Assembly: GCA_022826485.1 (NCBI GenBank)
Contig: JAJDUU010000047.1
Span: 45,070-109,069, forward strand
Length of the DNA: 64,000 nt
Direction: 5' to 3'
Origin: Chloroflexota bacterium
GTDB taxonomy: Bacteria > Chloroflexota > UBA11872
The position numbers were made by a program, and so were the translations under genes. This document shows, in pieces, positions 1-64,000 of the stretch. The notes beneath the pieces were generated by a model. It was not told the DNA's origin and made no database searches. It saw only the letters and a program-made list of their open reading frames with translations. The number at the start of each line of letters is the position of its first letter. Position 1 is the first letter of the stretch.

Positions 1-218
1 ATGACGGCGTCTTCTCGTTGTGAAACGGGCACAACCCCTTGAGGTGCCGACCCGCGCGCTGGAGACGCACGTCGCGCCCAATGACCTCAGCCGCACTCAG
101 GCGGGATTTAATGTCCTCAACAGGCGAAGCCACGCGGCCTCCCAAGGCGTGCGTCTGGTCGCTGTCAATTCTAGTCCGTAGTCAGCGACCGTCGGCAGCG
201 TCAGGCGGCCGCTCGAAT

Positions 219-3200
219 CTAGCCCGGCGCCGCCTCGCTGGCTCTCACCGCCGCAAAAATCTCGCCCGCCAGCACCTCGAACGCAATGTTCTGGAAATCC
301 GCGTCGCTGAGATACTTGGTCACCAGCGCGTCATTCTCGCCCATGCGTTCCATCATCAGCTTCCCGATCTCGGGCCGGATTCCCAGGCTGAACTTGTCGA
401 GGGTGTTCGCCAGGGCGGTCTCGCGGATGTGCTCGTTGCGGACGGCGCGTTCCTTCACCTGCTCGAAGAATAGGCGGTCCTCGTTGGTGAAATCAGTACC
501 GAAGCGCTCGTTCAGGCGCTCGATGATTTCGGAGAGCGGGGCCTTTTCGTCCTCCGGATCGCCCGTGCCGACGTCGGTCGGACTCACGACGTACTCCTGG
601 TCCCCTTCGCCCAGGCTGATCGCGCCCGACGACACCCGTTGCAGCCGGTAGTACGCCAGCTCCACGTCATCGCCCAGGTTGATCGCGACGTTGTCGCGTT
701 CCAACAGCAGATGCGGCAGCAGGGCGCGGCCGAACGACGCGAGCCGCTCCAACTCACTATCGCCGTAGGGAATGATCTGGCTCAGGAAGGCATAGAGGCT
801 CACGAATGCTCCGAGGCGGTCGCGGAAGGCGTCTTGGTTCTCCTCGTCCAGTTGCCGGAAGCGTTCGCGAGCGGGCTGGAGCGCCGCTTCCAGCCGCGCA
901 TGGTCCTTTTTCTGCTGCTTTGCTCTTGGCAGGTAGAAGACCTGGGCGAACGCCTCCACCTCCGACTGGTGGTAGACCTGCATCTGATCCAGCTCGTACT
1001 TCAGCTCTTCCAGCCGGTGCGGGTCGGAGGCCGCCAGCAAGTCCGTCCGGTCGTAGTAGGGCTCGAAGGCGCTGCGGATGTCTTCCGGGTCGTTCACGAA
1101 ATCCAGCACGAAGGGCGGCGCCTTGCCCGGCGCCGTGCGATTGAGCCGCGAAAGCGTCTGCACGGCCTGCACTCCGTCCAGCCGCTTGTCCACGTACATC
1201 GCCTGCAGCAGCGGCTGGTCGAAGCCGGTCTGGTACTTCTCCGCCACCAGCAGAATCTGGTAGTCGGGCGAGGCGAAGCGGGCCGGCAGCGCCGCCTCGC
1301 TGATCGGCTTGCCCGTCACCACGTCGATGTTCATGCCCGGCTCGGTGAATTCCTCGCCGCTATCCGGATCGGTCACCGTGCCGCTGAAAGCCACCAGCGG
1401 GCGGATGTCGTCATACCGATGCTCGGCGATGTAGCGCTGGAAGTGCTGCATGTAGCGCACGGCGTGAAGGCGGCTGGAGGTCACCACCATTGCCTTGGCG
1501 CGACCGTCCAGGTGGTGCCGCACGTTGCCGCGGAAGTGCTCCACGATCACTTCGGTCTTCTGCGAGAGGTTGTGCGGGTGAAGCTGCGCGAATCTCGCCA
1601 GCGCGGCCGCCGCCTTGCGCTTCGGGAAATTCGGGTCGTCCGCGGCGCGCTTCGCGAGGCCGTAGTAGGCGTTGTAGTCCGTGTAGTGCTCCAGCACGTC
1701 CAGGATGAATCCCTCCTGAATCGCCTGACGCATGCTGTAAACGTGGAACGCCTCGTGCTTGCCGCTCGCCCCGCGACGCCCGAACACCTCAAGCGTCTTC
1801 CCCTTTGGCGTCGCCGTGAAGGCAAAGAACGAGAGATTCGGCTGCGGGCCGCGCGATTCGACCACCGCATTGAGCCGGTCTTCCCAGTCCTCGGCTTCCT
1901 CGACCGCTTGCTGCGCTCGTGTGCCCAGGACCTCCTTCATCTCGCGCGCGCTCTCGCCCGACTGGCTGGAGTGCGCCTCGTCCACGATCACCGCGTATCG
2001 CCGGTCGGCGATTGCCTTGCGCCATGTCGCCGCCTGCGCTTGCTCGTCCGCGCCGGCATGGTCCGGATCGTCGGCGCCGGCAATGCGTAACAGTCCCTGC
2101 ATCACGAAGGGAAACTTTTGCAGCGTCGTGATGACGATCATGGTTCCGTCCACCAGGGCGCTCGCCAGTTGCCTTGAGTCCTGGTCGATGGCCTTCACCA
2201 CGCCCTGGGCGTGCTCGATCTGGTAGACGGCGTCCTGCAGTTGTCGGTCCAGCACGCGGCGGTCGGTGATCACCACCACGCAGTCATAGACCTTCCGGTC
2301 GGCTTGGTCGTGCAGGCTCGCCAGCCGGTGGGAGAGCCACGAGATGCTGTTAGTCTTGCCGCTGCCCGCGGAGTGCTGGATCAGGTAGTTGCTCCCCGGA
2401 CCGTCCGCCGCCGCGTGCCTGACCAGCCGGTTGACGGCATCTAGTTGGTGATAGCGCGGGAAGATCAGCGTCTCCCGCGTCACGATGCGCGCGCCCTTGT
2501 CGTCTTCCACTTTCTCGTCGCGGCGCTCGACGAACATGTACGAGCCCAGGATGTCCAGGAACCGCACGCGCTCCAGCACCTCTTGCCAGAAATAGCCGGT
2601 GCGATAGCCCGACGGATGCGGCGGATTGCCCGCCCCGCAGCGGATGTCGCCGGGCTGATCGCCGCGGTTGAAGGGGAGGAAGCGCGTCCACTCGCCCGCC
2701 AGACGCGTCGTCATGTGGACCTCGTCGGGATCGGCGGCGAAATGGACCAGCGCGCGCTTGCGAAACTCAAAGATTGGCGCGTTGGGATCGCGGTCCTGCT
2801 GGTACTGCCGCACGGCGCTGCGCCAGGTTTGGCCGGTCATCGGGTTCTTGAGCTCGCAGGTGGCTACTGGTAGACCGTTAAGCGCGAATACCAGGTCAAC
2901 GGTGGCTCCGCTGCCGGGGTGGCAGGGCACCTGCCGCGTAACCGTGAGCTCGTTGCGCGCGAATTGCTCCATGGCCTCCGGGTTCAGGCCATGCGCCGGC
3001 TTGAAGTAGGCCAGGCGAAACGTCTTGCCGTAGAACTTGAACCCGTGGCGCAGCACGTCCAGCGTGCCCTTGAGGTCGAGTTCCCTCACCAGCGCCTCGA
3101 CGATGAGACGTTCCAGGTTGTCGCCGTGCAGGCCAGCCATCGCCGACCACTGCTCGGGCTGCGTCGCCCGCATGAACGCGACGGCACGCGCCGGAAACAG

Positions 3201-3308
3201 CGCCCGCGCCACGTCCCACTGGGCCCGGTTGCCCTTGCGCCAGCCGCTGTCTTCGAGCATTGACTCCACGGTCGACTCGAAGGCTGCCTCGTTTGTCTGG
3301 GTGCTCAT
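219..3308 (-). CDS. hsdR: Type I restriction endonuclease subunit R (HsdR)
   Basis: 1029 aa. Nuclease-like ATVDLVFALNGLPVATCELKN, Walker A HSAGSGKT, DEAH box VDEAHSSQ, FAFTATPKGKT and a type I R C-terminal region. Adjacent to hsdS. Confidence 0.95.
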   Translation of the reverse strand: MSTQTNEAAFESTVESMLEDSGWRKGNRAQWDVARALFPARAVAFMRATQPEQWSAMAGLHGDNLERLIVEALVRELDLKGTLDVLRHGFKFYGKTFRLAYFKPAHGLNPEAMEQFARNELTVTRQVPCHPGSGATVDLVFALNGLPVATCELKNPMTGQTWRSAVRQYQQDRDPNAPIFEFRKRALVHFAADPDEVHMTTRLAGEWTRFLPFNRGDQPGDIRCGAGNPPHPSGYRTGYFWQEVLERVRFLDILGSYMFVERRDEKVEDDKGARIVTRETLIFPRYHQLDAVNRLVRHAAADGPGSNYLIQHSAGSGKTNSISWLSHRLASLHDQADRKVYDCVVVITDRRVLDRQLQDAVYQIEHAQGVVKAIDQDSRQLASALVDGTMIVITTLQKFPFVMQGLLRIAGADDPDHAGADEQAQAATWRKAIADRRYAVIVDEAHSSQSGESAREMKEVLGTRAQQAVEEAEDWEDRLNAVVESRGPQPNLSFFAFTATPKGKTLEVFGRRGASGKHEAFHVYSMRQAIQEGFILDVLEHYTDYNAYYGLAKRAADDPNFPKRKAAAALARFAQLHPHNLSQKTEVIVEHFRGNVRHHLDGRAKAMVVTSSRLHAVRYMQHFQRYIAEHRYDDIRPLVAFSGTVTDPDSGEEFTEPGMNIDVVTGKPISEAALPARFASPDYQILLVAEKYQTGFDQPLLQAMYVDKRLDGVQAVQTLSRLNRTAPGKAPPFVLDFVNDPEDIRSAFEPYYDRTDLLAASDPHRLEELKYELDQMQVYHQSEVEAFAQVFYLPRAKQQKKDHARLEAALQPARERFRQLDEENQDAFRDRLGAFVSLYAFLSQIIPYGDSELERLASFGRALLPHLLLERDNVAINLGDDVELAYYRLQRVSSGAISLGEGDQEYVVSPTDVGTGDPEDEKAPLSEIIERLNERFGTDFTNEDRLFFEQVKERAVRNEHIRETALANTLDKFSLGIRPEIGKLMMERMGENDALVTKYLSDADFQNIAFEVLAGEIFAAVRASEAAPG

Positions 3309-3314
3309 GGACGC

Positions 3315-4724
3315 CTACGCCGCGGCGACGGGCGCTGACACTGAATCCCGGACGTCGATCTTGCCGGTCACGGCGGCGGTGATGAGAGCGGTGCGGTGCT
3401 CTTGCAGCCTCTCGATTGCGGTCTCTGTCGTGCGGCCCAGCACATCAATCCGCTCGGCCTCCCGGTCCAGAAACCCGGCGACTGCGCGCTGCTCCTCGAG
3501 GGGCGGGACCGCGAGTTGCACATCGCCTACTGCCGCGTTCGGTATCCCGTACCGAGTGACTCCTGACGCAGATGTTTGGAGTTGACGATTCACGGCAATC
3601 GATTGCATTGCGAGAAAAATGAAGGCCGAATGAGCCATCGGCCCGGGCCGAATAATGCCGAGATGGTATCCACACACGAAGTCCTCAGCGGTTTCGTCGA
3701 TGAGAGCCGGGATGGCAATGTCTTGCCAATCCTCCGAATCCTTGGTGATTAGGATATCGCCGACTTCTAGTGTGAAACGTCTAGCTTCTTGCGGCGACGC
3801 TGTAGCCGTCATGAATTCGCCGTCGCTGGCTCGAATTCGATTCTGGTAATAGACGTCGGTGTAGTTGCAAAGTCTGATCGGTAGCTCTCCATCTCTGGAC
3901 TTCTTGTCAACACTGCTGGTCCGATAGGAGGCCAAGTGCTCTAGCCGCTTCACTTGCCAATGCTCTGGCACATCACCGAGCCATTCCACGCCCGACGGCT
4001 TCAAGCGCGGCGACGGGTCCAGACCGGCGGCGCGGGCGGCCTCGGGCGGCAGGCCGCGCGTCACCGTGCGCGTGATCAGCGCCGTCCGATATTCCTGCAA
4101 CCGCTCGATCAGCAGCCGCTTCTTCGCCACCAGCGCGTCGATCCGCGCAGTCTCCCGGTCCAGAAATGCGGCAATCGCGTGCTGTTCATCGAGGGATGGC
4201 AGGGGGATTGGCATCCTCGAATAGCGCTCAGCGCTGACATTCTCGATGGTCGCTTGTATTGCCACCGTTCGGAGCCAGTGTGCGTATGGCTGTGAAGCGG
4301 TGAAGTACGACACAAATTGCGGAGTGGATTGCGAATGGTCTACTCGCGCCCTGATTAGGTAGCCGGCGTAAGCGCACGGACCCCAAGAGTCGTCGTAGAG
4401 AAATGTGCGCCCTACTGATCCGCTCCGAGCGAACAGCAAGTCTCCAGACGAAAGCAGATAGGGCTTCGCCACGTCAGGTGGAAGCGAACGGAATGTCTCA
4501 TCGCGCAATCGGCCACCGTCGTCGATGTCAGTGATCCGAACGAAGCGCGGATGGTCCGGGTCATCGAGTTCAGCTGCTTCGTTGGCGCCATATTTGAGAG
4601 ACTCTCGAAGTACACGTTGGAAGGCACGGACATCCCAATGCTCCGGCAAATCGCCGAGCCACTCGACGCCGGAGGGCCGCATAGCTGAGTAAGGACGGAG
4701 CATGCCTAGGCTCACTGCTGCCAC
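3315..4724 (-). CDS. hsdS: Type I restriction specificity subunit (HsdS), two TRDs
   Basis: 469 aa. Duplicated half-domains with PSGVEWLGDLPEHW / PSGVEWLGDVPEHW and the paired coiled-coil ends RLQEYRTALIT / RLQEHRTALIT. Confidence 0.95.
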   Translation of the reverse strand: MAAVSLGMLRPYSAMRPSGVEWLGDLPEHWDVRAFQRVLRESLKYGANEAAELDDPDHPRFVRITDIDDGGRLRDETFRSLPPDVAKPYLLSSGDLLFARSGSVGRTFLYDDSWGPCAYAGYLIRARVDHSQSTPQFVSYFTASQPYAHWLRTVAIQATIENVSAERYSRMPIPLPSLDEQHAIAAFLDRETARIDALVAKKRLLIERLQEYRTALITRTVTRGLPPEAARAAGLDPSPRLKPSGVEWLGDVPEHWQVKRLEHLASYRTSSVDKKSRDGELPIRLCNYTDVYYQNRIRASDGEFMTATASPQEARRFTLEVGDILITKDSEDWQDIAIPALIDETAEDFVCGYHLGIIRPGPMAHSAFIFLAMQSIAVNRQLQTSASGVTRYGIPNAAVGDVQLAVPPLEEQRAVAGFLDREAERIDVLGRTTETAIERLQEHRTALITAAVTGKIDVRDSVSAPVAAA

Positions 4725-5218
4725 CTATCCTTTAGCAGGATCATCATGTCGAATGCCGCGAGCTTCGCCTCGTCCCTCGTGCCGTGAAGCCTCTTCGACC
4801 GGACCATGCTCGGCTGCTCACTGAACCGCTCCGTGATTCGCCAGCCCCACCTTTCAAAGACCGGATACACGACGATGTTCATGCCGTCCGTATTGAGAAA
4901 GTGGTTTCCCTTTGCCGAAGTCCGCCATACTCGCGAAAGCCAGTTTCGTCGTCTGCCGATGGCGTTCTTCAGCTTCCGCTCGCGGGCGTCGGCCGCCATC
5001 GGGTCGAGTTCCATCCTCGACGCACATACGCTTCCCGTATCGAGTTTGAGACCGGACACGGGGTGGATCATGTGATGGACGTACCTGATTTCTTGATACT
5101 CACACATGTCACAAACCTCTCGACGTTCCCTGCCCAGATCCGTTACCGCTTCACACTCCCATCCCTTCCCTGGGTATCGCGGGTCGCCCCATTTGCCGCT
5201 ACCACGTCGATCGCTCAC
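4712..5218 (-). CDS. Small conserved-looking hypothetical protein with Cys motifs (CDMCEYQEIRYVHHM...GSVCASRM)
   Basis: 168 aa ORF. Its stop overlaps the hsdS start by 13 nt on the same strand. C-x2-C and a later Cys suggest metal binding. Confidence 0.7.
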   Translation of the reverse strand: MSDRRGSGKWGDPRYPGKGWECEAVTDLGRERREVCDMCEYQEIRYVHHMIHPVSGLKLDTGSVCASRMELDPMAADARERKLKNAIGRRRNWLSRVWRTSAKGNHFLNTDGMNIVVYPVFERWGWRITERFSEQPSMVRSKRLHGTRDEAKLAAFDMMILLKDRWQQ

Positions 5219-5271
5219 TGGCTATTCTCCCCAGACTGCGACCCACGGGGGACGGCTCACCACGCCCCCCT

Positions 5272-5311
5272 CCGTTCGCCCTGAGCCCGTCGAAGGGCTC
5301 ACCACGAACGG
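5272..5311. repeat. Composite palindrome between hicB and the small ORF: CCGTTCG-ccct-GAGCCC-gtcgaa-GGGCTC-acca-CGAACGG
   Basis: Read directly. Two nested perfect stems. Resembles dispersed intergenic palindromes of the 'gagcccttcgacgggctc' type. Confidence 0.8.
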
Positions 5312-5370
5312 GGAGAGTCGCGTGACCCACAGATCCCCCGGCCACCGCGACGCTCGACGCCGGGTGTCCG

Positions 5371-5715
5371 TCAGCCCGCCCGGACCGCTTGCGGGGCGGC
5401 AACCTCGATCTCAACCATCTCAAACCGGGTCGAGATCGCGGGGGCGGGCTCGCCGAACTCCCGGTAGGAGTTGAGCACGTCATCGGCGACGGGTTCGCCG
5501 TGATTCGCGATGGCCTCGTCGATGGACATCCTGGGCTCGGGGAGCGGCTCCCCGTCCGCCAGGATCGCCTCGATGTGAAACACCAGCGCCTCGCGGATCA
5601 TCGCCAGCATCTCGTCCCAGGTCTTGCCGGTGCTGACGCAGCCCGGGACGTCCGGCGCGTAGGCTGCGTAGTTGTTGGGCGTCTGCTCGAAGACGACGGC
5701 GTACGTGAGCTTCAT
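5371..5715 (-). CDS. hicB: HicB-family antitoxin
   Basis: 114 aa. N-terminal YAVVFEQTPNNYAAYAPDVPGCVSTGKTWDEMLAMIREAL is typical of the HicB fold. 4-nt overlap with the upstream hicA. Confidence 0.88.
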   Translation of the reverse strand: MKLTYAVVFEQTPNNYAAYAPDVPGCVSTGKTWDEMLAMIREALVFHIEAILADGEPLPEPRMSIDEAIANHGEPVADDVLNSYREFGEPAPAISTRFEMVEIEVAAPQAVRAG

Positions 5716-5912
5716 CGGCGTTCTCTCGCGAGGCCAGCCTGCTTCATGATACTGGCCCAGAGCTTCGGACCCAGATCGTCGCCCGGTTTGCCCGGAATCG
5801 TGACCTTGCCCGGCTTGACCGGGTGGCGAAACTGCCGGTGACTCCCCCGCGTGGTGACATGGCGCCAGCCGTCGCGCTCCACCATCCGGATCGCGTCCCG
5901 CACCTTCGGCAT
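5712..5912 (-). CDS. hicA: HicA-family toxin (YcfA-like mRNA interferase)
   Basis: 66 aa. GWRHVTTRGSHRQFRHPVKPGKVTIPGKPGDDLGPKLWASIMKQAGL, with the conserved G-S-H region. Directly upstream of hicB. Confidence 0.9.
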   Translation of the reverse strand: MPKVRDAIRMVERDGWRHVTTRGSHRQFRHPVKPGKVTIPGKPGDDLGPKLWASIMKQAGLARERR

Positions 5913-5961
5913 GGATCAGGCGGCCCGATTCGCGTCGGATCGATTCTTCCTGGTCACGCCG

Positions 5962-8064
5962 TCAGCTTCTCACGACATCGGAGAGCAGCCCGGCGATCTC
6001 CTGCTCCAATTGCTGCAAGTCGGACTTGATCGCATCGAGCGGGCGCGGCGGCTCGTAGACGTAGAAGTGCCGGTTGAGCGGAATCTCGTAGCCGACTCTC
6101 GTCTTGCTTTCGTCCACCCAGGCGTCGGGCACGTGCGGCAGGACTTCGCGCGCCATGTATTCGTCGATGTCTTCAGTTAGCGGCACCGTCTCCGTGTCGC
6201 GAAGGTCGGGGTCCGGCTCGGGTTCGCCGCGGCGGCTGCGGCAAATCTCGGCTTCCGGGTCGCGCTCGCACAGCGCCGCCAGCACCGCCTTGCGTTCGGA
6301 TGTCGAAAGCCGCAGATCCGCGGCGTCGCAGGCGTCTTTCAGCGACGCCGCGAATGTCTCGCGGTCGCGCACCACTTCACCGCCCGTGTCCTGTGCAAGC
6401 GATTGCAGCAGGCACCGGATTGCATTCTGTCGCGCCCGCCCCTCGGCGACCTCGGCGTCGTGCGCCGGGCCTGGGCGCTTCCGGCTCTTTGCGAGGTTTC
6501 GAAACGACCGCTGATCCTCGATCCGCGCGAGGCGCTCCGGGCTCGCGGCGAAGTTGAGCCGCAGCGGACGCTCGACGGTGATCTTGCGGTAGCCGAAGTC
6601 CTCGTTGGCGAACACCTTGCTCACGACGCGTGGGCGCGTGCGCGGCTGGTGCGTGACCGGATCGTCGTCCGTCAGGTCGCGCGTCTCGCCGTCCTGGAAG
6701 GCGCCGTGGATGCGCGTCAGGTCGTCGATCTGCTGGTCGGAAAGCTCGTTGCGCTTGTTTCCCAGGCTCTTGCGCATCTTGACGAAGAACTGCCGGCCGT
6801 CGATCAGTTGCACCTGGCCCGCGCGGTGTGACGCCTTGCGGTTGGTCAGCACCCAGATGTAGGTGGAGATGCCGGTGTTGTAGAAGAGCTGGTCGGGCAG
6901 CGCCACGATGGCTTCGAGCCAATCGTTTTCGATGATCCACTGGCGGATGTTGCTCTCGCCGCTGCCGGCGTCGCCGGTGAAGAGCGGGGAGCCGTTGAAG
7001 ACGATGGCGATGCGGCTGCCGCCCTCGTCCACTGGCTGCATCTTGGACAGCATGTGCTGCAAGAACAGCAGCGAGCCGTCGTTGATCCGCGGCAGCCCCG
7101 CGCCAAAGCGGCCGTCGAAACCGAAGGAATCGCGCTCCCACTCGATGTCGTGCCGCTGCTGCTTCCACTCCACGCCGAACGGCGGATTGGCCAGCATGTA
7201 GTCGAACGTCCACTTGCGGCCGTTTGGGCGGTGCCGGTAGCCGTCTTTGGTGAACGTGTCGCCCAGGATGATGTTTTCGGCGTTCTCGCCCTTGATGAGC
7301 ATGTCGGACGTGCAAACGGCCCAGGCATCGTCGTTATGGTCCTGGCCGAAGAGGTGCGGATTCGCGTCTTGGTTATGGTCGCGCAGGTGCTTTTCGGACA
7401 CCGAGAGCATGCCGCCGGTACCGCAGGCCGGATCGTAGATGGTCTTGACCTTGAACGCCTCGCCGAGGTCCGGCTCGGGCGAAAGCAGCAGGCTGACCAT
7501 CAGTTGGATGACCTCGCGCGGCGTGAAGTGCTCCCCGGCCTCCTCGTTGGCTTGCTCAGCGCCGATGCGAATGAGCTCCTCGAACACGTAGCCCATCTGC
7601 ACGTTGTCGACGCGCTCCGGCGAGAGATCGATGCCCGCAAACTTCCCGACGACCTGAAACAGCAGGTCTTTCCGGTTCATGTTCTCGATCTGCACATCGA
7701 AGGCGAAGCGCTCCATGATTTCGCGCACGTTCGGCGAGAAGTCGCGGATGTAGGCGGCGAGGTTCTGCGCGATCAGGTTGGGATCGTCCAGCAGCCGCTG
7801 AAAATCCAGCCGCGAGGTGTTATAGAACGAACGGTCCGAGGCTTCCATCAGCCGTTGGTGGTGCACGCTCTCGTCATGGGAGCGGTATTGGGCGTCGGCG
7901 GCGAGAACGTCCTCCTTCGTCGCGGCCAGCACGCAGTCGAAACGCCGCAGCACGGTGAGCGGCAGGATGACCTTGCGGTACTCGTTGCGCTTGTAGGGGC
8001 CGCGCAGCAGGTTGCAGATGCTCCAGATGAAGTTGGCGAGCTCGCCGTGCGTCTGGGTGTTCAT
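5962..8064 (-). CDS. hsdM: Type I restriction-modification methyltransferase subunit (HsdM)
   Basis: 700 aa. N6-DNA methylase with DPACGTGGML and the NPPFGVEW motif IV. Confidence 0.95.
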   Translation of the reverse strand: MNTQTHGELANFIWSICNLLRGPYKRNEYRKVILPLTVLRRFDCVLAATKEDVLAADAQYRSHDESVHHQRLMEASDRSFYNTSRLDFQRLLDDPNLIAQNLAAYIRDFSPNVREIMERFAFDVQIENMNRKDLLFQVVGKFAGIDLSPERVDNVQMGYVFEELIRIGAEQANEEAGEHFTPREVIQLMVSLLLSPEPDLGEAFKVKTIYDPACGTGGMLSVSEKHLRDHNQDANPHLFGQDHNDDAWAVCTSDMLIKGENAENIILGDTFTKDGYRHRPNGRKWTFDYMLANPPFGVEWKQQRHDIEWERDSFGFDGRFGAGLPRINDGSLLFLQHMLSKMQPVDEGGSRIAIVFNGSPLFTGDAGSGESNIRQWIIENDWLEAIVALPDQLFYNTGISTYIWVLTNRKASHRAGQVQLIDGRQFFVKMRKSLGNKRNELSDQQIDDLTRIHGAFQDGETRDLTDDDPVTHQPRTRPRVVSKVFANEDFGYRKITVERPLRLNFAASPERLARIEDQRSFRNLAKSRKRPGPAHDAEVAEGRARQNAIRCLLQSLAQDTGGEVVRDRETFAASLKDACDAADLRLSTSERKAVLAALCERDPEAEICRSRRGEPEPDPDLRDTETVPLTEDIDEYMAREVLPHVPDAWVDESKTRVGYEIPLNRHFYVYEPPRPLDAIKSDLQQLEQEIAGLLSDVVRS

Positions 8065-8154
8065 CCGCCCCTCACTGTTGCTTCGCCTGCTTCTCCTCGA
8101 CTCCGAGCGCAGCCCACTCGTCAGTCGTGTCTCAAATCTGTGCGGTCAGGGTAA

Positions 8155-10806
<2,652 letters not shown>

Positions 10807-10853
10807 GACGGCGGCGGGAGGAGGCATGCGGGGGGCGCCAACGGTGCGTAGGC

Positions 10854-12104
10854 TTGGCCTGCGAATGTACCACCGGCACCGGGCCGTTCCGGCCGTCACG
10901 CCGGCACCGTAAAGGTCGAACCGCCTCGCGAATCCTTGCCGGCCGGCAGGCCGTGATCACCGTCGCGGTGGGTCACTTCGCCTCGGACTTCTCCGCCCTG
11001 GGGCCGAGCATGCTCTATCCCATCCTGGCCGTGCGGCTGGATATGTCCTACGGCATGATCGGCCTGGCGGCGCTCGCCTGGGCCCTGACGACCTCGGTGA
11101 TTCAGCCGCTCTTCGGCTTTATCGGCGACCGCGTGGGCAGGCGCTGGCTCGCATCGCTCAGCCCGGCCTGGATTGCGGTGTGGGTCGCCGTGGCCGCGTT
11201 TGCGCCGAGCTATCCCCTGCTGGTGGTCTACCTGGTGGTGGCCGCGGTCGGCGTCGCGGCGTTTCACCCGCAGGGCGCGGCCATTGCCAACGAGGCGCAG
11301 GGCCGCAATACCGGCACCAACGTCGCGCTGTTCTTCCTGGGCGGACACGCCGCGTTCGCCGTCGCGCCGCTGATTCTGGGTGGGGTGCTCGAGGTCGGCG
11401 GCACCGACTGGATGCCGGTGGTGCTGGCGCCGGTGCTGGTCGTGTCGGCGTTCATGGCCTGGTCGCTGCGCAACTTCCAGGCCCCGCAACGACCGAGTGC
11501 CAGCGTCGCCGTGGGGCGGCGCGCGTTCGGCGGAGTGTCGGCGGCGCTGGTCGGTCTGTTGCTGGTGGCCGTGGTGCGCGGCTGGGCGTATGCCGCGCTG
11601 GTGACATTCGTCCCCGTATTCGTGTCGCCCGACCGGCCGGACCCCGTGCTCGCGGGCGTCGTGCTTTCGTCGTATCTGATCGGCCATGCGGTGGGCGCCT
11701 TTGCCGGCGGCGTCACCACCGACCGCTTCGGCGTGCGCCGGATTCTGGGCGTGTCGTCGCTGGTGATGATTCCGGCGATGCTGGCCTTCGGCCTGCTGCC
11801 GTTCGGCCCGTGGCACATTCCGCTCGGCGCGGTGATGGGTGCCTTCCTTGGCGCCGGCTTCACGCCGACGGTGGTGATGGTGCAACGGTTACTGCCCGGT
11901 CACATGGGAGCGGCCAGCGGCGTGGTCCTCGGCTTGTCGTTCGGCGCCGGCGCCGTGGGGAACTACGTGACCGGCATCATCGGCGACGCCGCGGGATTGA
12001 ACGTCGCCTTCGCCGGCATGGCGCTGGCGCAGGTGGTGGTGCTGGCGGTGCTGCCCTGGATGCCGCGGCGGGGCCAGGTTGAAACCTCGCCGGCATCGGC
12101 CTGA
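10854..12104 (+). CDS. MFS transporter (Fsr-like topology)
   Basis: About 12 hydrophobic segments and an MFS loop FGFIGDRVGRR. The start is uncertain and probably lies downstream of 10854. Confidence 0.85.
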   Translation: MACECTTGTGPFRPSRRHRKGRTASRILAGRQAVITVAVGHFASDFSALGPSMLYPILAVRLDMSYGMIGLAALAWALTTSVIQPLFGFIGDRVGRRWLASLSPAWIAVWVAVAAFAPSYPLLVVYLVVAAVGVAAFHPQGAAIANEAQGRNTGTNVALFFLGGHAAFAVAPLILGGVLEVGGTDWMPVVLAPVLVVSAFMAWSLRNFQAPQRPSASVAVGRRAFGGVSAALVGLLLVAVVRGWAYAALVTFVPVFVSPDRPDPVLAGVVLSSYLIGHAVGAFAGGVTTDRFGVRRILGVSSLVMIPAMLAFGLLPFGPWHIPLGAVMGAFLGAGFTPTVVMVQRLLPGHMGAASGVVLGLSFGAGAVGNYVTGIIGDAAGLNVAFAGMALAQVVVLAVLPWMPRRGQVETSPASA

Positions 12105-12129
12105 ATCTGACGAGAACTCAAGCTTCGGA

Positions 12130-13044
12130 CTAAGCCAAGGCTGTGGCGAGCTGCGCCGCGATCTCGGCGCGCGCGGGCATGGACGGCTGCGCGCCGGGTC
12201 GGCTGGCCGCCAGCGCGCCGGCGGCGTTGCCCCAGGCGAGGGCGGTTGGCACTGATTCGCCCAGCGTCATGGCCGCCGCCATGGCGCCGCAGAAGGCGTC
12301 TCCGGCGCCGGTCGTGTCGACGACGTTGACGGGGTGGGCGTCGAGTTGAAGCGCCTGGCCGTCGACATTGGCCGCCAGTCCGTCGCCGCCGAGCGTGATG
12401 ACGCATCCCCGCCGCACGTCGGCGGCCAGGCGCCGCGCGGCGTCTGGCGCGTCGGCACTGGCGACCGAAGTTCCGAGCAGGTCCGACGCCTCGATCTCGT
12501 TGACGACGAGCAGATCGATCACGTCGAGCGGCAGCGCCGTGTCCGGATCGATGGGCGAGGCGTTCATTACGCGAACGGCCCTCTCGGGTGCGTGCTCCAA
12601 GGCGGCTCGAACCGCCGGTTCCGGCACTTCGCGTTGGACCACGACGACCGCCGGATTGAGCGCGACTATCGCCTTCGCCACGTCCGCGGGTCGCACGCTC
12701 AGATTGGCGCCCTCCGCCACGGCGATCGAGTTGGCGCCGGAGCCGTCCACGGCAATCATCGCGGTGCCGGTCGCGGCTTCGGCGATTCGAGCGACGTGGT
12801 CGGCGTTCACGCCGGCGGCTGCCAGCGACGCCAGCAGCTCGTCGCCCGCGTCGTCCTGACCGACGGAGCCAATCATGGTCACCTCCCCGCCGGCGCGCGC
12901 CGCCGCGACGGCCTGATTGGACCCCTTGCCGCCCGGATAGCGGCCAAGCCTCCCACCGTGCACGGTCTCACCCGGGCGCGGAATGCGCGGGACGCGTATG
13001 ACGATGTCCAGGTTGATGCCGCCGACGACGACCACGCGGCTCAT
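12130..13044 (-). CDS. Ribokinase / PfkB-family sugar kinase
   Basis: MSRVVVVGGINLDIVIRVPRIPRPGETVHG...GGKGSNQAVAAARAGG...DTTGAGDAFCGA. Start overlaps the upstream gene stop (ATGA). Confidence 0.93.
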   Translation of the reverse strand: MSRVVVVGGINLDIVIRVPRIPRPGETVHGGRLGRYPGGKGSNQAVAAARAGGEVTMIGSVGQDDAGDELLASLAAAGVNADHVARIAEAATGTAMIAVDGSGANSIAVAEGANLSVRPADVAKAIVALNPAVVVVQREVPEPAVRAALEHAPERAVRVMNASPIDPDTALPLDVIDLLVVNEIEASDLLGTSVASADAPDAARRLAADVRRGCVITLGGDGLAANVDGQALQLDAHPVNVVDTTGAGDAFCGAMAAAMTLGESVPTALAWGNAAGALAASRPGAQPSMPARAEIAAQLATALA

Positions 13045-13829
13045 TCGGCGGCGCGCCTGGTCTTGAGGTCGAAGACTTCGCGCACCGCGAGCGCCGCAAA
13101 GACCGGCAGCACCCGCATGCGGCGCCAGCGGGACGGTTGCCGCCACAGCCGGTAGGCCCATTCGAGGCCGGCCGATTGCAGGGCTTCGGGCGCCCGCGGG
13201 ATGCGGCCGCTGAGGTAGTCCAGCGTCCCGCCCACGCCGATGGCCACGCACGCCGCGTTCGGGTCGAGGTTGCGGTCGATCCAGAGCTCCTGATGTGGGG
13301 CGCCGTAGCCGACGCAGAGGATGCGCGGGCGCACCTCCCGCAGGAACTCCCGGGCCGCGTCGTCTCCCTCCGGCCCGCGCGCGCCGCCGTACGTGTGCGG
13401 TGGCCTCAGCCCCGGCACGTCGTGGGCCAGGCGCTTCGCGGCGGCCTCGGCGACGCCGGGCGCGCCGCCGACGAGCGCCACGGGCCACTCCCGGACGGCC
13501 GCCAGCCGCATGGCCTCTTGCAGCAGCGCCACGCCGGTCGCTCGGCCCGGGACGCGCCTGCCGGCCAAGCGGCCGGCCACCACGACACCGACGCCGTCCG
13601 GCACATTCAGGCGGGTGCGCTCCAGCAGGTCGCGAAAGTCGGCGTCGTGGCGCGCCCGCATCACGAACTCCGGGTTCACGGTGGCGATGTGCGCGCGCAC
13701 GCCGGCCTGCGCCCAGGCGTCGATCCATGCGGCGGCCTGGCCGAGATCGACGCCGTGAACGCGTGTGCCGAGCACGCGAAACTCGACCGCTTGCAGCGCT
13801 GCGGACTCGGTTGTGGCCGCGCCGGTCAC
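13041..13829 (-). CDS. WecG/TagA/CpsF family glycosyltransferase
   Basis: ATVNPEFVMRARHDADFRDLLERTRLNVPDGVGVV and VGYGAPHQELWIDRN. GTGA overlap with the upstream gene. Confidence 0.92.
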   Translation of the reverse strand: MTGAATTESAALQAVEFRVLGTRVHGVDLGQAAAWIDAWAQAGVRAHIATVNPEFVMRARHDADFRDLLERTRLNVPDGVGVVVAGRLAGRRVPGRATGVALLQEAMRLAAVREWPVALVGGAPGVAEAAAKRLAHDVPGLRPPHTYGGARGPEGDDAAREFLREVRPRILCVGYGAPHQELWIDRNLDPNAACVAIGVGGTLDYLSGRIPRAPEALQSAGLEWAYRLWRQPSRWRRMRVLPVFAALAVREVFDLKTRRAAE

Positions 13830-14962
13830 GTGGCCAGCATCGAGCGGGCGGCGCCGACGACGCGGCCGGGATCGAGCCATTCCATGCAGAGCGTGTCGCC
13901 AAACTCGCACGTCGCCACGCGACGGAAGTCGTAGCAAGGCCCGCAGGGCATATCCACGCGCAGGGCCGCGCACGCCGGATCGCCGGGTCCGTGGAGGGCG
14001 GTATCCGTGGGCCCGTGCAGGGCGATCACGCGGGCGCCGAGCGCTCGGGCCAAGTGTGCCGGACCGCTGTCGGTGGAAATCACGAGGTCGGCCGTTTGGA
14101 GCGCGCCCATGAGTGTTTCGAGCGAAGTCTCGCCGGTGAGGTCGATCAGATTATGGACGGAGCCGTGCAGCCGCCGAGCCAGCGCGCGGTCGCCGGCCAG
14201 TCCAACGACCGCGACCGTCGCACCGCCGGCCGCCAGCTCAGCCAGCGCGCGTTCCCAGTGCTCCTCGCGCCAGCGCTTGGCGTCGCCATGCGCCGCGCCC
14301 GCGTGCGCCACGACCAGCGGCCGGCTGATGCCGGCCAGGGCTCTCGGCAGGGGAAGGTCGTCGATTCGGTCGATGGTGCGCCAGGGTGGACGAGCGCCAT
14401 CGAGCAGGCGCGCGGCCAGCTCGGATTCGTGAGCGCCGCCGTTGCGGCGCTCACCGTCGTAGGGGCGGTCGAAGCTGAACGGCGGGGCCTCGCGGCGGTA
14501 GCCGCGGCGCTCGCGGGCGCCGCTGAGCGCCACGACCGTTCCCGCAATCGGCCCGTAGATGCTCACCGCCAGGTCGAACCGCCGCGCGCGCAGGCGCAAG
14601 AGCGCTCGCAGGAGATGCCCCCAGCGCTGTGGGTCCAGGCAAGCCGGCCAGTGCGTGACCGTCGCCGGGTCGAGGGGGATCGCTTCATTCACCGCCGAGC
14701 AGCGATCCACGATGGCGCGCCATTGGGGCGGCGCCATGAAGGCGACGTGCGCCCGCGGCCACCGCCGGTGCGCCGCGTGGGCGGCCGAAAGCCCGTTGAC
14801 CACGTCGCCCATCAGGTCGAGACGCACGAGGAGTATCGACGCCGGCTCACCACTCCTGTGGCGGTTTCCGAAGGCGCGGCGCCATAGAGCCATTGCTGCA
14901 AGCAGGGGCGTGAGTCCAACGGCCAGGAGTCGACCGAGCAATGCCCGCGTTCGCCGTTTCAT
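13826..14962 (-). CDS. Glycosyltransferase family 9 (heptosyltransferase-like)
   Basis: ILLVRLDLMGDVVNGLSA...DLVISTDSGPAHLARALGARVIALHGPTD. Confidence 0.9.
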   Translation of the reverse strand: MKRRTRALLGRLLAVGLTPLLAAMALWRRAFGNRHRSGEPASILLVRLDLMGDVVNGLSAAHAAHRRWPRAHVAFMAPPQWRAIVDRCSAVNEAIPLDPATVTHWPACLDPQRWGHLLRALLRLRARRFDLAVSIYGPIAGTVVALSGARERRGYRREAPPFSFDRPYDGERRNGGAHESELAARLLDGARPPWRTIDRIDDLPLPRALAGISRPLVVAHAGAAHGDAKRWREEHWERALAELAAGGATVAVVGLAGDRALARRLHGSVHNLIDLTGETSLETLMGALQTADLVISTDSGPAHLARALGARVIALHGPTDTALHGPGDPACAALRVDMPCGPCYDFRRVATCEFGDTLCMEWLDPGRVVGAARSMLAT

Positions 14963-15474
14963 GTCGAATCGTCACCCGGCGCGGGCCACGGCCAGATTGC
15001 CTCGACTGCGTCGAGCTCGGCGCGCGCGAGAAACCCGAAGCGCGGCGCGCTCGCCGGCGCCATGGTGTTGAATTGATCGATCAGGCGCACGATTCGCCGA
15101 ACGTCGGTGGCCAGCCGGTCGCGCCGCTCCGCATGCAGTTGCCGTGCGGCTCGAAAGCGCGCGGCGAAGTCACCCGCGCTCCCTGCCAGCGCGTGCGCGC
15201 GCGCCCGGCGCATCCGCTGCTCGTGCTCGCGCCGGGCCGCGCGGAACTCGTCGATCCGGCGCTCGATTTCGGCGGCCAACTCCACCCAGGCGGGAGCCAG
15301 GCCGGCGTTTTCCAGAACCTTGAACGGCACCCGCAGGTCGCCGGGGACGATTCCTCGCTCGGAACTCAGAGGGCGGCCCGCACCTGCCAGGTTGTCGAAC
15401 GCGCCCTCGGCGGCTGCCTGCTCGATGGCCTGATCGACGCGCCGCCGGATCGGGCGGGTGTCGTCACTGGTCAT
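14959..15474 (-). CDS. DUF1992 (DnaJ-C28-like) domain protein
   Basis: VDQAIEQAAAEGAFDNLAGAGRPL...VPFKVLENAGLAPAWVEL is characteristic of DUF1992. Confidence 0.88.
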   Translation of the reverse strand: MTSDDTRPIRRRVDQAIEQAAAEGAFDNLAGAGRPLSSERGIVPGDLRVPFKVLENAGLAPAWVELAAEIERRIDEFRAARREHEQRMRRARAHALAGSAGDFAARFRAARQLHAERRDRLATDVRRIVRLIDQFNTMAPASAPRFGFLARAELDAVEAIWPWPAPGDDST

Positions 15475-15640
15475 TGGACCTGCGCTTCAGGGTCACTGTG
15501 CCCGCCCGATCAATGTCTCTTCTCGCGGTGCTCGGAATGACATGGGTGAATGAGGAGCGGCATCGGCAAACCGTCAAGTCGAGGCCGCTGCAACCGGCGG
15601 CGCCATGTCGCCGCCGCACAATGCAGACCCAATCCCCACG

Positions 15641-16996
15641 CTACACCCCCGCCCACGGCTCGGGATCAGTCTCATGGGGCATGCCGGCGGCCGCGCGCAC
15701 GTCGGCGGCGACGGCCAGGCTGCCGGTGGCCAGCACCGCCTCGCCGGGCTGGCATGCCGCGCGCGCCTGCCGCAGGGCCGCGTCGGACGATGACGCGATT
15801 TCGACCTGCCCGGCCAGGCCAAATCGCCGGACCATTCGCTCGGGCGTCCAGCCGCGCGGGTGGTGGGGCTGCACCAACAGCAGGCGGGTGGCGTAGCCGC
15901 GCAACTCGTCAATCATCACCGGCACGCGCTTGTCGCGTAGCGAGCCGAATATGACTGGTCCGCGTTGCACGTGGAAGGCCTCGCCCAGCCCCTTGACCAC
16001 GGCCGCCACGGCCTCGGGCGTGTGTGCGCCGTCCGCGATGGTCAGCGGATCCGAGGCGACTACCTCAAGCCGGCCCGGCCACTCGGTGGCGCCGAATCCG
16101 GCGCGGATGGCGCCGCGGTCGATTGGCAGTCCGTGATTCGCCAGCGCGCGGCAGATATGCCATGCGACGGCGGCGTTCCGACGCTGATGCGGGCCCGCCA
16201 GTCCCACCGGAAGACTGCTGCCGTCATCAGGCGCGCGCGTGAGCATCAGGGGGCGCGCGCCGCGCCGAGCCGTGGCGCCGTCCCAGCCCAGCGGTTCGAC
16301 AATGGTCAGCGGCGCTCCTTGGGACCGGCAGGCTGCCTGGAAGACCGAAAGCGCCTCGTCGGACTGCGCGGCGGCGATCACCGGCACTCCGGGTTTGATG
16401 ATGCCGGCCTTCTCCCCGGCGATGGCCTCCAGCGACTCTCCCAGCACGCGCGTGTGCTCCAGCACGATCGTCGTCAGGCCGACCACCGCCGGATCGATCA
16501 CGCGGGTCGCGTCCAGCCGCCCCCCGAGCCCGACCTCGATCACGGCCAGGTCAACCTCCTGCTCGGCGAACCACAACAGCGCGAGCACGGTTGCCAGCTC
16601 GAAGGTCGAGTACGGACCGTCCGCGGAATGAGCGGCGGACAGACGCTCCACCTGCGGCGCGAGACGATCACAGAGATTGGCGAAATCCCGGGGCTCGATG
16701 GGACGCCCGTCGACCGCGACACGCTCGCGGAACGAGTGGAGGTGCGGCTGGGTGTAGGCGCCGGTGCGCAGGCCGGCGGCCTCGGCCGCACTCGCCACCA
16801 GGGCGCAGACGCTGCCCTTTCCCTTGCTGCCGGCGACGTGCACACACGTCAGGTCATGGTGCGGATCGCCGAGCGCGCGCAGCAGCCGCCGCGTGCGCGA
16901 CGGTCCCGCTGCGTAGGCTTCGCGGCCCGCGTGGCCGACGCCGCGCTCCAGGTCGGCGAAGCCGTAGATCCAGCGCAGGGCCTCGGCGTAGGTCAT
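15641..16996 (-). CDS. folC: Bifunctional folylpolyglutamate/dihydrofolate synthase
   Basis: HVAGSKGKGSVCALVASAAEAAGLRTGAYTQPHLHSFRERV and EVGLGGRLDATRVIDP. Confidence 0.95.
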   Translation of the reverse strand: MTYAEALRWIYGFADLERGVGHAGREAYAAGPSRTRRLLRALGDPHHDLTCVHVAGSKGKGSVCALVASAAEAAGLRTGAYTQPHLHSFRERVAVDGRPIEPRDFANLCDRLAPQVERLSAAHSADGPYSTFELATVLALLWFAEQEVDLAVIEVGLGGRLDATRVIDPAVVGLTTIVLEHTRVLGESLEAIAGEKAGIIKPGVPVIAAAQSDEALSVFQAACRSQGAPLTIVEPLGWDGATARRGARPLMLTRAPDDGSSLPVGLAGPHQRRNAAVAWHICRALANHGLPIDRGAIRAGFGATEWPGRLEVVASDPLTIADGAHTPEAVAAVVKGLGEAFHVQRGPVIFGSLRDKRVPVMIDELRGYATRLLLVQPHHPRGWTPERMVRRFGLAGQVEIASSSDAALRQARAACQPGEAVLATGSLAVAADVRAAAGMPHETDPEPWAGV

Positions 16997-17220
16997 TGAG
17001 GAAGGTTGTCCACGCGGTAAAGGGAACGTGGATTCATCGCGTATGCGTAACGGGTGATCCTAGAAGACCTGCGTCGAGGTCTGGTACCCGCGGGAGCTTC
17101 GGGCATGTTGCCTTGGGTCTCAGCCGGCTGCGACACTCGGGTACGGCTCGCCGTGGGGCGTGGCTCGTGCTAGCTTCAGGGTGAGGCTGCGAACGCCCTG
17201 TTGATTGAGGAACGACGCCG

Positions 17221-17679
17221 ATGAGCGCAGTGCAGACCGACGGCCGCATCTCGCTGCCGATGGACGGCCCGGCCGAGGAACGAATGGGCCTGCCGATGGC
17301 TGCCCCGCCGCCGCCTTCGCCGGTGATGGTCACGGATCGCGCGGCGCGTGCGTTCGGGGACATTCTCGCCGAGCGCGGGCACATGCATGGCGCCCTGAAG
17401 GTCGCGGTGACCGGCGGTGGCTGCGCGGGCTACGAATACGCCATGGCGCTGGCCCATGAGCCGGAGCCGACCGACATCACGGCGCAGTCGAACGGCATCG
17501 ACGTCTACATCGACGGGCATACGGCGCACCTGATTGCCGGTGCTGAAATCGACTTCATCGACAGCATGATGGGTCGCGGATTCTCGGTGCGGAACCCGAA
17601 CGCGCAGACGACCTGCGGCTGCGGCAGCTCGTTCAACACCGACGGGTCCGGAGTCACCGCGGGGGCCTGCGGGAAGTAG
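17221..17679 (+). CDS. Iron-sulfur cluster assembly accessory protein (HesB/IscA/ErpA family)
   Basis: LKVAVTGGGCAGYEYAMAL and TTCGCGSSF: the three conserved Cys of A-type carriers. Confidence 0.93.
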   Translation: MSAVQTDGRISLPMDGPAEERMGLPMAAPPPPSPVMVTDRAARAFGDILAERGHMHGALKVAVTGGGCAGYEYAMALAHEPEPTDITAQSNGIDVYIDGHTAHLIAGAEIDFIDSMMGRGFSVRNPNAQTTCGCGSSFNTDGSGVTAGACGK

Positions 17680-17783
17680 CGCCGGGCCGGCGTAGGTCGT
17701 CGGCTGGTTCATCCTCGTGCCCCTATCTGGTAGGGGGCAGGCTCGGTTCGCCTCTCTTCGAGAAACCTCGGCAAGATGCTGTA

Positions 17784-17805
17784 GGGGCAGGTCTCAGACC
17801 CGCCC
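17784..17805. repeat. Palindrome GGGGCAGGTCTCAGACCCGCCC (preceded by GTA)
   Basis: Inverted repeat read directly. Related to copies at 17885, 63687 and 63757. Confidence 0.8.
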
Positions 17806-17884
17806 GTACCCTAAGCAACCGGCCGACTCCAGATCGCGTGTGGCATGGATTCCCGCCTTCGGAGACCTTTGCATAAGTCTGTAG

Positions 17885-17906
17885 AGGCGGGTCCGAGACC
17901 CGCCCG
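17885..17906. repeat. Palindrome AGGCGGGTCCGAGACCCGCCCG
   Basis: Near-perfect 8-bp stem GGCGGGTC/GACCCGCC. Same family as 17784. Confidence 0.8.
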
Positions 17907-17961
17907 ACGCCAAGCATCCAGGGCGCTTCCAGGTTCGACCGGACTGGATTCCGGCCTCCGC

Positions 17962-18075
17962 CGGAATGACGGAGGGGTTTACGCAAAGGTCTCCCTTCGC
18001 GGGAATGATGGAAGGCTTACGCAAGGGTCTCGCTTCGCGGGAATGACGGAGGGGTTTCGCAAGGGTCTCAATTCG
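17962..18075. repeat. Three tandem 38-bp units (consensus CGGGAATGACGGAGGGGTTACGCAAGGGTCTCNNTTCG), with a degenerate fourth at 18076 onward
   Basis: Units 17962-17999, 18000-18037 and 18038-18075 align without gaps. Confidence 0.9.
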
Positions 18076-18124
18076 CGGGAGTGACGATCAATTCCGCCAA
18101 GGTCTCGTCAAGCGAAAGGCGGCC

Positions 18125-20134
18125 CTAACGCGGAAACGCGCCGCGCAGGCCTCCGTCTACCGGGATGACCGCGCCGGTCGTCTTGGCCGCTCGATCCGAC
18201 GCGAGAAACGACACGGCCGCGGCGACGTCCGCGCCGGTGACCCGCCGCCCCAGCAGGTTGCGCTGCGCGTAGAACGATTCCAGGTCCTCGACGGCGACGC
18301 CGTGGGCGGCGGCGCGCCCGGCCCGCAGGTCGTCATCCCATAGCCCGGAGCCTTCGAACACCGCGTCGGGATTGACCATGTTGACGCGGATGCTGTCGGT
18401 TCCGGCTTCCACGGCGAGCACGCGGCCAAGCTGCAGCTGCGCCGCCTTGGCGGCGCTGTAGGCGCCAAACCCGGCGCCCGGGTCGAGCGCGTTCTTGGTG
18501 CAGATGAGCACGATGCTGCCGCCCAGACTCTGGGACCGCATCTGGCGCAGCGCGGCGCGACAGACGAGGAAATGCCCGGTGGCGTTGATGTCGAGGCTGC
18601 GCTGCCAGGTGTCGAGCTCCAGGTCGTCAAGGGGCGCGGCAGCCGCGACGCCGGCGTTGGACACCACGATGTCCACGCCGCCGACCTGCCTGGCCGCGGC
18701 CTCGAAGGCATCCGCTGTTTGGCGCTCGCTGGTGACGTCGAGCGGGAGCGCCTGCGCCCGGTCGCCGGCGGCAGTGATTGTCTCGGCGACGGCAGTTGCA
18801 GCGTCCGAGTCAATGTCGGTAACGAACACGAAGGCCCCGTCCGACGCCAGGGTCTGCGCGATGGTGCGTCCGATGCCCCGACCCGCGCCGGTGACCAGGG
18901 CCACGCGGCGCGCCAGCTCCCGTTCCGGCGGCGCCCGGGTGAGCTTGTACAGCTCGAGCGGCCAGTACTCCATGTCGTAGAGATCGCGTGGCGGCAGGGC
19001 GCGGTAGGCGCCGATGGCGGTGGCGGCCTCGATGACGTCCATGCTGTGGCGGTACATGTCGGCCACGATTCCGGCCTCGTCCCAGGTGGCGCCCGTGGTG
19101 AACATGCCGACGCCTGGAACCAGGACGACGCGCGGCGCGGCGTCGTGCTGAAAGGCGTCGGCGCCGCCGTGCTCGCGCGCGTAGCGCTCGTAGTCGGCGC
19201 GGTAGGCCGCCACGGCATCGCGCACGCTCTCGGGATCGGATGCTGGAAGGACCAGTGGCAGGCGCTTGGTGCGCAGCACGTGGTCGGGGGTGACTGGACC
19301 TTGCTGCGAGATCTCTTCGAGGTCGGGCCGGTCCACGAATGCGCGCACGCGGGGCGAGCCGTCCCAGCGCACGATGACCTGTCTCACGGCCGAGAGCGCG
19401 CCGCGCAGCACCGGCGCCAGCGCTGCCGCTGCCGCCTCGTCGCCGCGTGCGCTTCCGTGCGCCGGGAGGTGCGGTCGCACGCGCTCCTCCGCCAGGGTCA
19501 CGAGCTCGATGTGCCGCTCGTAGGACTCGCGCGCCGTCGCGCCGAAGGTCACCAGCCCGTGCATGTCCAGCACCAGACCCTCGACGCCGGGATTTGCCGC
19601 GTACACGTCGGCGGTGAGCTGCGCCAGCTTGAAGCCCGGGAGTATGTAGGGCACCAGCGCCACCCGGTCGCCGTAGACCTCGTGCACGAGACGGTGGCCG
19701 TGCGGCTGGTTGGTCAGCGCCAGCACGGCGTCGGCGTGCGAGTGGTCGACCCACGCATCGGGCAGAAACGCGTGGAGCAGCGTCTCGATCGACGGTCGCG
19801 GAGCATCCGGATCGAGCGAGCTGCGGGCGAGGTAGGCCAGCATCTCGTCGTCCGACATTTCCGGCCGCGAGCGCAATGCCTCGAGGTCGTCCAATTGCAG
19901 CCGCGCGAAGTCGCTCGGCTCGATGGTGCGCAGATCGGACCCGCTGCCCTTGATGGCCAGCGCGCGGCAGGGGCGACCGCGGTGGTCGTGGTCGTCGAGC
20001 TTGACGGACGTGTTGCCGCCGCCGTGCAGCACCAACGCCGGTTCCGCGCCGATGAGCCGCGAGGTGTAGACCCGAAGGTCGAGCGGGTCGAGTCCGCGTG
20101 CATCGTTGTCGGACCAGCGAGATTGCATGCGCAA
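18125..20134 (-). CDS. Bifunctional class II aldolase / short-chain dehydrogenase (RhaD-SDR type)
   Basis: N-terminal class II aldolase (LHGGGNTSVKL; WVDHSHADAVLALTN) fused to an SDR (VTGAGRGIGRTIAQTLA; YSAAKAAQLQL). Confidence 0.92.
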   Translation of the reverse strand: MRMQSRWSDNDARGLDPLDLRVYTSRLIGAEPALVLHGGGNTSVKLDDHDHRGRPCRALAIKGSGSDLRTIEPSDFARLQLDDLEALRSRPEMSDDEMLAYLARSSLDPDAPRPSIETLLHAFLPDAWVDHSHADAVLALTNQPHGHRLVHEVYGDRVALVPYILPGFKLAQLTADVYAANPGVEGLVLDMHGLVTFGATARESYERHIELVTLAEERVRPHLPAHGSARGDEAAAAALAPVLRGALSAVRQVIVRWDGSPRVRAFVDRPDLEEISQQGPVTPDHVLRTKRLPLVLPASDPESVRDAVAAYRADYERYAREHGGADAFQHDAAPRVVLVPGVGMFTTGATWDEAGIVADMYRHSMDVIEAATAIGAYRALPPRDLYDMEYWPLELYKLTRAPPERELARRVALVTGAGRGIGRTIAQTLASDGAFVFVTDIDSDAATAVAETITAAGDRAQALPLDVTSERQTADAFEAAARQVGGVDIVVSNAGVAAAAPLDDLELDTWQRSLDINATGHFLVCRAALRQMRSQSLGGSIVLICTKNALDPGAGFGAYSAAKAAQLQLGRVLAVEAGTDSIRVNMVNPDAVFEGSGLWDDDLRAGRAAAHGVAVEDLESFYAQRNLLGRRVTGADVAAAVSFLASDRAAKTTGAVIPVDGGLRGAFPR

Positions 20135-20181
20135 GGCCGAGGGAAACGGTGAATCGGCGCGGGCAGTCTACTGCGAGCGGA

Positions 20182-20985
20182 CTACGACCCGGCCGGAACC
20201 TCCATGGTCACCGTCTTGCCGGACGCGGCGGCGACGGCGCAAAACTCGTCGTAGGCCTGCTGCAGCAACTCCCTGGGCGCCGCGCCGTCCTCGCTGCGCA
20301 CGACGATGTCGACGGGCAGGCCCTCGGGGTTCGACATGCCGACATAGGCCTTGAGATAGGCGGCGGGAATGCGGCGCATGACCGACTGCATGAGCGGCGA
20401 GGTCTCCGACTCGTGGGCGTCGATGAATACGCGCAGCCGGGCCGACTGGCCGGCGAACATGCGCTCGATGGCCGGCTGGATGTGGGTGCGGAAGCAGCCC
20501 TGGACCTCGCGCGGCGGCCCCGGCATGCACCAGATGCTGGAGTCTTCGACCTGCACCATGAAGCAGGGCGCCCAGCCGACCGGATTGAGGTGCACGCGGG
20601 CGGCGACGGGCACGGTGCCCATCTTGAGTCGCGGCGGGCTGGAGGCCTCCTCCAAGCTGATGCCGCGGCGTCGCGCGTAGTCCTCGAGCACTTCGCGGGG
20701 CGTGTGGATCCCGCATCCCGCGAGCTCGGCCACGGCTTCGACGGTGAGGTCGTCGGGCGTCGGGCCCAGTCCGCCGGTGGTGATGATGACGCGCGCGCGA
20801 CGACCGACGGCCGCGCGCAATTCCGCGGTGAGGGCGTGAAGATCGTCGGCGAGCGCGGTGATGCGCCGCACGTCGCCGCCGGCCACGGCCACCTCGCCGG
20901 CAAGCCAGTGCGAGTTGGTGTCGAGAATCAGGCCGGTCACAAGCTCCGTGCCGATGGCAAAGATCTCGACGTCGTCGTTTCGCAC
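20182..20985 (-). CDS. CinA-like / MoaB-type molybdopterin-binding domain protein
   Basis: VEIFAIGTELVTGLILDTNSHWLAGEVAVAGGDVRRIT and TTGGLGPTPDDLTVEAVAEL. GTG start at 20985 proposed. Confidence 0.85.
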   Translation of the reverse strand: MRNDDVEIFAIGTELVTGLILDTNSHWLAGEVAVAGGDVRRITALADDLHALTAELRAAVGRRARVIITTGGLGPTPDDLTVEAVAELAGCGIHTPREVLEDYARRRGISLEEASSPPRLKMGTVPVAARVHLNPVGWAPCFMVQVEDSSIWCMPGPPREVQGCFRTHIQPAIERMFAGQSARLRVFIDAHESETSPLMQSVMRRIPAAYLKAYVGMSNPEGLPVDIVVRSEDGAAPRELLQQAYDEFCAVAAASGKTVTMEVPAGS

Positions 20986-21104
20986 GCGTGGTGACCTCAC
21001 AACTGGCCCGGTATTGTACGGTCGCGCCGGGATCGGGAACCGCTGGTGTCCGACTTCACCATGACCGCAAGCGCCGTCGCCATTGTCCACCGGAAGGTGC
21101 GCTG

Positions 21105-21911
21105 ATGGCGGCCGACTGGTACGCATTTCGCGACTTCGACCTGGAAATGGTCCGGGACGCGCGCGCCTGGTATACGCAGTTTCTCCCGTCCGCGGGACGA
21201 ATCCTCGACGTCGGCTGCGGGCGCGGTGAGTTCTTGGACGTGGCGGCTGATGCGGGGCTGGAAACGCACGGCGTCGACCTGGACGCGGCCATGCTGGCGC
21301 ACGCCGGCGCTCATCGGGTTGTCGAGGCCGAAGCGCTGGACTACCTGCAGTCGACGCCCGAGACGTTCGACGTGGTGAGCGCGCTGCACGTGATCGAGCA
21401 CTTTCCGGTGGGCGAGGGCGCGGCGTTGGTGCGGCTTGGCGAAAGCCGCCTGGTTCCTGGTGGGTCCTTGATCATCGCCACGCCCAATCCGGGCAGCTTG
21501 CCGACGATCGCTCACGAGTTCTGGAAAGACCCGACGCACGTGCGTCCGTACGACGTGGAGTTGCTGGAGTTCCTGTGTCGGGACGCGGGTCTCGACGTGC
21601 AAGCCTCGGGGGTCAACCCGGCGTCGGCGCGCGGGCTGCCGGTGACGCTGGATGACCTTGACATAAGCGACGGTTCATCACCGGAGCACAGCGCGCCGCC
21701 CGACGAAGATCGCGTGACGCGCTGGATGGGCGGTCGTGTGGCGCGGTCGCGCTATGCGGCGGACCTCGAGGCGGCGCTGCACGAGGTGAGCGCCCAGCTG
21801 CGCCACACGCGAGACGAACTGACGAAAGTCGCCGCGATTGTCCGCCGGGCGCTCGAGGTTGCCTACGAGCCTTCCGAGGTTTTCGTGGTGGCCCGCAAAC
21901 CCGCGGGGTGA
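21105..21911 (+). CDS. Class I SAM-dependent methyltransferase
   Basis: ILDVGCGRGEFLDVAADAGLETHGVDLD and FDVVSALHVIEHF. Start MAADWYAF. Confidence 0.9.
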   Translation: MAADWYAFRDFDLEMVRDARAWYTQFLPSAGRILDVGCGRGEFLDVAADAGLETHGVDLDAAMLAHAGAHRVVEAEALDYLQSTPETFDVVSALHVIEHFPVGEGAALVRLGESRLVPGGSLIIATPNPGSLPTIAHEFWKDPTHVRPYDVELLEFLCRDAGLDVQASGVNPASARGLPVTLDDLDISDGSSPEHSAPPDEDRVTRWMGGRVARSRYAADLEAALHEVSAQLRHTRDELTKVAAIVRRALEVAYEPSEVFVVARKPAG

Positions 21912-21915
21912 CTCG

Positions 21916-22023
21916 CTAGGGAAGCTCTGAATAAATCTGTAGGCCGCGCTTCAATCCCCCCATCCTCACCTTCCCCCCAAGGGGGAAGGGACCGGAAGGA
22001 GGCTTTATCAGAGCTTTCCTAGG
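21916..22023. repeat. About 108-bp element with terminal inverted repeats (CTAGGgAAGCTCTGAaTAAA), MITE-like or a bidirectional terminator
   Basis: Left end ctagggaagctctgaataaa, right end reverse complement ctaggaaagctctgataaa. Inner hairpin ccttccccccaagggggaagg. Lies between convergent genes. Confidence 0.7.
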
Positions 22024-23197
22024 GCTCTAGGTGCTGCCGGTCGGCGAATTCCGGGCCGGCGGCGCCGCCTTCCATCGCCGGCATCGATTCGCCTTGACGG
22101 ATCAGCTCGGCCGCGTAGGCCTGGATGAGCGGCACGTTGGGTTCGAGCACGTAGGCGCCGTTTTCGGCGATGACCGTGTGCGAGAGCCCGCGATCGAATC
22201 CCACGGCGCCCTGGACCACGCGCGACGAGTCGATGGAAAGGGCGAGTTTCAACATGCGGGGAACGAGCTCCAGCGGTACGTCGGTCTTGAAGGCGTCGCG
22301 GAGGCGCTCGAGGAAGTTCGGCCACTGCAGGATCGTGCGCGGAGTCAAGAGCTGGTCGCGAAGGGCGAGGAGAAGCTGTTGCTGTCGCTGATCGCGGGCA
22401 ATCGCCCCGTCCTGATGGCGCGAGCGCGCGTATCGCAGCGCCATGTCGCCGTCGAAGTGGTTGATCCCGGCGGGTATGTAGAGGGGTTCGAAGCCGGTAT
22501 CCATGGCGTTCGGATAGCTTTCGTCGTAGATCGTGGTGGTGACGTCGACCTCGACGCCACCGAAGAAGTCGATCAGCCGCCGAAAGCCGTAGAAGTCGAG
22601 CACCATCACATAGTCCACCTTGAGGCCCATGACTTCTCCAACGCGCCGTCGGAGCACGTCCGGTCCCTGATTCTGGTAGACGGAGTTGATGCGATAGGGC
22701 TCGGTGCGGCAATCGGCGATGCACAGGTCGCGCGGGATCGAGATCAGGGCGGCGGCGTTGTTGGCGGGATCGATTCGCGTGAGCACCATGGCGTCGGTGC
22801 GCCCGCTGGACTCGCCCGGCCGCTGGTCCAAGCCCAAGAGCAGCAGGGAGAACGGACGGTCGCCGGGCCAGTCCTCGATCAGGTCCAGCGGGCTGGGGAC
22901 TTCCGCCTGGGAGATCGTCGGCGGCTCGACGTCCGGGGTGACGGCAGGGACGGTGACCGGGGCTGCGACCGCGGTGACCGCCGGCGGCGTTTCCGGGGCG
23001 ACCGGCCGCGCTACGACGGTGGGGGTTGACTCGGGCGCCGGCGCGGCAGGCTCGGCGCTGTTGCTGCGCCAGACGAAGAGCCCAATGGCGCCCACGATGA
23101 CAAAGACTGCCAGCGAGGCGCCGAGGCTTATGATCTCGGCGCGGTGCAGACGCCTGGCGAGGCGCTCGGAACCTTCGGGCATCAGGCGGCTAGGCAT
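22019..23197 (-). CDS. LytR-CpsA-Psr (LCP) family protein
   Basis: Single N-terminal TM segment, SLLLLGLDQRPGESSGRTDAMVLTRIDPANNAAALISIPRDL, FGGVEVDV and ALRYARSRHQDG. Confidence 0.93.
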   Translation of the reverse strand: MPSRLMPEGSERLARRLHRAEIISLGASLAVFVIVGAIGLFVWRSNSAEPAAPAPESTPTVVARPVAPETPPAVTAVAAPVTVPAVTPDVEPPTISQAEVPSPLDLIEDWPGDRPFSLLLLGLDQRPGESSGRTDAMVLTRIDPANNAAALISIPRDLCIADCRTEPYRINSVYQNQGPDVLRRRVGEVMGLKVDYVMVLDFYGFRRLIDFFGGVEVDVTTTIYDESYPNAMDTGFEPLYIPAGINHFDGDMALRYARSRHQDGAIARDQRQQQLLLALRDQLLTPRTILQWPNFLERLRDAFKTDVPLELVPRMLKLALSIDSSRVVQGAVGFDRGLSHTVIAENGAYVLEPNVPLIQAYAAELIRQGESMPAMEGGAAGPEFADRQHLEP

Positions 23198-23338
23198 TAT
23201 GTCGAATTGTGGCGTCCACTATACGACAGGGAAGGGCGGCGGTGGGGGCGTTCGGCGTCAGGTTGTTGGAGCATGGGCTGTCTCGCGCGATAAATCGCCC
23301 TGCGACGCCATGACGTTACGCGCGGATCGCGCGAATCC

Positions 23339-24343
23339 ATGACAAGCACTCCCAGCAGCGCCGCGGGCCCCTTGCAGATGGCCGTCATCGGCTGTGGTGC
23401 AATGGGTCGCCGCCTGGTCGGGGCAGTGGCGCAACATCCCGACTGCCGCCTGCTGTGGTGCGTCGATCGTGATCTCGAGGCCGCCCGGCGGACCGCCGCC
23501 GACTCGGACGGGGCGCAGGCGGACGACGACATCGACTCCGTGCTTCACCGGACCCAGGTTCAAGCGGTGCTGATCGCGACGCGGCCCGACTCGCACGCCC
23601 GTCTGGTGGCGGCGGCGGCCCACGCCGGGAAGCACGTGTTCGTGGAGGCGCCCCTGGCGACGAAGCTGCCCGATGCGCTGCGCGCGCATGCGGCGGTGCG
23701 TGAGTCGGGCGTGGTGGCCGGCGTCAACTTCAAGCTGCGTGCGGCGGCGGGCGTCGAGTTGGTCGGCTCGGCGGTGCCGGGACCGCAGGCGATCACGGTG
23801 CACGCCACGGTCGATTCGCTGGCCAAACGGTGGGAGGGCGAGGCCGAGCACGGCGGCGTACTCGGCACGTTCGGCAGCCACGCGCTGGATATGGCCGTCC
23901 ATTTGGCCGGCTCGCGTCCGCTGCGGGTCTATGGGGCCGGCGGTCGCTTTGTGCGCCGCGCCGGGCTGCCGGACACGCTCACCGCGACCATCAAGTTTGC
24001 GAGCGGCGGCGTGGCGCAGGTGGTCGTGGGCGAGCTTGGCGCGCCGGAGAGCGGCGGCGCCTACCGGGGCGGCGTGAGTGATGGCGTGCGCCGTGCCGAG
24101 CTGTGGAACGACTTGACGCAGGCTCGGGTGTTCGAAGGCGAGCGGGTGGTGGCCGCGACGCCGAAGCGGGTTGTCGGGCAGAACGGCTCCGCTGAAATGC
24201 TCGACGCGTTCGTGGCCGCCGTGCGCGGCGGTGGTCGGCCCCTCGCCGACAGCGCCGCCGGCGTGCGCGCCGTGCAGCTGGCCGACGGGCTCTACGAGGC
24301 GATGCGCTTGGGCCGCGCGGTCGACCTGGAGCGGGTAGCCTAG
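23339..24343 (+). CDS. Gfo/Idh/MocA family oxidoreductase
   Basis: MAVIGCGAMGRRLVGAV NAD-binding start; GKHVFVEAPLATKL. Confidence 0.9.
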   Translation: MTSTPSSAAGPLQMAVIGCGAMGRRLVGAVAQHPDCRLLWCVDRDLEAARRTAADSDGAQADDDIDSVLHRTQVQAVLIATRPDSHARLVAAAAHAGKHVFVEAPLATKLPDALRAHAAVRESGVVAGVNFKLRAAAGVELVGSAVPGPQAITVHATVDSLAKRWEGEAEHGGVLGTFGSHALDMAVHLAGSRPLRVYGAGGRFVRRAGLPDTLTATIKFASGGVAQVVVGELGAPESGGAYRGGVSDGVRRAELWNDLTQARVFEGERVVAATPKRVVGQNGSAEMLDAFVAAVRGGGRPLADSAAGVRAVQLADGLYEAMRLGRAVDLERVA

Positions 24344-24368
24344 CGGGCGGCTACCCGACGGAGCGGCT

Positions 24369-25118
24369 ATGCAACCGATTCCACCTGTGCACGAGCTGTT
24401 CATGCACGTGTGGCGGCTCAAGCACGTCGGCTACACGGTCGTGCCAAACGCCGTCAGCCCCGAGCGCTTGGACCCGATTAGGGAGCGCTTCGACGCGCTG
24501 ATTGCCGACCATGAGAACGTGCCGTCGGCGGTGGTGGACGGCCCGTCGACGTCGGTGAAGGGCGTCGGGTCGATCGACCTGCACCGGTTCTTCGAGCTCG
24601 ATCCGTTGTTCGAGGACTTCATGGACCTGCCCACCGTGCTGCCGATCGTGCAGGCGGCGCGAAATCACGACGTGATGCTGCTGTCGAGCGCCATGGGCAA
24701 CTATCGGGCGCCCAATACGCCGGCCGCGACGCTCTGGCACCGCGACGGTGGGCCCTACATGCGTCTCACGATCTACCTGGACGACGTGACGGAGGAGATG
24801 GGTCCGACGGCGGTGGTCCCCGGCAGCCACAAGGATCCGAATCGTCCGCCCCCCTGGGCCAATCACGACAATCAGCCGCGGGCGCTGCCGGGCATGGCGC
24901 CGCTCGCCGCGCCGGCAGGCACGTGCCTAATCAACGACACGAACATCTGGCACACGGCCATGCCCAACCGCTCGTCACGTCCGCGCCGGCTGGTGTGGGT
25001 GGTCTACAAGTGGTCCACCCAGGTCTACGACGTGCGACCGGAGTGGTATCACTCGCCGGAGTTCATCGCGCGGCAGACCGATCCGGTGCGGCGGGCGTTG
25101 CTGGGGTGCACGGACTAG
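24369..25118 (+). CDS. Phytanoyl-CoA dioxygenase (PhyH) family protein
   Basis: LWHRDGGPYMRLTIYLDDVTEEMGPTAVVPGSHK and a distal His in NIWHTAMPN. Confidence 0.9.
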   Translation: MQPIPPVHELFMHVWRLKHVGYTVVPNAVSPERLDPIRERFDALIADHENVPSAVVDGPSTSVKGVGSIDLHRFFELDPLFEDFMDLPTVLPIVQAARNHDVMLLSSAMGNYRAPNTPAATLWHRDGGPYMRLTIYLDDVTEEMGPTAVVPGSHKDPNRPPPWANHDNQPRALPGMAPLAAPAGTCLINDTNIWHTAMPNRSSRPRRLVWVVYKWSTQVYDVRPEWYHSPEFIARQTDPVRRALLGCTD

Positions 25119-25192
25119 ATTTTTCCTGCCAAACCACCGCCAGGTATCGCGTCTAATGGAGAGAGGTCGCGCGAGGCAGAAAGGGCCGCGGT

Positions 25193-25585
25193 TCAGACTC
25201 GTGTCTCGGCCCAGCGAACCACCGTCTCTGCAATTCCTAGTGCGTTCGCGTACTCCGGCTCGGACACGGGTTCAGCGATGGCGGGATAGCGGGCAGTCGT
25301 GGCGTACGGGTTGAGCCGTTCGGCCTGACGAATTGCCTCGGGCACGGTCTCTCCATGGTCTTGCAGCAAGGTCAGCAATAGCCCCATGTCGTGCACGTAA
25401 GGGAAGTCGATCCGATGAGCAAGCAACACAGCCTTGACGGCTTTCTCGGCTGCCTGCTGCGCATCGAAGCATAGGTCTTCGAGGTAGACGCCTGGGCCGC
25501 GGTTCGCGGCCTTGGATAGATTGCTCCGCGCGCGGTTCAGCCACTCCCGTGGATCGTCGGGCGCGAATCGTTCATGCGGCTTCAT
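25193..25585 (-). CDS. HEPN domain protein (HepT-like toxin candidate)
   Basis: DLCFDAQQAAEKAVKAVLLAHRIDFPYVHDMGLLL. R-x6-H in RIDFPYVH. Overlaps the MNT gene. Confidence 0.88.
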   Translation of the reverse strand: MKPHERFAPDDPREWLNRARSNLSKAANRGPGVYLEDLCFDAQQAAEKAVKAVLLAHRIDFPYVHDMGLLLTLLQDHGETVPEAIRQAERLNPYATTARYPAIAEPVSEPEYANALGIAETVVRWAETRV

Positions 25586-25898
25586 AGACCACCGTTCCCT
25601 CGCTGAGGGCCGGCTTGATCACCAGTGCGTGGCTGTCCTTGTAGCGTTCGACATGCGCCGGAGAGACGACGATCGCATCGACGGCGACGCGTACCCCGCG
25701 CAACTCTCGGTAGATCCTCGCCGCAAGGTCTCGCGTGTCGACTTCATCCTTGATGACCAACAAATCGACATCGCTGTTGGGGCCCATGTCGCCCCGCGCA
25801 GCGGACCCGAAGAGAATGACCTTCTCCGGCTGGGCCACCCTGACAACACGCCGAACGATGTCGTCCAGCGTTTCGTGGTCGAGCGTCTGGTTGTGCAT
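25572..25898 (-). CDS. Nucleotidyltransferase (MNT) domain protein (MntA-like antitoxin candidate)
   Basis: ILFGSAARGDMGPNSDVDLLVI (GSx10DxD) and a third Asp in VAVDAIVVS. Start MHNQTLDHE. Confidence 0.88.
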   Translation of the reverse strand: MHNQTLDHETLDDIVRRVVRVAQPEKVILFGSAARGDMGPNSDVDLLVIKDEVDTRDLAARIYRELRGVRVAVDAIVVSPAHVERYKDSHALVIKPALSEGTVVYEAA

Positions 25899-26063
25899 GC
25901 GTGGCTCGCCAAAGACGGTTAACCAGAGCTGCCCCGCCATCATACGGGTGTAGGTGCGCGATGCGTGAAAGCCGGCTAGGGGCAACGCTCGTGATTGCCC
26001 TCGGGTGAATCCGGTCTCGAGCGGGTTGGCGGCGGTTGGCCCGATAGCAGGTCTCGGCGTAAG

Positions 26064-27080
26064 TCAGGCTTCGCGGTTCCACGGCGTGTCGATGCCCAGC
26101 GCGTCCGCGAGCGACTCGAGGTCGCGCCGATGCTCGTCGCCAACGGGGACGCCTGAAACCGCGTAGCGTCGCGCACGCTCGGCTTCCGGCGCTCCGGCGA
26201 ATTGGGCATTGGGAAATCCCGGCAGCGGCGCCAACTCCGCGATGCGTTCCGCCAGCGTGTCCATCTGCCGCCGGAACTCGACCGGATCCAGGAACAGGTC
26301 GATGCGGAACATCATGAACGCCGCGGCCTGGTGCGCCGAGGGGAAGCGCGGCGGCGGGGCGGCGCGCTCCTGCGGCACGCCGGCCAGGATGCCGCCCCAG
26401 GCTTGGGCGATGTTGCCCAGGCCGATGCAGCGGAAGATGGTGCCGGGGATCCAATCCTCGAGCTGCTTGCGGTGCGGCGACGAGCGCAGGTCGTAGACCG
26501 GCGAGAAATCCACGATCAGCGGGTCCGCGTCGCCGGCCGGAGCGCTGAAGCACATCGGCGAGCCGACGGCCGAGCTGTAGACCGGCATGCCCGGCTGCAT
26601 CTCAAGGCGCGCGCCGCCGGTGACGAAGCACAGCAGATCGTGCGGCAGCGTCATGCGGGCGTAGATGCCTGCGGCCCCGATGTGCCCGTGATTGCGTGTG
26701 ACCGCGACGGCGACGCCGGATTCGCGAGCCTTCTCAATGGCGCGTTCCGTGGCCAGGTGCGCCGCGAAATACCCCAGGCCGCTGTCGCCGTCCACGACCA
26801 GGCTCACCGGCGTCTCGCGTGTAACGCACGGGTTGGGCGCCGGGTTGAGCCGACCTCCGCGGATCTCGTCGGCGTAGGAGGCAAGCATCCGCGTCCCATG
26901 CGAGTGCACCCCGCGCAGGTCGTTGGCCGTCAGCAATTCGGCGAGTCGGGCAGCGTGAGCATCCGGCAGGCCTAGGGCCAGCCCGATTTCGTGCACGAAC
27001 CGTTGCAACCGCTCCGCCGGCACCGAAACGTAGCGCTCCGGCGGCAGGTTTAGCTTGTAGACGGGCGGGGTGTGGGTCAT
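26064..27080 (-). CDS. Ldh family oxidoreductase (malate/L-lactate/ureidoglycolate dehydrogenase type)
   Basis: GVHSHGTRMLASYADEIRGGRLNPAPNPCVTRETPVSLVVDGDSGLGYFAAHLA; NHGHIGAAGIYARM. Confidence 0.9.
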   Translation of the reverse strand: MTHTPPVYKLNLPPERYVSVPAERLQRFVHEIGLALGLPDAHAARLAELLTANDLRGVHSHGTRMLASYADEIRGGRLNPAPNPCVTRETPVSLVVDGDSGLGYFAAHLATERAIEKARESGVAVAVTRNHGHIGAAGIYARMTLPHDLLCFVTGGARLEMQPGMPVYSSAVGSPMCFSAPAGDADPLIVDFSPVYDLRSSPHRKQLEDWIPGTIFRCIGLGNIAQAWGGILAGVPQERAAPPPRFPSAHQAAAFMMFRIDLFLDPVEFRRQMDTLAERIAELAPLPGFPNAQFAGAPEAERARRYAVSGVPVGDEHRRDLESLADALGIDTPWNREA

Positions 27081-27212
27081 GGCTCCCTTGTCGGCCGTAC
27101 GTGCGGTAGTGACTAGTTTCTTATGAGTGAGGTTGTAGGCCCGCGGTGTGTCTCCGGGAGAGACACACCGCTTTTCCGACCGAGGATTGAATTGCCGGGC
27201 TCCCTCAACGCA

Positions 27213-29855
27213 TCAACTCTTTTCGCACACTGGCAGGCCAAGGTCGCTGCGATCACCGATCCGCCACTCGGCGATTTCGAGTGGGACACAGCCTGTCAAC
27301 TGGTTGCCGGCCAGCCAGAGGGACGCGCTGAGGCGACCAAGCGCCACTGGCACCTCGCCCGTCAAGGCATTGCCAGAAAGTCCCAGTGTCCCCAAATTGG
27401 TGAGTTGGCCGATCTCTGCCGGGATCGCTCCTGTCAATTGGTTGTTGTCGAGTCTGAGCAGGGAGAGGCTCGTCAGTTGGCCCAACTCCGGCGGGATCGG
27501 CCCTGTCAACTGATTGCTGGTGATTGTCAAGGACGTCAGGTTCGCCAGTTGGCCCAACTCCGGCGGAATCGGTCCGGTCATCTGGTTGTTGGTGAGATCC
27601 AAAGTGGTGAGTCTTGTCAGTTGGCCTAGTTCCGGCGGAATCGGCCCTGCCAACTGGTTGGCGTAGAGGATCAACTCGGTGAGGCTGCCCAGTTGGCCCA
27701 ACTCGGGGGGAATCGGCCCCGTCAGTTGGTTGTAATAGAGGATTAACCGGGTCAGGTTGCCCAGTTGGCCCAACGCTGGCGGAATCGGTCCCGTCAATTG
27801 GTTGCTGGCGAGGTCGAGCAGTGTCAGGTTCGCCAGCTGGCCCAGCTCTGACGGAATGGGTCCCGTCAGTTGGTTGCTGTTGAGACTCACAGCGGTCAAG
27901 TTGTCCAGCTGCGCCAACTCTGGCGGGATCGCTCCCGTCAATTGGTTGCCGACGAGGGTCAACGACCTCAGGTTCGATAGCTGGCCCAACTCCGGCGGGA
28001 TCGCTCCCGTCAACTGGGTGTAGTTGAGATCCAGAGCGGTGAGGTTGGTCAACTGGCCCAACTCCGGCGGGATACGACCCGTGAGTTCGTAGGACGAGAG
28101 CCCTAACATCTCCAAATTTGCCAGTTGGCCCAACTCTGGCGGGATATGGCCCGTGAGTCCATAGCCGGAGCTGGCGGAGAGGTCGAGGGTCCGTAACGCC
28201 GTCAGTCGCCCGAGCTCTGGCGGCAGGATCCCGATCTTGAGATTCGTGTCAGGACTTGCGTCTAGCGCCAACCCTGTCACCCGTGGTGGTGCGCCGTCCA
28301 CCGTGACGCCAACCCACTGTGTGATCGGCGTCCCAGACCCCCAGTTCACGAGCGTGCCGCCAAACATCGCGTCCCGAAGCTGGAGCAGCACCTCGCAATC
28401 GCGCACCAGTCCTGGATTCTCCGTCGGCGCGTCAACCGCGAACCCAGCGGCGCACGCCGCCTGGCTCGCCTGCCCGTCCTCGTGCCCCAACTGTGCTAGG
28501 ACCGGGCCGCCTACGGCTGCCAACACCAAGACCCGCGCATCGCTTCCGTCGGGCGCCACCGTCTGCACGACTGGACCGTGCTCGGTGCTGAGGATCGCGA
28601 TGCGCGAGCCGTCCGGTGACCAGGCCGCCGCGTTCCCGGGCAGGGGCGCCTCGCTCACCGGAGCGCCATCCACATTGACCACGCAGATCCCACCACCGCA
28701 CGAAAACAGGATCTTTGAGCCGTCCGGCGACCAGGCCACAGTCCCGATCGACGCGCGGGTCGGGACCGAGTCTCCGTAGCGGGGCTGCCAGCCCGTGATC
28801 GTCGTTACGCGTTGGGAGTCCGAACCGTCCGCCGCGACGGTGTAAAGCGCCACCTCGTCGTTGTCGGCCTTGGCAAACGCCAGCCGCTGCCCATCCGGGG
28901 ACCACGACGGCCCGCTCACCGTGCTCCTTAGTCGCCGTGGTGCCCCGCCCTCGATTTCAATCGTGTAGAGCCACATCGTGAATTCAGAGTCGTGTCGAAC
29001 ATATGCGATGCGCTTGCCGTCTGGTGACCACTGGGGCGGCAGATGCACGTTCACAGCTCCGTCCCTGACCCTTGCGATGTCCGAGCCGTCCGGCGCCATG
29101 GTGTAAAGGTGAAGAAAACGGGTGGAGTGGGAGTTGGAGACGCCGGCATAGCGATGGTCGTTTGACAGATAGGCGATGCGCGTGCCGTCAGGCGACCACG
29201 CCGGGTAGTTGTCGAACTGCGTGTTCGTGGTCAGCCGCTGTGGCTCCGAGCCGTCGATATTGGCGCGGACGAGCTCGTGGTCGTAGTTGAGCAACTCGGG
29301 ATTCGGTTCCACCGACGTAATGACAATGATCGGGTTGCCATCGGCATCGGTCTCGTGTCGAGTCGACGGTGTGTATGTGAATCCGGGGCGGGTGGGGTAG
29401 GCGCAGGTGGAATAGATGACCTGCGTCCCGTCCGGGGACACGTCGACAGCAGTCATCGGGCCCGACACTGAGAACTGCCGGAGAGCGGATCCATCCGGTG
29501 CCACCCACACGACGTCGCTGTCGCGGCTGAACACTATGCCTGAGCCGTCTCGGCTCCACCGGACGAAGGCAGTGCTTATCCCCAGCCCGCCGAAACAGGG
29601 CGTTCGAACACCCAAATGCCGGTCGATCTCATCTCGAATGATCCGGGGCGTGGGCGTGGGAGACGGCGGCGGTTCAGGGATTACTGTCGGCGGCGATGCG
29701 GGTGCAGGCGATGGAGTTGCCGCCATGGTGCGCGACTCGGCTATTGTGCTCGCCGCGTCAGGCGCGTCCGGCCCGCAGCCAGCCAGACTCACTACGAGGC
29801 CCAACGCAGCCAGAGGCGCGAAGGCAGCGCGCCACAGAGTGCGATGACCTCTCAC
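27213..29855 (-). CDS. Lipoprotein with N-terminal TolB/PD40 beta-propeller and C-terminal leucine-rich repeats
   Basis: Proposed GTG start giving MRGHRTLWRAAFAPLAALGLVVSLAGC lipobox. Repeated WSPDGTRIAYLS motifs, then repeated (P/A)IPPELGQLxNLTxLxLxxNQLTG. Confidence 0.9.
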   Translation of the reverse strand: MRGHRTLWRAAFAPLAALGLVVSLAGCGPDAPDAASTIAESRTMAATPSPAPASPPTVIPEPPPSPTPTPRIIRDEIDRHLGVRTPCFGGLGISTAFVRWSRDGSGIVFSRDSDVVWVAPDGSALRQFSVSGPMTAVDVSPDGTQVIYSTCAYPTRPGFTYTPSTRHETDADGNPIIVITSVEPNPELLNYDHELVRANIDGSEPQRLTTNTQFDNYPAWSPDGTRIAYLSNDHRYAGVSNSHSTRFLHLYTMAPDGSDIARVRDGAVNVHLPPQWSPDGKRIAYVRHDSEFTMWLYTIEIEGGAPRRLRSTVSGPSWSPDGQRLAFAKADNDEVALYTVAADGSDSQRVTTITGWQPRYGDSVPTRASIGTVAWSPDGSKILFSCGGGICVVNVDGAPVSEAPLPGNAAAWSPDGSRIAILSTEHGPVVQTVAPDGSDARVLVLAAVGGPVLAQLGHEDGQASQAACAAGFAVDAPTENPGLVRDCEVLLQLRDAMFGGTLVNWGSGTPITQWVGVTVDGAPPRVTGLALDASPDTNLKIGILPPELGRLTALRTLDLSASSGYGLTGHIPPELGQLANLEMLGLSSYELTGRIPPELGQLTNLTALDLNYTQLTGAIPPELGQLSNLRSLTLVGNQLTGAIPPELAQLDNLTAVSLNSNQLTGPIPSELGQLANLTLLDLASNQLTGPIPPALGQLGNLTRLILYYNQLTGPIPPELGQLGSLTELILYANQLAGPIPPELGQLTRLTTLDLTNNQMTGPIPPELGQLANLTSLTITSNQLTGPIPPELGQLTSLSLLRLDNNQLTGAIPAEIGQLTNLGTLGLSGNALTGEVPVALGRLSASLWLAGNQLTGCVPLEIAEWRIGDRSDLGLPVCEKS
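27290..28232 (-). repeat. About 13 tandem 72-bp (24 aa) LRR-encoding units
   Basis: Regular 24-aa period of IPPELGQL...NQLTG, also visible in DNA as recurrent 'ttggcccaactccggcggaatcggtcc'. Confidence 0.93.
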
Positions 29856-30165
29856 GGGTCCGCCTCCCGCGTTCTGCTGGCGTTGGCTGCCGGGTGCTCC
29901 AAGAGATACTACGCGCGGTTTGGTGGAATCGTTCCCTGTGCCGGGCGGCGAAGCGACCAAATTCGTCTAGCCGGTTCAGAACGGACTGAATCTCGGCGTA
30001 CGCCGGCGTTTCGGGAACGAGGCGGTGCGTTTGGGTGGTTCGCTTGTGACCGGTCCCACGCTGCGCGCAGCGTGGGTCACCGGGCGTGGATTCCCGCCTC
30101 CGCGGGAATGACGAGCTTAGAAAGCCCTCGTGCGAGGGTGAGGGCATCGGACGTGGCGAATGGCC

Positions 30166-31464
30166 CTATGTGCTGCCTGGCAGCGGCGCGTGCGCGGCGG
30201 CGAGGCGGGCGCGGACGATGGGGAGGACGACCAGGCTGAGGCCGAAGAAGACGGCCATCATGGCGAAGACGGCGCGGTAGCCGAACAGGTCGAGGGCGAT
30301 GCCGGCGGAGAGCGTGGCCAGGCCGTCGCCGCCGGCGGTGGCGACGTTTGAGAGGCCCATGTAGAGGCCGGGCGCGCGCTGGTCGGGAATCAGGTCGATG
30401 GCCACCGCCCAATCCGCGGCGGTGAAGAGGCCGACCCCGACGCCCAGCACCGCGGCGAAAATCACGACCTGCACGAAGGACTGTGAGGTCATGAGCACGG
30501 CGGCGGCGATAAGTCCCAGCGCCGCCGCCGTCGCCACCAGACGCAGCTTGCCGTAGCGGTCGGCCAGCCACCCGGCCGGAACGGTGGTGATGAGTGCGGT
30601 CAACAGCACCGCGGCCAGGACGATGGTGGTCTTGAACTCGGCGTCGCTCTCGGCCAGGCCGCCGTCGACCTGGTCGCCCTTGAGGAATAGCTGAATGAAG
30701 TTATCCATGGCCTGCAGGCCCATGAAGTAGAGCAGCCGCGAGAGCATGAGCCAGGCGAAGGCCGAGCGTTGGCTCAGCTCGCGCAGCCGCGTGCGGACTT
30801 CGCTGAGGACGCCGTCGAAGGGAACCGCCTCGGGCGGCCGCCGCTCGCGCACGGCGAACCACGCGGCGACGGAGAAGATCGCCAGGACGACCATGATGGT
30901 GAAGAGCGCTGGGGCGAAGAACGGGTTGGGGTCCTGGCCCTCCGCGGCCATGCTGAGCCACGCGCCGGCGACTCCCGCGCCGACGAGCGTGCCCATGAGA
31001 TTGGCCAGCCCGAAGAAGCCGGACGCACGCCCGCGCGACTCGCGCGGCACCTGGTCTGGAATCACGCCCTGATAGGGACCGTGGGCGATATTGGCGGCGA
31101 TCTGAAGCAGCACCATGGCTACGAATAGCCAGCCGTAGTTGGGCGCGTAGGCGACGAACAGCAGGCAGGGGATGGCCGCGGCGATGCCGGCGGCCATGAT
31201 CGGCCGCCGCCGGCCCCAGCGCAGGCGCACCCGGTCGCTGAAGGCGCCGGCCATGGGCTGCACCAGGATGGCCACGATGAGGCCCACCACCACGATGGCG
31301 CCGATGGCGGTGCCCTTGATCTCGTCGTCCACCAGCTCCGGCACGCGGGTCGGGAGCAGCTGGATGTTCATGCCGCCCCAGAGGAACGACAGGCCGAACC
31401 AGAACAGGCTGATGCGAACGAGGAAGAACGCGGAGCGGCGGGAGATCTCCGCGGCGCGGCTCAT
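30166..31464 (-). CDS. MFS transporter
   Basis: Multiple TM segments, VRLRWGRRRPIMAAGIAAAIPCL and GPYQGVIPDQVPRESRGRASG. Start MSRAAEISRR overlaps the upstream stop (ATGA). Confidence 0.9.
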   Translation of the reverse strand: MSRAAEISRRSAFFLVRISLFWFGLSFLWGGMNIQLLPTRVPELVDDEIKGTAIGAIVVVGLIVAILVQPMAGAFSDRVRLRWGRRRPIMAAGIAAAIPCLLFVAYAPNYGWLFVAMVLLQIAANIAHGPYQGVIPDQVPRESRGRASGFFGLANLMGTLVGAGVAGAWLSMAAEGQDPNPFFAPALFTIMVVLAIFSVAAWFAVRERRPPEAVPFDGVLSEVRTRLRELSQRSAFAWLMLSRLLYFMGLQAMDNFIQLFLKGDQVDGGLAESDAEFKTTIVLAAVLLTALITTVPAGWLADRYGKLRLVATAAALGLIAAAVLMTSQSFVQVVIFAAVLGVGVGLFTAADWAVAIDLIPDQRAPGLYMGLSNVATAGGDGLATLSAGIALDLFGYRAVFAMMAVFFGLSLVVLPIVRARLAAAHAPLPGST

Positions 31465-32708
31465 GGCGCTACCGCGGGGCCGAGCGAGGGTGCTGAGTCG
31501 TCGCCAAAGCGGAATACAAACAAGGTCCGCCCCGAACCATCGGCCCACATCACGGCCAGATTAGACGAGTCGCCATCAGCCGTCACGTAGACCAAGGCGT
31601 CGCCGTCCGGCGTCCAGACGGGCGCGCGATCGCCGAGGGTGTATCTGAACTCGGATAGCGGGAGTACCACGACGCCGGTGCCGTCGGCGTTGATGATGGC
31701 GACGTGCGGCTGGCGCTCGCGGATGGTGGCATAGGCCACGCGCGTGCCGTCCGGCGACCAGCGCGGCTCCAGGTCGGCGCCGGCGGCGTCGGTCAGGCGC
31801 TGCTCGTCGCTTCCGTCGAGGGCGACGGTGAAGATGTCGAACTGGCCGAAGCGATCGGCGCTGTAGACGATGCGTTCTCCGTCGGGCGCGAACGACGGTG
31901 AGTTTTCGGCGCGGCCGCTGCCGACCACCAGCGCCTCGTCGCCCGATTCAACGTCGACAAGCCAAATGTCGGGGCTGCCGCGGCGTTGTGACTGAAAGGC
32001 GATGGCCGAGCCGTCCGGCGACCACGAGGGACGCGAGTCGCCCGGACCTTGCGTGAGCGGGCGGATGTTGCGGCCGAGGGCATCCATCAGCCAAATGCGG
32101 AACTCGCCGTCGCGGTTGCTGGCGAAGGCGATGGTCGAGCCGTCGGGCGACCACGCGGGCTGCGCGTCGTCGGCGGGATTGACGGTGAGCCGCCGCTGGC
32201 CGGTGCCGTCGGTGGCGATGACGTAGATCTCGAGATTGCGTCCGATGTCCGCCTGGTAGGCGACCCACAGCAGTGGGAACGGCGTATCCGGAGGGGGCGG
32301 CGTCGGGGTCGGGGTGGGCGTCGGCGCGGGTGTCGGCGTCGGCGTGGCGGTCGGCCTGGGCGTTGGCGTTGGAGTGGGTGTCGCGGTGGGTGTGGGGCTG
32401 GGCGTGGCCGTGGGGGCGGGCGTGGGGCTGGGCGTGGCGGTCGGCGTTGCAGTGGGCGTGGGGGGCGGCAGGCTCACCGGGGCCGTGGGGGTGGGGCGCG
32501 GTCGGCCAACGGGGAATTCAGCAGGGAGCGGCGCTGGTGTCGCGGCGACGACCGTGACCCGCTCTAGCGGCACACGGATCACCCCCGACGCCCCGCCGTT
32601 GCAGGCCATCGAAACCACCAGCGCGAACCCGGCGAGCGCCGTGGCAAATTCCCGGACGCGATTGCTGGAGTCGAAGCGCCGCACCAGCCGCCGCCGCCAG
32701 CCGCTCAT
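31461..32708 (-). CDS. TolB-like PD40 beta-propeller lipoprotein with Pro/Thr-rich linker
   Basis: Lipobox-like FALVVSMACNGG. PTPTATPTPTPT linker. WSPDGSTIAFASNRDGEFRIWLMD repeats. Confidence 0.9.
   Translation of the reverse strand: MSGWRRRLVRRFDSSNRVREFATALAGFALVVSMACNGGASGVIRVPLERVTVVAATPAPLPAEFPVGRPRPTPTAPVSLPPPTPTATPTATPSPTPAPTATPSPTPTATPTPTPTPRPTATPTPTPAPTPTPTPTPPPPDTPFPLLWVAYQADIGRNLEIYVIATDGTGQRRLTVNPADDAQPAWSPDGSTIAFASNRDGEFRIWLMDALGRNIRPLTQGPGDSRPSWSPDGSAIAFQSQRRGSPDIWLVDVESGDEALVVGSGRAENSPSFAPDGERIVYSADRFGQFDIFTVALDGSDEQRLTDAAGADLEPRWSPDGTRVAYATIRERQPHVAIINADGTGVVVLPLSEFRYTLGDRAPVWTPDGDALVYVTADGDSSNLAVMWADGSGRTLFVFRFGDDSAPSLGPAVAP
32283..32510 (-). repeat. Low-complexity GT/GC-rich minisatellite encoding the PT(A)TP linker
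   Basis: Repeated ggcgtgggcgtcggc-type hexamers, translated as PTPTPTATPTPT. Confidence 0.85.
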
Positions 32709-32730
32709 GCGCCGCGACCCGCGCGGCGGC

Positions 32731-33261
32731 CTAAGCCGCGGCGTCCCGATTGCTCGTGCGCGAACGCCGTCCCAGGCCAACAAGCTGCTTGGGCGTGAGA
32801 AACCAGCGGAGCACGGCGCATTGCCAGAGACCGATGTCATACGCCTGGAGTTTGCAGAGGCCGCCGGGCTTCAGACCAAAGGTCCCGCCCGGCGCGCCGC
32901 AGGCCAGAATCGAGATGAGCTGGCTCAGCGTCGGCTCGTGTCCGACCAGCATCACGCCCTTGCCGCGCGCGTGGGATCGAATCAAGGCGACGATGCCGCT
33001 CAGATCACCTCTGGCGAGAGCGTCGGCGTACTCGATATCGGCGGCGACTTCGAGACCCTGGTGCACGATCTCCGCGGTCTGCCGGGCGCGCAGCAGCGGG
33101 CTGGAGATGATGGCGTCCACGACGACGTTCGCGGCAGCCATGCCCGTGGTGGACTGCTCGGTCCGCCGCCGTCCCCGCGGGCTGAGGGGGCGGAGGTCGT
33201 CGCGGGGATAGGACGGCCCAAAGGCCTCGGCCTTGCCGTGCCGCAGGATGTAGAGATTCAT
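32731..33261 (-). CDS. SixA-like histidine phosphatase
   Basis: MNLYILRHGKAEAFGPSYPRDDLRPLSPRGRR (RHG motif) and MLVGHEPTLSQLI. Confidence 0.92.
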   Translation of the reverse strand: MNLYILRHGKAEAFGPSYPRDDLRPLSPRGRRRTEQSTTGMAAANVVVDAIISSPLLRARQTAEIVHQGLEVAADIEYADALARGDLSGIVALIRSHARGKGVMLVGHEPTLSQLISILACGAPGGTFGLKPGGLCKLQAYDIGLWQCAVLRWFLTPKQLVGLGRRSRTSNRDAAA

Positions 33262-33310
33262 GCGACCTCCGGGATGCGCGGGGCTCCGGCGTCAGGGTGT
33301 GCGGCGGCTG

Positions 33311-33751
33311 TCAGGCCTCCGCGGCGGATGCAAGGGCAATCGGGTCGCCGGCAACGACTACGCCGCCGGCGCTGACGACGGCCAGCATGCCCCGGCGTCC
33401 CCTGATCTCCTCCTGCAGCCCCGGACGCAGAATGTCCATCTTGTAGCACGGTTCGCACGGATGGGAGATCACCACCTCGACCTCGGCGCCGATGCGCAGC
33501 CGGTCGCCCTCGTTCAGGGCGGCTAGGTCAATGCCGGTGGTCGCGACGTTCTCGCGAATGTCGCCGGGTCCAAGCTCCAGCACGTCCAGGGTCTCGGTGT
33601 CCATCAGCAGCACCTGGTTGCGCGATTCTGACTTGGCGTGGCGGTCGCCTTCGATGCCCAGGTCGGCCACGAAGCTGAGGCTGCTGACGTCCACGTTTTC
33701 CCCAGAGCGGGGCGAGAGGCGTAGCCAGGCGACGTGCGGTGAGCTTGACAT
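33311..33751 (-). CDS. MOSC domain protein
   Basis: LGIEGDRHAKSESRNQVLLMDTETLDVLELGPGDIRENVATTGIDL; Cys in SHPCEPCYKMD. Confidence 0.9.
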   Translation of the reverse strand: MSSSPHVAWLRLSPRSGENVDVSSLSFVADLGIEGDRHAKSESRNQVLLMDTETLDVLELGPGDIRENVATTGIDLAALNEGDRLRIGAEVEVVISHPCEPCYKMDILRPGLQEEIRGRRGMLAVVSAGGVVVAGDPIALASAAEA

Positions 33752-33840
33752 AAATCCACCCTAGGGTATCCCAATCGTGTTCAGCGTACGCCATCCGCAC
33801 GCGCCGAACCTGCGGCCACACGAGCCCGCCGCGCCGCGCC

Positions 33841-33846
33841 TATAAT
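33841..33846 (+). promoter_or_regulatory. Perfect TATAAT -10-like box upstream of tRNA-Leu
   Basis: tataat sits 10 nt before the mature tRNA 5' end. No convincing -35 box was seen. Confidence 0.55.
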
Positions 33847-33856
33847 CGAGCGCCCG

Positions 33857-33940
33857 GCCGAGGTGGCGGAATTGGTAGACGCGCTAGCTTGAGGGGCTAG
33901 TGGCCTCCGGGCTGTGCGGGTTCGAGTCCCGCCCTCGGCA
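33857..33940 (+). tRNA. tRNA-Leu (anticodon GAG)
   Basis: Acceptor gccgagg/cctcggc, anticodon stem ctagc/gctag with loop ttgaggg, long variable arm, and T-loop gttcgagtc. CCA not encoded. Confidence 0.95.
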
Positions 33941-34037
33941 CCCTGAGGAATGGAGCGCCCTGCTCGTTGCCGGCGATTCTGGGAAGCAAGTCATCCAGGC
34001 CGGACCGGAGCATCGAACTGACTGGCGGCCGCGCCAA

Positions 34038-34835
34038 ATGAAGATCGTCTGCTGGAACATGGCGCACTCGCGCAAAGCGTGGGATGCGATGGTTCAGATG
34101 GACGATGTCGACGTTGCGCTCTTGCAGGAAGCCTCGCGCGTGCCCGATGACCTCCGTCACCGCGTCGACGTCGACCACAGGCTGTGGGACGGGCGTCACA
34201 GCGACTGGATGGTGTATCCCTCGGTGGTGGCCCGGCTGTCGGACCGGGTTTCCACCAGCTTCATTACTACTCAGCTGATCGGCGATCCGTACAGCCACGA
34301 CTTCTACACCAGCGAGTGGGGCACGCTCGGCGCCGCGGTGGTGAACTCAGACGACGGCAGCGAGCCGCTCACCGTTGTCTCAATGGCTGCCGGCGGTGAC
34401 AACTTCACCCATGAGTCAGGCTCGCCGAGTCGTCGTGAGGCCATTGGTTCAGTGCACCGGCTGATTTCGGATCTCTCACGCTTGGTCGGCCGTCGAAGCC
34501 GCGTCATTGCCGCCGGCGACTGGTCGATCAACCGAGGCTGGAGCAGTCATCCGACGGCGGTCTGGAACGAACGCGAGGCGCTGCACTTTCAGACGGCATT
34601 TGACCGAATGCGAGCACTGGGCTTTCGCCACCTCATGCCGGAGGGCCGACGCGGATATCGCGACGACGTGGTGAGCTTTAAACCGATCGGGATGTCACCC
34701 GCGGAGGCGTGGGGGCAGCTCGACTACGTCTTCGCCACCGAAAACATCGCCGACCGCGTGTCCGTCCGCGCTCTGAACGAACCTGACAAGTGGGGTCCGA
34801 GCGACCACTGTCGCCTCGTCATTGACATCGACTGA
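34038..34835 (+). CDS. Endonuclease/exonuclease/phosphatase (EEP) superfamily protein
   Basis: MKIVCWNMAHSRKAWDAM...DVALLQEASR...VIAAGDWSINRG...WGPSDHCRLVIDID: the N, E, D and SDH motifs. Confidence 0.88.
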   Translation: MKIVCWNMAHSRKAWDAMVQMDDVDVALLQEASRVPDDLRHRVDVDHRLWDGRHSDWMVYPSVVARLSDRVSTSFITTQLIGDPYSHDFYTSEWGTLGAAVVNSDDGSEPLTVVSMAAGGDNFTHESGSPSRREAIGSVHRLISDLSRLVGRRSRVIAAGDWSINRGWSSHPTAVWNEREALHFQTAFDRMRALGFRHLMPEGRRGYRDDVVSFKPIGMSPAEAWGQLDYVFATENIADRVSVRALNEPDKWGPSDHCRLVIDID

Positions 34836-34960
34836 GCTCCGAAATTCGACGCCACCCAAGGCATCGCCCAATTTCCCGACCGCAAGATTCATCGCGGGGA
34901 CGGCGTTGGTCCTGGTAGCGCCTTGATGGACGACCAATTCGGTGAGGCAGCCGGCGAGGT

Positions 34961-37900
34961 CTAGGCCTTTGCATCGGGAGCCGGCGGACGCAGATCGATC
35001 CGCATCTCGGAAATCCGTTCTGGACTTCGGGCGACGCCGCGACGGTGAAGCGCGGCCAGCATGTCTTCCTGCCTCGGCTGACCGAACGCCAGTCGGTAGA
35101 GCGCCAGCGACTCCTGGAGCCGTGCCCAGCGATCCTCATCGCGACTCAAGGGAAGCGCCATGATTCGCCGGTGCAGTTTGGCATCGCCCGGATATATCCA
35201 GCAGGGAGACAGGCCTCCGAGATCTTGGCCACTCTCCGCCGCGGCGGCTTCGAAGACCGCCGACCAGGGATCCTCAACTCCGAGAGCCAGCGCTGCCGAT
35301 CGGTGAGCGGACGCGACGTTCTTGCGGATTGCGTGTCCTTTGTAGCGGTCCACCCGGCCCTCACGCTGCTCGAAGTCGACCGGGTTGCCGGGAAGGTCCC
35401 AATGAACCACCGAATGGCACCACCAGTGGAAATCGATGCCCTCTTGGCCGACGGAAGTCGTCGCGAGTACAAACGGCCAAAACGGCGAGTTGAATGCCGC
35501 CCTTACCTCGGGAAGCCTCGCTTCATCCTGGCCCTGGCGCGTGCTGCCGAAGCGCATTGCGTATCTGCTCGGAAACGCGATGCCCTCGCCGTCGAAATCG
35601 TCGATGTCAGTTGCGCGGTAGACCGACTCCCGCACGGCAATTGCGTGCCGCGCGGTTGCGGCAAGCGAGATCAGACCCTCGTCGGTCGTCGTGTTGACTC
35701 CTGATTCCCCGGCGAGGTGGTGGACGTACTCATCGAGGACGGCTTGCAGGCCGCCGTCGATGCAATAGCGAGCGACCCGGCGCCAATAGGCGCCATCGTC
35801 CTCGTGCGTGCTGCCGGATCTCGCGTATAGGCCGTCGAGCAGGAGAATCGCCACGGGCCGGGCGAACACACTCCGCAGCCCCGACGCGAGAATCGCCGCC
35901 GCGCGCCACTGCCCCAACTCGGTCACCCGGTCGTGCGGTCGCTTCAGCCGGTTGAGCGCTCGCCAGGCGATGTTCCCTGGTGCTCCTAAACCCAGAAGCG
36001 CGCTGGTCGTGAGCAAGTCTGCCGGCCGTTCCGGCTCCGGAACCGGGCCGTCGAGGGCCGTGAGCGCTTGCTCCACATGCGCGTCGAGCGCGCGAGGCAC
36101 GTCTTCCACCGGGTGCTCTGAAGACGCCCCCGCGAGAGCCTCGGTCAACGTGCTCCGGCGCGCGCCGAGGAGCGCGGATGCAAGCGAGCTGTCCCGGTTG
36201 GCGTGTACCGGCGCGAACCAGTGCCAGACCGCACTGGCCGTCGAAACTGTACGACCGGCCGGGCCGACGACGGCCTTCGCCCGACCCTCCGCCCACTCGA
36301 TAAGACGCTCCACGCTTGGCGACTCGGCGTGCTCACGCGCGGCGTCGAGCGGGTCGGTACGCGACGCCAGCGTCGGCTGCGGCCAGAACAATGCCAGCGC
36401 CGACATCGAAGCCGGCCGCTCGTTGGCCAGCCGATAGTCGAGGCGATTGGATATGGCCGCTCGGGCTGCGGGGGAGTTCTCGAATCTCCCGGCTTTCGTG
36501 AAGATCCGCCGCTGGACCTCGTAGCTCAGGAGGGAGGCGATGGCCGAAGGGGCGGCCACCCAGCTGGAAAAGATGAGCTGCTTGGTGATTGCGGTCGAAT
36601 CGATTGACTCGTAAGGACCGCCGAGCCGGTGGTAGGGCAGGGACGGCGGCATCCAGAGCAGTCGCCACCAGTCCGCACCGAGGGTCTCCTCGGCCAACGC
36701 TCGCAATCGAGCATTGGCCCACTCGACCGGCCGGAATCGCTGAACGTTGGGTCTTGCGATCCGCTGTGCGCCGCGGAAGAGCGGCATTAGCGAGGCCCGG
36801 CGATCCGGAGCCTTCATCGCGTCGCGCACGTGCTCCCCAACGCGATACCCCGCCAGAAAGTTGAGAAAGTAGGGGGCCGACTTCCAGTACTCGACGGTGA
36901 GCGGCGCATCGACCGCGTCTGCGACACGTCGCAACGCGACGAAGCCCAGGAAATCGTCCGCGCGGACTCCGAATCGCTCCGTGGTCTTTGCGAGCGTGGT
37001 GGTTTGACGGGCGTCCGTGGGCCGCTCGGTGCGAGCGATCCACCTCCGGAGCTGGGTCTGCACGCGGTCCCGGATCGCCGCCGTCGGCTCGCCGGAGAGC
37101 GCCGCCTGTCGCAGTGCGCCGAGATCGGTGCGCAGGGTGTCCACCGGTTCCTCCGAGGCCGCGAGGAACTCCAATGTCTTCAGGAAATCCTCGTAATGCC
37201 CGCCGCCATCCCCGGTCTCCTCGGCATATGTAAACGGTTTGTACGGTGTGGCCGAAAGCAGCAGGACGCGCGCATCGGACTGCGTGAAGAACGCGTGCGC
37301 CAGCTCGGCCGCTTCGCCGCCGGTCTTCACGTCGAGGAGGTCTCGAAAGCGCTGAAACTCATCCAGGATCACGAGGTCCGGCTCCAGCGCCTGGACGGCG
37401 GCTCGCGCGAGCATCCGCCGCAAGCTGCCGACGATGCCGCGAGCGGCTCGGTGCTGGTCGGCGGTCAGAGCCCGGCGTCCCACGACTTCATCGACCAGCG
37501 CGAGGAGTGCTCCCCGCTCGCAGCTCCGGTCGAACTCCTCCAGAAACGTCCGGCGGATGCTGGATTCGAAGCGCTGTGAATGGGCGTGAGCGACGTACGA
37601 CTCGACGAATCTCAGTCGGCTGGCCACGAATCCTTGGAAGATCCGCTGCGCCGCCGTCGCCCGCGCGCGGTGCAAGCCGAGGTGGCCGCGAAGGAGCACG
37701 TAGAGCACGGCGCGCTCCGCGGCGGTTCCCAGCTGCCAGCCGAACTGAAAGGACGTGGCCGGCGTGAATGCGACGAACGTGGCCGGCTTCCCGGCGCGGT
37801 CGCCCGTGGGAGTCAGCACGTCCGGCTTGGTGATGAGCAGACTCAGCCGCGTAGCGAAGCTCGGGGTCTCCGATCCTGTCACGTTGAGCTTGCGGATATT

Positions 37901-38149
37901 CTGCGCGGCGATATCGGCGTTGGAGCACACGTAGACGATGTCGATGCGACGCACGCGGTCGACCTGTTGAAGGTGTTCCAGGGTCAGGGCGATGACTTCC
38001 TGTGCGACGTGCGTCTTGCCCAGCCCGGTCTCATCGGCCACGAGAAAGCGCCGCGACGAGTCCTGATCGCGATACAGCCGCCGGAACGCGTGCGCGGCCG
38101 TCGCGCGTTGGAATTCGCTCAATGCGCGCGTCGGGCCTTTCCGAGTCAC
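34961..38149 (-). CDS. SNF2/RapA-like SF2 helicase (defence-associated candidate)
   Basis: FLVADETGLGKTHVAQEV (motif I), VILDEFQRF (motif II), LLLSATPYKPF (III), VGQEGIDFHWWCHSVVHWDLPGNPVDFEQREGRVDRYKGH (V/VI). GTG start at 38149 overlaps the PLD stop. Confidence 0.88.
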   Translation of the reverse strand: MTRKGPTRALSEFQRATAAHAFRRLYRDQDSSRRFLVADETGLGKTHVAQEVIALTLEHLQQVDRVRRIDIVYVCSNADIAAQNIRKLNVTGSETPSFATRLSLLITKPDVLTPTGDRAGKPATFVAFTPATSFQFGWQLGTAAERAVLYVLLRGHLGLHRARATAAQRIFQGFVASRLRFVESYVAHAHSQRFESSIRRTFLEEFDRSCERGALLALVDEVVGRRALTADQHRAARGIVGSLRRMLARAAVQALEPDLVILDEFQRFRDLLDVKTGGEAAELAHAFFTQSDARVLLLSATPYKPFTYAEETGDGGGHYEDFLKTLEFLAASEEPVDTLRTDLGALRQAALSGEPTAAIRDRVQTQLRRWIARTERPTDARQTTTLAKTTERFGVRADDFLGFVALRRVADAVDAPLTVEYWKSAPYFLNFLAGYRVGEHVRDAMKAPDRRASLMPLFRGAQRIARPNVQRFRPVEWANARLRALAEETLGADWWRLLWMPPSLPYHRLGGPYESIDSTAITKQLIFSSWVAAPSAIASLLSYEVQRRIFTKAGRFENSPAARAAISNRLDYRLANERPASMSALALFWPQPTLASRTDPLDAAREHAESPSVERLIEWAEGRAKAVVGPAGRTVSTASAVWHWFAPVHANRDSSLASALLGARRSTLTEALAGASSEHPVEDVPRALDAHVEQALTALDGPVPEPERPADLLTTSALLGLGAPGNIAWRALNRLKRPHDRVTELGQWRAAAILASGLRSVFARPVAILLLDGLYARSGSTHEDDGAYWRRVARYCIDGGLQAVLDEYVHHLAGESGVNTTTDEGLISLAATARHAIAVRESVYRATDIDDFDGEGIAFPSRYAMRFGSTRQGQDEARLPEVRAAFNSPFWPFVLATTSVGQEGIDFHWWCHSVVHWDLPGNPVDFEQREGRVDRYKGHAIRKNVASAHRSAALALGVEDPWSAVFEAAAAESGQDLGGLSPCWIYPGDAKLHRRIMALPLSRDEDRWARLQESLALYRLAFGQPRQEDMLAALHRRGVARSPERISEMRIDLRPPAPDAKA

Positions 38150-39978
38150 GAGTCGTCCGCGAGCATTGCGCGTCGTGCCTCGAGGGCCGGCAGCCACACG
38201 TCGTCCCAGCCCGGAGGAAGCACGGACCGACCATTGGGTGACCGGCGGAGGTGTTCGACGATTCCCTCCAGGTGGTCGATGGCGTCGGGCCTCTCGGACA
38301 GGGCGCGCGCGAGCAGCTCCAGGACACCCTGGCCGTCCCCGGCGGACCAGCTTCCCTGCCCATTGCCCGTCACGGCGGCCTCCAGCCCACTCCCCGCAGC
38401 GAAGCCAATCAGAAGGGCGAGCAGACGCATGAACTTCTCCGGCGTGTCGATCTGCCGGGCCAGGATTGTCTGGAAGCGGTCGTCAGGCGCACCCTCGAGC
38501 CGCGAGCAAACGACGGCCGAGCATTGAACCGGCTGGCCTTCGACCGTCCGGCACGCCGTGAGCTGAAGAAACGCCGTGAGGTCGGCAAGTTCCCGGGGTG
38601 GTAGCTCGACGTCTACCGGCTCCGCGTGACGGAGCGGGTAGGTCTCGGCCTCACGGTTGTGGGGAGCGATGGTGAGGCCCGTGCCTTCGGGGATGGGCGG
38701 CAGTGCGTCATCGGCGGTAATGCGGGCGACCCATCCGTCGTCCCCTTGCGTCACGGTCGTACGAAAGCGAACACCTCCCGCAATATCGAACAGCAGCCCC
38801 TCGAGCTCCCTTTCGGCCTTGCTGGCTGCGTCGTCTTCCGCCTCAGCGGAGGCAACGTAGGGCGTCAGCATGGCTCGGAACGGTGCGTCGTCACCGACCA
38901 TCGCGTTTACGCCGAACTTTGCGACCGGGCCGACGAGCTCGCAGAGGAACTCGATGTTCCTGCCGAAAGCTGCGCTCGTCGCGTTGGCGGAGCCGACGAA
39001 GGTGCGTGCGAGCCGGGCACGCTCCACGACGAAGATCTTTGCATGCAGGTCGGTGAGGACCGTCTGGTTCGTGTTTTCCTCGACATCGTCCAGCGCGAGG
39101 CTCGCTGCCGGATCGAGCTCGTAGACATCCAGGTGTTCCAGCGCGTCCGAAGGGAGCAGATCGAGCTCATCGCCGCGTGAGACGAGCACCGCCGTCTGGC
39201 CGGCCTTTGGCCGGAAAATACTCCGTACCGCACCGGGACCGACGAAGGGTGAGATCGCGAGCTTGCGATAGCCGCGGAAGTGCTCCTCGGCTTGAAACGG
39301 GCGCGCGTCCGAGATTCCGATGGGATGGAAGTGAGCCTCGCGAACGCCGGCTGGCAATTCCCATTCGACCCGTCGCAGTTGGTCGGCGAGGGCATCGAGC
39401 AGCTCGCGTCGTCCTGGTGAAACAGGCGAAACGGCCATTTCGGGCAGCGCGCCAAAAAACTGCGCCAGCGGCTCGCCGCCGTTAGCTGATTTGGGGTGGG
39501 GCTTCCCGTCAAGCCGGAGGATCGTGTCCCAGTTGCGACTGGCGGCCAGGTTTCGGGACAGCACGAGGAGTCGATAGGACGGCTCCTGCGACTGATCGAG
39601 GAATCGGAGAACCCAGGTCTTGGGATGGAAGATGCCGCCCGCCGACGGCCGACGTACGGGGTGGACCACGTCTTCGAGAAGTGCCACCAGGTCAGACGGC
39701 CACTTCTTGGCATGGATGGCGCCGGCCTGACAAAAGATGTCCATGCGGCCGCTCATTCCGCGCAGCGCCTGCATGACCTCGACGGGGTCCGACTGCTCAT
39801 CGAACTGAAAGCCCGCGAAGGCGAGCGGGACCGTCAGGGCCGTCTCCAAGTCGAGAGTGAACGTCGTCGCGACTGCGTGATCCAGGGAGTGGCCCGGAAG
39901 CGGCCGCAGGGCATCGAGCAATAGCTCGCGGGTGTCAGGCGCGAGCACGATGATTCTCCCGCCCGTTGGCGATGTCAT
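38146..39978 (-). CDS. Phospholipase D-like (HKD) family protein
   Basis: GGIFHPKTWVLRFLD...LVLSRNLAAS and LHAKIFVVERARLARTFVGSANATSAAFGRN: two HxK motifs. Confidence 0.87.
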   Translation of the reverse strand: MTSPTGGRIIVLAPDTRELLLDALRPLPGHSLDHAVATTFTLDLETALTVPLAFAGFQFDEQSDPVEVMQALRGMSGRMDIFCQAGAIHAKKWPSDLVALLEDVVHPVRRPSAGGIFHPKTWVLRFLDQSQEPSYRLLVLSRNLAASRNWDTILRLDGKPHPKSANGGEPLAQFFGALPEMAVSPVSPGRRELLDALADQLRRVEWELPAGVREAHFHPIGISDARPFQAEEHFRGYRKLAISPFVGPGAVRSIFRPKAGQTAVLVSRGDELDLLPSDALEHLDVYELDPAASLALDDVEENTNQTVLTDLHAKIFVVERARLARTFVGSANATSAAFGRNIEFLCELVGPVAKFGVNAMVGDDAPFRAMLTPYVASAEAEDDAASKAERELEGLLFDIAGGVRFRTTVTQGDDGWVARITADDALPPIPEGTGLTIAPHNREAETYPLRHAEPVDVELPPRELADLTAFLQLTACRTVEGQPVQCSAVVCSRLEGAPDDRFQTILARQIDTPEKFMRLLALLIGFAAGSGLEAAVTGNGQGSWSAGDGQGVLELLARALSERPDAIDHLEGIVEHLRRSPNGRSVLPPGWDDVWLPALEARRAMLADDS

Positions 39979-41155
39979 TGAGGAGTCGACCCACGGCCGG
40001 CCAGCGGAACTGAATGCGCCCGGACCCGGACGCGCCGCCCCATTGACGCATGAGCCGGTCATTGCGCAGCCGAGCCTGGCTGCGCTTCTGGAACAACTCG
40101 CGGCTTCGGACCAGCGCCCGGGCATCTACGTTGTCGGTGAGCCCATGGCCGTTCATCCGCTTTGTCAGGTTGACCCAGGAGGCCACGAACTCACGCGTAC
40201 GACCCTTGACCGGCGCGCCCCGCTCGGCGATCAGTGCCCATAGGCCGTCAAGGTCCCAGCTGCCTAAGTCGCTGTTCTCGATCTCGCGGCGCCACTTGTC
40301 AAGCCGGTTGGCGAAATCGTCCCGGCTGCCGTCGTATCTGGAGAGTTCGAGTTGCTCGGCACGTTCGGCAAGGAGGATGTTGTAAAGCAGCGCGGCCCCG
40401 TGCATTGCCAGCGCGAAGCGGCGAGCTTCGTTGAGTGCGTCGCGGATTCGGCCCGTTGCCGCTGCGGCGTCGGGATCCTCCCAGGGGTAGGCGACGCCGG
40501 CTGAGCCGCGGCTCCCCCGTTCGACCAGGAACTGAAGCAGAGTCTCGGGCACCGCGTCGACGATCCGCTCGGCGAGCCACGTCGCCTCGTCGTGGGTAAG
40601 GGCGAAGTCACATCGCTTGAGGTCGAAGAACCCGTCCGGCGCCGGGGGAATGGTGGGCGCCCAGACGGCGTTTGACTGTCCGAGGAATTCTGTCGCGTCG
40701 TCGACTGAGCGCGTGACCTGCGGCAAGCCCACCACCTCGCCTGGCGTTGCCTCGCGCCGCAGAATCTTGAATCGTCGCAGGGTGTTCCAGTAGATGGTGG
40801 ACGGAAGGATCTTGACCGCAGCCCCCGCCTGGACGCCGATCAATCCATCCAGATCGCCACCCTTGCGCAGCGCGCCGATGAGTTGACGTTCATTCCACTC
40901 GACCCACTGGGTGAGCTTCGAGCCGACGTGCCCTCGGCGCGCCCCCTCGCGATACAGCCAAGGAATGAAGAAGAGGTACCGGGCACGTGTGAGCAGCACG
41001 GAGGTTCCGGGGAATAGCGTGTCGCTGAGCGCATCGCGAATCCCGCCGAGTCCCAGCTCGTCGCGACTCTCGGGCTGCGAGAAGAACCTGATGATCTCGC
41101 GGGCTCGTTGCTGTTCAGCCGCGGAATGGTCGAGCCACGCGAGAGTGGCCGGCAT
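39935..41155 (-). CDS. DUF6361-like protein
   Basis: ATLAWLDHSAAEQQRAREIIRFFSQPESRDELGLGGIRDALSDTLFPGTSVLLTRARYLFFIPWLYREGARRG resembles DUF6361 as I recall it. Overlaps the PLD gene. Confidence 0.75.
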   Translation of the reverse strand: MPATLAWLDHSAAEQQRAREIIRFFSQPESRDELGLGGIRDALSDTLFPGTSVLLTRARYLFFIPWLYREGARRGHVGSKLTQWVEWNERQLIGALRKGGDLDGLIGVQAGAAVKILPSTIYWNTLRRFKILRREATPGEVVGLPQVTRSVDDATEFLGQSNAVWAPTIPPAPDGFFDLKRCDFALTHDEATWLAERIVDAVPETLLQFLVERGSRGSAGVAYPWEDPDAAAATGRIRDALNEARRFALAMHGAALLYNILLAERAEQLELSRYDGSRDDFANRLDKWRREIENSDLGSWDLDGLWALIAERGAPVKGRTREFVASWVNLTKRMNGHGLTDNVDARALVRSRELFQKRSQARLRNDRLMRQWGGASGSGRIQFRWPAVGRLLNDIANGRENHRARA

Positions 41156-41406
41156 GTGTGGGCTTTCACTTGCGGCTACGCCTGTGAACTATTGATGAGA
41201 GCAGGTCAAAACTGCAAGGCCCGCCTGCAACCCGATCCCAGTGTGTGGCCCGCGCATTGTCCGAAGCCACGCCCACGTTGCCGACCGGTTGAGGTGACGG
41301 CTTCACCGGTGGCGTCTCGGGAAGTATGTTGGCAGCGCGCTTGCGCTGATTTCGTGTGTGGCTGTGGTGGGGCTGGCGGCCATGGGGACGGGCTGGTGAA
41401 TCGGCG

Positions 41407-44400
41407 ATGCAACTGATTGACGACCGCCTGGTGTACTCCGCCACCGATCTGGTGGCGTTCTTGGAGTGCCGGCACCTGGCCAACCTGGAGCGGGCCGTGG
41501 CCCTGCGCCACCTCAAACGACCCTATCGAGACGACCCGGTGCTCGACCGCATGGCGCGGCGGGGTCGCGAATACGAGGAGCGTTTTCTGGAAGCGCTGCG
41601 GGCGCAGCATCTGCAAATCAGGGAAATCCGGCCGCCGGACACCGTTTCCCCGGCGCGGGCGGTTGAGTCCGAGCACGCTGAGACGCTGCGGGCCATGCGG
41701 GAGGGCGTTGACGTGATCTACCAGGCGGTGTTGCTCGGCGACCGGCGGCTGGGCTATGCGGACTTCCTGCGGCGCGTCGAGACGCCCAGCGACCTCGGGG
41801 CCTGGAGCTACGAAGTCTGGGACACGAAGCTGGCGCGGAAACCCACGGCGTCCGCCGTGCTGCAGATCGGCATGTACTCCGACCTGCTGGGCGCCATGCA
41901 GGGGCGGCAGCCGGACCGGATGCACCTGGCGCTGGGCGGGGTCGAGCGGCAAACGGAGAGCCTGCGCGTGGCCGACTACGCGGCCTATTGCCGCCTGGTG
42001 GCGCGCGAGCTGGAGGGCATGCTCGACGAGCCCGAACCGGCGGTTCCCGTCACCTCGAAGCCCGAACCGGTGGGGCATTGCGACTTCTGCCGCTGGAGCC
42101 AGGCGTGCCGGGACCAGTGGCGCCGCGAGGACGACCTGGCCCTGGTGGCCAACCTGACGACCCGCCAGCGCCGGGCGTTGCACACGGTGGGCGTGACCAC
42201 GCGGCGCGGGCTGGCCAACCCGTCGCCGCCGCTGCCGGATCGGCTGGACGGCGTCAGCCAGGAGTCGCTGGCCGGGGCGCAGGCGCAGGCGAACATCCAG
42301 GTGCGCGGCGACGGCCGCGTCATCTCCGAGCGCATCCCGCCGGAACGCGACCGCGAAAACACGCTCGTTCCGGACCGGGGTCTCTGGGCGCTGCCGGCGC
42401 CGTCGCCGGGAGACCTGTTTCTGGACCTGGAGGGCGATCCGTTCTTCGGATCCGACGAGATCGACGGAATCGACTATCTCTTCGGCCTCATCGAGCCGGG
42501 ACTGACCGACGCCGCGGGCGAACCGACGTTTCACGCCTTCTGGTCGATCGTGGACGGCACGGTGTCGCCAGCGGCCGAGCGGCAGGCGTTCGAGGACTGC
42601 ATCGACCTCATCATGAATCGCTGGGCGGCGCACCCGGGCATGCACGTCTATCACTACGCGCCCTACGAGACCACGGCCATGAAGCGGCTGGCCGGGCGCT
42701 ACGCCACCCGCGAGTCGGAGGTGGACCAGCTCCTGCGCGGGAGGGTCTTCGTGGACCTGTATCGGGTGGTGCGGCAGGGGATCAGGGCCTCGGTGGAGAG
42801 CTACTCGATCAAACGGCTGGAGCCGCTCTACGGGTTCAAGCGCGAAGTCGATCTGCGCGACGCGGGTGAGAGCATCGTGGAGTTCGAGCACTGGCTCGAA
42901 CCCGAGGAAGGAACCGATCGCGAGGCGCTGCTGGAGCAGATCAAGGCCTATAACTGCGACGACTGCCTGTCCACCTACTACCTGCGCGAGTGGTTGGAGG
43001 GGCAGCGCAGCGCGCTGGCGAGGGAGGTCGGCGCCAAAGCCCCGCCGCGTCCGACGGGCGCGCCGCCCGAGGAAACCGAGGACACGGAGACTCAGCAAGC
43101 GGTGCAGGAACTGGTGCACCATCTGACGGCCGACCTGCCCGAGGACTTGACGGACGGCCGGTCGCTCGAAGACCCGACGCAACGCGGTCGCTGGCTGCTG
43201 GCGCAGCTGCTCGACTGGCACCGGCGGGAAGACAAGGCGTTCTGGTGGCGCTATTTCCACCTGAAGGACGAGTTGACTGACGAAGAGCGCGTGGACGAGT
43301 CCGACGCGCTGGGCCGGCTCACGTTCGCGGGCAGCCGACCCGATCCCAGGCCGAATGCCAAATCCACGATCTATAGCTTTCGCTTTCCGCCGCAGGACCA
43401 CAAGTTCGACGTTGGCGATACGCCTCGCGATCAGGACGGGAATTCGGTGGGCGAAGTGGTCGCGGTCGACGACCAATCCTGCGTGATCGACCTGAAGCTT
43501 GGGTCGAGTCGCGCGGCACCTGAGCCGACGTCGCTGATTCCCTACCAATATGTTCGTCCAGGCCCAAAGCCGCCAAGCCTTTGGGAGCTGGCCGAGTGGG
43601 TGATCGACTGCGGGATCGACGGGCCTGGTCCCTATCGGGCGGCGCGCGACCTGCTGATGCGCCGTCCGCCGCGGGTGGGACAAGTCGAGGGCGCGCCGCT
43701 GATGACGGCCGGTGAGGATGCGCAGGATGCGGCCCGGCGGTTGATCCAGACGCTCGATGCGAGCTACCTGGCGATCCAGGGACCGCCCGGATCGGGCAAG
43801 AGCACGGTCGGCGCGGAGATGATCGTGGACCTGGTGGCGACCGGAAAGCGCGTGGGGGTGACGGCCAACAGCCACAAGGTGGTCGGTGAGCTGCTGGAAA
43901 AGACGGCGCGGGTGGCGGTCGAACGTGGAATCCACGTCAAGATCGGCCAGCGGACGGGATTTCGGACCGGTGTGCCCGCATTCGTCGACGCCGAACCTCT
44001 GGCGAATGTGGACGATGCGTGCCTCGCCCTCAGGACGGGCTCGCTCGACGTGGTGGGCGGAACCTCCTGGCTCTGGGCGCGGGGTGAAGTCGAGGGTCTG
44101 GTGGACGTGCTCTGCATCGACGAGGCCGGGCAGATGTCGCTGGCCGACGCGCTGGCCTCGGCGCGCTGCGCCGACAGCCTGTTGCTGCTCGGCGACCCGC
44201 AGCAGCTGGATCAACCGCTGCAGGGCGTGCATCCGCCGGGCGCAGACCGCTCGGTGCTGGCGCACGTGCTCGATGACGCCCGAGTGATGCCTAAGGACTA
44301 CGGCCTGTTTCTCGACGGTACGTGGCGCCTGCATCCCAGCATCTGCGAGTTCACCTCGGAGGTGTTCTACGAGGACAGCCTGCACTCGCATCCGGGCCGG

Positions 44401-44952
44401 GAGAATTTGGATCTGGACGGTTCATCCCCCTTCGAAGGGACCGGGTTGCGTTTCGTGAAGGTCGAGCACGAGCGCCGCATCAGCGACTCCGAGGAAGAGG
44501 CCGACGCCATCGCCAAGACCGTCGACCGGTTGCTCCGATCGCGCCCCTCCTGGACCGATGCCGAGAGGGCGAGCCACACGCTGACGGATCAAGACGTGCT
44601 CATCATCACGCCCTACAACCGGCAGATCCGGGAGCTGTGCTCCCGACCCGAGCTCGAGGAGTTGCGCATCGGCACGGTGGACAAGTTCCAGGGCCAAGAA
44701 GCCCCAATCTCGATCTACTCGATGGCGACCAGCTCAGCCGAAGAGGCGCCGCGCGGCATGGAATTTCTCTACAGCCTCAACCGCTTGAACGTCGCCACCA
44801 GCCGGGCCAAGTGCCTCGCGGTGGTCGTGGCCAGTCCCGGCCTGCTCGCCGTGCGCTGCCGCACGCCCCGCCAAATGCACCTGGCCAACGCCCTCGCGCG
44901 GCTGTTCGAGATGGCCCACGACGAAATCAAGAGTTCCTTGAGGCTGCCGTAG
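41407..44952 (+). CDS. TM0106-type RecB/Cas4-like nuclease fused to an RNase H-like domain and a UPF1/DNA2-type SF1 helicase
   Basis: GVDVIYQAVLLGDRRLGYADFLRRVE...YEVWDTKLAR nuclease core. CDFCRWSQAC plus LECRH as possible Fe-S Cys. GDLFLDLEGDP (RNase_H_2). GPPGSGKST, CIDEAGQM, GDPQQLDQP and VDKFQGQEA...NVATSRAK. Confidence 0.9.
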   Translation: MQLIDDRLVYSATDLVAFLECRHLANLERAVALRHLKRPYRDDPVLDRMARRGREYEERFLEALRAQHLQIREIRPPDTVSPARAVESEHAETLRAMREGVDVIYQAVLLGDRRLGYADFLRRVETPSDLGAWSYEVWDTKLARKPTASAVLQIGMYSDLLGAMQGRQPDRMHLALGGVERQTESLRVADYAAYCRLVARELEGMLDEPEPAVPVTSKPEPVGHCDFCRWSQACRDQWRREDDLALVANLTTRQRRALHTVGVTTRRGLANPSPPLPDRLDGVSQESLAGAQAQANIQVRGDGRVISERIPPERDRENTLVPDRGLWALPAPSPGDLFLDLEGDPFFGSDEIDGIDYLFGLIEPGLTDAAGEPTFHAFWSIVDGTVSPAAERQAFEDCIDLIMNRWAAHPGMHVYHYAPYETTAMKRLAGRYATRESEVDQLLRGRVFVDLYRVVRQGIRASVESYSIKRLEPLYGFKREVDLRDAGESIVEFEHWLEPEEGTDREALLEQIKAYNCDDCLSTYYLREWLEGQRSALAREVGAKAPPRPTGAPPEETEDTETQQAVQELVHHLTADLPEDLTDGRSLEDPTQRGRWLLAQLLDWHRREDKAFWWRYFHLKDELTDEERVDESDALGRLTFAGSRPDPRPNAKSTIYSFRFPPQDHKFDVGDTPRDQDGNSVGEVVAVDDQSCVIDLKLGSSRAAPEPTSLIPYQYVRPGPKPPSLWELAEWVIDCGIDGPGPYRAARDLLMRRPPRVGQVEGAPLMTAGEDAQDAARRLIQTLDASYLAIQGPPGSGKSTVGAEMIVDLVATGKRVGVTANSHKVVGELLEKTARVAVERGIHVKIGQRTGFRTGVPAFVDAEPLANVDDACLALRTGSLDVVGGTSWLWARGEVEGLVDVLCIDEAGQMSLADALASARCADSLLLLGDPQQLDQPLQGVHPPGADRSVLAHVLDDARVMPKDYGLFLDGTWRLHPSICEFTSEVFYEDSLHSHPGRENLDLDGSSPFEGTGLRFVKVEHERRISDSEEEADAIAKTVDRLLRSRPSWTDAERASHTLTDQDVLIITPYNRQIRELCSRPELEELRIGTVDKFQGQEAPISIYSMATSSAEEAPRGMEFLYSLNRLNVATSRAKCLAVVVASPGLLAVRCRTPRQMHLANALARLFEMAHDEIKSSLRLP

Positions 44953-44979
44953 AAGGCGGCTGCCAAAAGAGGCAACCAC

Positions 44980-45942
44980 GTGAGCGCGCCAACGACACGG
45001 GACCGTTTTCGCGGCTGCCTGCTGGGGCTGGCGGCGGGGGACGCGCTCGGTACGACGCTGGAGTTCAGGCCTCCGAATACGTTCGAGCCAATCGACGACA
45101 TGAACGGCGGTGGGCCGTTCGGCCTGAAGCCCGGCCAGTGGACCGACGACACGTCCATGGCCCTCTGCCTGGCCGCGAGCTTGATCGAAAGAGGCGAGTT
45201 CGACCCGAGCGACCAGATGCGGCGCTATGTGCGCTGGCGAGAGAAAGGCTACCTGTCTTCCACTGGGATGTGTTTCGACATCGGGAACACCGTCGCGGGT
45301 GCGTTGTCACGCTTCAACGCTACCGGCGATCCCTGTGCCGGCTCGTCCGATCCCCAGACCGCCGGGAACGGTTCGCTCATGCGGCTGGCGCCGGCGCCGA
45401 TGTTCTTCGCCGGCGACGCCGCCCAGGCAATCGGCAAGAGCGCCGATAGCTCGCGAACCACCCATGGGGCCGAAGAAGCGATTGATGCCTGCCGCTACTT
45501 CACCGGCCTGCTCGTCGGGGCCTTGCGCGGCGTCGGCAAGGAGATGCTGCTCTCCGCACGCTATTGCCCAGTCGAGGGTCTCTGGGACGAAAGCCCCCTG
45601 GCGGAACGAATTGCCGAGGTCGCCGACGGTTCGTTCAAGCACCGAGAACCGCCGGAGATCCAAGGAACCGGCTACGTCGTGCAATCGCTGGAGGCGGCTC
45701 TCTGGGCCTTTCACAAGTCCCAGGACTTTCGCGAGGGTGCGCTTCTCGCCGCCAACCTCGGAGACGACGCCGACACCACCGCCGCAATCTACGGGCAGAT
45801 TGCCGGCGCCACGTATGGAGTCGAAGCCATCCCGCCGGAATGGCGGGCGGTGCTGACGATGGTCACGGAGATCACGTCGATGGCCGATAGCCTCTATCAC
45901 CACGCGCGGCAAACGTTGCCGGCGACGCCGCACCCGGGCTGA
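44980..45942 (+). CDS. ADP-ribosylglycohydrolase family protein
   Basis: [51 protein letters not shown] and [26 protein letters not shown] start, 27 bp after the upstream gene. Confidence 0.93.
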
Positions 45943-45945
45943 TCG

Positions 45946-46899
45946 CTACCCGGCGTCCCCGCCTTCTCCAGCACCCGCTTGCCCCACTTGGCGCAATTGG
46001 ACTCCCGAGTGCTCCCAGATCTCGATGTCGGAGACTCCGCTCGGTAAGTGCTTGTTGACGACCGTGAGTACGACGCCTTGGCGCCGCCGCACTTTAGGGC
46101 TCCTGAGGTCGCGACCGAAGCCAACCACTGCCCGAATGTCGCCGCTCAACCGTGGAACTGGACGCGTCAACCCTGCGTCGATGCGCGCACTGATCAACGC
46201 CTGGACGCCGTCGAGCACCGCGTCGAATGCGTCGTGCCACTCCCAGATCGACTGCAGGAGCTGGAATGGTGCGTAGTAGAGACCGGCAGTCGATTTAGAG
46301 GCGTCCTTGAGTTCGATAAGCACCAGGCGTCCGCACGAGTCCACCCCGAGTTGGTCGAGTTCGGTTGCTCCTGGTGCTGGCGCCGCCCATCCGTTGCTCG
46401 CGGCGATGGCGGTCAGGTCCGCGAGAGCTGCCCTGACTCTCGGAAAGGCCAACGCGTCGGCTTGCCCTTCCAGAACCACCTCGCGATCAATCGGGACCCA
46501 CGGTTCGCTCACGCGCGACCACTGCATCTGGATCGCGCCCTCAGCCTTGGTCCATCTCGCGCTGACCTTCACCCCGTGCACATAGGTCGAAAGCGCCCGG
46601 CTGAATCCCGACTCTCCGACGTGCCAGGTGCGGAAGAGGTCGCGGGCGCACGCCTGGGTGGCGTACGTCCGATGGGCCGTGATCCTTACGCCTCGGCTCC
46701 GTAGAAACTTCGCGATGAGGATTCGTGTCATCCCGCAGTAGACGTGTATCTCGTCGTTACGGCGGAAATGCAAATCGAGTCCCAGTTCGCCGGTTCTCTC
46801 CTTATCCAACGACAGCAACGGCTCCAAGATTCCGGCCAGTCTGAGGTGCTTCAGATACTCCGGCGAGGGCGCACGGTCGTATGGCCGCGGTGGTGACAT
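45946..46899 (-). CDS. Uncharacterised protein with a possible PD-(D/E)XK nuclease core
   Basis: ATELDQLGVDSCGRLVLIELKDASKSTAGLYYAPFQLLQSIWEW fits E...D...ELK plus a following helix. Confidence 0.6.
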   Translation of the reverse strand: MSPPRPYDRAPSPEYLKHLRLAGILEPLLSLDKERTGELGLDLHFRRNDEIHVYCGMTRILIAKFLRSRGVRITAHRTYATQACARDLFRTWHVGESGFSRALSTYVHGVKVSARWTKAEGAIQMQWSRVSEPWVPIDREVVLEGQADALAFPRVRAALADLTAIAASNGWAAPAPGATELDQLGVDSCGRLVLIELKDASKSTAGLYYAPFQLLQSIWEWHDAFDAVLDGVQALISARIDAGLTRPVPRLSGDIRAVVGFGRDLRSPKVRRRQGVVLTVVNKHLPSGVSDIEIWEHSGVQLRQVGQAGAGEGGDAG

Positions 46900-46909
46900 G
46901 GAGGTCTCG

Positions 46910-47869
46910 CTACAGCTGATAGCGCTCGCGCATGTAGGCCGCCCAACTCTTGAGCCCCTCTGCTTCGCCGGCGCTCACGATGGCCGACGCCGGCAGCACC
47001 GGCGCCATGGATGGCTGGGGTAGGAGATGGGACCACTCCGACCAGAGTGCGGCAATGTCGGGGTTGGAATCGTGGGCGCAGAGCGCGAACCAAGCCCGGT
47101 GCACCGTGCCGTCCTGTACCAGACCCTGGGCGATGGCGAGGTTGCGCATGGGCTGCTGCATGTCGAAGGCGAACGGGCATGGGCCATTGAGATCAGCGTT
47201 GGGAAAGGCGTTGCGCACGCTGCCGTGGCTTCGAGCGAAGATTTCCCAGTAGCGCCGATCTCGCCGCTGCCGCACCGGACGTCGCAAGTAACAGGCGTTC
47301 GGCTCGTGCATGAAGAGGCTCGCGGACCGACACACGTCTTTGCGCCGATTCCCTCGGCTTTCACGCCCGCCACAGGCTGTGAACTCCCCCTCGCTCAGCT
47401 TGACTTCGAGCAGCACGGCGGCGCGGCGTCGAGAGCTTGTTTGGCCCCACAGCACCACGTCGGCGGCCGTGGCGGGCTCGTCCCCGACCGGCCGATCGCC
47501 CCTGATCTCCCCGAGCAATCCGCCCGGCGGCACCCACTCGAACTGCACCCGGTCGATGGCCAGCCGGGCGCCGACTTGCCGGTTGACGAGCTCGGACAGC
47601 CGGTCGAGGCGGCCTTCTCGAAACGGCAGAAAGAGGTTGAAGGCGAACGCCTGCGAGCTGCGCACGTGCGGCGCCTGCTTGTGCAGCCTCACCTGATCGT
47701 CGCGCACGACTTGCTCGGCAAGGTCGCGATACGCCGGGAATATGCCGTCCGTCCAGTGGCTCCAATAGCGCGATCGGGAGCCATCCATTTGGGCTCGCCA
47801 CTCTTCCAAGTGCGCTTGCAGGCGCGCGGCGAATGGCGTTTGCCCTCTGCCGGGTCTAGCGCTGGTCAC
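46910..47869 (-). CDS. PGN_0703-type putative restriction endonuclease
   Basis: AADVVLWGQTSSRRRAAVLLEVKLSEGEFTACGG and CRSASLFMHEPNACYLRRPVRQRRDRRYWEIFA. Confidence 0.75.
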   Translation of the reverse strand: MTSARPGRGQTPFAARLQAHLEEWRAQMDGSRSRYWSHWTDGIFPAYRDLAEQVVRDDQVRLHKQAPHVRSSQAFAFNLFLPFREGRLDRLSELVNRQVGARLAIDRVQFEWVPPGGLLGEIRGDRPVGDEPATAADVVLWGQTSSRRRAAVLLEVKLSEGEFTACGGRESRGNRRKDVCRSASLFMHEPNACYLRRPVRQRRDRRYWEIFARSHGSVRNAFPNADLNGPCPFAFDMQQPMRNLAIAQGLVQDGTVHRAWFALCAHDSNPDIAALWSEWSHLLPQPSMAPVLPASAIVSAGEAEGLKSWAAYMRERYQL

Positions 47870-47913
47870 TGTTTAGGAGGCGCGAAGCACCGTTGCGGTC
47901 CGGCCGCGGTTCA

Positions 47914-48948
47914 TCAGTACCCCGCATGCAGGTCCACCTGGTTGCGGAGGGACTCGCCGCGGTCGAAGCGGCGGAGGTTGTCGGTGAAGATTGTGTAGAT
48001 GCGGTCGAGCATGGTGTCGGACCAGCCGGCGTAGTGGGCGGTGAGGATGACGTTGGGCAGCGTCCACAGGGGCGACTCCGGCGGCAGGGGCTCGGGCGTG
48101 GTGACGTCCAGTCCCGCCCCGGCGATGACGCCGTTGCGCAGGGCGTCGATCAGCGCGGCCTGATCCACGGTCTCGCCGCGACCGATGTTGATGAAGCAGG
48201 CGGTGGACCGCATGCGTGCGAACTGCTCGCGTCCGAAGAGGCGCACGGTTGCGGGCGTCAGCGGCGCCGCGTTCACCACCACGTCCGACTCGCGCAGCAG
48301 GTCGTCCAGCCGGTCGGGGCCAAAGATCTCGTCGGCGAGGGCCGATGGATCGGCGTGGTCGGAGCCGGCGAGCGGGTCGAGCGCCAGGTCCGCTAGTGGT
48401 GCGGATGCTGCCCGTGAGCCTTCCGGCGAGCGACGCAGCGCGATGCCGCGCATGCCGATGCCGCGCGCGCGCCGCGCCATAGCCTGGCCGACATCGCCGA
48501 ATCCAACGATGCCGAGCGTCTTGCCGGTCAGCTCGAACAGGTCGTCGCGGGGTTCGGGCTCGTAGCGCCGGGCTGCCTGCGACCGCAGCGCGCCGGGGAG
48601 TCGCCGGGCCAGCGCGAACATGAGCGATAGGGCGTGCTCGGCGATCTGGACGCCGAACGCGCCGCTGGTGTTGGTGACTACCACGTCCGCCGAGGTGAGA
48701 TCGACCGACAGCAGCACGTCCACGCCGGCGCCCACGGTCTGAATCCAGCGCAGGTCCCCCGCCTGTCGCAGTGCCGCCGGCGAGAGGTAGTTGCCGAAGA
48801 GGATCGTCGTGCCGGGCATGGCCGCGGGCAGCGCGTCCGCCGAAGGCTCCAGGACGATCTCGGGCGACCGGTGCGGCAGCGCGGCGCGGACGCGGTCGAC
48901 CAGCGTCCCGTCGGGGTCGTAGGTGAGGACGATGCGGTGGTCGGGCAC
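47914..48948 (-). CDS. D-2-hydroxyacid dehydrogenase
   Basis: TLGIVGFGDVGQAMARRARGIGM, NIGRGETVDQAALIDALRNGVIAGAGLDVTTPEPLPPESPLW and LTAHYAG. Confidence 0.92.
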   Translation of the reverse strand: MPDHRIVLTYDPDGTLVDRVRAALPHRSPEIVLEPSADALPAAMPGTTILFGNYLSPAALRQAGDLRWIQTVGAGVDVLLSVDLTSADVVVTNTSGAFGVQIAEHALSLMFALARRLPGALRSQAARRYEPEPRDDLFELTGKTLGIVGFGDVGQAMARRARGIGMRGIALRRSPEGSRAASAPLADLALDPLAGSDHADPSALADEIFGPDRLDDLLRESDVVVNAAPLTPATVRLFGREQFARMRSTACFINIGRGETVDQAALIDALRNGVIAGAGLDVTTPEPLPPESPLWTLPNVILTAHYAGWSDTMLDRIYTIFTDNLRRFDRGESLRNQVDLHAGY

Positions 48949-49108
48949 GGGCGAGACTCGATAGGTGGAATTCGCAGGCGCCGACGTGGCGACTGGCTAG
49001 AGGTCAGGGTAGCGCCGGGCGGCCAATGGCGGGCCGCTTGACCTCGGGCGTTCCCCGTTGCACTGGCCTTCTCCCGTCGCACCGGCGAACGGCGGGGTCC
49101 AGGTTCAC

Positions 49109-49333
49109 CCGACACTCGCGCAAGCCCGACTGGATTCCGGCCTCCGCCGGAATGACGGAGGGGTACGCAAGGGTCTCACCGTGGGAAAGGGGGACCGATC
49201 GCGCGTGCAGTTCCCAGGCTGCCCACGGCCTGGGACACCGGGCCTTTCCGTCACCCCGGCGAAAGCCGGGGTCCAGGTCCATCCGACACTCGCGCAAGCC
49301 CGACTGGATTCCGGCCTCCGCCGGAATGACGGA
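49109..49333. repeat. Two perfect 51-bp direct repeats (49109-49159 and 49283-49333) of the GGATTCCGGCCTCCGCCGGAATGACGGA family
   Basis: Both copies read ccgacactcgcgcaagcccgactggattccggcctccgccggaatgacgga. Confidence 0.92.
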
Positions 49334-49519
49334 CGCGGGTGCTCGTGATTCGGACTTGACGATGGGCGCCTCCTGGGCTGCCGCGGGGACGGCTCGAGCC
49401 TGGGAAGAGTGACCTGCGATCTGCTCCCCCGAGGGCCAAGCACGGACGATCTGAGTACCCTGCGGACATAGCCGCGAGGGGCGGCGCCGCTACCCGTGCA
49501 CCCGAGAAATGAGGCACGA

Positions 49520-50497
49520 ATGATCATCGACACCCAGGTCCACATCTTCGAGAAGGCGCACGGCGTGGAGCGCAGCATCCGGATGCACTACACCTGGGCC
49601 GAAATGTCGGCCGAGCTGCTGCTGGACGAGATGAACTACGCCGGCGTGGACAAGTGCTTCCTCATCAGCTACTCGGCGGAGGACATCTGGCCGGACCTTG
49701 GCGACACCTGGAACGACCCGTCCATCAACAAGATCACCAAGCAGTACTTCCTCGACGCGCTGGCCGCCGCCGACCACGACCGCTTCATCTGGTTCACCGA
49801 CCACATCAATCCTGATAAGCCGGGGTACCTGGATCGGATTCGGGAGGACCTCGACGCGGGGGCCGTGGGGCTCAAGATATTCCCTGCCTATACCGGCCAC
49901 TGGCCGTCGGATCCAGGTCTGCGCAAGGTCTACGAGCTATGCGCCGAGCGCGACGTGCCGATCATCATGGCCTGGGAGCGCTGGAACGACCCGCGTCTGC
50001 GCGCCTGCGTTTCGGACTATGAGGAGTTCCTGGGCCTCTTTGATCCCGTCGCCCGCGACTTCCCGTCGGTGAAGTTCCTGTTGACCCACTGGGGCTGCTT
50101 CACCTGGGGCGACCAGTGGCTGGCGAACTGCCGTCCGCCGTTTCCGTCGTTGGAGCCCTTCGTGGCGCTGCTCAACCGGCACGAGCATCTCTACACCGAC
50201 ATCGCCGCCATCACGATCTTCTTCGGCGACGAGATCGCGTGGAAGAACGGCGGGCTGGAAGGCGCGGAGTGGGAGTACCCCTACGCCAATGGCCTGGCGC
50301 TGCTGGAGGGGCTGGTCAGGGGCGCGGGCGTCGAGCGAGTGATGTGGGGCACGGACTGGCCGTGGACCGAGGGTCGCTGCACCTACAAGCAGAACCTCAC
50401 CATGGTCACCACGCACGCGGACTTTCTGTCGGACGACGAGAAGCGGCTGGTCCTGGGCGAAAACGCAGCCAAGTTCGCGGGATTGTCGATCGACTGA
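49520..50497 (+). CDS. Amidohydrolase family protein
   Basis: MIIDTQVHIFEKAHG, GAVGLKIFPAYTGHWPSD, LLTHWG and VMWGTDWPW. Confidence 0.9.
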   Translation: MIIDTQVHIFEKAHGVERSIRMHYTWAEMSAELLLDEMNYAGVDKCFLISYSAEDIWPDLGDTWNDPSINKITKQYFLDALAAADHDRFIWFTDHINPDKPGYLDRIREDLDAGAVGLKIFPAYTGHWPSDPGLRKVYELCAERDVPIIMAWERWNDPRLRACVSDYEEFLGLFDPVARDFPSVKFLLTHWGCFTWGDQWLANCRPPFPSLEPFVALLNRHEHLYTDIAAITIFFGDEIAWKNGGLEGAEWEYPYANGLALLEGLVRGAGVERVMWGTDWPWTEGRCTYKQNLTMVTTHADFLSDDEKRLVLGENAAKFAGLSID

Positions 50498-50511
50498 CTG
50501 GCGATGTGGCA

Positions 50512-51075
50512 ATGAGTCTCGAACCGAACGAGCGCGTCGAGTTGAGGACCCAGCGGCTTCTGCTTCGGCCGTTCGAAGTCGGCGATGTCGACGATGTGCT
50601 GGCCTACGCGTCGGATCCCGAGCTTGCGCGCTTCCTTGACCTGCCCCAGCCCTACACGCATGACGACGCGGAGGAATACGTCGCGCGGCGGATCCTTGAC
50701 GATTGGTCCAACGAAGCAACGTTCGCGATCATCTGGGAGCGGCACGTCATCGGCAGCATCGCCCTGCATGTGAATGTGCGGGACGAGGTGGCTGCGTTGG
50801 GCTACGCGCTGGCTCGGTGGATGTGGGGCCGCGGCATCGTGCCGGAGGCCGGGCGCGCCGTCATCGACTGGGGATTCGAAGCGTATGCGCTGCACAAGAT
50901 CTACTCGCGCGCGGATGTGAGGAACCGGCAATCGTGGCGCGTCATGGAGAAGCTGGGCATGTCGCGCGAAGGCGTGCTGCGGGGTTATCGGAAGGTGCGG
51001 AGTGAGCAGGTGGACGATGTCTGCTACGGCATCCTGCGCGAGGAGTGGGAGCGGGCACGCGGAGACTCGGCCTAG
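50512..51075 (+). CDS. GNAT family N-acetyltransferase (RimJ/RimL type)
   Basis: LRTQRLLLRPFEVGDVDDVLAYASDPEL...VNVRDEVAALGYALARWMWGRGIVPEAGRAVIDWGFE...NRQSWRVMEKLGM. Confidence 0.93.
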   Translation: MSLEPNERVELRTQRLLLRPFEVGDVDDVLAYASDPELARFLDLPQPYTHDDAEEYVARRILDDWSNEATFAIIWERHVIGSIALHVNVRDEVAALGYALARWMWGRGIVPEAGRAVIDWGFEAYALHKIYSRADVRNRQSWRVMEKLGMSREGVLRGYRKVRSEQVDDVCYGILREEWERARGDSA

Positions 51076-51133
51076 AAGTCTCCGAGCCCTGTGCTAGGTT
51101 CGCGCCGCGGGCGCCTGCCGGGGAGCCGAAGCA

Positions 51134-51997
51134 ATGGATGCTGACTGCCTGAGGCATGCGCTCAACGGGCCTGAACAGGAAGCCTTCGAGCGCGACGGGT
51201 ATCTGCGCGTCGAGGGCGCGCTAAGCCGGGATCACACGACCGAGCTCGTCGATGTGATCGACCGTCTCCAGCGTGACGGTCGGCTCGTCGCCCCGGAAAG
51301 CTATGCCGGCGTCACCAACCGGGTGCAGCACCTGAACGCGGTGGGACTCGATCCGGCGTTCGTGGACCTCATCGATCACTCCACGACGTTTCCGAAGGTG
51401 TGGGGAATCCTGGGCTGGAACATCTTTCTGCTCAACACCCATCTCATGCTCACGCCGCCGGAGCCGCGTGAGGGTCCGCGGGGTCCTGGCGGGTGGCACC
51501 AGGACAACGGCCGCCGAACCCTTGACATGCCCGAGATCGAGATTCCGGCGCGGCTGTCGTTGAAAGTCGGCTACTTCCTGACCGATGTCTCTAAGCCGGA
51601 CATGGGCAACTTCTGGGTAGTGCCGGGAAGCCATCGGCGGCGGAGCATCGGCGTCAAGCCGGGGGACGGCGGTCTGGTTCCGGGCGCCGAGCCGGTTCTC
51701 TTGAATGCCAGTGACGCGTTGATCTTCGACGCCCGCCTGTGGCACAGCGGCAGCCCGAACTACTCGGAAATCACGCGGAAGGTCCTGTTCTACGCCTACG
51801 CCTACCGCTGGCTGCACTCGGACAACGTGCTGCCGCCGGGGCACGGGGCGCGAGACACCGAGGACCCGATCCGTCGGCAGCTTCTTGACATAATCGACAC
51901 TCCTGGCGGGCGCATGGCGATCTCCGACGAGACCGTCCCGCTGCGGGCGTGGGTCACCGAACACCAGCCCGAGCTTGCCGCGAGGTTTGAGTACTAG
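51134..51997 (+). CDS. Phytanoyl-CoA dioxygenase (PhyH) family protein
   Basis: FERDGYLRVEGALS, GGWHQDNGRR (HxD), MGNFWVVPGSHRRR and ARLWHSGSPN. Confidence 0.92.
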   Translation: MDADCLRHALNGPEQEAFERDGYLRVEGALSRDHTTELVDVIDRLQRDGRLVAPESYAGVTNRVQHLNAVGLDPAFVDLIDHSTTFPKVWGILGWNIFLLNTHLMLTPPEPREGPRGPGGWHQDNGRRTLDMPEIEIPARLSLKVGYFLTDVSKPDMGNFWVVPGSHRRRSIGVKPGDGGLVPGAEPVLLNASDALIFDARLWHSGSPNYSEITRKVLFYAYAYRWLHSDNVLPPGHGARDTEDPIRRQLLDIIDTPGGRMAISDETVPLRAWVTEHQPELAARFEY

Positions 51998-52037
51998 AAG
52001 GTGTCTGCGAATTCAGCACGTGAATCTCTAGACGCCC

Positions 52038-54506
52038 ATGCCTGAGGTCGCGCTGCCGAGACACGCCAGGGCGGTCGTTGTCGGCGCCGGTATCGCGGGG
52101 TGCAGCTTGGCCTATCACCTGACGCAGCTTGGCTGGCGGGACATCGTGGTCGTGGACCAGGGTCCGTTGTTCGAGACCGGCGGCTCGACGTCCCACGCGC
52201 CGGGGTTGGTCTTCCAGATCAACGCATCCAGGACCATGACGCGCTTCGCCAAGCGCACCGTCGAGCTGTGGACGCAGATGGATCTCGACGGGACTCCGTG
52301 CGCGAAGACGGTGGGCAGCCTGGAGGTGGCCTGGACGCCCGAGCGGCTGGCCGACCTGAAACGCAAGGTCGGCTATGGCCTGAGTTGGGGCGTGGAGGCG
52401 CATATGCTCAGCGGTGCCGAGGCGCGCGAGCTGTTCCCGCTGTTGTCCGACCGCGTGCTGGGCGCGATGTATGTCCCGTCGGACATCCAGACAAAGGCGA
52501 CCCGGCCGGCCGAGGCTATGGCGCGAGCGGCTGAGCGAAACGGCGCGGCGTTCTTCGGCCACGTCGAGGTGACCGGCTTCTGGATCGCCAGCGGCCGCAT
52601 GGCCGGAGTACGCACCACCCAAGGCGACATTGCCACCGACCTGGTGGTCTCCGCCGGCGGCATCTGGGCGCCGCGGCTTGGCGATGCGGCGGGCGTGCCG
52701 ATTCCGCTGTCGCCCATGCAGCATCTCTACGCGGTCAGCACGCCCCTGTCCGAGCTGGCCGGCAGCACCGAGGAGATATCCCTGCCGCTCGTGCGCCACC
52801 AGGACAGGGCGCTCTATTTCCGCCAAGAGGGCGAGGCCGTGGGTATCGGCTCATACCTCCACGAGCCGCTCCTGGTCGACGCGGAGGACATCCGGGACCA
52901 CCGGGAGGCGCAAATGCCACCGGCCGAGAGGCTCTTTAGCCCCGAGCACTTCGAGCCTGGGATGACGGCGGCGCGCGAGGTGATTCCCAGCCTCCAGGGC
53001 GCGGGCTTGACGCGAACGCTCAACGGCATGTTCTCGTTCACCATCGACGGCTTTCCCGTGCTCGGCGAATCGCCCCGGGTTCCCGGATTCTGGTCGGCGC
53101 AGGCGGTGTGGATTACGCATGCCGGCGGTGTGGGCCAGGCGCTGGCCGAGTGGATCGTCAACGGCGAGCCGACGCTCGATCTGCGGGAGTGCGATATCCG
53201 GCGCTTCCACCCTCATGCGGTCAGCCGCCCCTACGTGCGGGAGCGCGCCGCGCAGCAGTACCGCGAGGTGTACGACATCATCCACCCGCGCCAGCAGCCG
53301 GCCAGTCCCCGCAACATCCGTCTGACGCCGTTCGTCGAGCGGCAACGGGAGCTTGGGGCGGAGTTCTTCGAGAGCGCCGGTTGGGAACGCCCGCAGTGGT
53401 ACGACGCGAATCGGGACCTGCTCGACGCAGGCGCCGTCCCCGGCGCATCGCGCTCGGGCTGGGAGGCGCGCGAGTGGTCGTCCACGGTGGCGGTCGAGCA
53501 CGTGGCGACGCGTCGGCGGGCGGCCCTTTTCGACCTGAGCCCGTTCGCCAAGTTCGAGGTGACCGGCCCGGGTGCGCTCGGCGCGCTGCAGCGCCTCGCG
53601 TGCAATCAGATGGACAAACCGGTCGGATCGATCACCTACACCCCGATGCTCACGCCGCGCGGCGGCATCAAGTGCGACCTGACGGTGACGCGGCTCGGCC
53701 CGGAGCGATTCCTTGTGGTCACCGCCGGGTCCACGGGGCCGCACGACCTGGATTGGATCCAGTCGCATCTGCCGCAGGACGGCTCGGCGCGCGTGGCGGA
53801 CGTCTCAGCCGAACAATGCTGCGTGGGCCTGTGGGGACCGAAGGCCCGAGACGTGCTCTGCCGGGTCTGCGCGGACGACGTGAGCAATGCCGGGTTTCCC
53901 TATCTGACCGCCAAGCCGATCACCGTGGGTGGCGTACCGGCGCTGGCGCTGCGCATTTCGTACGTGGGTGAGCTTGGGTGGGAGATCTACGCGCCCGTCG
54001 ATCATGGGTTGCAGCTGTGGGACGCGATTTGGGAAGCGGGCCGGCCACTCGGCCTGATCGCGGCGGGCGGCGGCGCGTTCGACTCACTGCGGCTCGAGAA
54101 GGGCTACCGGCTATGGGGCAACGACATCCACACGGAATACGATCCCTACGAGGCGGGCCTGGGATTCGCCGTGAAGCTGAGGAAAGGCGACTTCGTCGGC
54201 AGGCAGGCGCTCCGCAATGCTCGAGCGCAGGGCCTGACGCGGCGGCTGTGCTGCCTGACCCTGGACGACCCCGCACGCGTGGTCATGGGCAAGGAGCCCA
54301 TCGTGGAAGGCGATCGCGTGGTGGGATACGTGACCAGCGCGAACTACGGCCACTCCATCGGCCGCGGCATTGTGTATGGCTATCTACCGACCGGCCATGC
54401 CAAGCCGGGAGTGAAACTGGAAGTCCTCTACTTCGGCGAGCGCCTGGCGGCGACGGTGGCGGCGGAGCCGCTTTACGATCCGGACGGCAGCAGGTTGAAG
54501 GCGTGA
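52038..54506 (+). CDS. FAD-dependent oxidoreductase fused to GcvT domains (dimethylglycine/sarcosine dehydrogenase type)
   Basis: VVVGAGIAGCSLAYHLTQLGWRDIVVVDQG, GGSTSHAPGL (possible FAD-linking His region), C-terminal GcvT (SYVGELGWEIYAPVDHGLQLWD). Confidence 0.92.
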   Translation: MPEVALPRHARAVVVGAGIAGCSLAYHLTQLGWRDIVVVDQGPLFETGGSTSHAPGLVFQINASRTMTRFAKRTVELWTQMDLDGTPCAKTVGSLEVAWTPERLADLKRKVGYGLSWGVEAHMLSGAEARELFPLLSDRVLGAMYVPSDIQTKATRPAEAMARAAERNGAAFFGHVEVTGFWIASGRMAGVRTTQGDIATDLVVSAGGIWAPRLGDAAGVPIPLSPMQHLYAVSTPLSELAGSTEEISLPLVRHQDRALYFRQEGEAVGIGSYLHEPLLVDAEDIRDHREAQMPPAERLFSPEHFEPGMTAAREVIPSLQGAGLTRTLNGMFSFTIDGFPVLGESPRVPGFWSAQAVWITHAGGVGQALAEWIVNGEPTLDLRECDIRRFHPHAVSRPYVRERAAQQYREVYDIIHPRQQPASPRNIRLTPFVERQRELGAEFFESAGWERPQWYDANRDLLDAGAVPGASRSGWEAREWSSTVAVEHVATRRRAALFDLSPFAKFEVTGPGALGALQRLACNQMDKPVGSITYTPMLTPRGGIKCDLTVTRLGPERFLVVTAGSTGPHDLDWIQSHLPQDGSARVADVSAEQCCVGLWGPKARDVLCRVCADDVSNAGFPYLTAKPITVGGVPALALRISYVGELGWEIYAPVDHGLQLWDAIWEAGRPLGLIAAGGGAFDSLRLEKGYRLWGNDIHTEYDPYEAGLGFAVKLRKGDFVGRQALRNARAQGLTRRLCCLTLDDPARVVMGKEPIVEGDRVVGYVTSANYGHSIGRGIVYGYLPTGHAKPGVKLEVLYFGERLAATVAAEPLYDPDGSRLKA

Positions 54507-54579
54507 GCCACACTGGCTCTCTGGCGGTTGGCGAGATGCCGAATCGGTGCAACGACCGACGGCGACTGGAGGTCCCGAG

Positions 54580-55821
54580 GTGACGCAAACGCTAGTGATC
54601 GACGGACTCAAGCCGCGTCGGGTGCCGATCAACCTGCGGCAGAGCGGGAACAGCGACGCGCGGATGCTGATTTCCACCCGAATCCGCAAGTCCCCGTGGT
54701 GGCACCTGTCGAAGGCCGCGGGATGTTGGACCTACACCACCTACAACCACTTGTACCACCCGCGCGCCTACATCAAGCCCGAGGACGGCGGGCTGCTCGA
54801 GGAATACCGCTACCTCACCCAGCACGTCAGCATGTGGGACGTCGCGGTCGAGCGCCAGATCCAGGTCAAAGGCCCGGACGCCGCCGACTTCGTGAACCTG
54901 CTGATCACGCGCGACGTTCACGCGCTGCTGCCGCCGATGCAGGCGCGGTACGTGATCCTGTGCAACCAGTACGGCGGCGTCATCAACGACCCCGTGCTGC
55001 TGCGCGTGGCCGACGACGAGTTCTGGTTCAGCATCTCGGATTCCGATGTGCTCCTCTGGGCTCAGGGCGTCAACGCCAACGCCGGCTACAACGTCGAGAT
55101 CAACGAGATCGACGTAGCCCCGCTGCAGATTCAGGGACCCAAGTCGGCGCCGCTGATGGAGAAAGTGTTCGGCCCGCAGGTGCGGCAAATCCCCTACTAC
55201 GGCCTGCTTCACGCGACGCTGAACGGACACGCGGTCACGATTTCCCGCACCGGCTTCTCCGCCGAGATCGGGTTCGAAATCTACCTGCACGACGCCATGC
55301 TCCACGCGGATGACGTCTGGCCGCACATCCTGGAGCAGGGCGAGGAGTTCAACCTGCGCGTGATCGCTCCGAGCCATATCCGGCGTCTGGAGGCCGGCAT
55401 CTTGTCCTACGGCCAGGACCTGGACATCGAGAACAATCCCTACGAAGTGCGGCTGGGCTGGCAGGTGGACCTCGACAAGCCGAACTTCATCGGCAAGGAC
55501 GCGCTCGCCCGGATCAAGGCCGAGGGCGTGACGCAGCGGTTGGTCGGGTTGACGGTCGGCGGCGAGCCGATCACCTGGTACAACGAGGACTTCTACCTGG
55601 TCAAGGACGCCGACGCTGGCCACGACGTGGGCTACGTCACCAGCGCCTTCTGGTCGCCGAACGTCGGGTCCAACATCGCCCTGGCCGTCATGCCGGCCAC
55701 GCATTGGAAGCGAGGCGCCCGCGTCAGCGTGCTGCTACCCAACGACGGCCTCGTGGACGCCGAGGTGGTGCGCGTTCCCTTCTTCGATCCGACCAAGCAG
55801 CGGCCGAAGACGGTCCTCTGA
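54580..55821 (+). CDS. GcvT-family protein resembling DMSP demethylase DmdA
   Basis: HVSMWDVAVERQIQVKGPDAADFVNLLITRDV, INDPVLLRVADDEFWFSISDSDVLLWAQG, LQIQGPKSAPLMEKVFG and GILSYGQDLDIENNPYEVRLGW. GTG start. Confidence 0.75.
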   Translation: MTQTLVIDGLKPRRVPINLRQSGNSDARMLISTRIRKSPWWHLSKAAGCWTYTTYNHLYHPRAYIKPEDGGLLEEYRYLTQHVSMWDVAVERQIQVKGPDAADFVNLLITRDVHALLPPMQARYVILCNQYGGVINDPVLLRVADDEFWFSISDSDVLLWAQGVNANAGYNVEINEIDVAPLQIQGPKSAPLMEKVFGPQVRQIPYYGLLHATLNGHAVTISRTGFSAEIGFEIYLHDAMLHADDVWPHILEQGEEFNLRVIAPSHIRRLEAGILSYGQDLDIENNPYEVRLGWQVDLDKPNFIGKDALARIKAEGVTQRLVGLTVGGEPITWYNEDFYLVKDADAGHDVGYVTSAFWSPNVGSNIALAVMPATHWKRGARVSVLLPNDGLVDAEVVRVPFFDPTKQRPKTVL

Positions 55822-55918
55822 GACGGCTCCAGGGACGAATTGCCACCGGCTGAGCGCAGGCGCCAGGACAGTCCGCGACGAAGCGAGGTCCGCCGCCGGA
55901 CGGGCAGACCCTAGTTCG

Positions 55919-56590
55919 CTAGCAGGCGGACCAGGTAGCCGAGCAGCCGTCGTCGAACTTGGCACCGACGGTGATCGACAGGATCGTGATCTCCTCTTGC
56001 GGCACAGACCCTTCACCGTCGGATCCCGCGGCAACCGGCACTGCCTCGATCTTGGCCAGGGTGGCGACCGACGGCTTGTGGTCGTCCTTGAGCTGGCCAA
56101 AGAGCGTGAAGTCCGGGGCCAGCCGTTCCTGGTCCGTGAGGTTGTCCAGAATGATGAAGAACTGGGAGCCGTTGGAGTCGGGCGTGCCCTTGTTGGCCAT
56201 CGCCAGTCCGCCGCGGGTATAGGGCCGCTGCGGCGGCTCGATCTCGAAGCTGTAGCCCGGTCCGCCCGTGCCCGTGCCGCTGGGATCGCCGCCCTGCACC
56301 ATGAAGCCCGGAATCAGCCGGTGGAAGCTCACGCCCTCGAAATAGCCCTCGTTGGCGAGAAAGATGAAGTTGCTGACGGCCAGCGGCGCCTCTTCGGGAA
56401 ACAGCGCGAAGCTCATGCGCCCATGGTTGGTGGCGATGATGACCCAAGGCTCACCCTTGGGGATATCCACCTCCTCGGGAAAGGCGTCGTAGCGCCCACC
56501 CTCGGCGGAGCCCGACGATCCCGTCGATCCCTCGCCGCATGAGGCCATCAAGCCTACGAACACCAACGCGACCAAGACTGCCCGCCACAT
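55919..56590 (-). CDS. Peptidyl-prolyl cis-trans isomerase (cyclophilin), lipoprotein
   Basis: Lipobox [57 protein letters not shown]. Confidence 0.95.
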
Positions 56591-56677
56591 CACGCACCAA
56601 CCTCCGCATGCCGTCCGCGGCGGGCATTGTCCCAAAGCCCCGCCCCGGCTGAAAGTCCGCCGACGGTCCGCGCCGCC

Positions 56678-57439
56678 CTAGCCGGCAGACTCCTCATCGG
56701 GGACGAAGCCGCTCCGTCCCTGATACAGCCCTAGTCCGGTGATGAACAGGAAGATGGAGCCGAACATCTGGAAGGTGTTGGTGGCTACCAGCAGGTTGTT
56801 GATGTTGAGCCCGGACGCATGCTGCGCGAGCAGGAAGATGATCATGCCGCCCGCGCCGACGACGACAAAACCGTAAGCGGCGACCTTGAAGACATCCAGG
56901 GAGCCCAATCGAGCAAGGAGCCCGATGCCGACCAGGGTCGACGCAATGGGCCAGATCCACACGAACCCCATGAGCAGACCCGCCATGCCGATTTGACTGT
57001 CCAAGGCGAGCGCCTCGAACTGCCGCGCCATGTCCGCCGACTCGGCGGAGTTCGCGCTGCGCTGCATGAGGTGGATCGCCATGTGTCGCTGGCTCAAGCC
57101 AATAATGAAGATGCCCCAGGCGAACAGGCTGGCGAAGACTCCGGTGCGCAGCGCAATGCCTCCCAGGCATCGCTTTCCCTGGCCCAGGCGGAGGAGCGCG
57201 CAAATGCCGTAGACGTGGAGCAGCATGCCGATGATCACCAGCATGGTCATGAGGTGCGCCAGGTTGGGCTGCTCGCCCAAGGCGTCGACCGCCGCGGCGA
57301 AGTCCGATTGGTCCACCGGGTTGATGAACGGCCCACCGGGATAGAACAAGGACGCCACGATCGCCAGGATGACGCCTACCATCAGGGCGAGGCCCGCGCC
57401 TTTGCTACCCACTAGCATGCTTGAGTTCACAGTCGTCAT
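56678..57439 (-). CDS. Predicted integral membrane protein (unknown function)
   Basis: 253 aa with about 6-7 hydrophobic segments. Confidence 0.7.
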   Translation of the reverse strand: MTTVNSSMLVGSKGAGLALMVGVILAIVASLFYPGGPFINPVDQSDFAAAVDALGEQPNLAHLMTMLVIIGMLLHVYGICALLRLGQGKRCLGGIALRTGVFASLFAWGIFIIGLSQRHMAIHLMQRSANSAESADMARQFEALALDSQIGMAGLLMGFVWIWPIASTLVGIGLLARLGSLDVFKVAAYGFVVVGAGGMIIFLLAQHASGLNINNLLVATNTFQMFGSIFLFITGLGLYQGRSGFVPDEESAG

Positions 57440-57448
57440 CGCCCTTTC

Positions 57449-57645
57449 TAGTGCGCACGATGCCCCGTTGCATAGATATACACTAACAGCACAACTCGCA
57501 TAGTTGAAATCCGATGGAGAGAGTGAATATAAAGATAAATTTATAACAGGGTGAGATATGGAGGTAATTTTAGCCGATGGCTATTGTGTCGATGCCATAG
57601 AAGATGGTAGTCTCAAGAAATGTGTGAGTTTTGGCCGCGCACTAA
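57449..57645. other. AT-rich segment bounded by 8-bp inverted TAGTGCGC/GCGCACTA
   Basis: Marked composition drop (e.g. gaatataaagataaatttataacagg) in otherwise GC-rich DNA. Flanking tagtgcgc (57449-57456) and gcgcacta (57638-57645). Confidence 0.65.
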
Positions 57646-57756
57646 CGCCGCATGATCAGGAATTCGTCCGTCGGGCTTCTCCGCGTGGCGCCAGTTATCG
57701 GCGCGCACGCGACGCGAAGCTTGGCGGTGGCGAGAATCGGGCTCCGCGCAAACCGA

Positions 57757-58218
57757 ATGGCTGTCTCAGGTTTCGTCGCGGCGGTCGTGCTGGTCGCGGT
57801 CGTTGGGTGCGGCGAGCCTGCCGAGCCGCAGCGTCCGACCGGGGAATCGACTCCCGCCACTACCGAAGCCGTCGACGCCGTGGCGGTCGCCCCGACGCGA
57901 CCGGCCTTTTCGGAGACAGCCCTCGCGGGCGAGACGCTGTTCAACGCCAACTGCGCGCTCTGTCATGGGGAGAACGCCGCCGGCACCACGCAGGGGCCGA
58001 CGCTCATCGACCGGATTTATCATCCGGGCCATCATTCGGATTTCAGCTTTCGCCGAGCGGTGGCTCAAGGAGTACGGCAACACCACTGGACGTTTGGCGA
58101 CATGGCTCCGGTCGCGACGGTCTCGGCGGATGAGGTGGAGCAAATCATCTGCTATGTCCGCGAGCTGCAGCGCCAGAACGGCATATTCGAAGGTGACGAC
58201 TTCGCCACGGTGTGCTGA
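57757..58218 (+). CDS. Cytochrome c family lipoprotein
   Basis: MAVSGFVAAVVLVAVVGC lipobox; GETLFNANCALCHGENAAGTTQGPTL (CxxCH). Confidence 0.87.
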   Translation: MAVSGFVAAVVLVAVVGCGEPAEPQRPTGESTPATTEAVDAVAVAPTRPAFSETALAGETLFNANCALCHGENAAGTTQGPTLIDRIYHPGHHSDFSFRRAVAQGVRQHHWTFGDMAPVATVSADEVEQIICYVRELQRQNGIFEGDDFATVC

Positions 58219-58255
58219 GTCAGGGCGCACCGGCGGATTTGCGTGCTGAGGTTCG

Positions 58256-58828
58256 ATGCGGCGAACTAGAGTCTGCCGAAGGCCGCTGTGGTTGGCCGTG
58301 AGTTTCTCGCGCTCGATCGTTTCGGCGGTAGCGCGCCACGCGCCCATCATCACCGCGTTCGCGTTTGCCGTGGTCGTCCTTGGCGCCTGCGGACCCGATC
58401 CGGGAGGAGCGTCACCTAGCGCCGGCGTCACCGTTTCAGCGCCGCCGACGGGTCGGGAGATCTTCGCGGCGAACTGCGCCGTCTGCCATGGAGCCGAGGG
58501 CGAAGGCCAACCCAACTGGCAAATCGCCAAGGACGACGGCACCCTCCCGGCGCCGCCCCTCAACGGCGACGGTCACACCTGGCACCACGCGGATGGGCTG
58601 CTCTACCGAATCGTCAGCCAGGGCGGAACGCAGTTCGAAAGCCCGCGAGACCGGGGCTTCAAGAGCGCGATGCCCGCATTTGGCGATCGACTGAGCCATG
58701 ACGAAATCATCGCGGTTCTGACACACGTCAAGAACCTCTGGGGCGACAAGATAAGGATGGGATTCTCCATCCGTGAGTCGCAGGCGTTGCTTAGCGAGCG
58801 GGACCCTTTTCCGCCTGGCGGGGAATAG
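58256..58828 (+). CDS. Cytochrome c family lipoprotein
   Basis: VVVLGACGPDP lipobox; GREIFAANCAVCHGAEGEGQPNW (CxxCH); distal Met in SAMPAFGDRL. Confidence 0.9.
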   Translation: MRRTRVCRRPLWLAVSFSRSIVSAVARHAPIITAFAFAVVVLGACGPDPGGASPSAGVTVSAPPTGREIFAANCAVCHGAEGEGQPNWQIAKDDGTLPAPPLNGDGHTWHHADGLLYRIVSQGGTQFESPRDRGFKSAMPAFGDRLSHDEIIAVLTHVKNLWGDKIRMGFSIRESQALLSERDPFPPGGE

Positions 58829-58889
58829 GCGCCCGCCGGCAATGTGTGGCGCAAGCTCCACTGCACGGCGTTGAGCCGGCTCCGGTGGG

Positions 58890-59345
58890 CTAAGGGACGG
58901 GAGGCGGTCCCAGCACGCGGAAGCCCAGGTTTTGGGGTGTGCGTTCGGCGACGGGCAGGACCTCGATGACGACGTGGGAGACGCCGACAACGTCCCCGTT
59001 TTCGTCAAAGCTGTAGTCGTCGCCAATGGCCCCGCTCCAGGTCAGGTTGTTGAGGCAGTCGCGGAACCCGTCGGCGTCCTGGTCGTCGTTGGTCCGGCGC
59101 AGGCACTCGGCGGCGATGTAGACGCCGTCGTAGGCGGAGCCCTGGAACCAGGGCCACGGGACCACGCCGTAGCGGGCGTTGAAGCTGGCCAGAAACTCTC
59201 TGCCGATGTCAGTCTCCAGGTCGGGGTTGGGGACGACCGCTTTCAGTCCGGTCGCGGCCTCGCCGGCGATGTCGAGGGCGTTTGATCCCGTGGGAACCAC
59301 CTCGGAGTAGATCGGGCCGTCGTAGCCCAGCCCCGACGGGAGAGC
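58890..59345 (-). pseudogene. C-terminal remnant of a branched-chain amino-acid-type ABC transporter substrate-binding protein
   Basis: GYDGPIYSEVVPTGSNALDIAGEAATGLKAVVPNPDLETDIGREFLASFNARYGVVPWPWFQGSAYDGVYIAAECLR fits a periplasmic-binding C-lobe. No N-lobe; the ORF upstream reads into a repeat. Confidence 0.75.
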
Positions 59346-59354
59346 GTTGCGTAA

Positions 59355-59387
59355 CCCTCCGTCATTCCGGCGAAAGCCGGAATCCAG
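59355..59387. repeat. Inverted copy of the GGATTCCGGC...GCCGGAATGACGGAGGG repeat
   Basis: ccctccgtcattccggcgaaagccggaatccag. Confidence 0.88.
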
Positions 59388-59472
59388 CCCTCGCGCAACC
59401 CGAAGGCGCCCAGGCTGCTCGGTGACATCGCGAGGCTGCCTACGCAATGCAGATGTCTCCGAAGGTGGGTGA

Positions 59473-60459
59473 CTACCCGGCTATTTCACGTACCTTCGGA
59501 ACGAGCACTTGGAACATGCGCTCGACTTCGGCCCTTAGCCATGCTTGGTAATCCGGCCACTGATCGCGGTCCTCAAGATCAGCATCTTTGCGAACCATGA
59601 CTCTCTTGATTGCCTCGGATTCCCAAGGTTGCCAGTGGTAGGAATGGCCAGCGTCGTGGTGAATCACGTCCGCTGACTCGGCTAGCCGGTCGAACCTCGT
59701 TTGGCGGTCGCGCCCAAGAAACTCCAGTGCAACCCTCAATTCGCCGATTGAAGAAGTTTCTCTGGCGGAGTTCCACGTTGTGAAGAATGAGACGACTCGT
59801 ATTCCCGATACGCCTACATTGTGAGTCATGTACGCGTGCGGCCTTGGCCTCGCGCAGGAAATAGCTCCATCAGAGGCCATGAGTTCTGAAAAGCCTGTCC
59901 AGAACTCAAGCTGAATCTTCTGAGTTTCGGTTAATTCACTGCGCGAGCTGGCTCCTGCACGCACAGTCTTGGCCCAGTCGTTCGGCTGCACGACGACGTT
60001 GAACCGCGGCGCGGGCCGCGAGCCGTCGATCTTCAGCAGCTCGATCTCTACCCCAAAGTAGGCGTAATCCCGCGTCGTGCTGGCGTTCAAGAGGTCCAGG
60101 GCAGCGCGATGCTCGTCGCGGAACTGCTCGGCAATCCACACCACCGTCCGCGCATTCAGTCCGGCCGTGTAGGTCAGCAGCTTGCCCAGGTGATCGTGGT
60201 CAGTGCGTCCGAATTGGTTCTCGATCACCACCCACGACTGGTCGTCGCTGCCGCCGTCCAGGCGGCGGCAGAGGATATCGGCGCTGAAGCCTCCGACTGC
60301 CTGCTCGGTTCCATGCGGTTCCAGCGTGAGCCCCAGCGCCTCACCCAGGCGCGCCAGGTTCTCGGACTGCGCCAACCAGGGCGTGAAGTGCTGCGCCTCT
60401 TCCGCCCAGACCGTTCGCAGATTCACGGATTCAAGGGTCGAAATTGCTATGTCAGGCAT
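59473..60459 (-). CDS. DUF4268 domain protein with possible nuclease-like N-terminus
   Basis: SADILCRRLDGGSDDQSWVVIENQFGRTDHDHLGKLLTYTAGLNARTVVWIAEQFRDEHRAALDLLN. Start MPDIAISTLE. Confidence 0.8.
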   Translation of the reverse strand: MPDIAISTLESVNLRTVWAEEAQHFTPWLAQSENLARLGEALGLTLEPHGTEQAVGGFSADILCRRLDGGSDDQSWVVIENQFGRTDHDHLGKLLTYTAGLNARTVVWIAEQFRDEHRAALDLLNASTTRDYAYFGVEIELLKIDGSRPAPRFNVVVQPNDWAKTVRAGASSRSELTETQKIQLEFWTGFSELMASDGAISCARPRPHAYMTHNVGVSGIRVVSFFTTWNSARETSSIGELRVALEFLGRDRQTRFDRLAESADVIHHDAGHSYHWQPWESEAIKRVMVRKDADLEDRDQWPDYQAWLRAEVERMFQVLVPKVREIAG

Positions 60460-60685
60460 GGCTGAGACTCCTGGACGTGCTGAGTCGCGTTGGCAAGTGC
60501 CCCGACCGTTGACATTGCGACACTCTATCTCCCCTGTTGACGGATCAACGCCGGGCGGTTTCGCTAGAGTGCGGCTGGCGGGGCTGGATTCCGGCTCCCC
60601 GCCTTCGCGGGGACAGGCTTCGCGGGAATGACGGAGGGGGCGGGAATGACGGGGCCAACTTGGCTCCTTGCCAAAAGTCCGAACC

Positions 60686-61888
60686 ATGAGTGAAGGCGCG
60701 GGCATGGCGACCCAAGCCGACGGCGACCGTGTGGCCACCCCCGACATCGGCGTCGGCGTGGTCGGCACCGGCTTCATGTGCCAGGCGCATGTGAATGCTT
60801 ATCGAACGCTGCCCTATATGGCCTATCCGCCGCCGGCGCGGCCCACGCTTCGGGCTGTCGCGGGGCGGAGGATCGCCGCCGCCGAGGCGGCCGCCGGGCG
60901 CTATGGCTTCGAGACGGCCCACGCCGACTGGCGCGAGATGCTCGCCGATCCGGCGGTCGAGCTAGTCGACAACTGTGGGCCCAACAACATCCACGCCGAG
61001 GTGAGCATCGCCGCTCTGGACGCGGGCAAGCACGTGCTGTGCGAGAAGCCGCTGGGCCGCCATGCGGCGGAGTCGCGGCGGATGCTGGAGGCGGCGCGGC
61101 GCGCTGATGGCAAGCACATGGTGGCGTTCAACTACCGCTTCGTTCCCGCCGTACGCAAGGCGCGGCACCTGCTGGAGCAGGGCGCGCTTGGGAAGATCCA
61201 CCACTTCCGCGCGCGCTACTGCCAGGACTGGCTGGCGGACCCGGAGTTTCCGCGGGTGTGGCGGCTGCGGAAGGCGCTCTCCGGCAGCGGCGTCCTGGGC
61301 GATCTGGGCTCGCACATCGTGGACCTGGCGCGGTTTCTGGTCGGCGAGCCGACCGTGGTGAACGCGCGGCTCAAGACGTTCGTGTCGGAACGGCCGCTGG
61401 CCGAGGATTCCGCGGAGCGAGGCCCGGTGGACGTGGACGACGCCTTCGTCGCGCTGGTCGAGTTCGACAACGGCGCCATCGGCACCCTCGAAGCCACGCG
61501 ATTCGCCGTGGGCCACCGCAACGCCAACATCTTCGAGATCAACGGCTCGAAGGGCTCGCTCCGGTTCAATCTGGAACGACTCAACGAGCTCGACGTACAC
61601 CTGCGACCGGACCCGTCGAACCCGCAGCCGGGATTCCGCAGCGAGCTGATCACGGAGCCCGGCGACCCATTCATCGAGTGGTGGTGGCCGGTGGGCCATA
61701 TCATCGGCTGGGAGCACACCTTCGTGCATGAGATTCATCACTTGCTCAACGCCTTGGCGAACGACACCGACGTGGCGCCCTATGGCGCGACGTTCGAGGA
61801 CGGCTGGCGCTGCGACGTGATTCTCGAAGCCATCACCAGGTCCGCCGCCGAAGGCGGAGCCCCCATCGACATCGAGTACGCCCCATGA
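60686..61888 (+). CDS. Gfo/Idh/MocA family oxidoreductase
   Basis: IGVGVVGTGFMCQAHVNAYRTLPY; GKHVLCEKPLGRHAAESRRM. Confidence 0.94.
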   Translation: MSEGAGMATQADGDRVATPDIGVGVVGTGFMCQAHVNAYRTLPYMAYPPPARPTLRAVAGRRIAAAEAAAGRYGFETAHADWREMLADPAVELVDNCGPNNIHAEVSIAALDAGKHVLCEKPLGRHAAESRRMLEAARRADGKHMVAFNYRFVPAVRKARHLLEQGALGKIHHFRARYCQDWLADPEFPRVWRLRKALSGSGVLGDLGSHIVDLARFLVGEPTVVNARLKTFVSERPLAEDSAERGPVDVDDAFVALVEFDNGAIGTLEATRFAVGHRNANIFEINGSKGSLRFNLERLNELDVHLRPDPSNPQPGFRSELITEPGDPFIEWWWPVGHIIGWEHTFVHEIHHLLNALANDTDVAPYGATFEDGWRCDVILEAITRSAAEGGAPIDIEYAP

Positions 61889-62856
61889 GAATCGGCGTGG
61901 TGACGGTCTTGCTGCGCGATCTGCCGCTGACCGAGGCCCTGGACTACCTGGCCTCGATTGGTGTGCAGGACCTGGAGATCGGCTGCGGGGCCTATCCCGG
62001 CAACGAGCACTGCAACGCGGCGGAGCTGTTGGCCAGCGACGAGAAGCGGGAGGAGTTTCAAGAAGCCATCGCCTCGCGGGGGCTCAAGCTGAGCGCGCTG
62101 GCCATGCACGGCAATCCGCTGCATCCCAACGCTGAGCTGGCCGAACGGCATATCGCCGAGGAGCGCGACGCGATTCGGCTGGCCGAGAAGCTGGGGGTGG
62201 AGACCGTGGTCGGCTTCTCCGGGTGTCCCGGCGACCACGAGGGCGCGAAGTATCCCAACTGGGTCACCAATGCCTGGCCACCCGACTTTCCGGCGATTCT
62301 GGAGTGGCAGTGGGAAACCAAGGTGATTCCCTATTGGCGGGAGTCGGCTGCGTTCGCCCGCGACCACGGCATCCACAAGATCGCGCTGGAGATGCACCCG
62401 GGATTCGTGGTCTACAACACCGAGACGCTCATGCGGCTGCGCGACGCCGTGGGGCCTGAGATCGGCGCCAACCTGGATCCGAGCCACCTCTTCTGGCAGG
62501 GCATCGACGTGCCGGAGGCGATTCTCGACATTGGTCGCGCCGGTGCGCTGCATCACTTCCACGCCAAGGACACTCGCATCGAACCCACCATCGCGCGGAA
62601 GCACGGCGTGCTGGACACCAAGTCCCTGGCCGACACGTCGGAGCGCGCGTGGATTTTCCGAACCGTCGGCTATGGACACGGGGCCGACGTGTGGCGGGAC
62701 ATCGTGACTGCGCTGCGCACGGTGAACTATGACGGGCCGCTGAGCATCGAGCACGAGGACGCGCTGATGTCGCCGCGGGAGGGCCTGGAGAAGGCGGTGC
62801 GGTTCCTGCGCGAGATCATCATCGAGCAGCCCACCAGCGACGCGTACTGGGCCTGA
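61885..62856 (+). CDS. Sugar phosphate isomerase/epimerase (AP endonuclease 2-like TIM barrel)
   Basis: ALDYLASIGVQDLEIGCGAYPG, ALEMHPGFVVYNTETLMRL, GANLDPSHLFWQGID and SIEHEDALMS. ATGA overlap upstream. Confidence 0.93.
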   Translation: MRIGVVTVLLRDLPLTEALDYLASIGVQDLEIGCGAYPGNEHCNAAELLASDEKREEFQEAIASRGLKLSALAMHGNPLHPNAELAERHIAEERDAIRLAEKLGVETVVGFSGCPGDHEGAKYPNWVTNAWPPDFPAILEWQWETKVIPYWRESAAFARDHGIHKIALEMHPGFVVYNTETLMRLRDAVGPEIGANLDPSHLFWQGIDVPEAILDIGRAGALHHFHAKDTRIEPTIARKHGVLDTKSLADTSERAWIFRTVGYGHGADVWRDIVTALRTVNYDGPLSIEHEDALMSPREGLEKAVRFLREIIIEQPTSDAYWA

Positions 62857-63656
62857 TGGTGATGCTCGCGGCGGCGCTCTACACGATCCGGCGTCAGGCG
62901 ACGTCGGCTACCGAATTCGCCGCCGGACTGCGGCGGCTGCGGGATATCGGCTATCTCGGCGTCGAGGTGGCCGGGGTGCCGTTGCTGGAAGGCCCGGAGC
63001 CGGTGATATCCCCACGCGAGACCAAGCGCATGCTGGACGACGCCGGGTTGACCTGCGTCGGCGCCCACGCGCGGTGGCGCGAGATCCGCGACGACACGTC
63101 GGCGGTTGTCGATCGGCTGCATGAGCTCGATTGCTCCATGATCAGCATTCCGGCCTTCGTCGATGAGTTCGATCGCTTCGAGCCCGCGAGCTACGAGGCA
63201 TTCGCCGGCGAGGCGGCGATGGTGATGCAAATCCTCGGCGAGCATGGCGTTCGGCTGGGCTACCACCATCACGCGCACGAGTTCCTGCGCTTCGGCGCCG
63301 ACCGACTGACGATGTTCGACGTGCTGATTGACGAGCCGAGCCTGGCGCTGGAGATCGACGTCTATTGGGCGGCGTTTGCCGGCGTGGACCCCGCGGGGTT
63401 GATCGAGCGGCTGCCGGGGCGGGTGCCGCTGCTGCACTGCAAGGACCTGGAGATGATTCGCGACCAGGAGGCCGGCGCGCGTCCGTTCTACGCGCCGGTC
63501 GGCGAGGGCAACCTGGACTGGGAGCGCATTCTGGCCGCCAGCGTTGCTGCCGGGACCGAGGCCTGGGTCGTCGAGCAGGACGACTGCCTGCGTGACCCGT
63601 TCGATTGCCTGCGATCCAGCTTCGAGTTTCTGCGCGCGCGGGTTCCAACTCCTTGA
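62856..63656 (+). CDS. Sugar phosphate isomerase/epimerase
   Basis: IGYLGVEVAGVPLL, LGYHHHAHEF, ALEIDVYWAAFAGVDP and LHCKDLEM. Start overlaps the upstream stop (TGATG). Confidence 0.92.
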   Translation: MVMLAAALYTIRRQATSATEFAAGLRRLRDIGYLGVEVAGVPLLEGPEPVISPRETKRMLDDAGLTCVGAHARWREIRDDTSAVVDRLHELDCSMISIPAFVDEFDRFEPASYEAFAGEAAMVMQILGEHGVRLGYHHHAHEFLRFGADRLTMFDVLIDEPSLALEIDVYWAAFAGVDPAGLIERLPGRVPLLHCKDLEMIRDQEAGARPFYAPVGEGNLDWERILAASVAAGTEAWVVEQDDCLRDPFDCLRSSFEFLRARVPTP

Positions 63657-63686
63657 TCTCGATGAATTGCTTGCACGACCAGGGAA

Positions 63687-63706
63687 GGGCGGTTCGCGAA
63701 CCGCCC
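63687..63706. repeat. Perfect 20-bp palindrome GGGCGGTTCGCGAACCGCCC
   Basis: Direct reading. Followed by CTACG. Confidence 0.9.
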
Positions 63707-63756
63707 CTACGTGAGACGGGCTCACCAGGAACGGTTGGCCATCGCGACCGGAAGAG

Positions 63757-63776
63757 GCCGGTTTGAAACCGGTCCT
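63757..63776. repeat. Palindrome GGCCGGTTTGAAACCGGTCC
   Basis: Same family as 63687 (followed by TTACG). Confidence 0.85.
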
Positions 63777-64000
63777 TACGTGGGAGGCAGAAAAGGGCGG
63801 CTCCAGGTTGGTTGCCGGCGAGGGTGGTTCGACACGGGCCACCGACGGACTCTGGCCCGGCCACTTCGACAAACCTCAGGACAGGCTCAACAGGAACGGG
63901 GGGAGGTTGGGAGCATTTGGCCAGACTGGGTTGCCGGGGGTGGCTTGGGTGCGGGTTTGGTGGTTGGGTGCTGCTGGGTCCCGGCTGAGGACGCCGGGAT

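Follow-up and report, generated by a model that had tools for sequence, protein, structure and literature searches.

A full Azaca (ZacABC) gene set from a member of the Chloroflexota and a candidate motor-coupled nuclease mechanism

Gene content and identity of the locus

Positions 34961-41155 of the window (the whole stretch of 64,000 nucleotides analysed here) are filled by three adjacent minus-strand genes, which are transcribed in the order zacA, zacB, zacC:

39935..41155, minus strand: zacA, first gene of the operon, encoding a DUF6361 protein of 406 aa that is predicted to be all-helical (PADLOC ZacA, PF19888)
38146..39981, minus strand: zacB, encoding a single-chain PLD-superfamily nuclease of 611 aa with two HxK half-sites (PADLOC ZacB; PLD3/Tdp1 fold match)
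34961..38149, minus strand: zacC, encoding an SNF2-like SF2 helicase/translocase of 1062 aa with invariant motifs (PADLOC ZacC)
38146..38149, minus strand: GTGA stop/start overlap of zacB and zacC, read from the sequence

ZacB was counted from the ATG at 39981, the start that fits its relatives, and for ZacC the GTG within the overlap was taken as the start; the mechanical frames extend to 40125 and 38197, respectively. About 47 bases are shared by the zacA and zacB frames. The original prediction had described three minus-strand genes for a DUF6361 protein, a PLD protein with two HxK motifs and an SNF2-like helicase with a DEFQ box, and this description proved correct. The GTGA overlap that it had placed at 38146-38149 is likewise borne out by the sequence and probably couples zacB and zacC translationally.

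When compared with PADLOC profiles, all three proteins were matched nearly end to end by ZacA (E=3e-123; residues 1-399 of 406 aligned to positions 1-394 of the 396-position profile), ZacB (E=1.4e-157) and ZacC (E=0, 1063 bits, over 23-1071). We are therefore close to certain that the three genes constitute a complete Azaca operon, Azaca being the name of ZacABC, an anti-phage defence system, in DefenseFinder (PMC12278908, PMC10925250). The system is credited to Millman et al. 2022 in PMC10952713, a paper that also remarks on its PLD domain. Phage protection by other Azaca copies is reported second-hand, through citing papers, and would extend to this one. The operon had previously been thought to match no named system, which was wrong, as these profile hits reveal a complete system known to both PADLOC and DefenseFinder. 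It looked unnamed because Pfam recognises only ZacA, as DUF6361 (PF19888, E=1.6e-65), and NCBIfam yields only sub-threshold DISARM and Dpd matches. What stands of the earlier view is a standalone defence module built from DUF6361, PLD and SNF2-like helicase proteins; what falls is its lack of a name. The window copy has the same three families as Azaca, nearly at full length and in the same order, and differs only in belonging to a Chloroflexota lineage; nothing structurally new was seen in it. No methyltransferase was found within 34961-41155. Those DNA methyltransferase hits that the window does contain belong to a type I system, for which PADLOC matched methyltransferase and specificity profiles among the window genes, probably those at its left end (219-8064, minus strand).

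Predicted properties of ZacB, ZacC and ZacA

The HxK motifs of ZacB are H119-P-K121 and H313-A-K315 (611-aa numbering), and the residues of both half-sites (H119, K121, R143 and N144; H313, K315, S331, N333 and E344) are invariant in 77/77 homologues. Tdp1 carries HxK...N half-sites without the canonical aspartate. ZacB resembles it in having two HxK...N half-sites in one chain, with the canonical aspartate absent, and since both half-sites lie in one chain, one composite active site per chain would be expected. The predicted ZacB structure (mean pLDDT 88.6) found its best fold matches in PLD3 and yeast Tdp1 at an E-value of about 1e-8 and moderate TM-scores (0.34-0.53); further matches were the nucleases SauUSI, BfiI and R.NgoAVII, and at the profile level ZacB matched the SauUSI nuclease region (E=1.6e-5). 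DNA is a putative substrate only, since polyphosphate kinase and phospholipase D1 were recovered as matches of the ZacB model as well.

In ZacC, the SF2 motifs I, II (DEFQ), III (SATP), V and VI are all kept. Conservation across 71 homologues covers GxGK, DEFQ, SATP, motif V and QREGRxxR, the key residues of which are invariant (71/71). The protein is SNF2-like, whereas the helicase of Hachiman is Ski2-like (PMC10925250). Both nuclease and motor residues are thus intact in the Chloroflexota copy.

The AlphaFold2 model of ZacA (mean pLDDT 89.3) is almost purely helical and gave no significant fold match in the PDB or in BFVD (viral models), the two libraries to which any notion of a new fold is limited. 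Neither a DNA-binding nor an enzyme motif could be recognised in ZacA. Its pI is 9.57 here, compared to a family median of 6.1, and we dropped the idea of DNA binding by ZacA based on its high pI, which is not a family trait. No ZacA relatives in viral contigs were confirmed, the phage records searched giving one partial match that covers a third of the protein, and none of the papers searched dealt with DUF6361.

Conservation, distribution and genomic site of Azaca

When about 85,000 species genomes were scanned with a ZacA profile, at least 509 loci emerged, the best 80 of which were used for comparison; distant DUF6361 proteins lie outside this set. These best 80 loci belong mostly to Actinomycetota and Chloroflexota, but also to Pseudomonadota, Myxococcota, Bacillota, Planctomycetota and others. 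Among them, the order zacA-zacB-zacC on one strand was found in 75/75 three-gene loci, in 58/75 of which zacB and zacC overlap by an NTGA, and the loci without the full gene set sit at contig ends. Given that 71-79 aligned homologues from several phyla retain the key residues and that all 75 loci retain order and strand, the arrangement is not due to chance. Moreover, the pairwise divergences of ZacA, ZacB and ZacC correlate with r=0.92-0.95, a value reached in 0/999 permutations, and with 0.77-0.88 when distant pairs only are considered; we conclude that the three genes travel together.

No fourth conserved partner gene emerged, as the commonest neighbour families occur in at most 14/76 loci and at varying rank and side. 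Most identified neighbours at other Azaca loci are defence genes, namely type I and type ISP restriction, PLD-Snf2, DUF4011 helicase and NERD-UvrD, and no consistent methyltransferase neighbour was present at the loci surveyed. A protein of about 690 aa, encoded at L056:16422-18503 and by relatives in five further actinobacterial loci, lies near Azaca on either side; it has no Pfam or PADLOC match and is a possible undescribed defence gene.

In the tree, the Azaca copies of the host's lineage group together as a single clade, within which the window copy is about 61-84% identical to the rest, while its ZacA shares about 40-45% identity with actinobacterial copies. Among the 80 best loci, out of at least 509, the nearest relatives come from Dehalococcoidia/SAR202-type bins. 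Azaca was found in 12/19 genomes of the host's family versus 5/380 elsewhere in the phylum (Fisher p about 1e-14, not corrected for relatedness). The operon is also found on a Cronobacter plasmid, and there are plasmid-borne copies elsewhere. A contig-end ZacA fragment titled Gammaproteobacteria (VXPO01000113.1, locus L033) is 71% identical to the ZacA of the window, and its bin label may be wrong.

Comparison with genomes of the same genus placed the operon within a variable site, which comprises the following features:

34836..41273, unstranded: block present or absent as a unit, consisting of zacABC plus about 0.2 kb; homology with genus mate G141 (locus L103) breaks at 34835 and 41274
33857..33942, plus strand: tRNA-Leu (gag), the 3' 51-59 bp of which recur as orphan fragments in genus mates
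33900..34835, plus strand: flanking gene outside the system, weakly endonuclease/exonuclease-like (weak ExoIII match)
41356..44952, plus strand: divergent flanking gene outside the system, encoding a TM0106/RecB-like nuclease fused to an Upf1-like SF1 helicase (TIGR03491, E=1.9e-74; AAA_12)

Two genus genomes, G010 and G125, carry zacABC between the same two flanking genes as the window. G141 retains both flanks with 79 bp in place of zacABC, from which it follows that the operon was gained or lost as one block. In genus mate G051 (L104:5866-16884), the slot instead holds genes for two long trypsin-2 proteins, a type I HsdR, a YgjP-like metallopeptidase and a TIR-domain protein. The flanking gene at 33900..34835, which probably has its true start downstream of the tRNA, is kept beside the site with or without zacABC, and the gene at 41356..44952, at the edge of the variable slot, is likewise kept in 6/6 genus genomes. 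Orphan 3' fragments of the tRNA-Leu lie a few kilobases away (L103:9492-9547, L105:15763-15817, L106:17493-17551 and 16523-16577) and look as scars of repeated integration at the tRNA gene would. Third-position G+C is 0.77-0.79 in zacB and zacC compared to about 0.85 in most window genes. Collectively, the empty site in G141, the replacement genes in G051, the tRNA fragments and the lower G+C of zacB and zacC indicate that this defence island has a swappable slot, which ZacABC fills here.

Beside an ADP-ribosylglycohydrolase gene, at 45946-47869 (minus strand), the window holds a further in/out block of the island. Of its two genes, one encodes a REase-ARP/PDDEXK protein (PF22558, E=1e-22) and the other a product of 317 aa that has no assigned family. 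The block is present in G141 but lacking from the corresponding position in G010 and G051.

Candidate mechanism and alternative explanations

The mechanism of Azaca is listed as unknown in a review (PMC12926258) and a survey (PMC10482375). The reading that we favour overall combines the Azaca identity with a motor-coupled nuclease mechanism, to which together we assign a probability of about 0.7. According to this model, the SNF2-like motor ZacC would be loaded on invading DNA and translocate using ATP, and the Tdp1/PLD3-like nuclease ZacB would ride with it and nick or degrade the DNA. ZacA would either bridge ZacB and ZacC in such a complex, or recognise the trigger and hold the nuclease off until then. 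For the specific version in which Azaca is an ATP-dependent nuclease of this kind with ZacA as its recognition or gating subunit, we consider the odds to be about even. The suggestion of the original prediction that DUF6361 may be the recognition or core component found neither support nor contradiction.

The motor-coupled nuclease is favoured because there are precedents for a nuclease and an SF2 motor acting by ATP-driven translocation: SauUSI translocates on DNA and shreds it (PMC7913695), and translocation is also described for CglI, in which a nuclease is joined by an ATPase (PMC5737866). The domains and the predicted fold of the Zac proteins fit this type, in which ZacB and ZacC would form one DNA-cutting complex, with moderate TM-scores. 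Like ZacABC, SauUSI (PDB 7clg) unites a PLD nuclease and an SF2 translocase, and its nuclease domain is matched by both profile and model of ZacB; however, it is a single fusion protein that includes a target-recognition domain, whereas ZacABC is split in three and contains no known recognition domain. In CglI/NgoAVII, the nuclease and the helicase-like ATPase are separate subunits as in ZacABC (PMC5737866), and the ZacB model matches R.NgoAVII, but CglI reads a defined DNA site as part of a restriction-modification system, while Azaca has no linked methyltransferase. By analogy, Azaca would be comparable in action to SauUSI or CglI, as a split relative lacking such a methyltransferase. A bolder idea, which we consider rather unlikely, is that ZacA, with a fold unseen in solved structures, acts as a dedicated sensor or regulator by which a motor-coupled Tdp1/PLD3-like nuclease is directed against phage DNA, in which case Azaca would be a mechanistically new helicase-nuclease class and not a split SauUSI.

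The same make-up allows for other modes of action. ZacC might sense DNA ends or replication intermediates and free ZacB to clear all DNA, so that the cell dies by abortive infection. Hachiman (HamAB) works in this way (PMC12278908) and, like ZacABC, combines a helicase and a nuclease without a methyltransferase, in line with the lack of a consistent methyltransferase neighbour at Azaca loci. This explanation is possible but rather doubtful, since Hachiman consists of two proteins from other nuclease and helicase families: ZacC is not Ski2-like (PMC10925250), ZacB is a PLD protein and not of the D-E(X)K type of HamA, and the third protein, ZacA, has no counterpart in Hachiman. Alternatively, ZacA or ZacC could read modified phage bases and ZacB cut, as in the modification-dependent (type IV-like) restriction of SauUSI, the PLD nuclease and SF2 motor of which make up the same combination (PMC7913695); in keeping with this, Azaca has no linked methyltransferase that could protect self DNA. 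We regard this as unlikely, given that no known base-reading domain was found in ZacA, ZacB or ZacC and that the ZacA fold matches nothing in the PDB.

The lineage distribution and the Tdp1 resemblance of ZacB could also be taken to mean that zacABC is a housekeeping DNA repair operon of the host's family, where it is so much more frequent than elsewhere in the phylum, and not a defence system. However, zacABC is absent as a block in genus mates, HsdR and TIR genes take its place in G051, and Azaca resides on plasmids and in defence islands elsewhere, all of which makes a repair role highly improbable. A partial or divergent DISARM module, comprising DrmC and DrmD with DUF6361 replacing DrmAB, can be practically dismissed. 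ZacABC shares with DISARM one PLD protein (DrmC) and one SNF2-like protein (DrmD), and both gave weak matches, but their scores (54.5 bits against an NCBIfam cut-off of 610 for DrmD, 22.5 against 133 for DrmC) are far surpassed by those of the ZacABC models, and DrmA, DrmB and the DISARM methyltransferase are absent from the operon. Neither DrmA nor DrmB was called in the seven nearest genes or in 40 further genes of the window, and DrmA gave a single match, of 35.8 bits, to a 57-residue stretch of the ZacC helicase C domain. DISARM membership was therefore rejected, in agreement with the original prediction, which had kept the operon apart from DISARM.

The Chloroflexota operon offers testable points on Azaca in its invariant catalytic residues, a nuclease fold close to Tdp1/PLD3 and a ZacA fold without a PDB or BFVD match. 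The natural empty site shows that the three Azaca genes move as one unit, and the system is unusually common in one Chloroflexota family.
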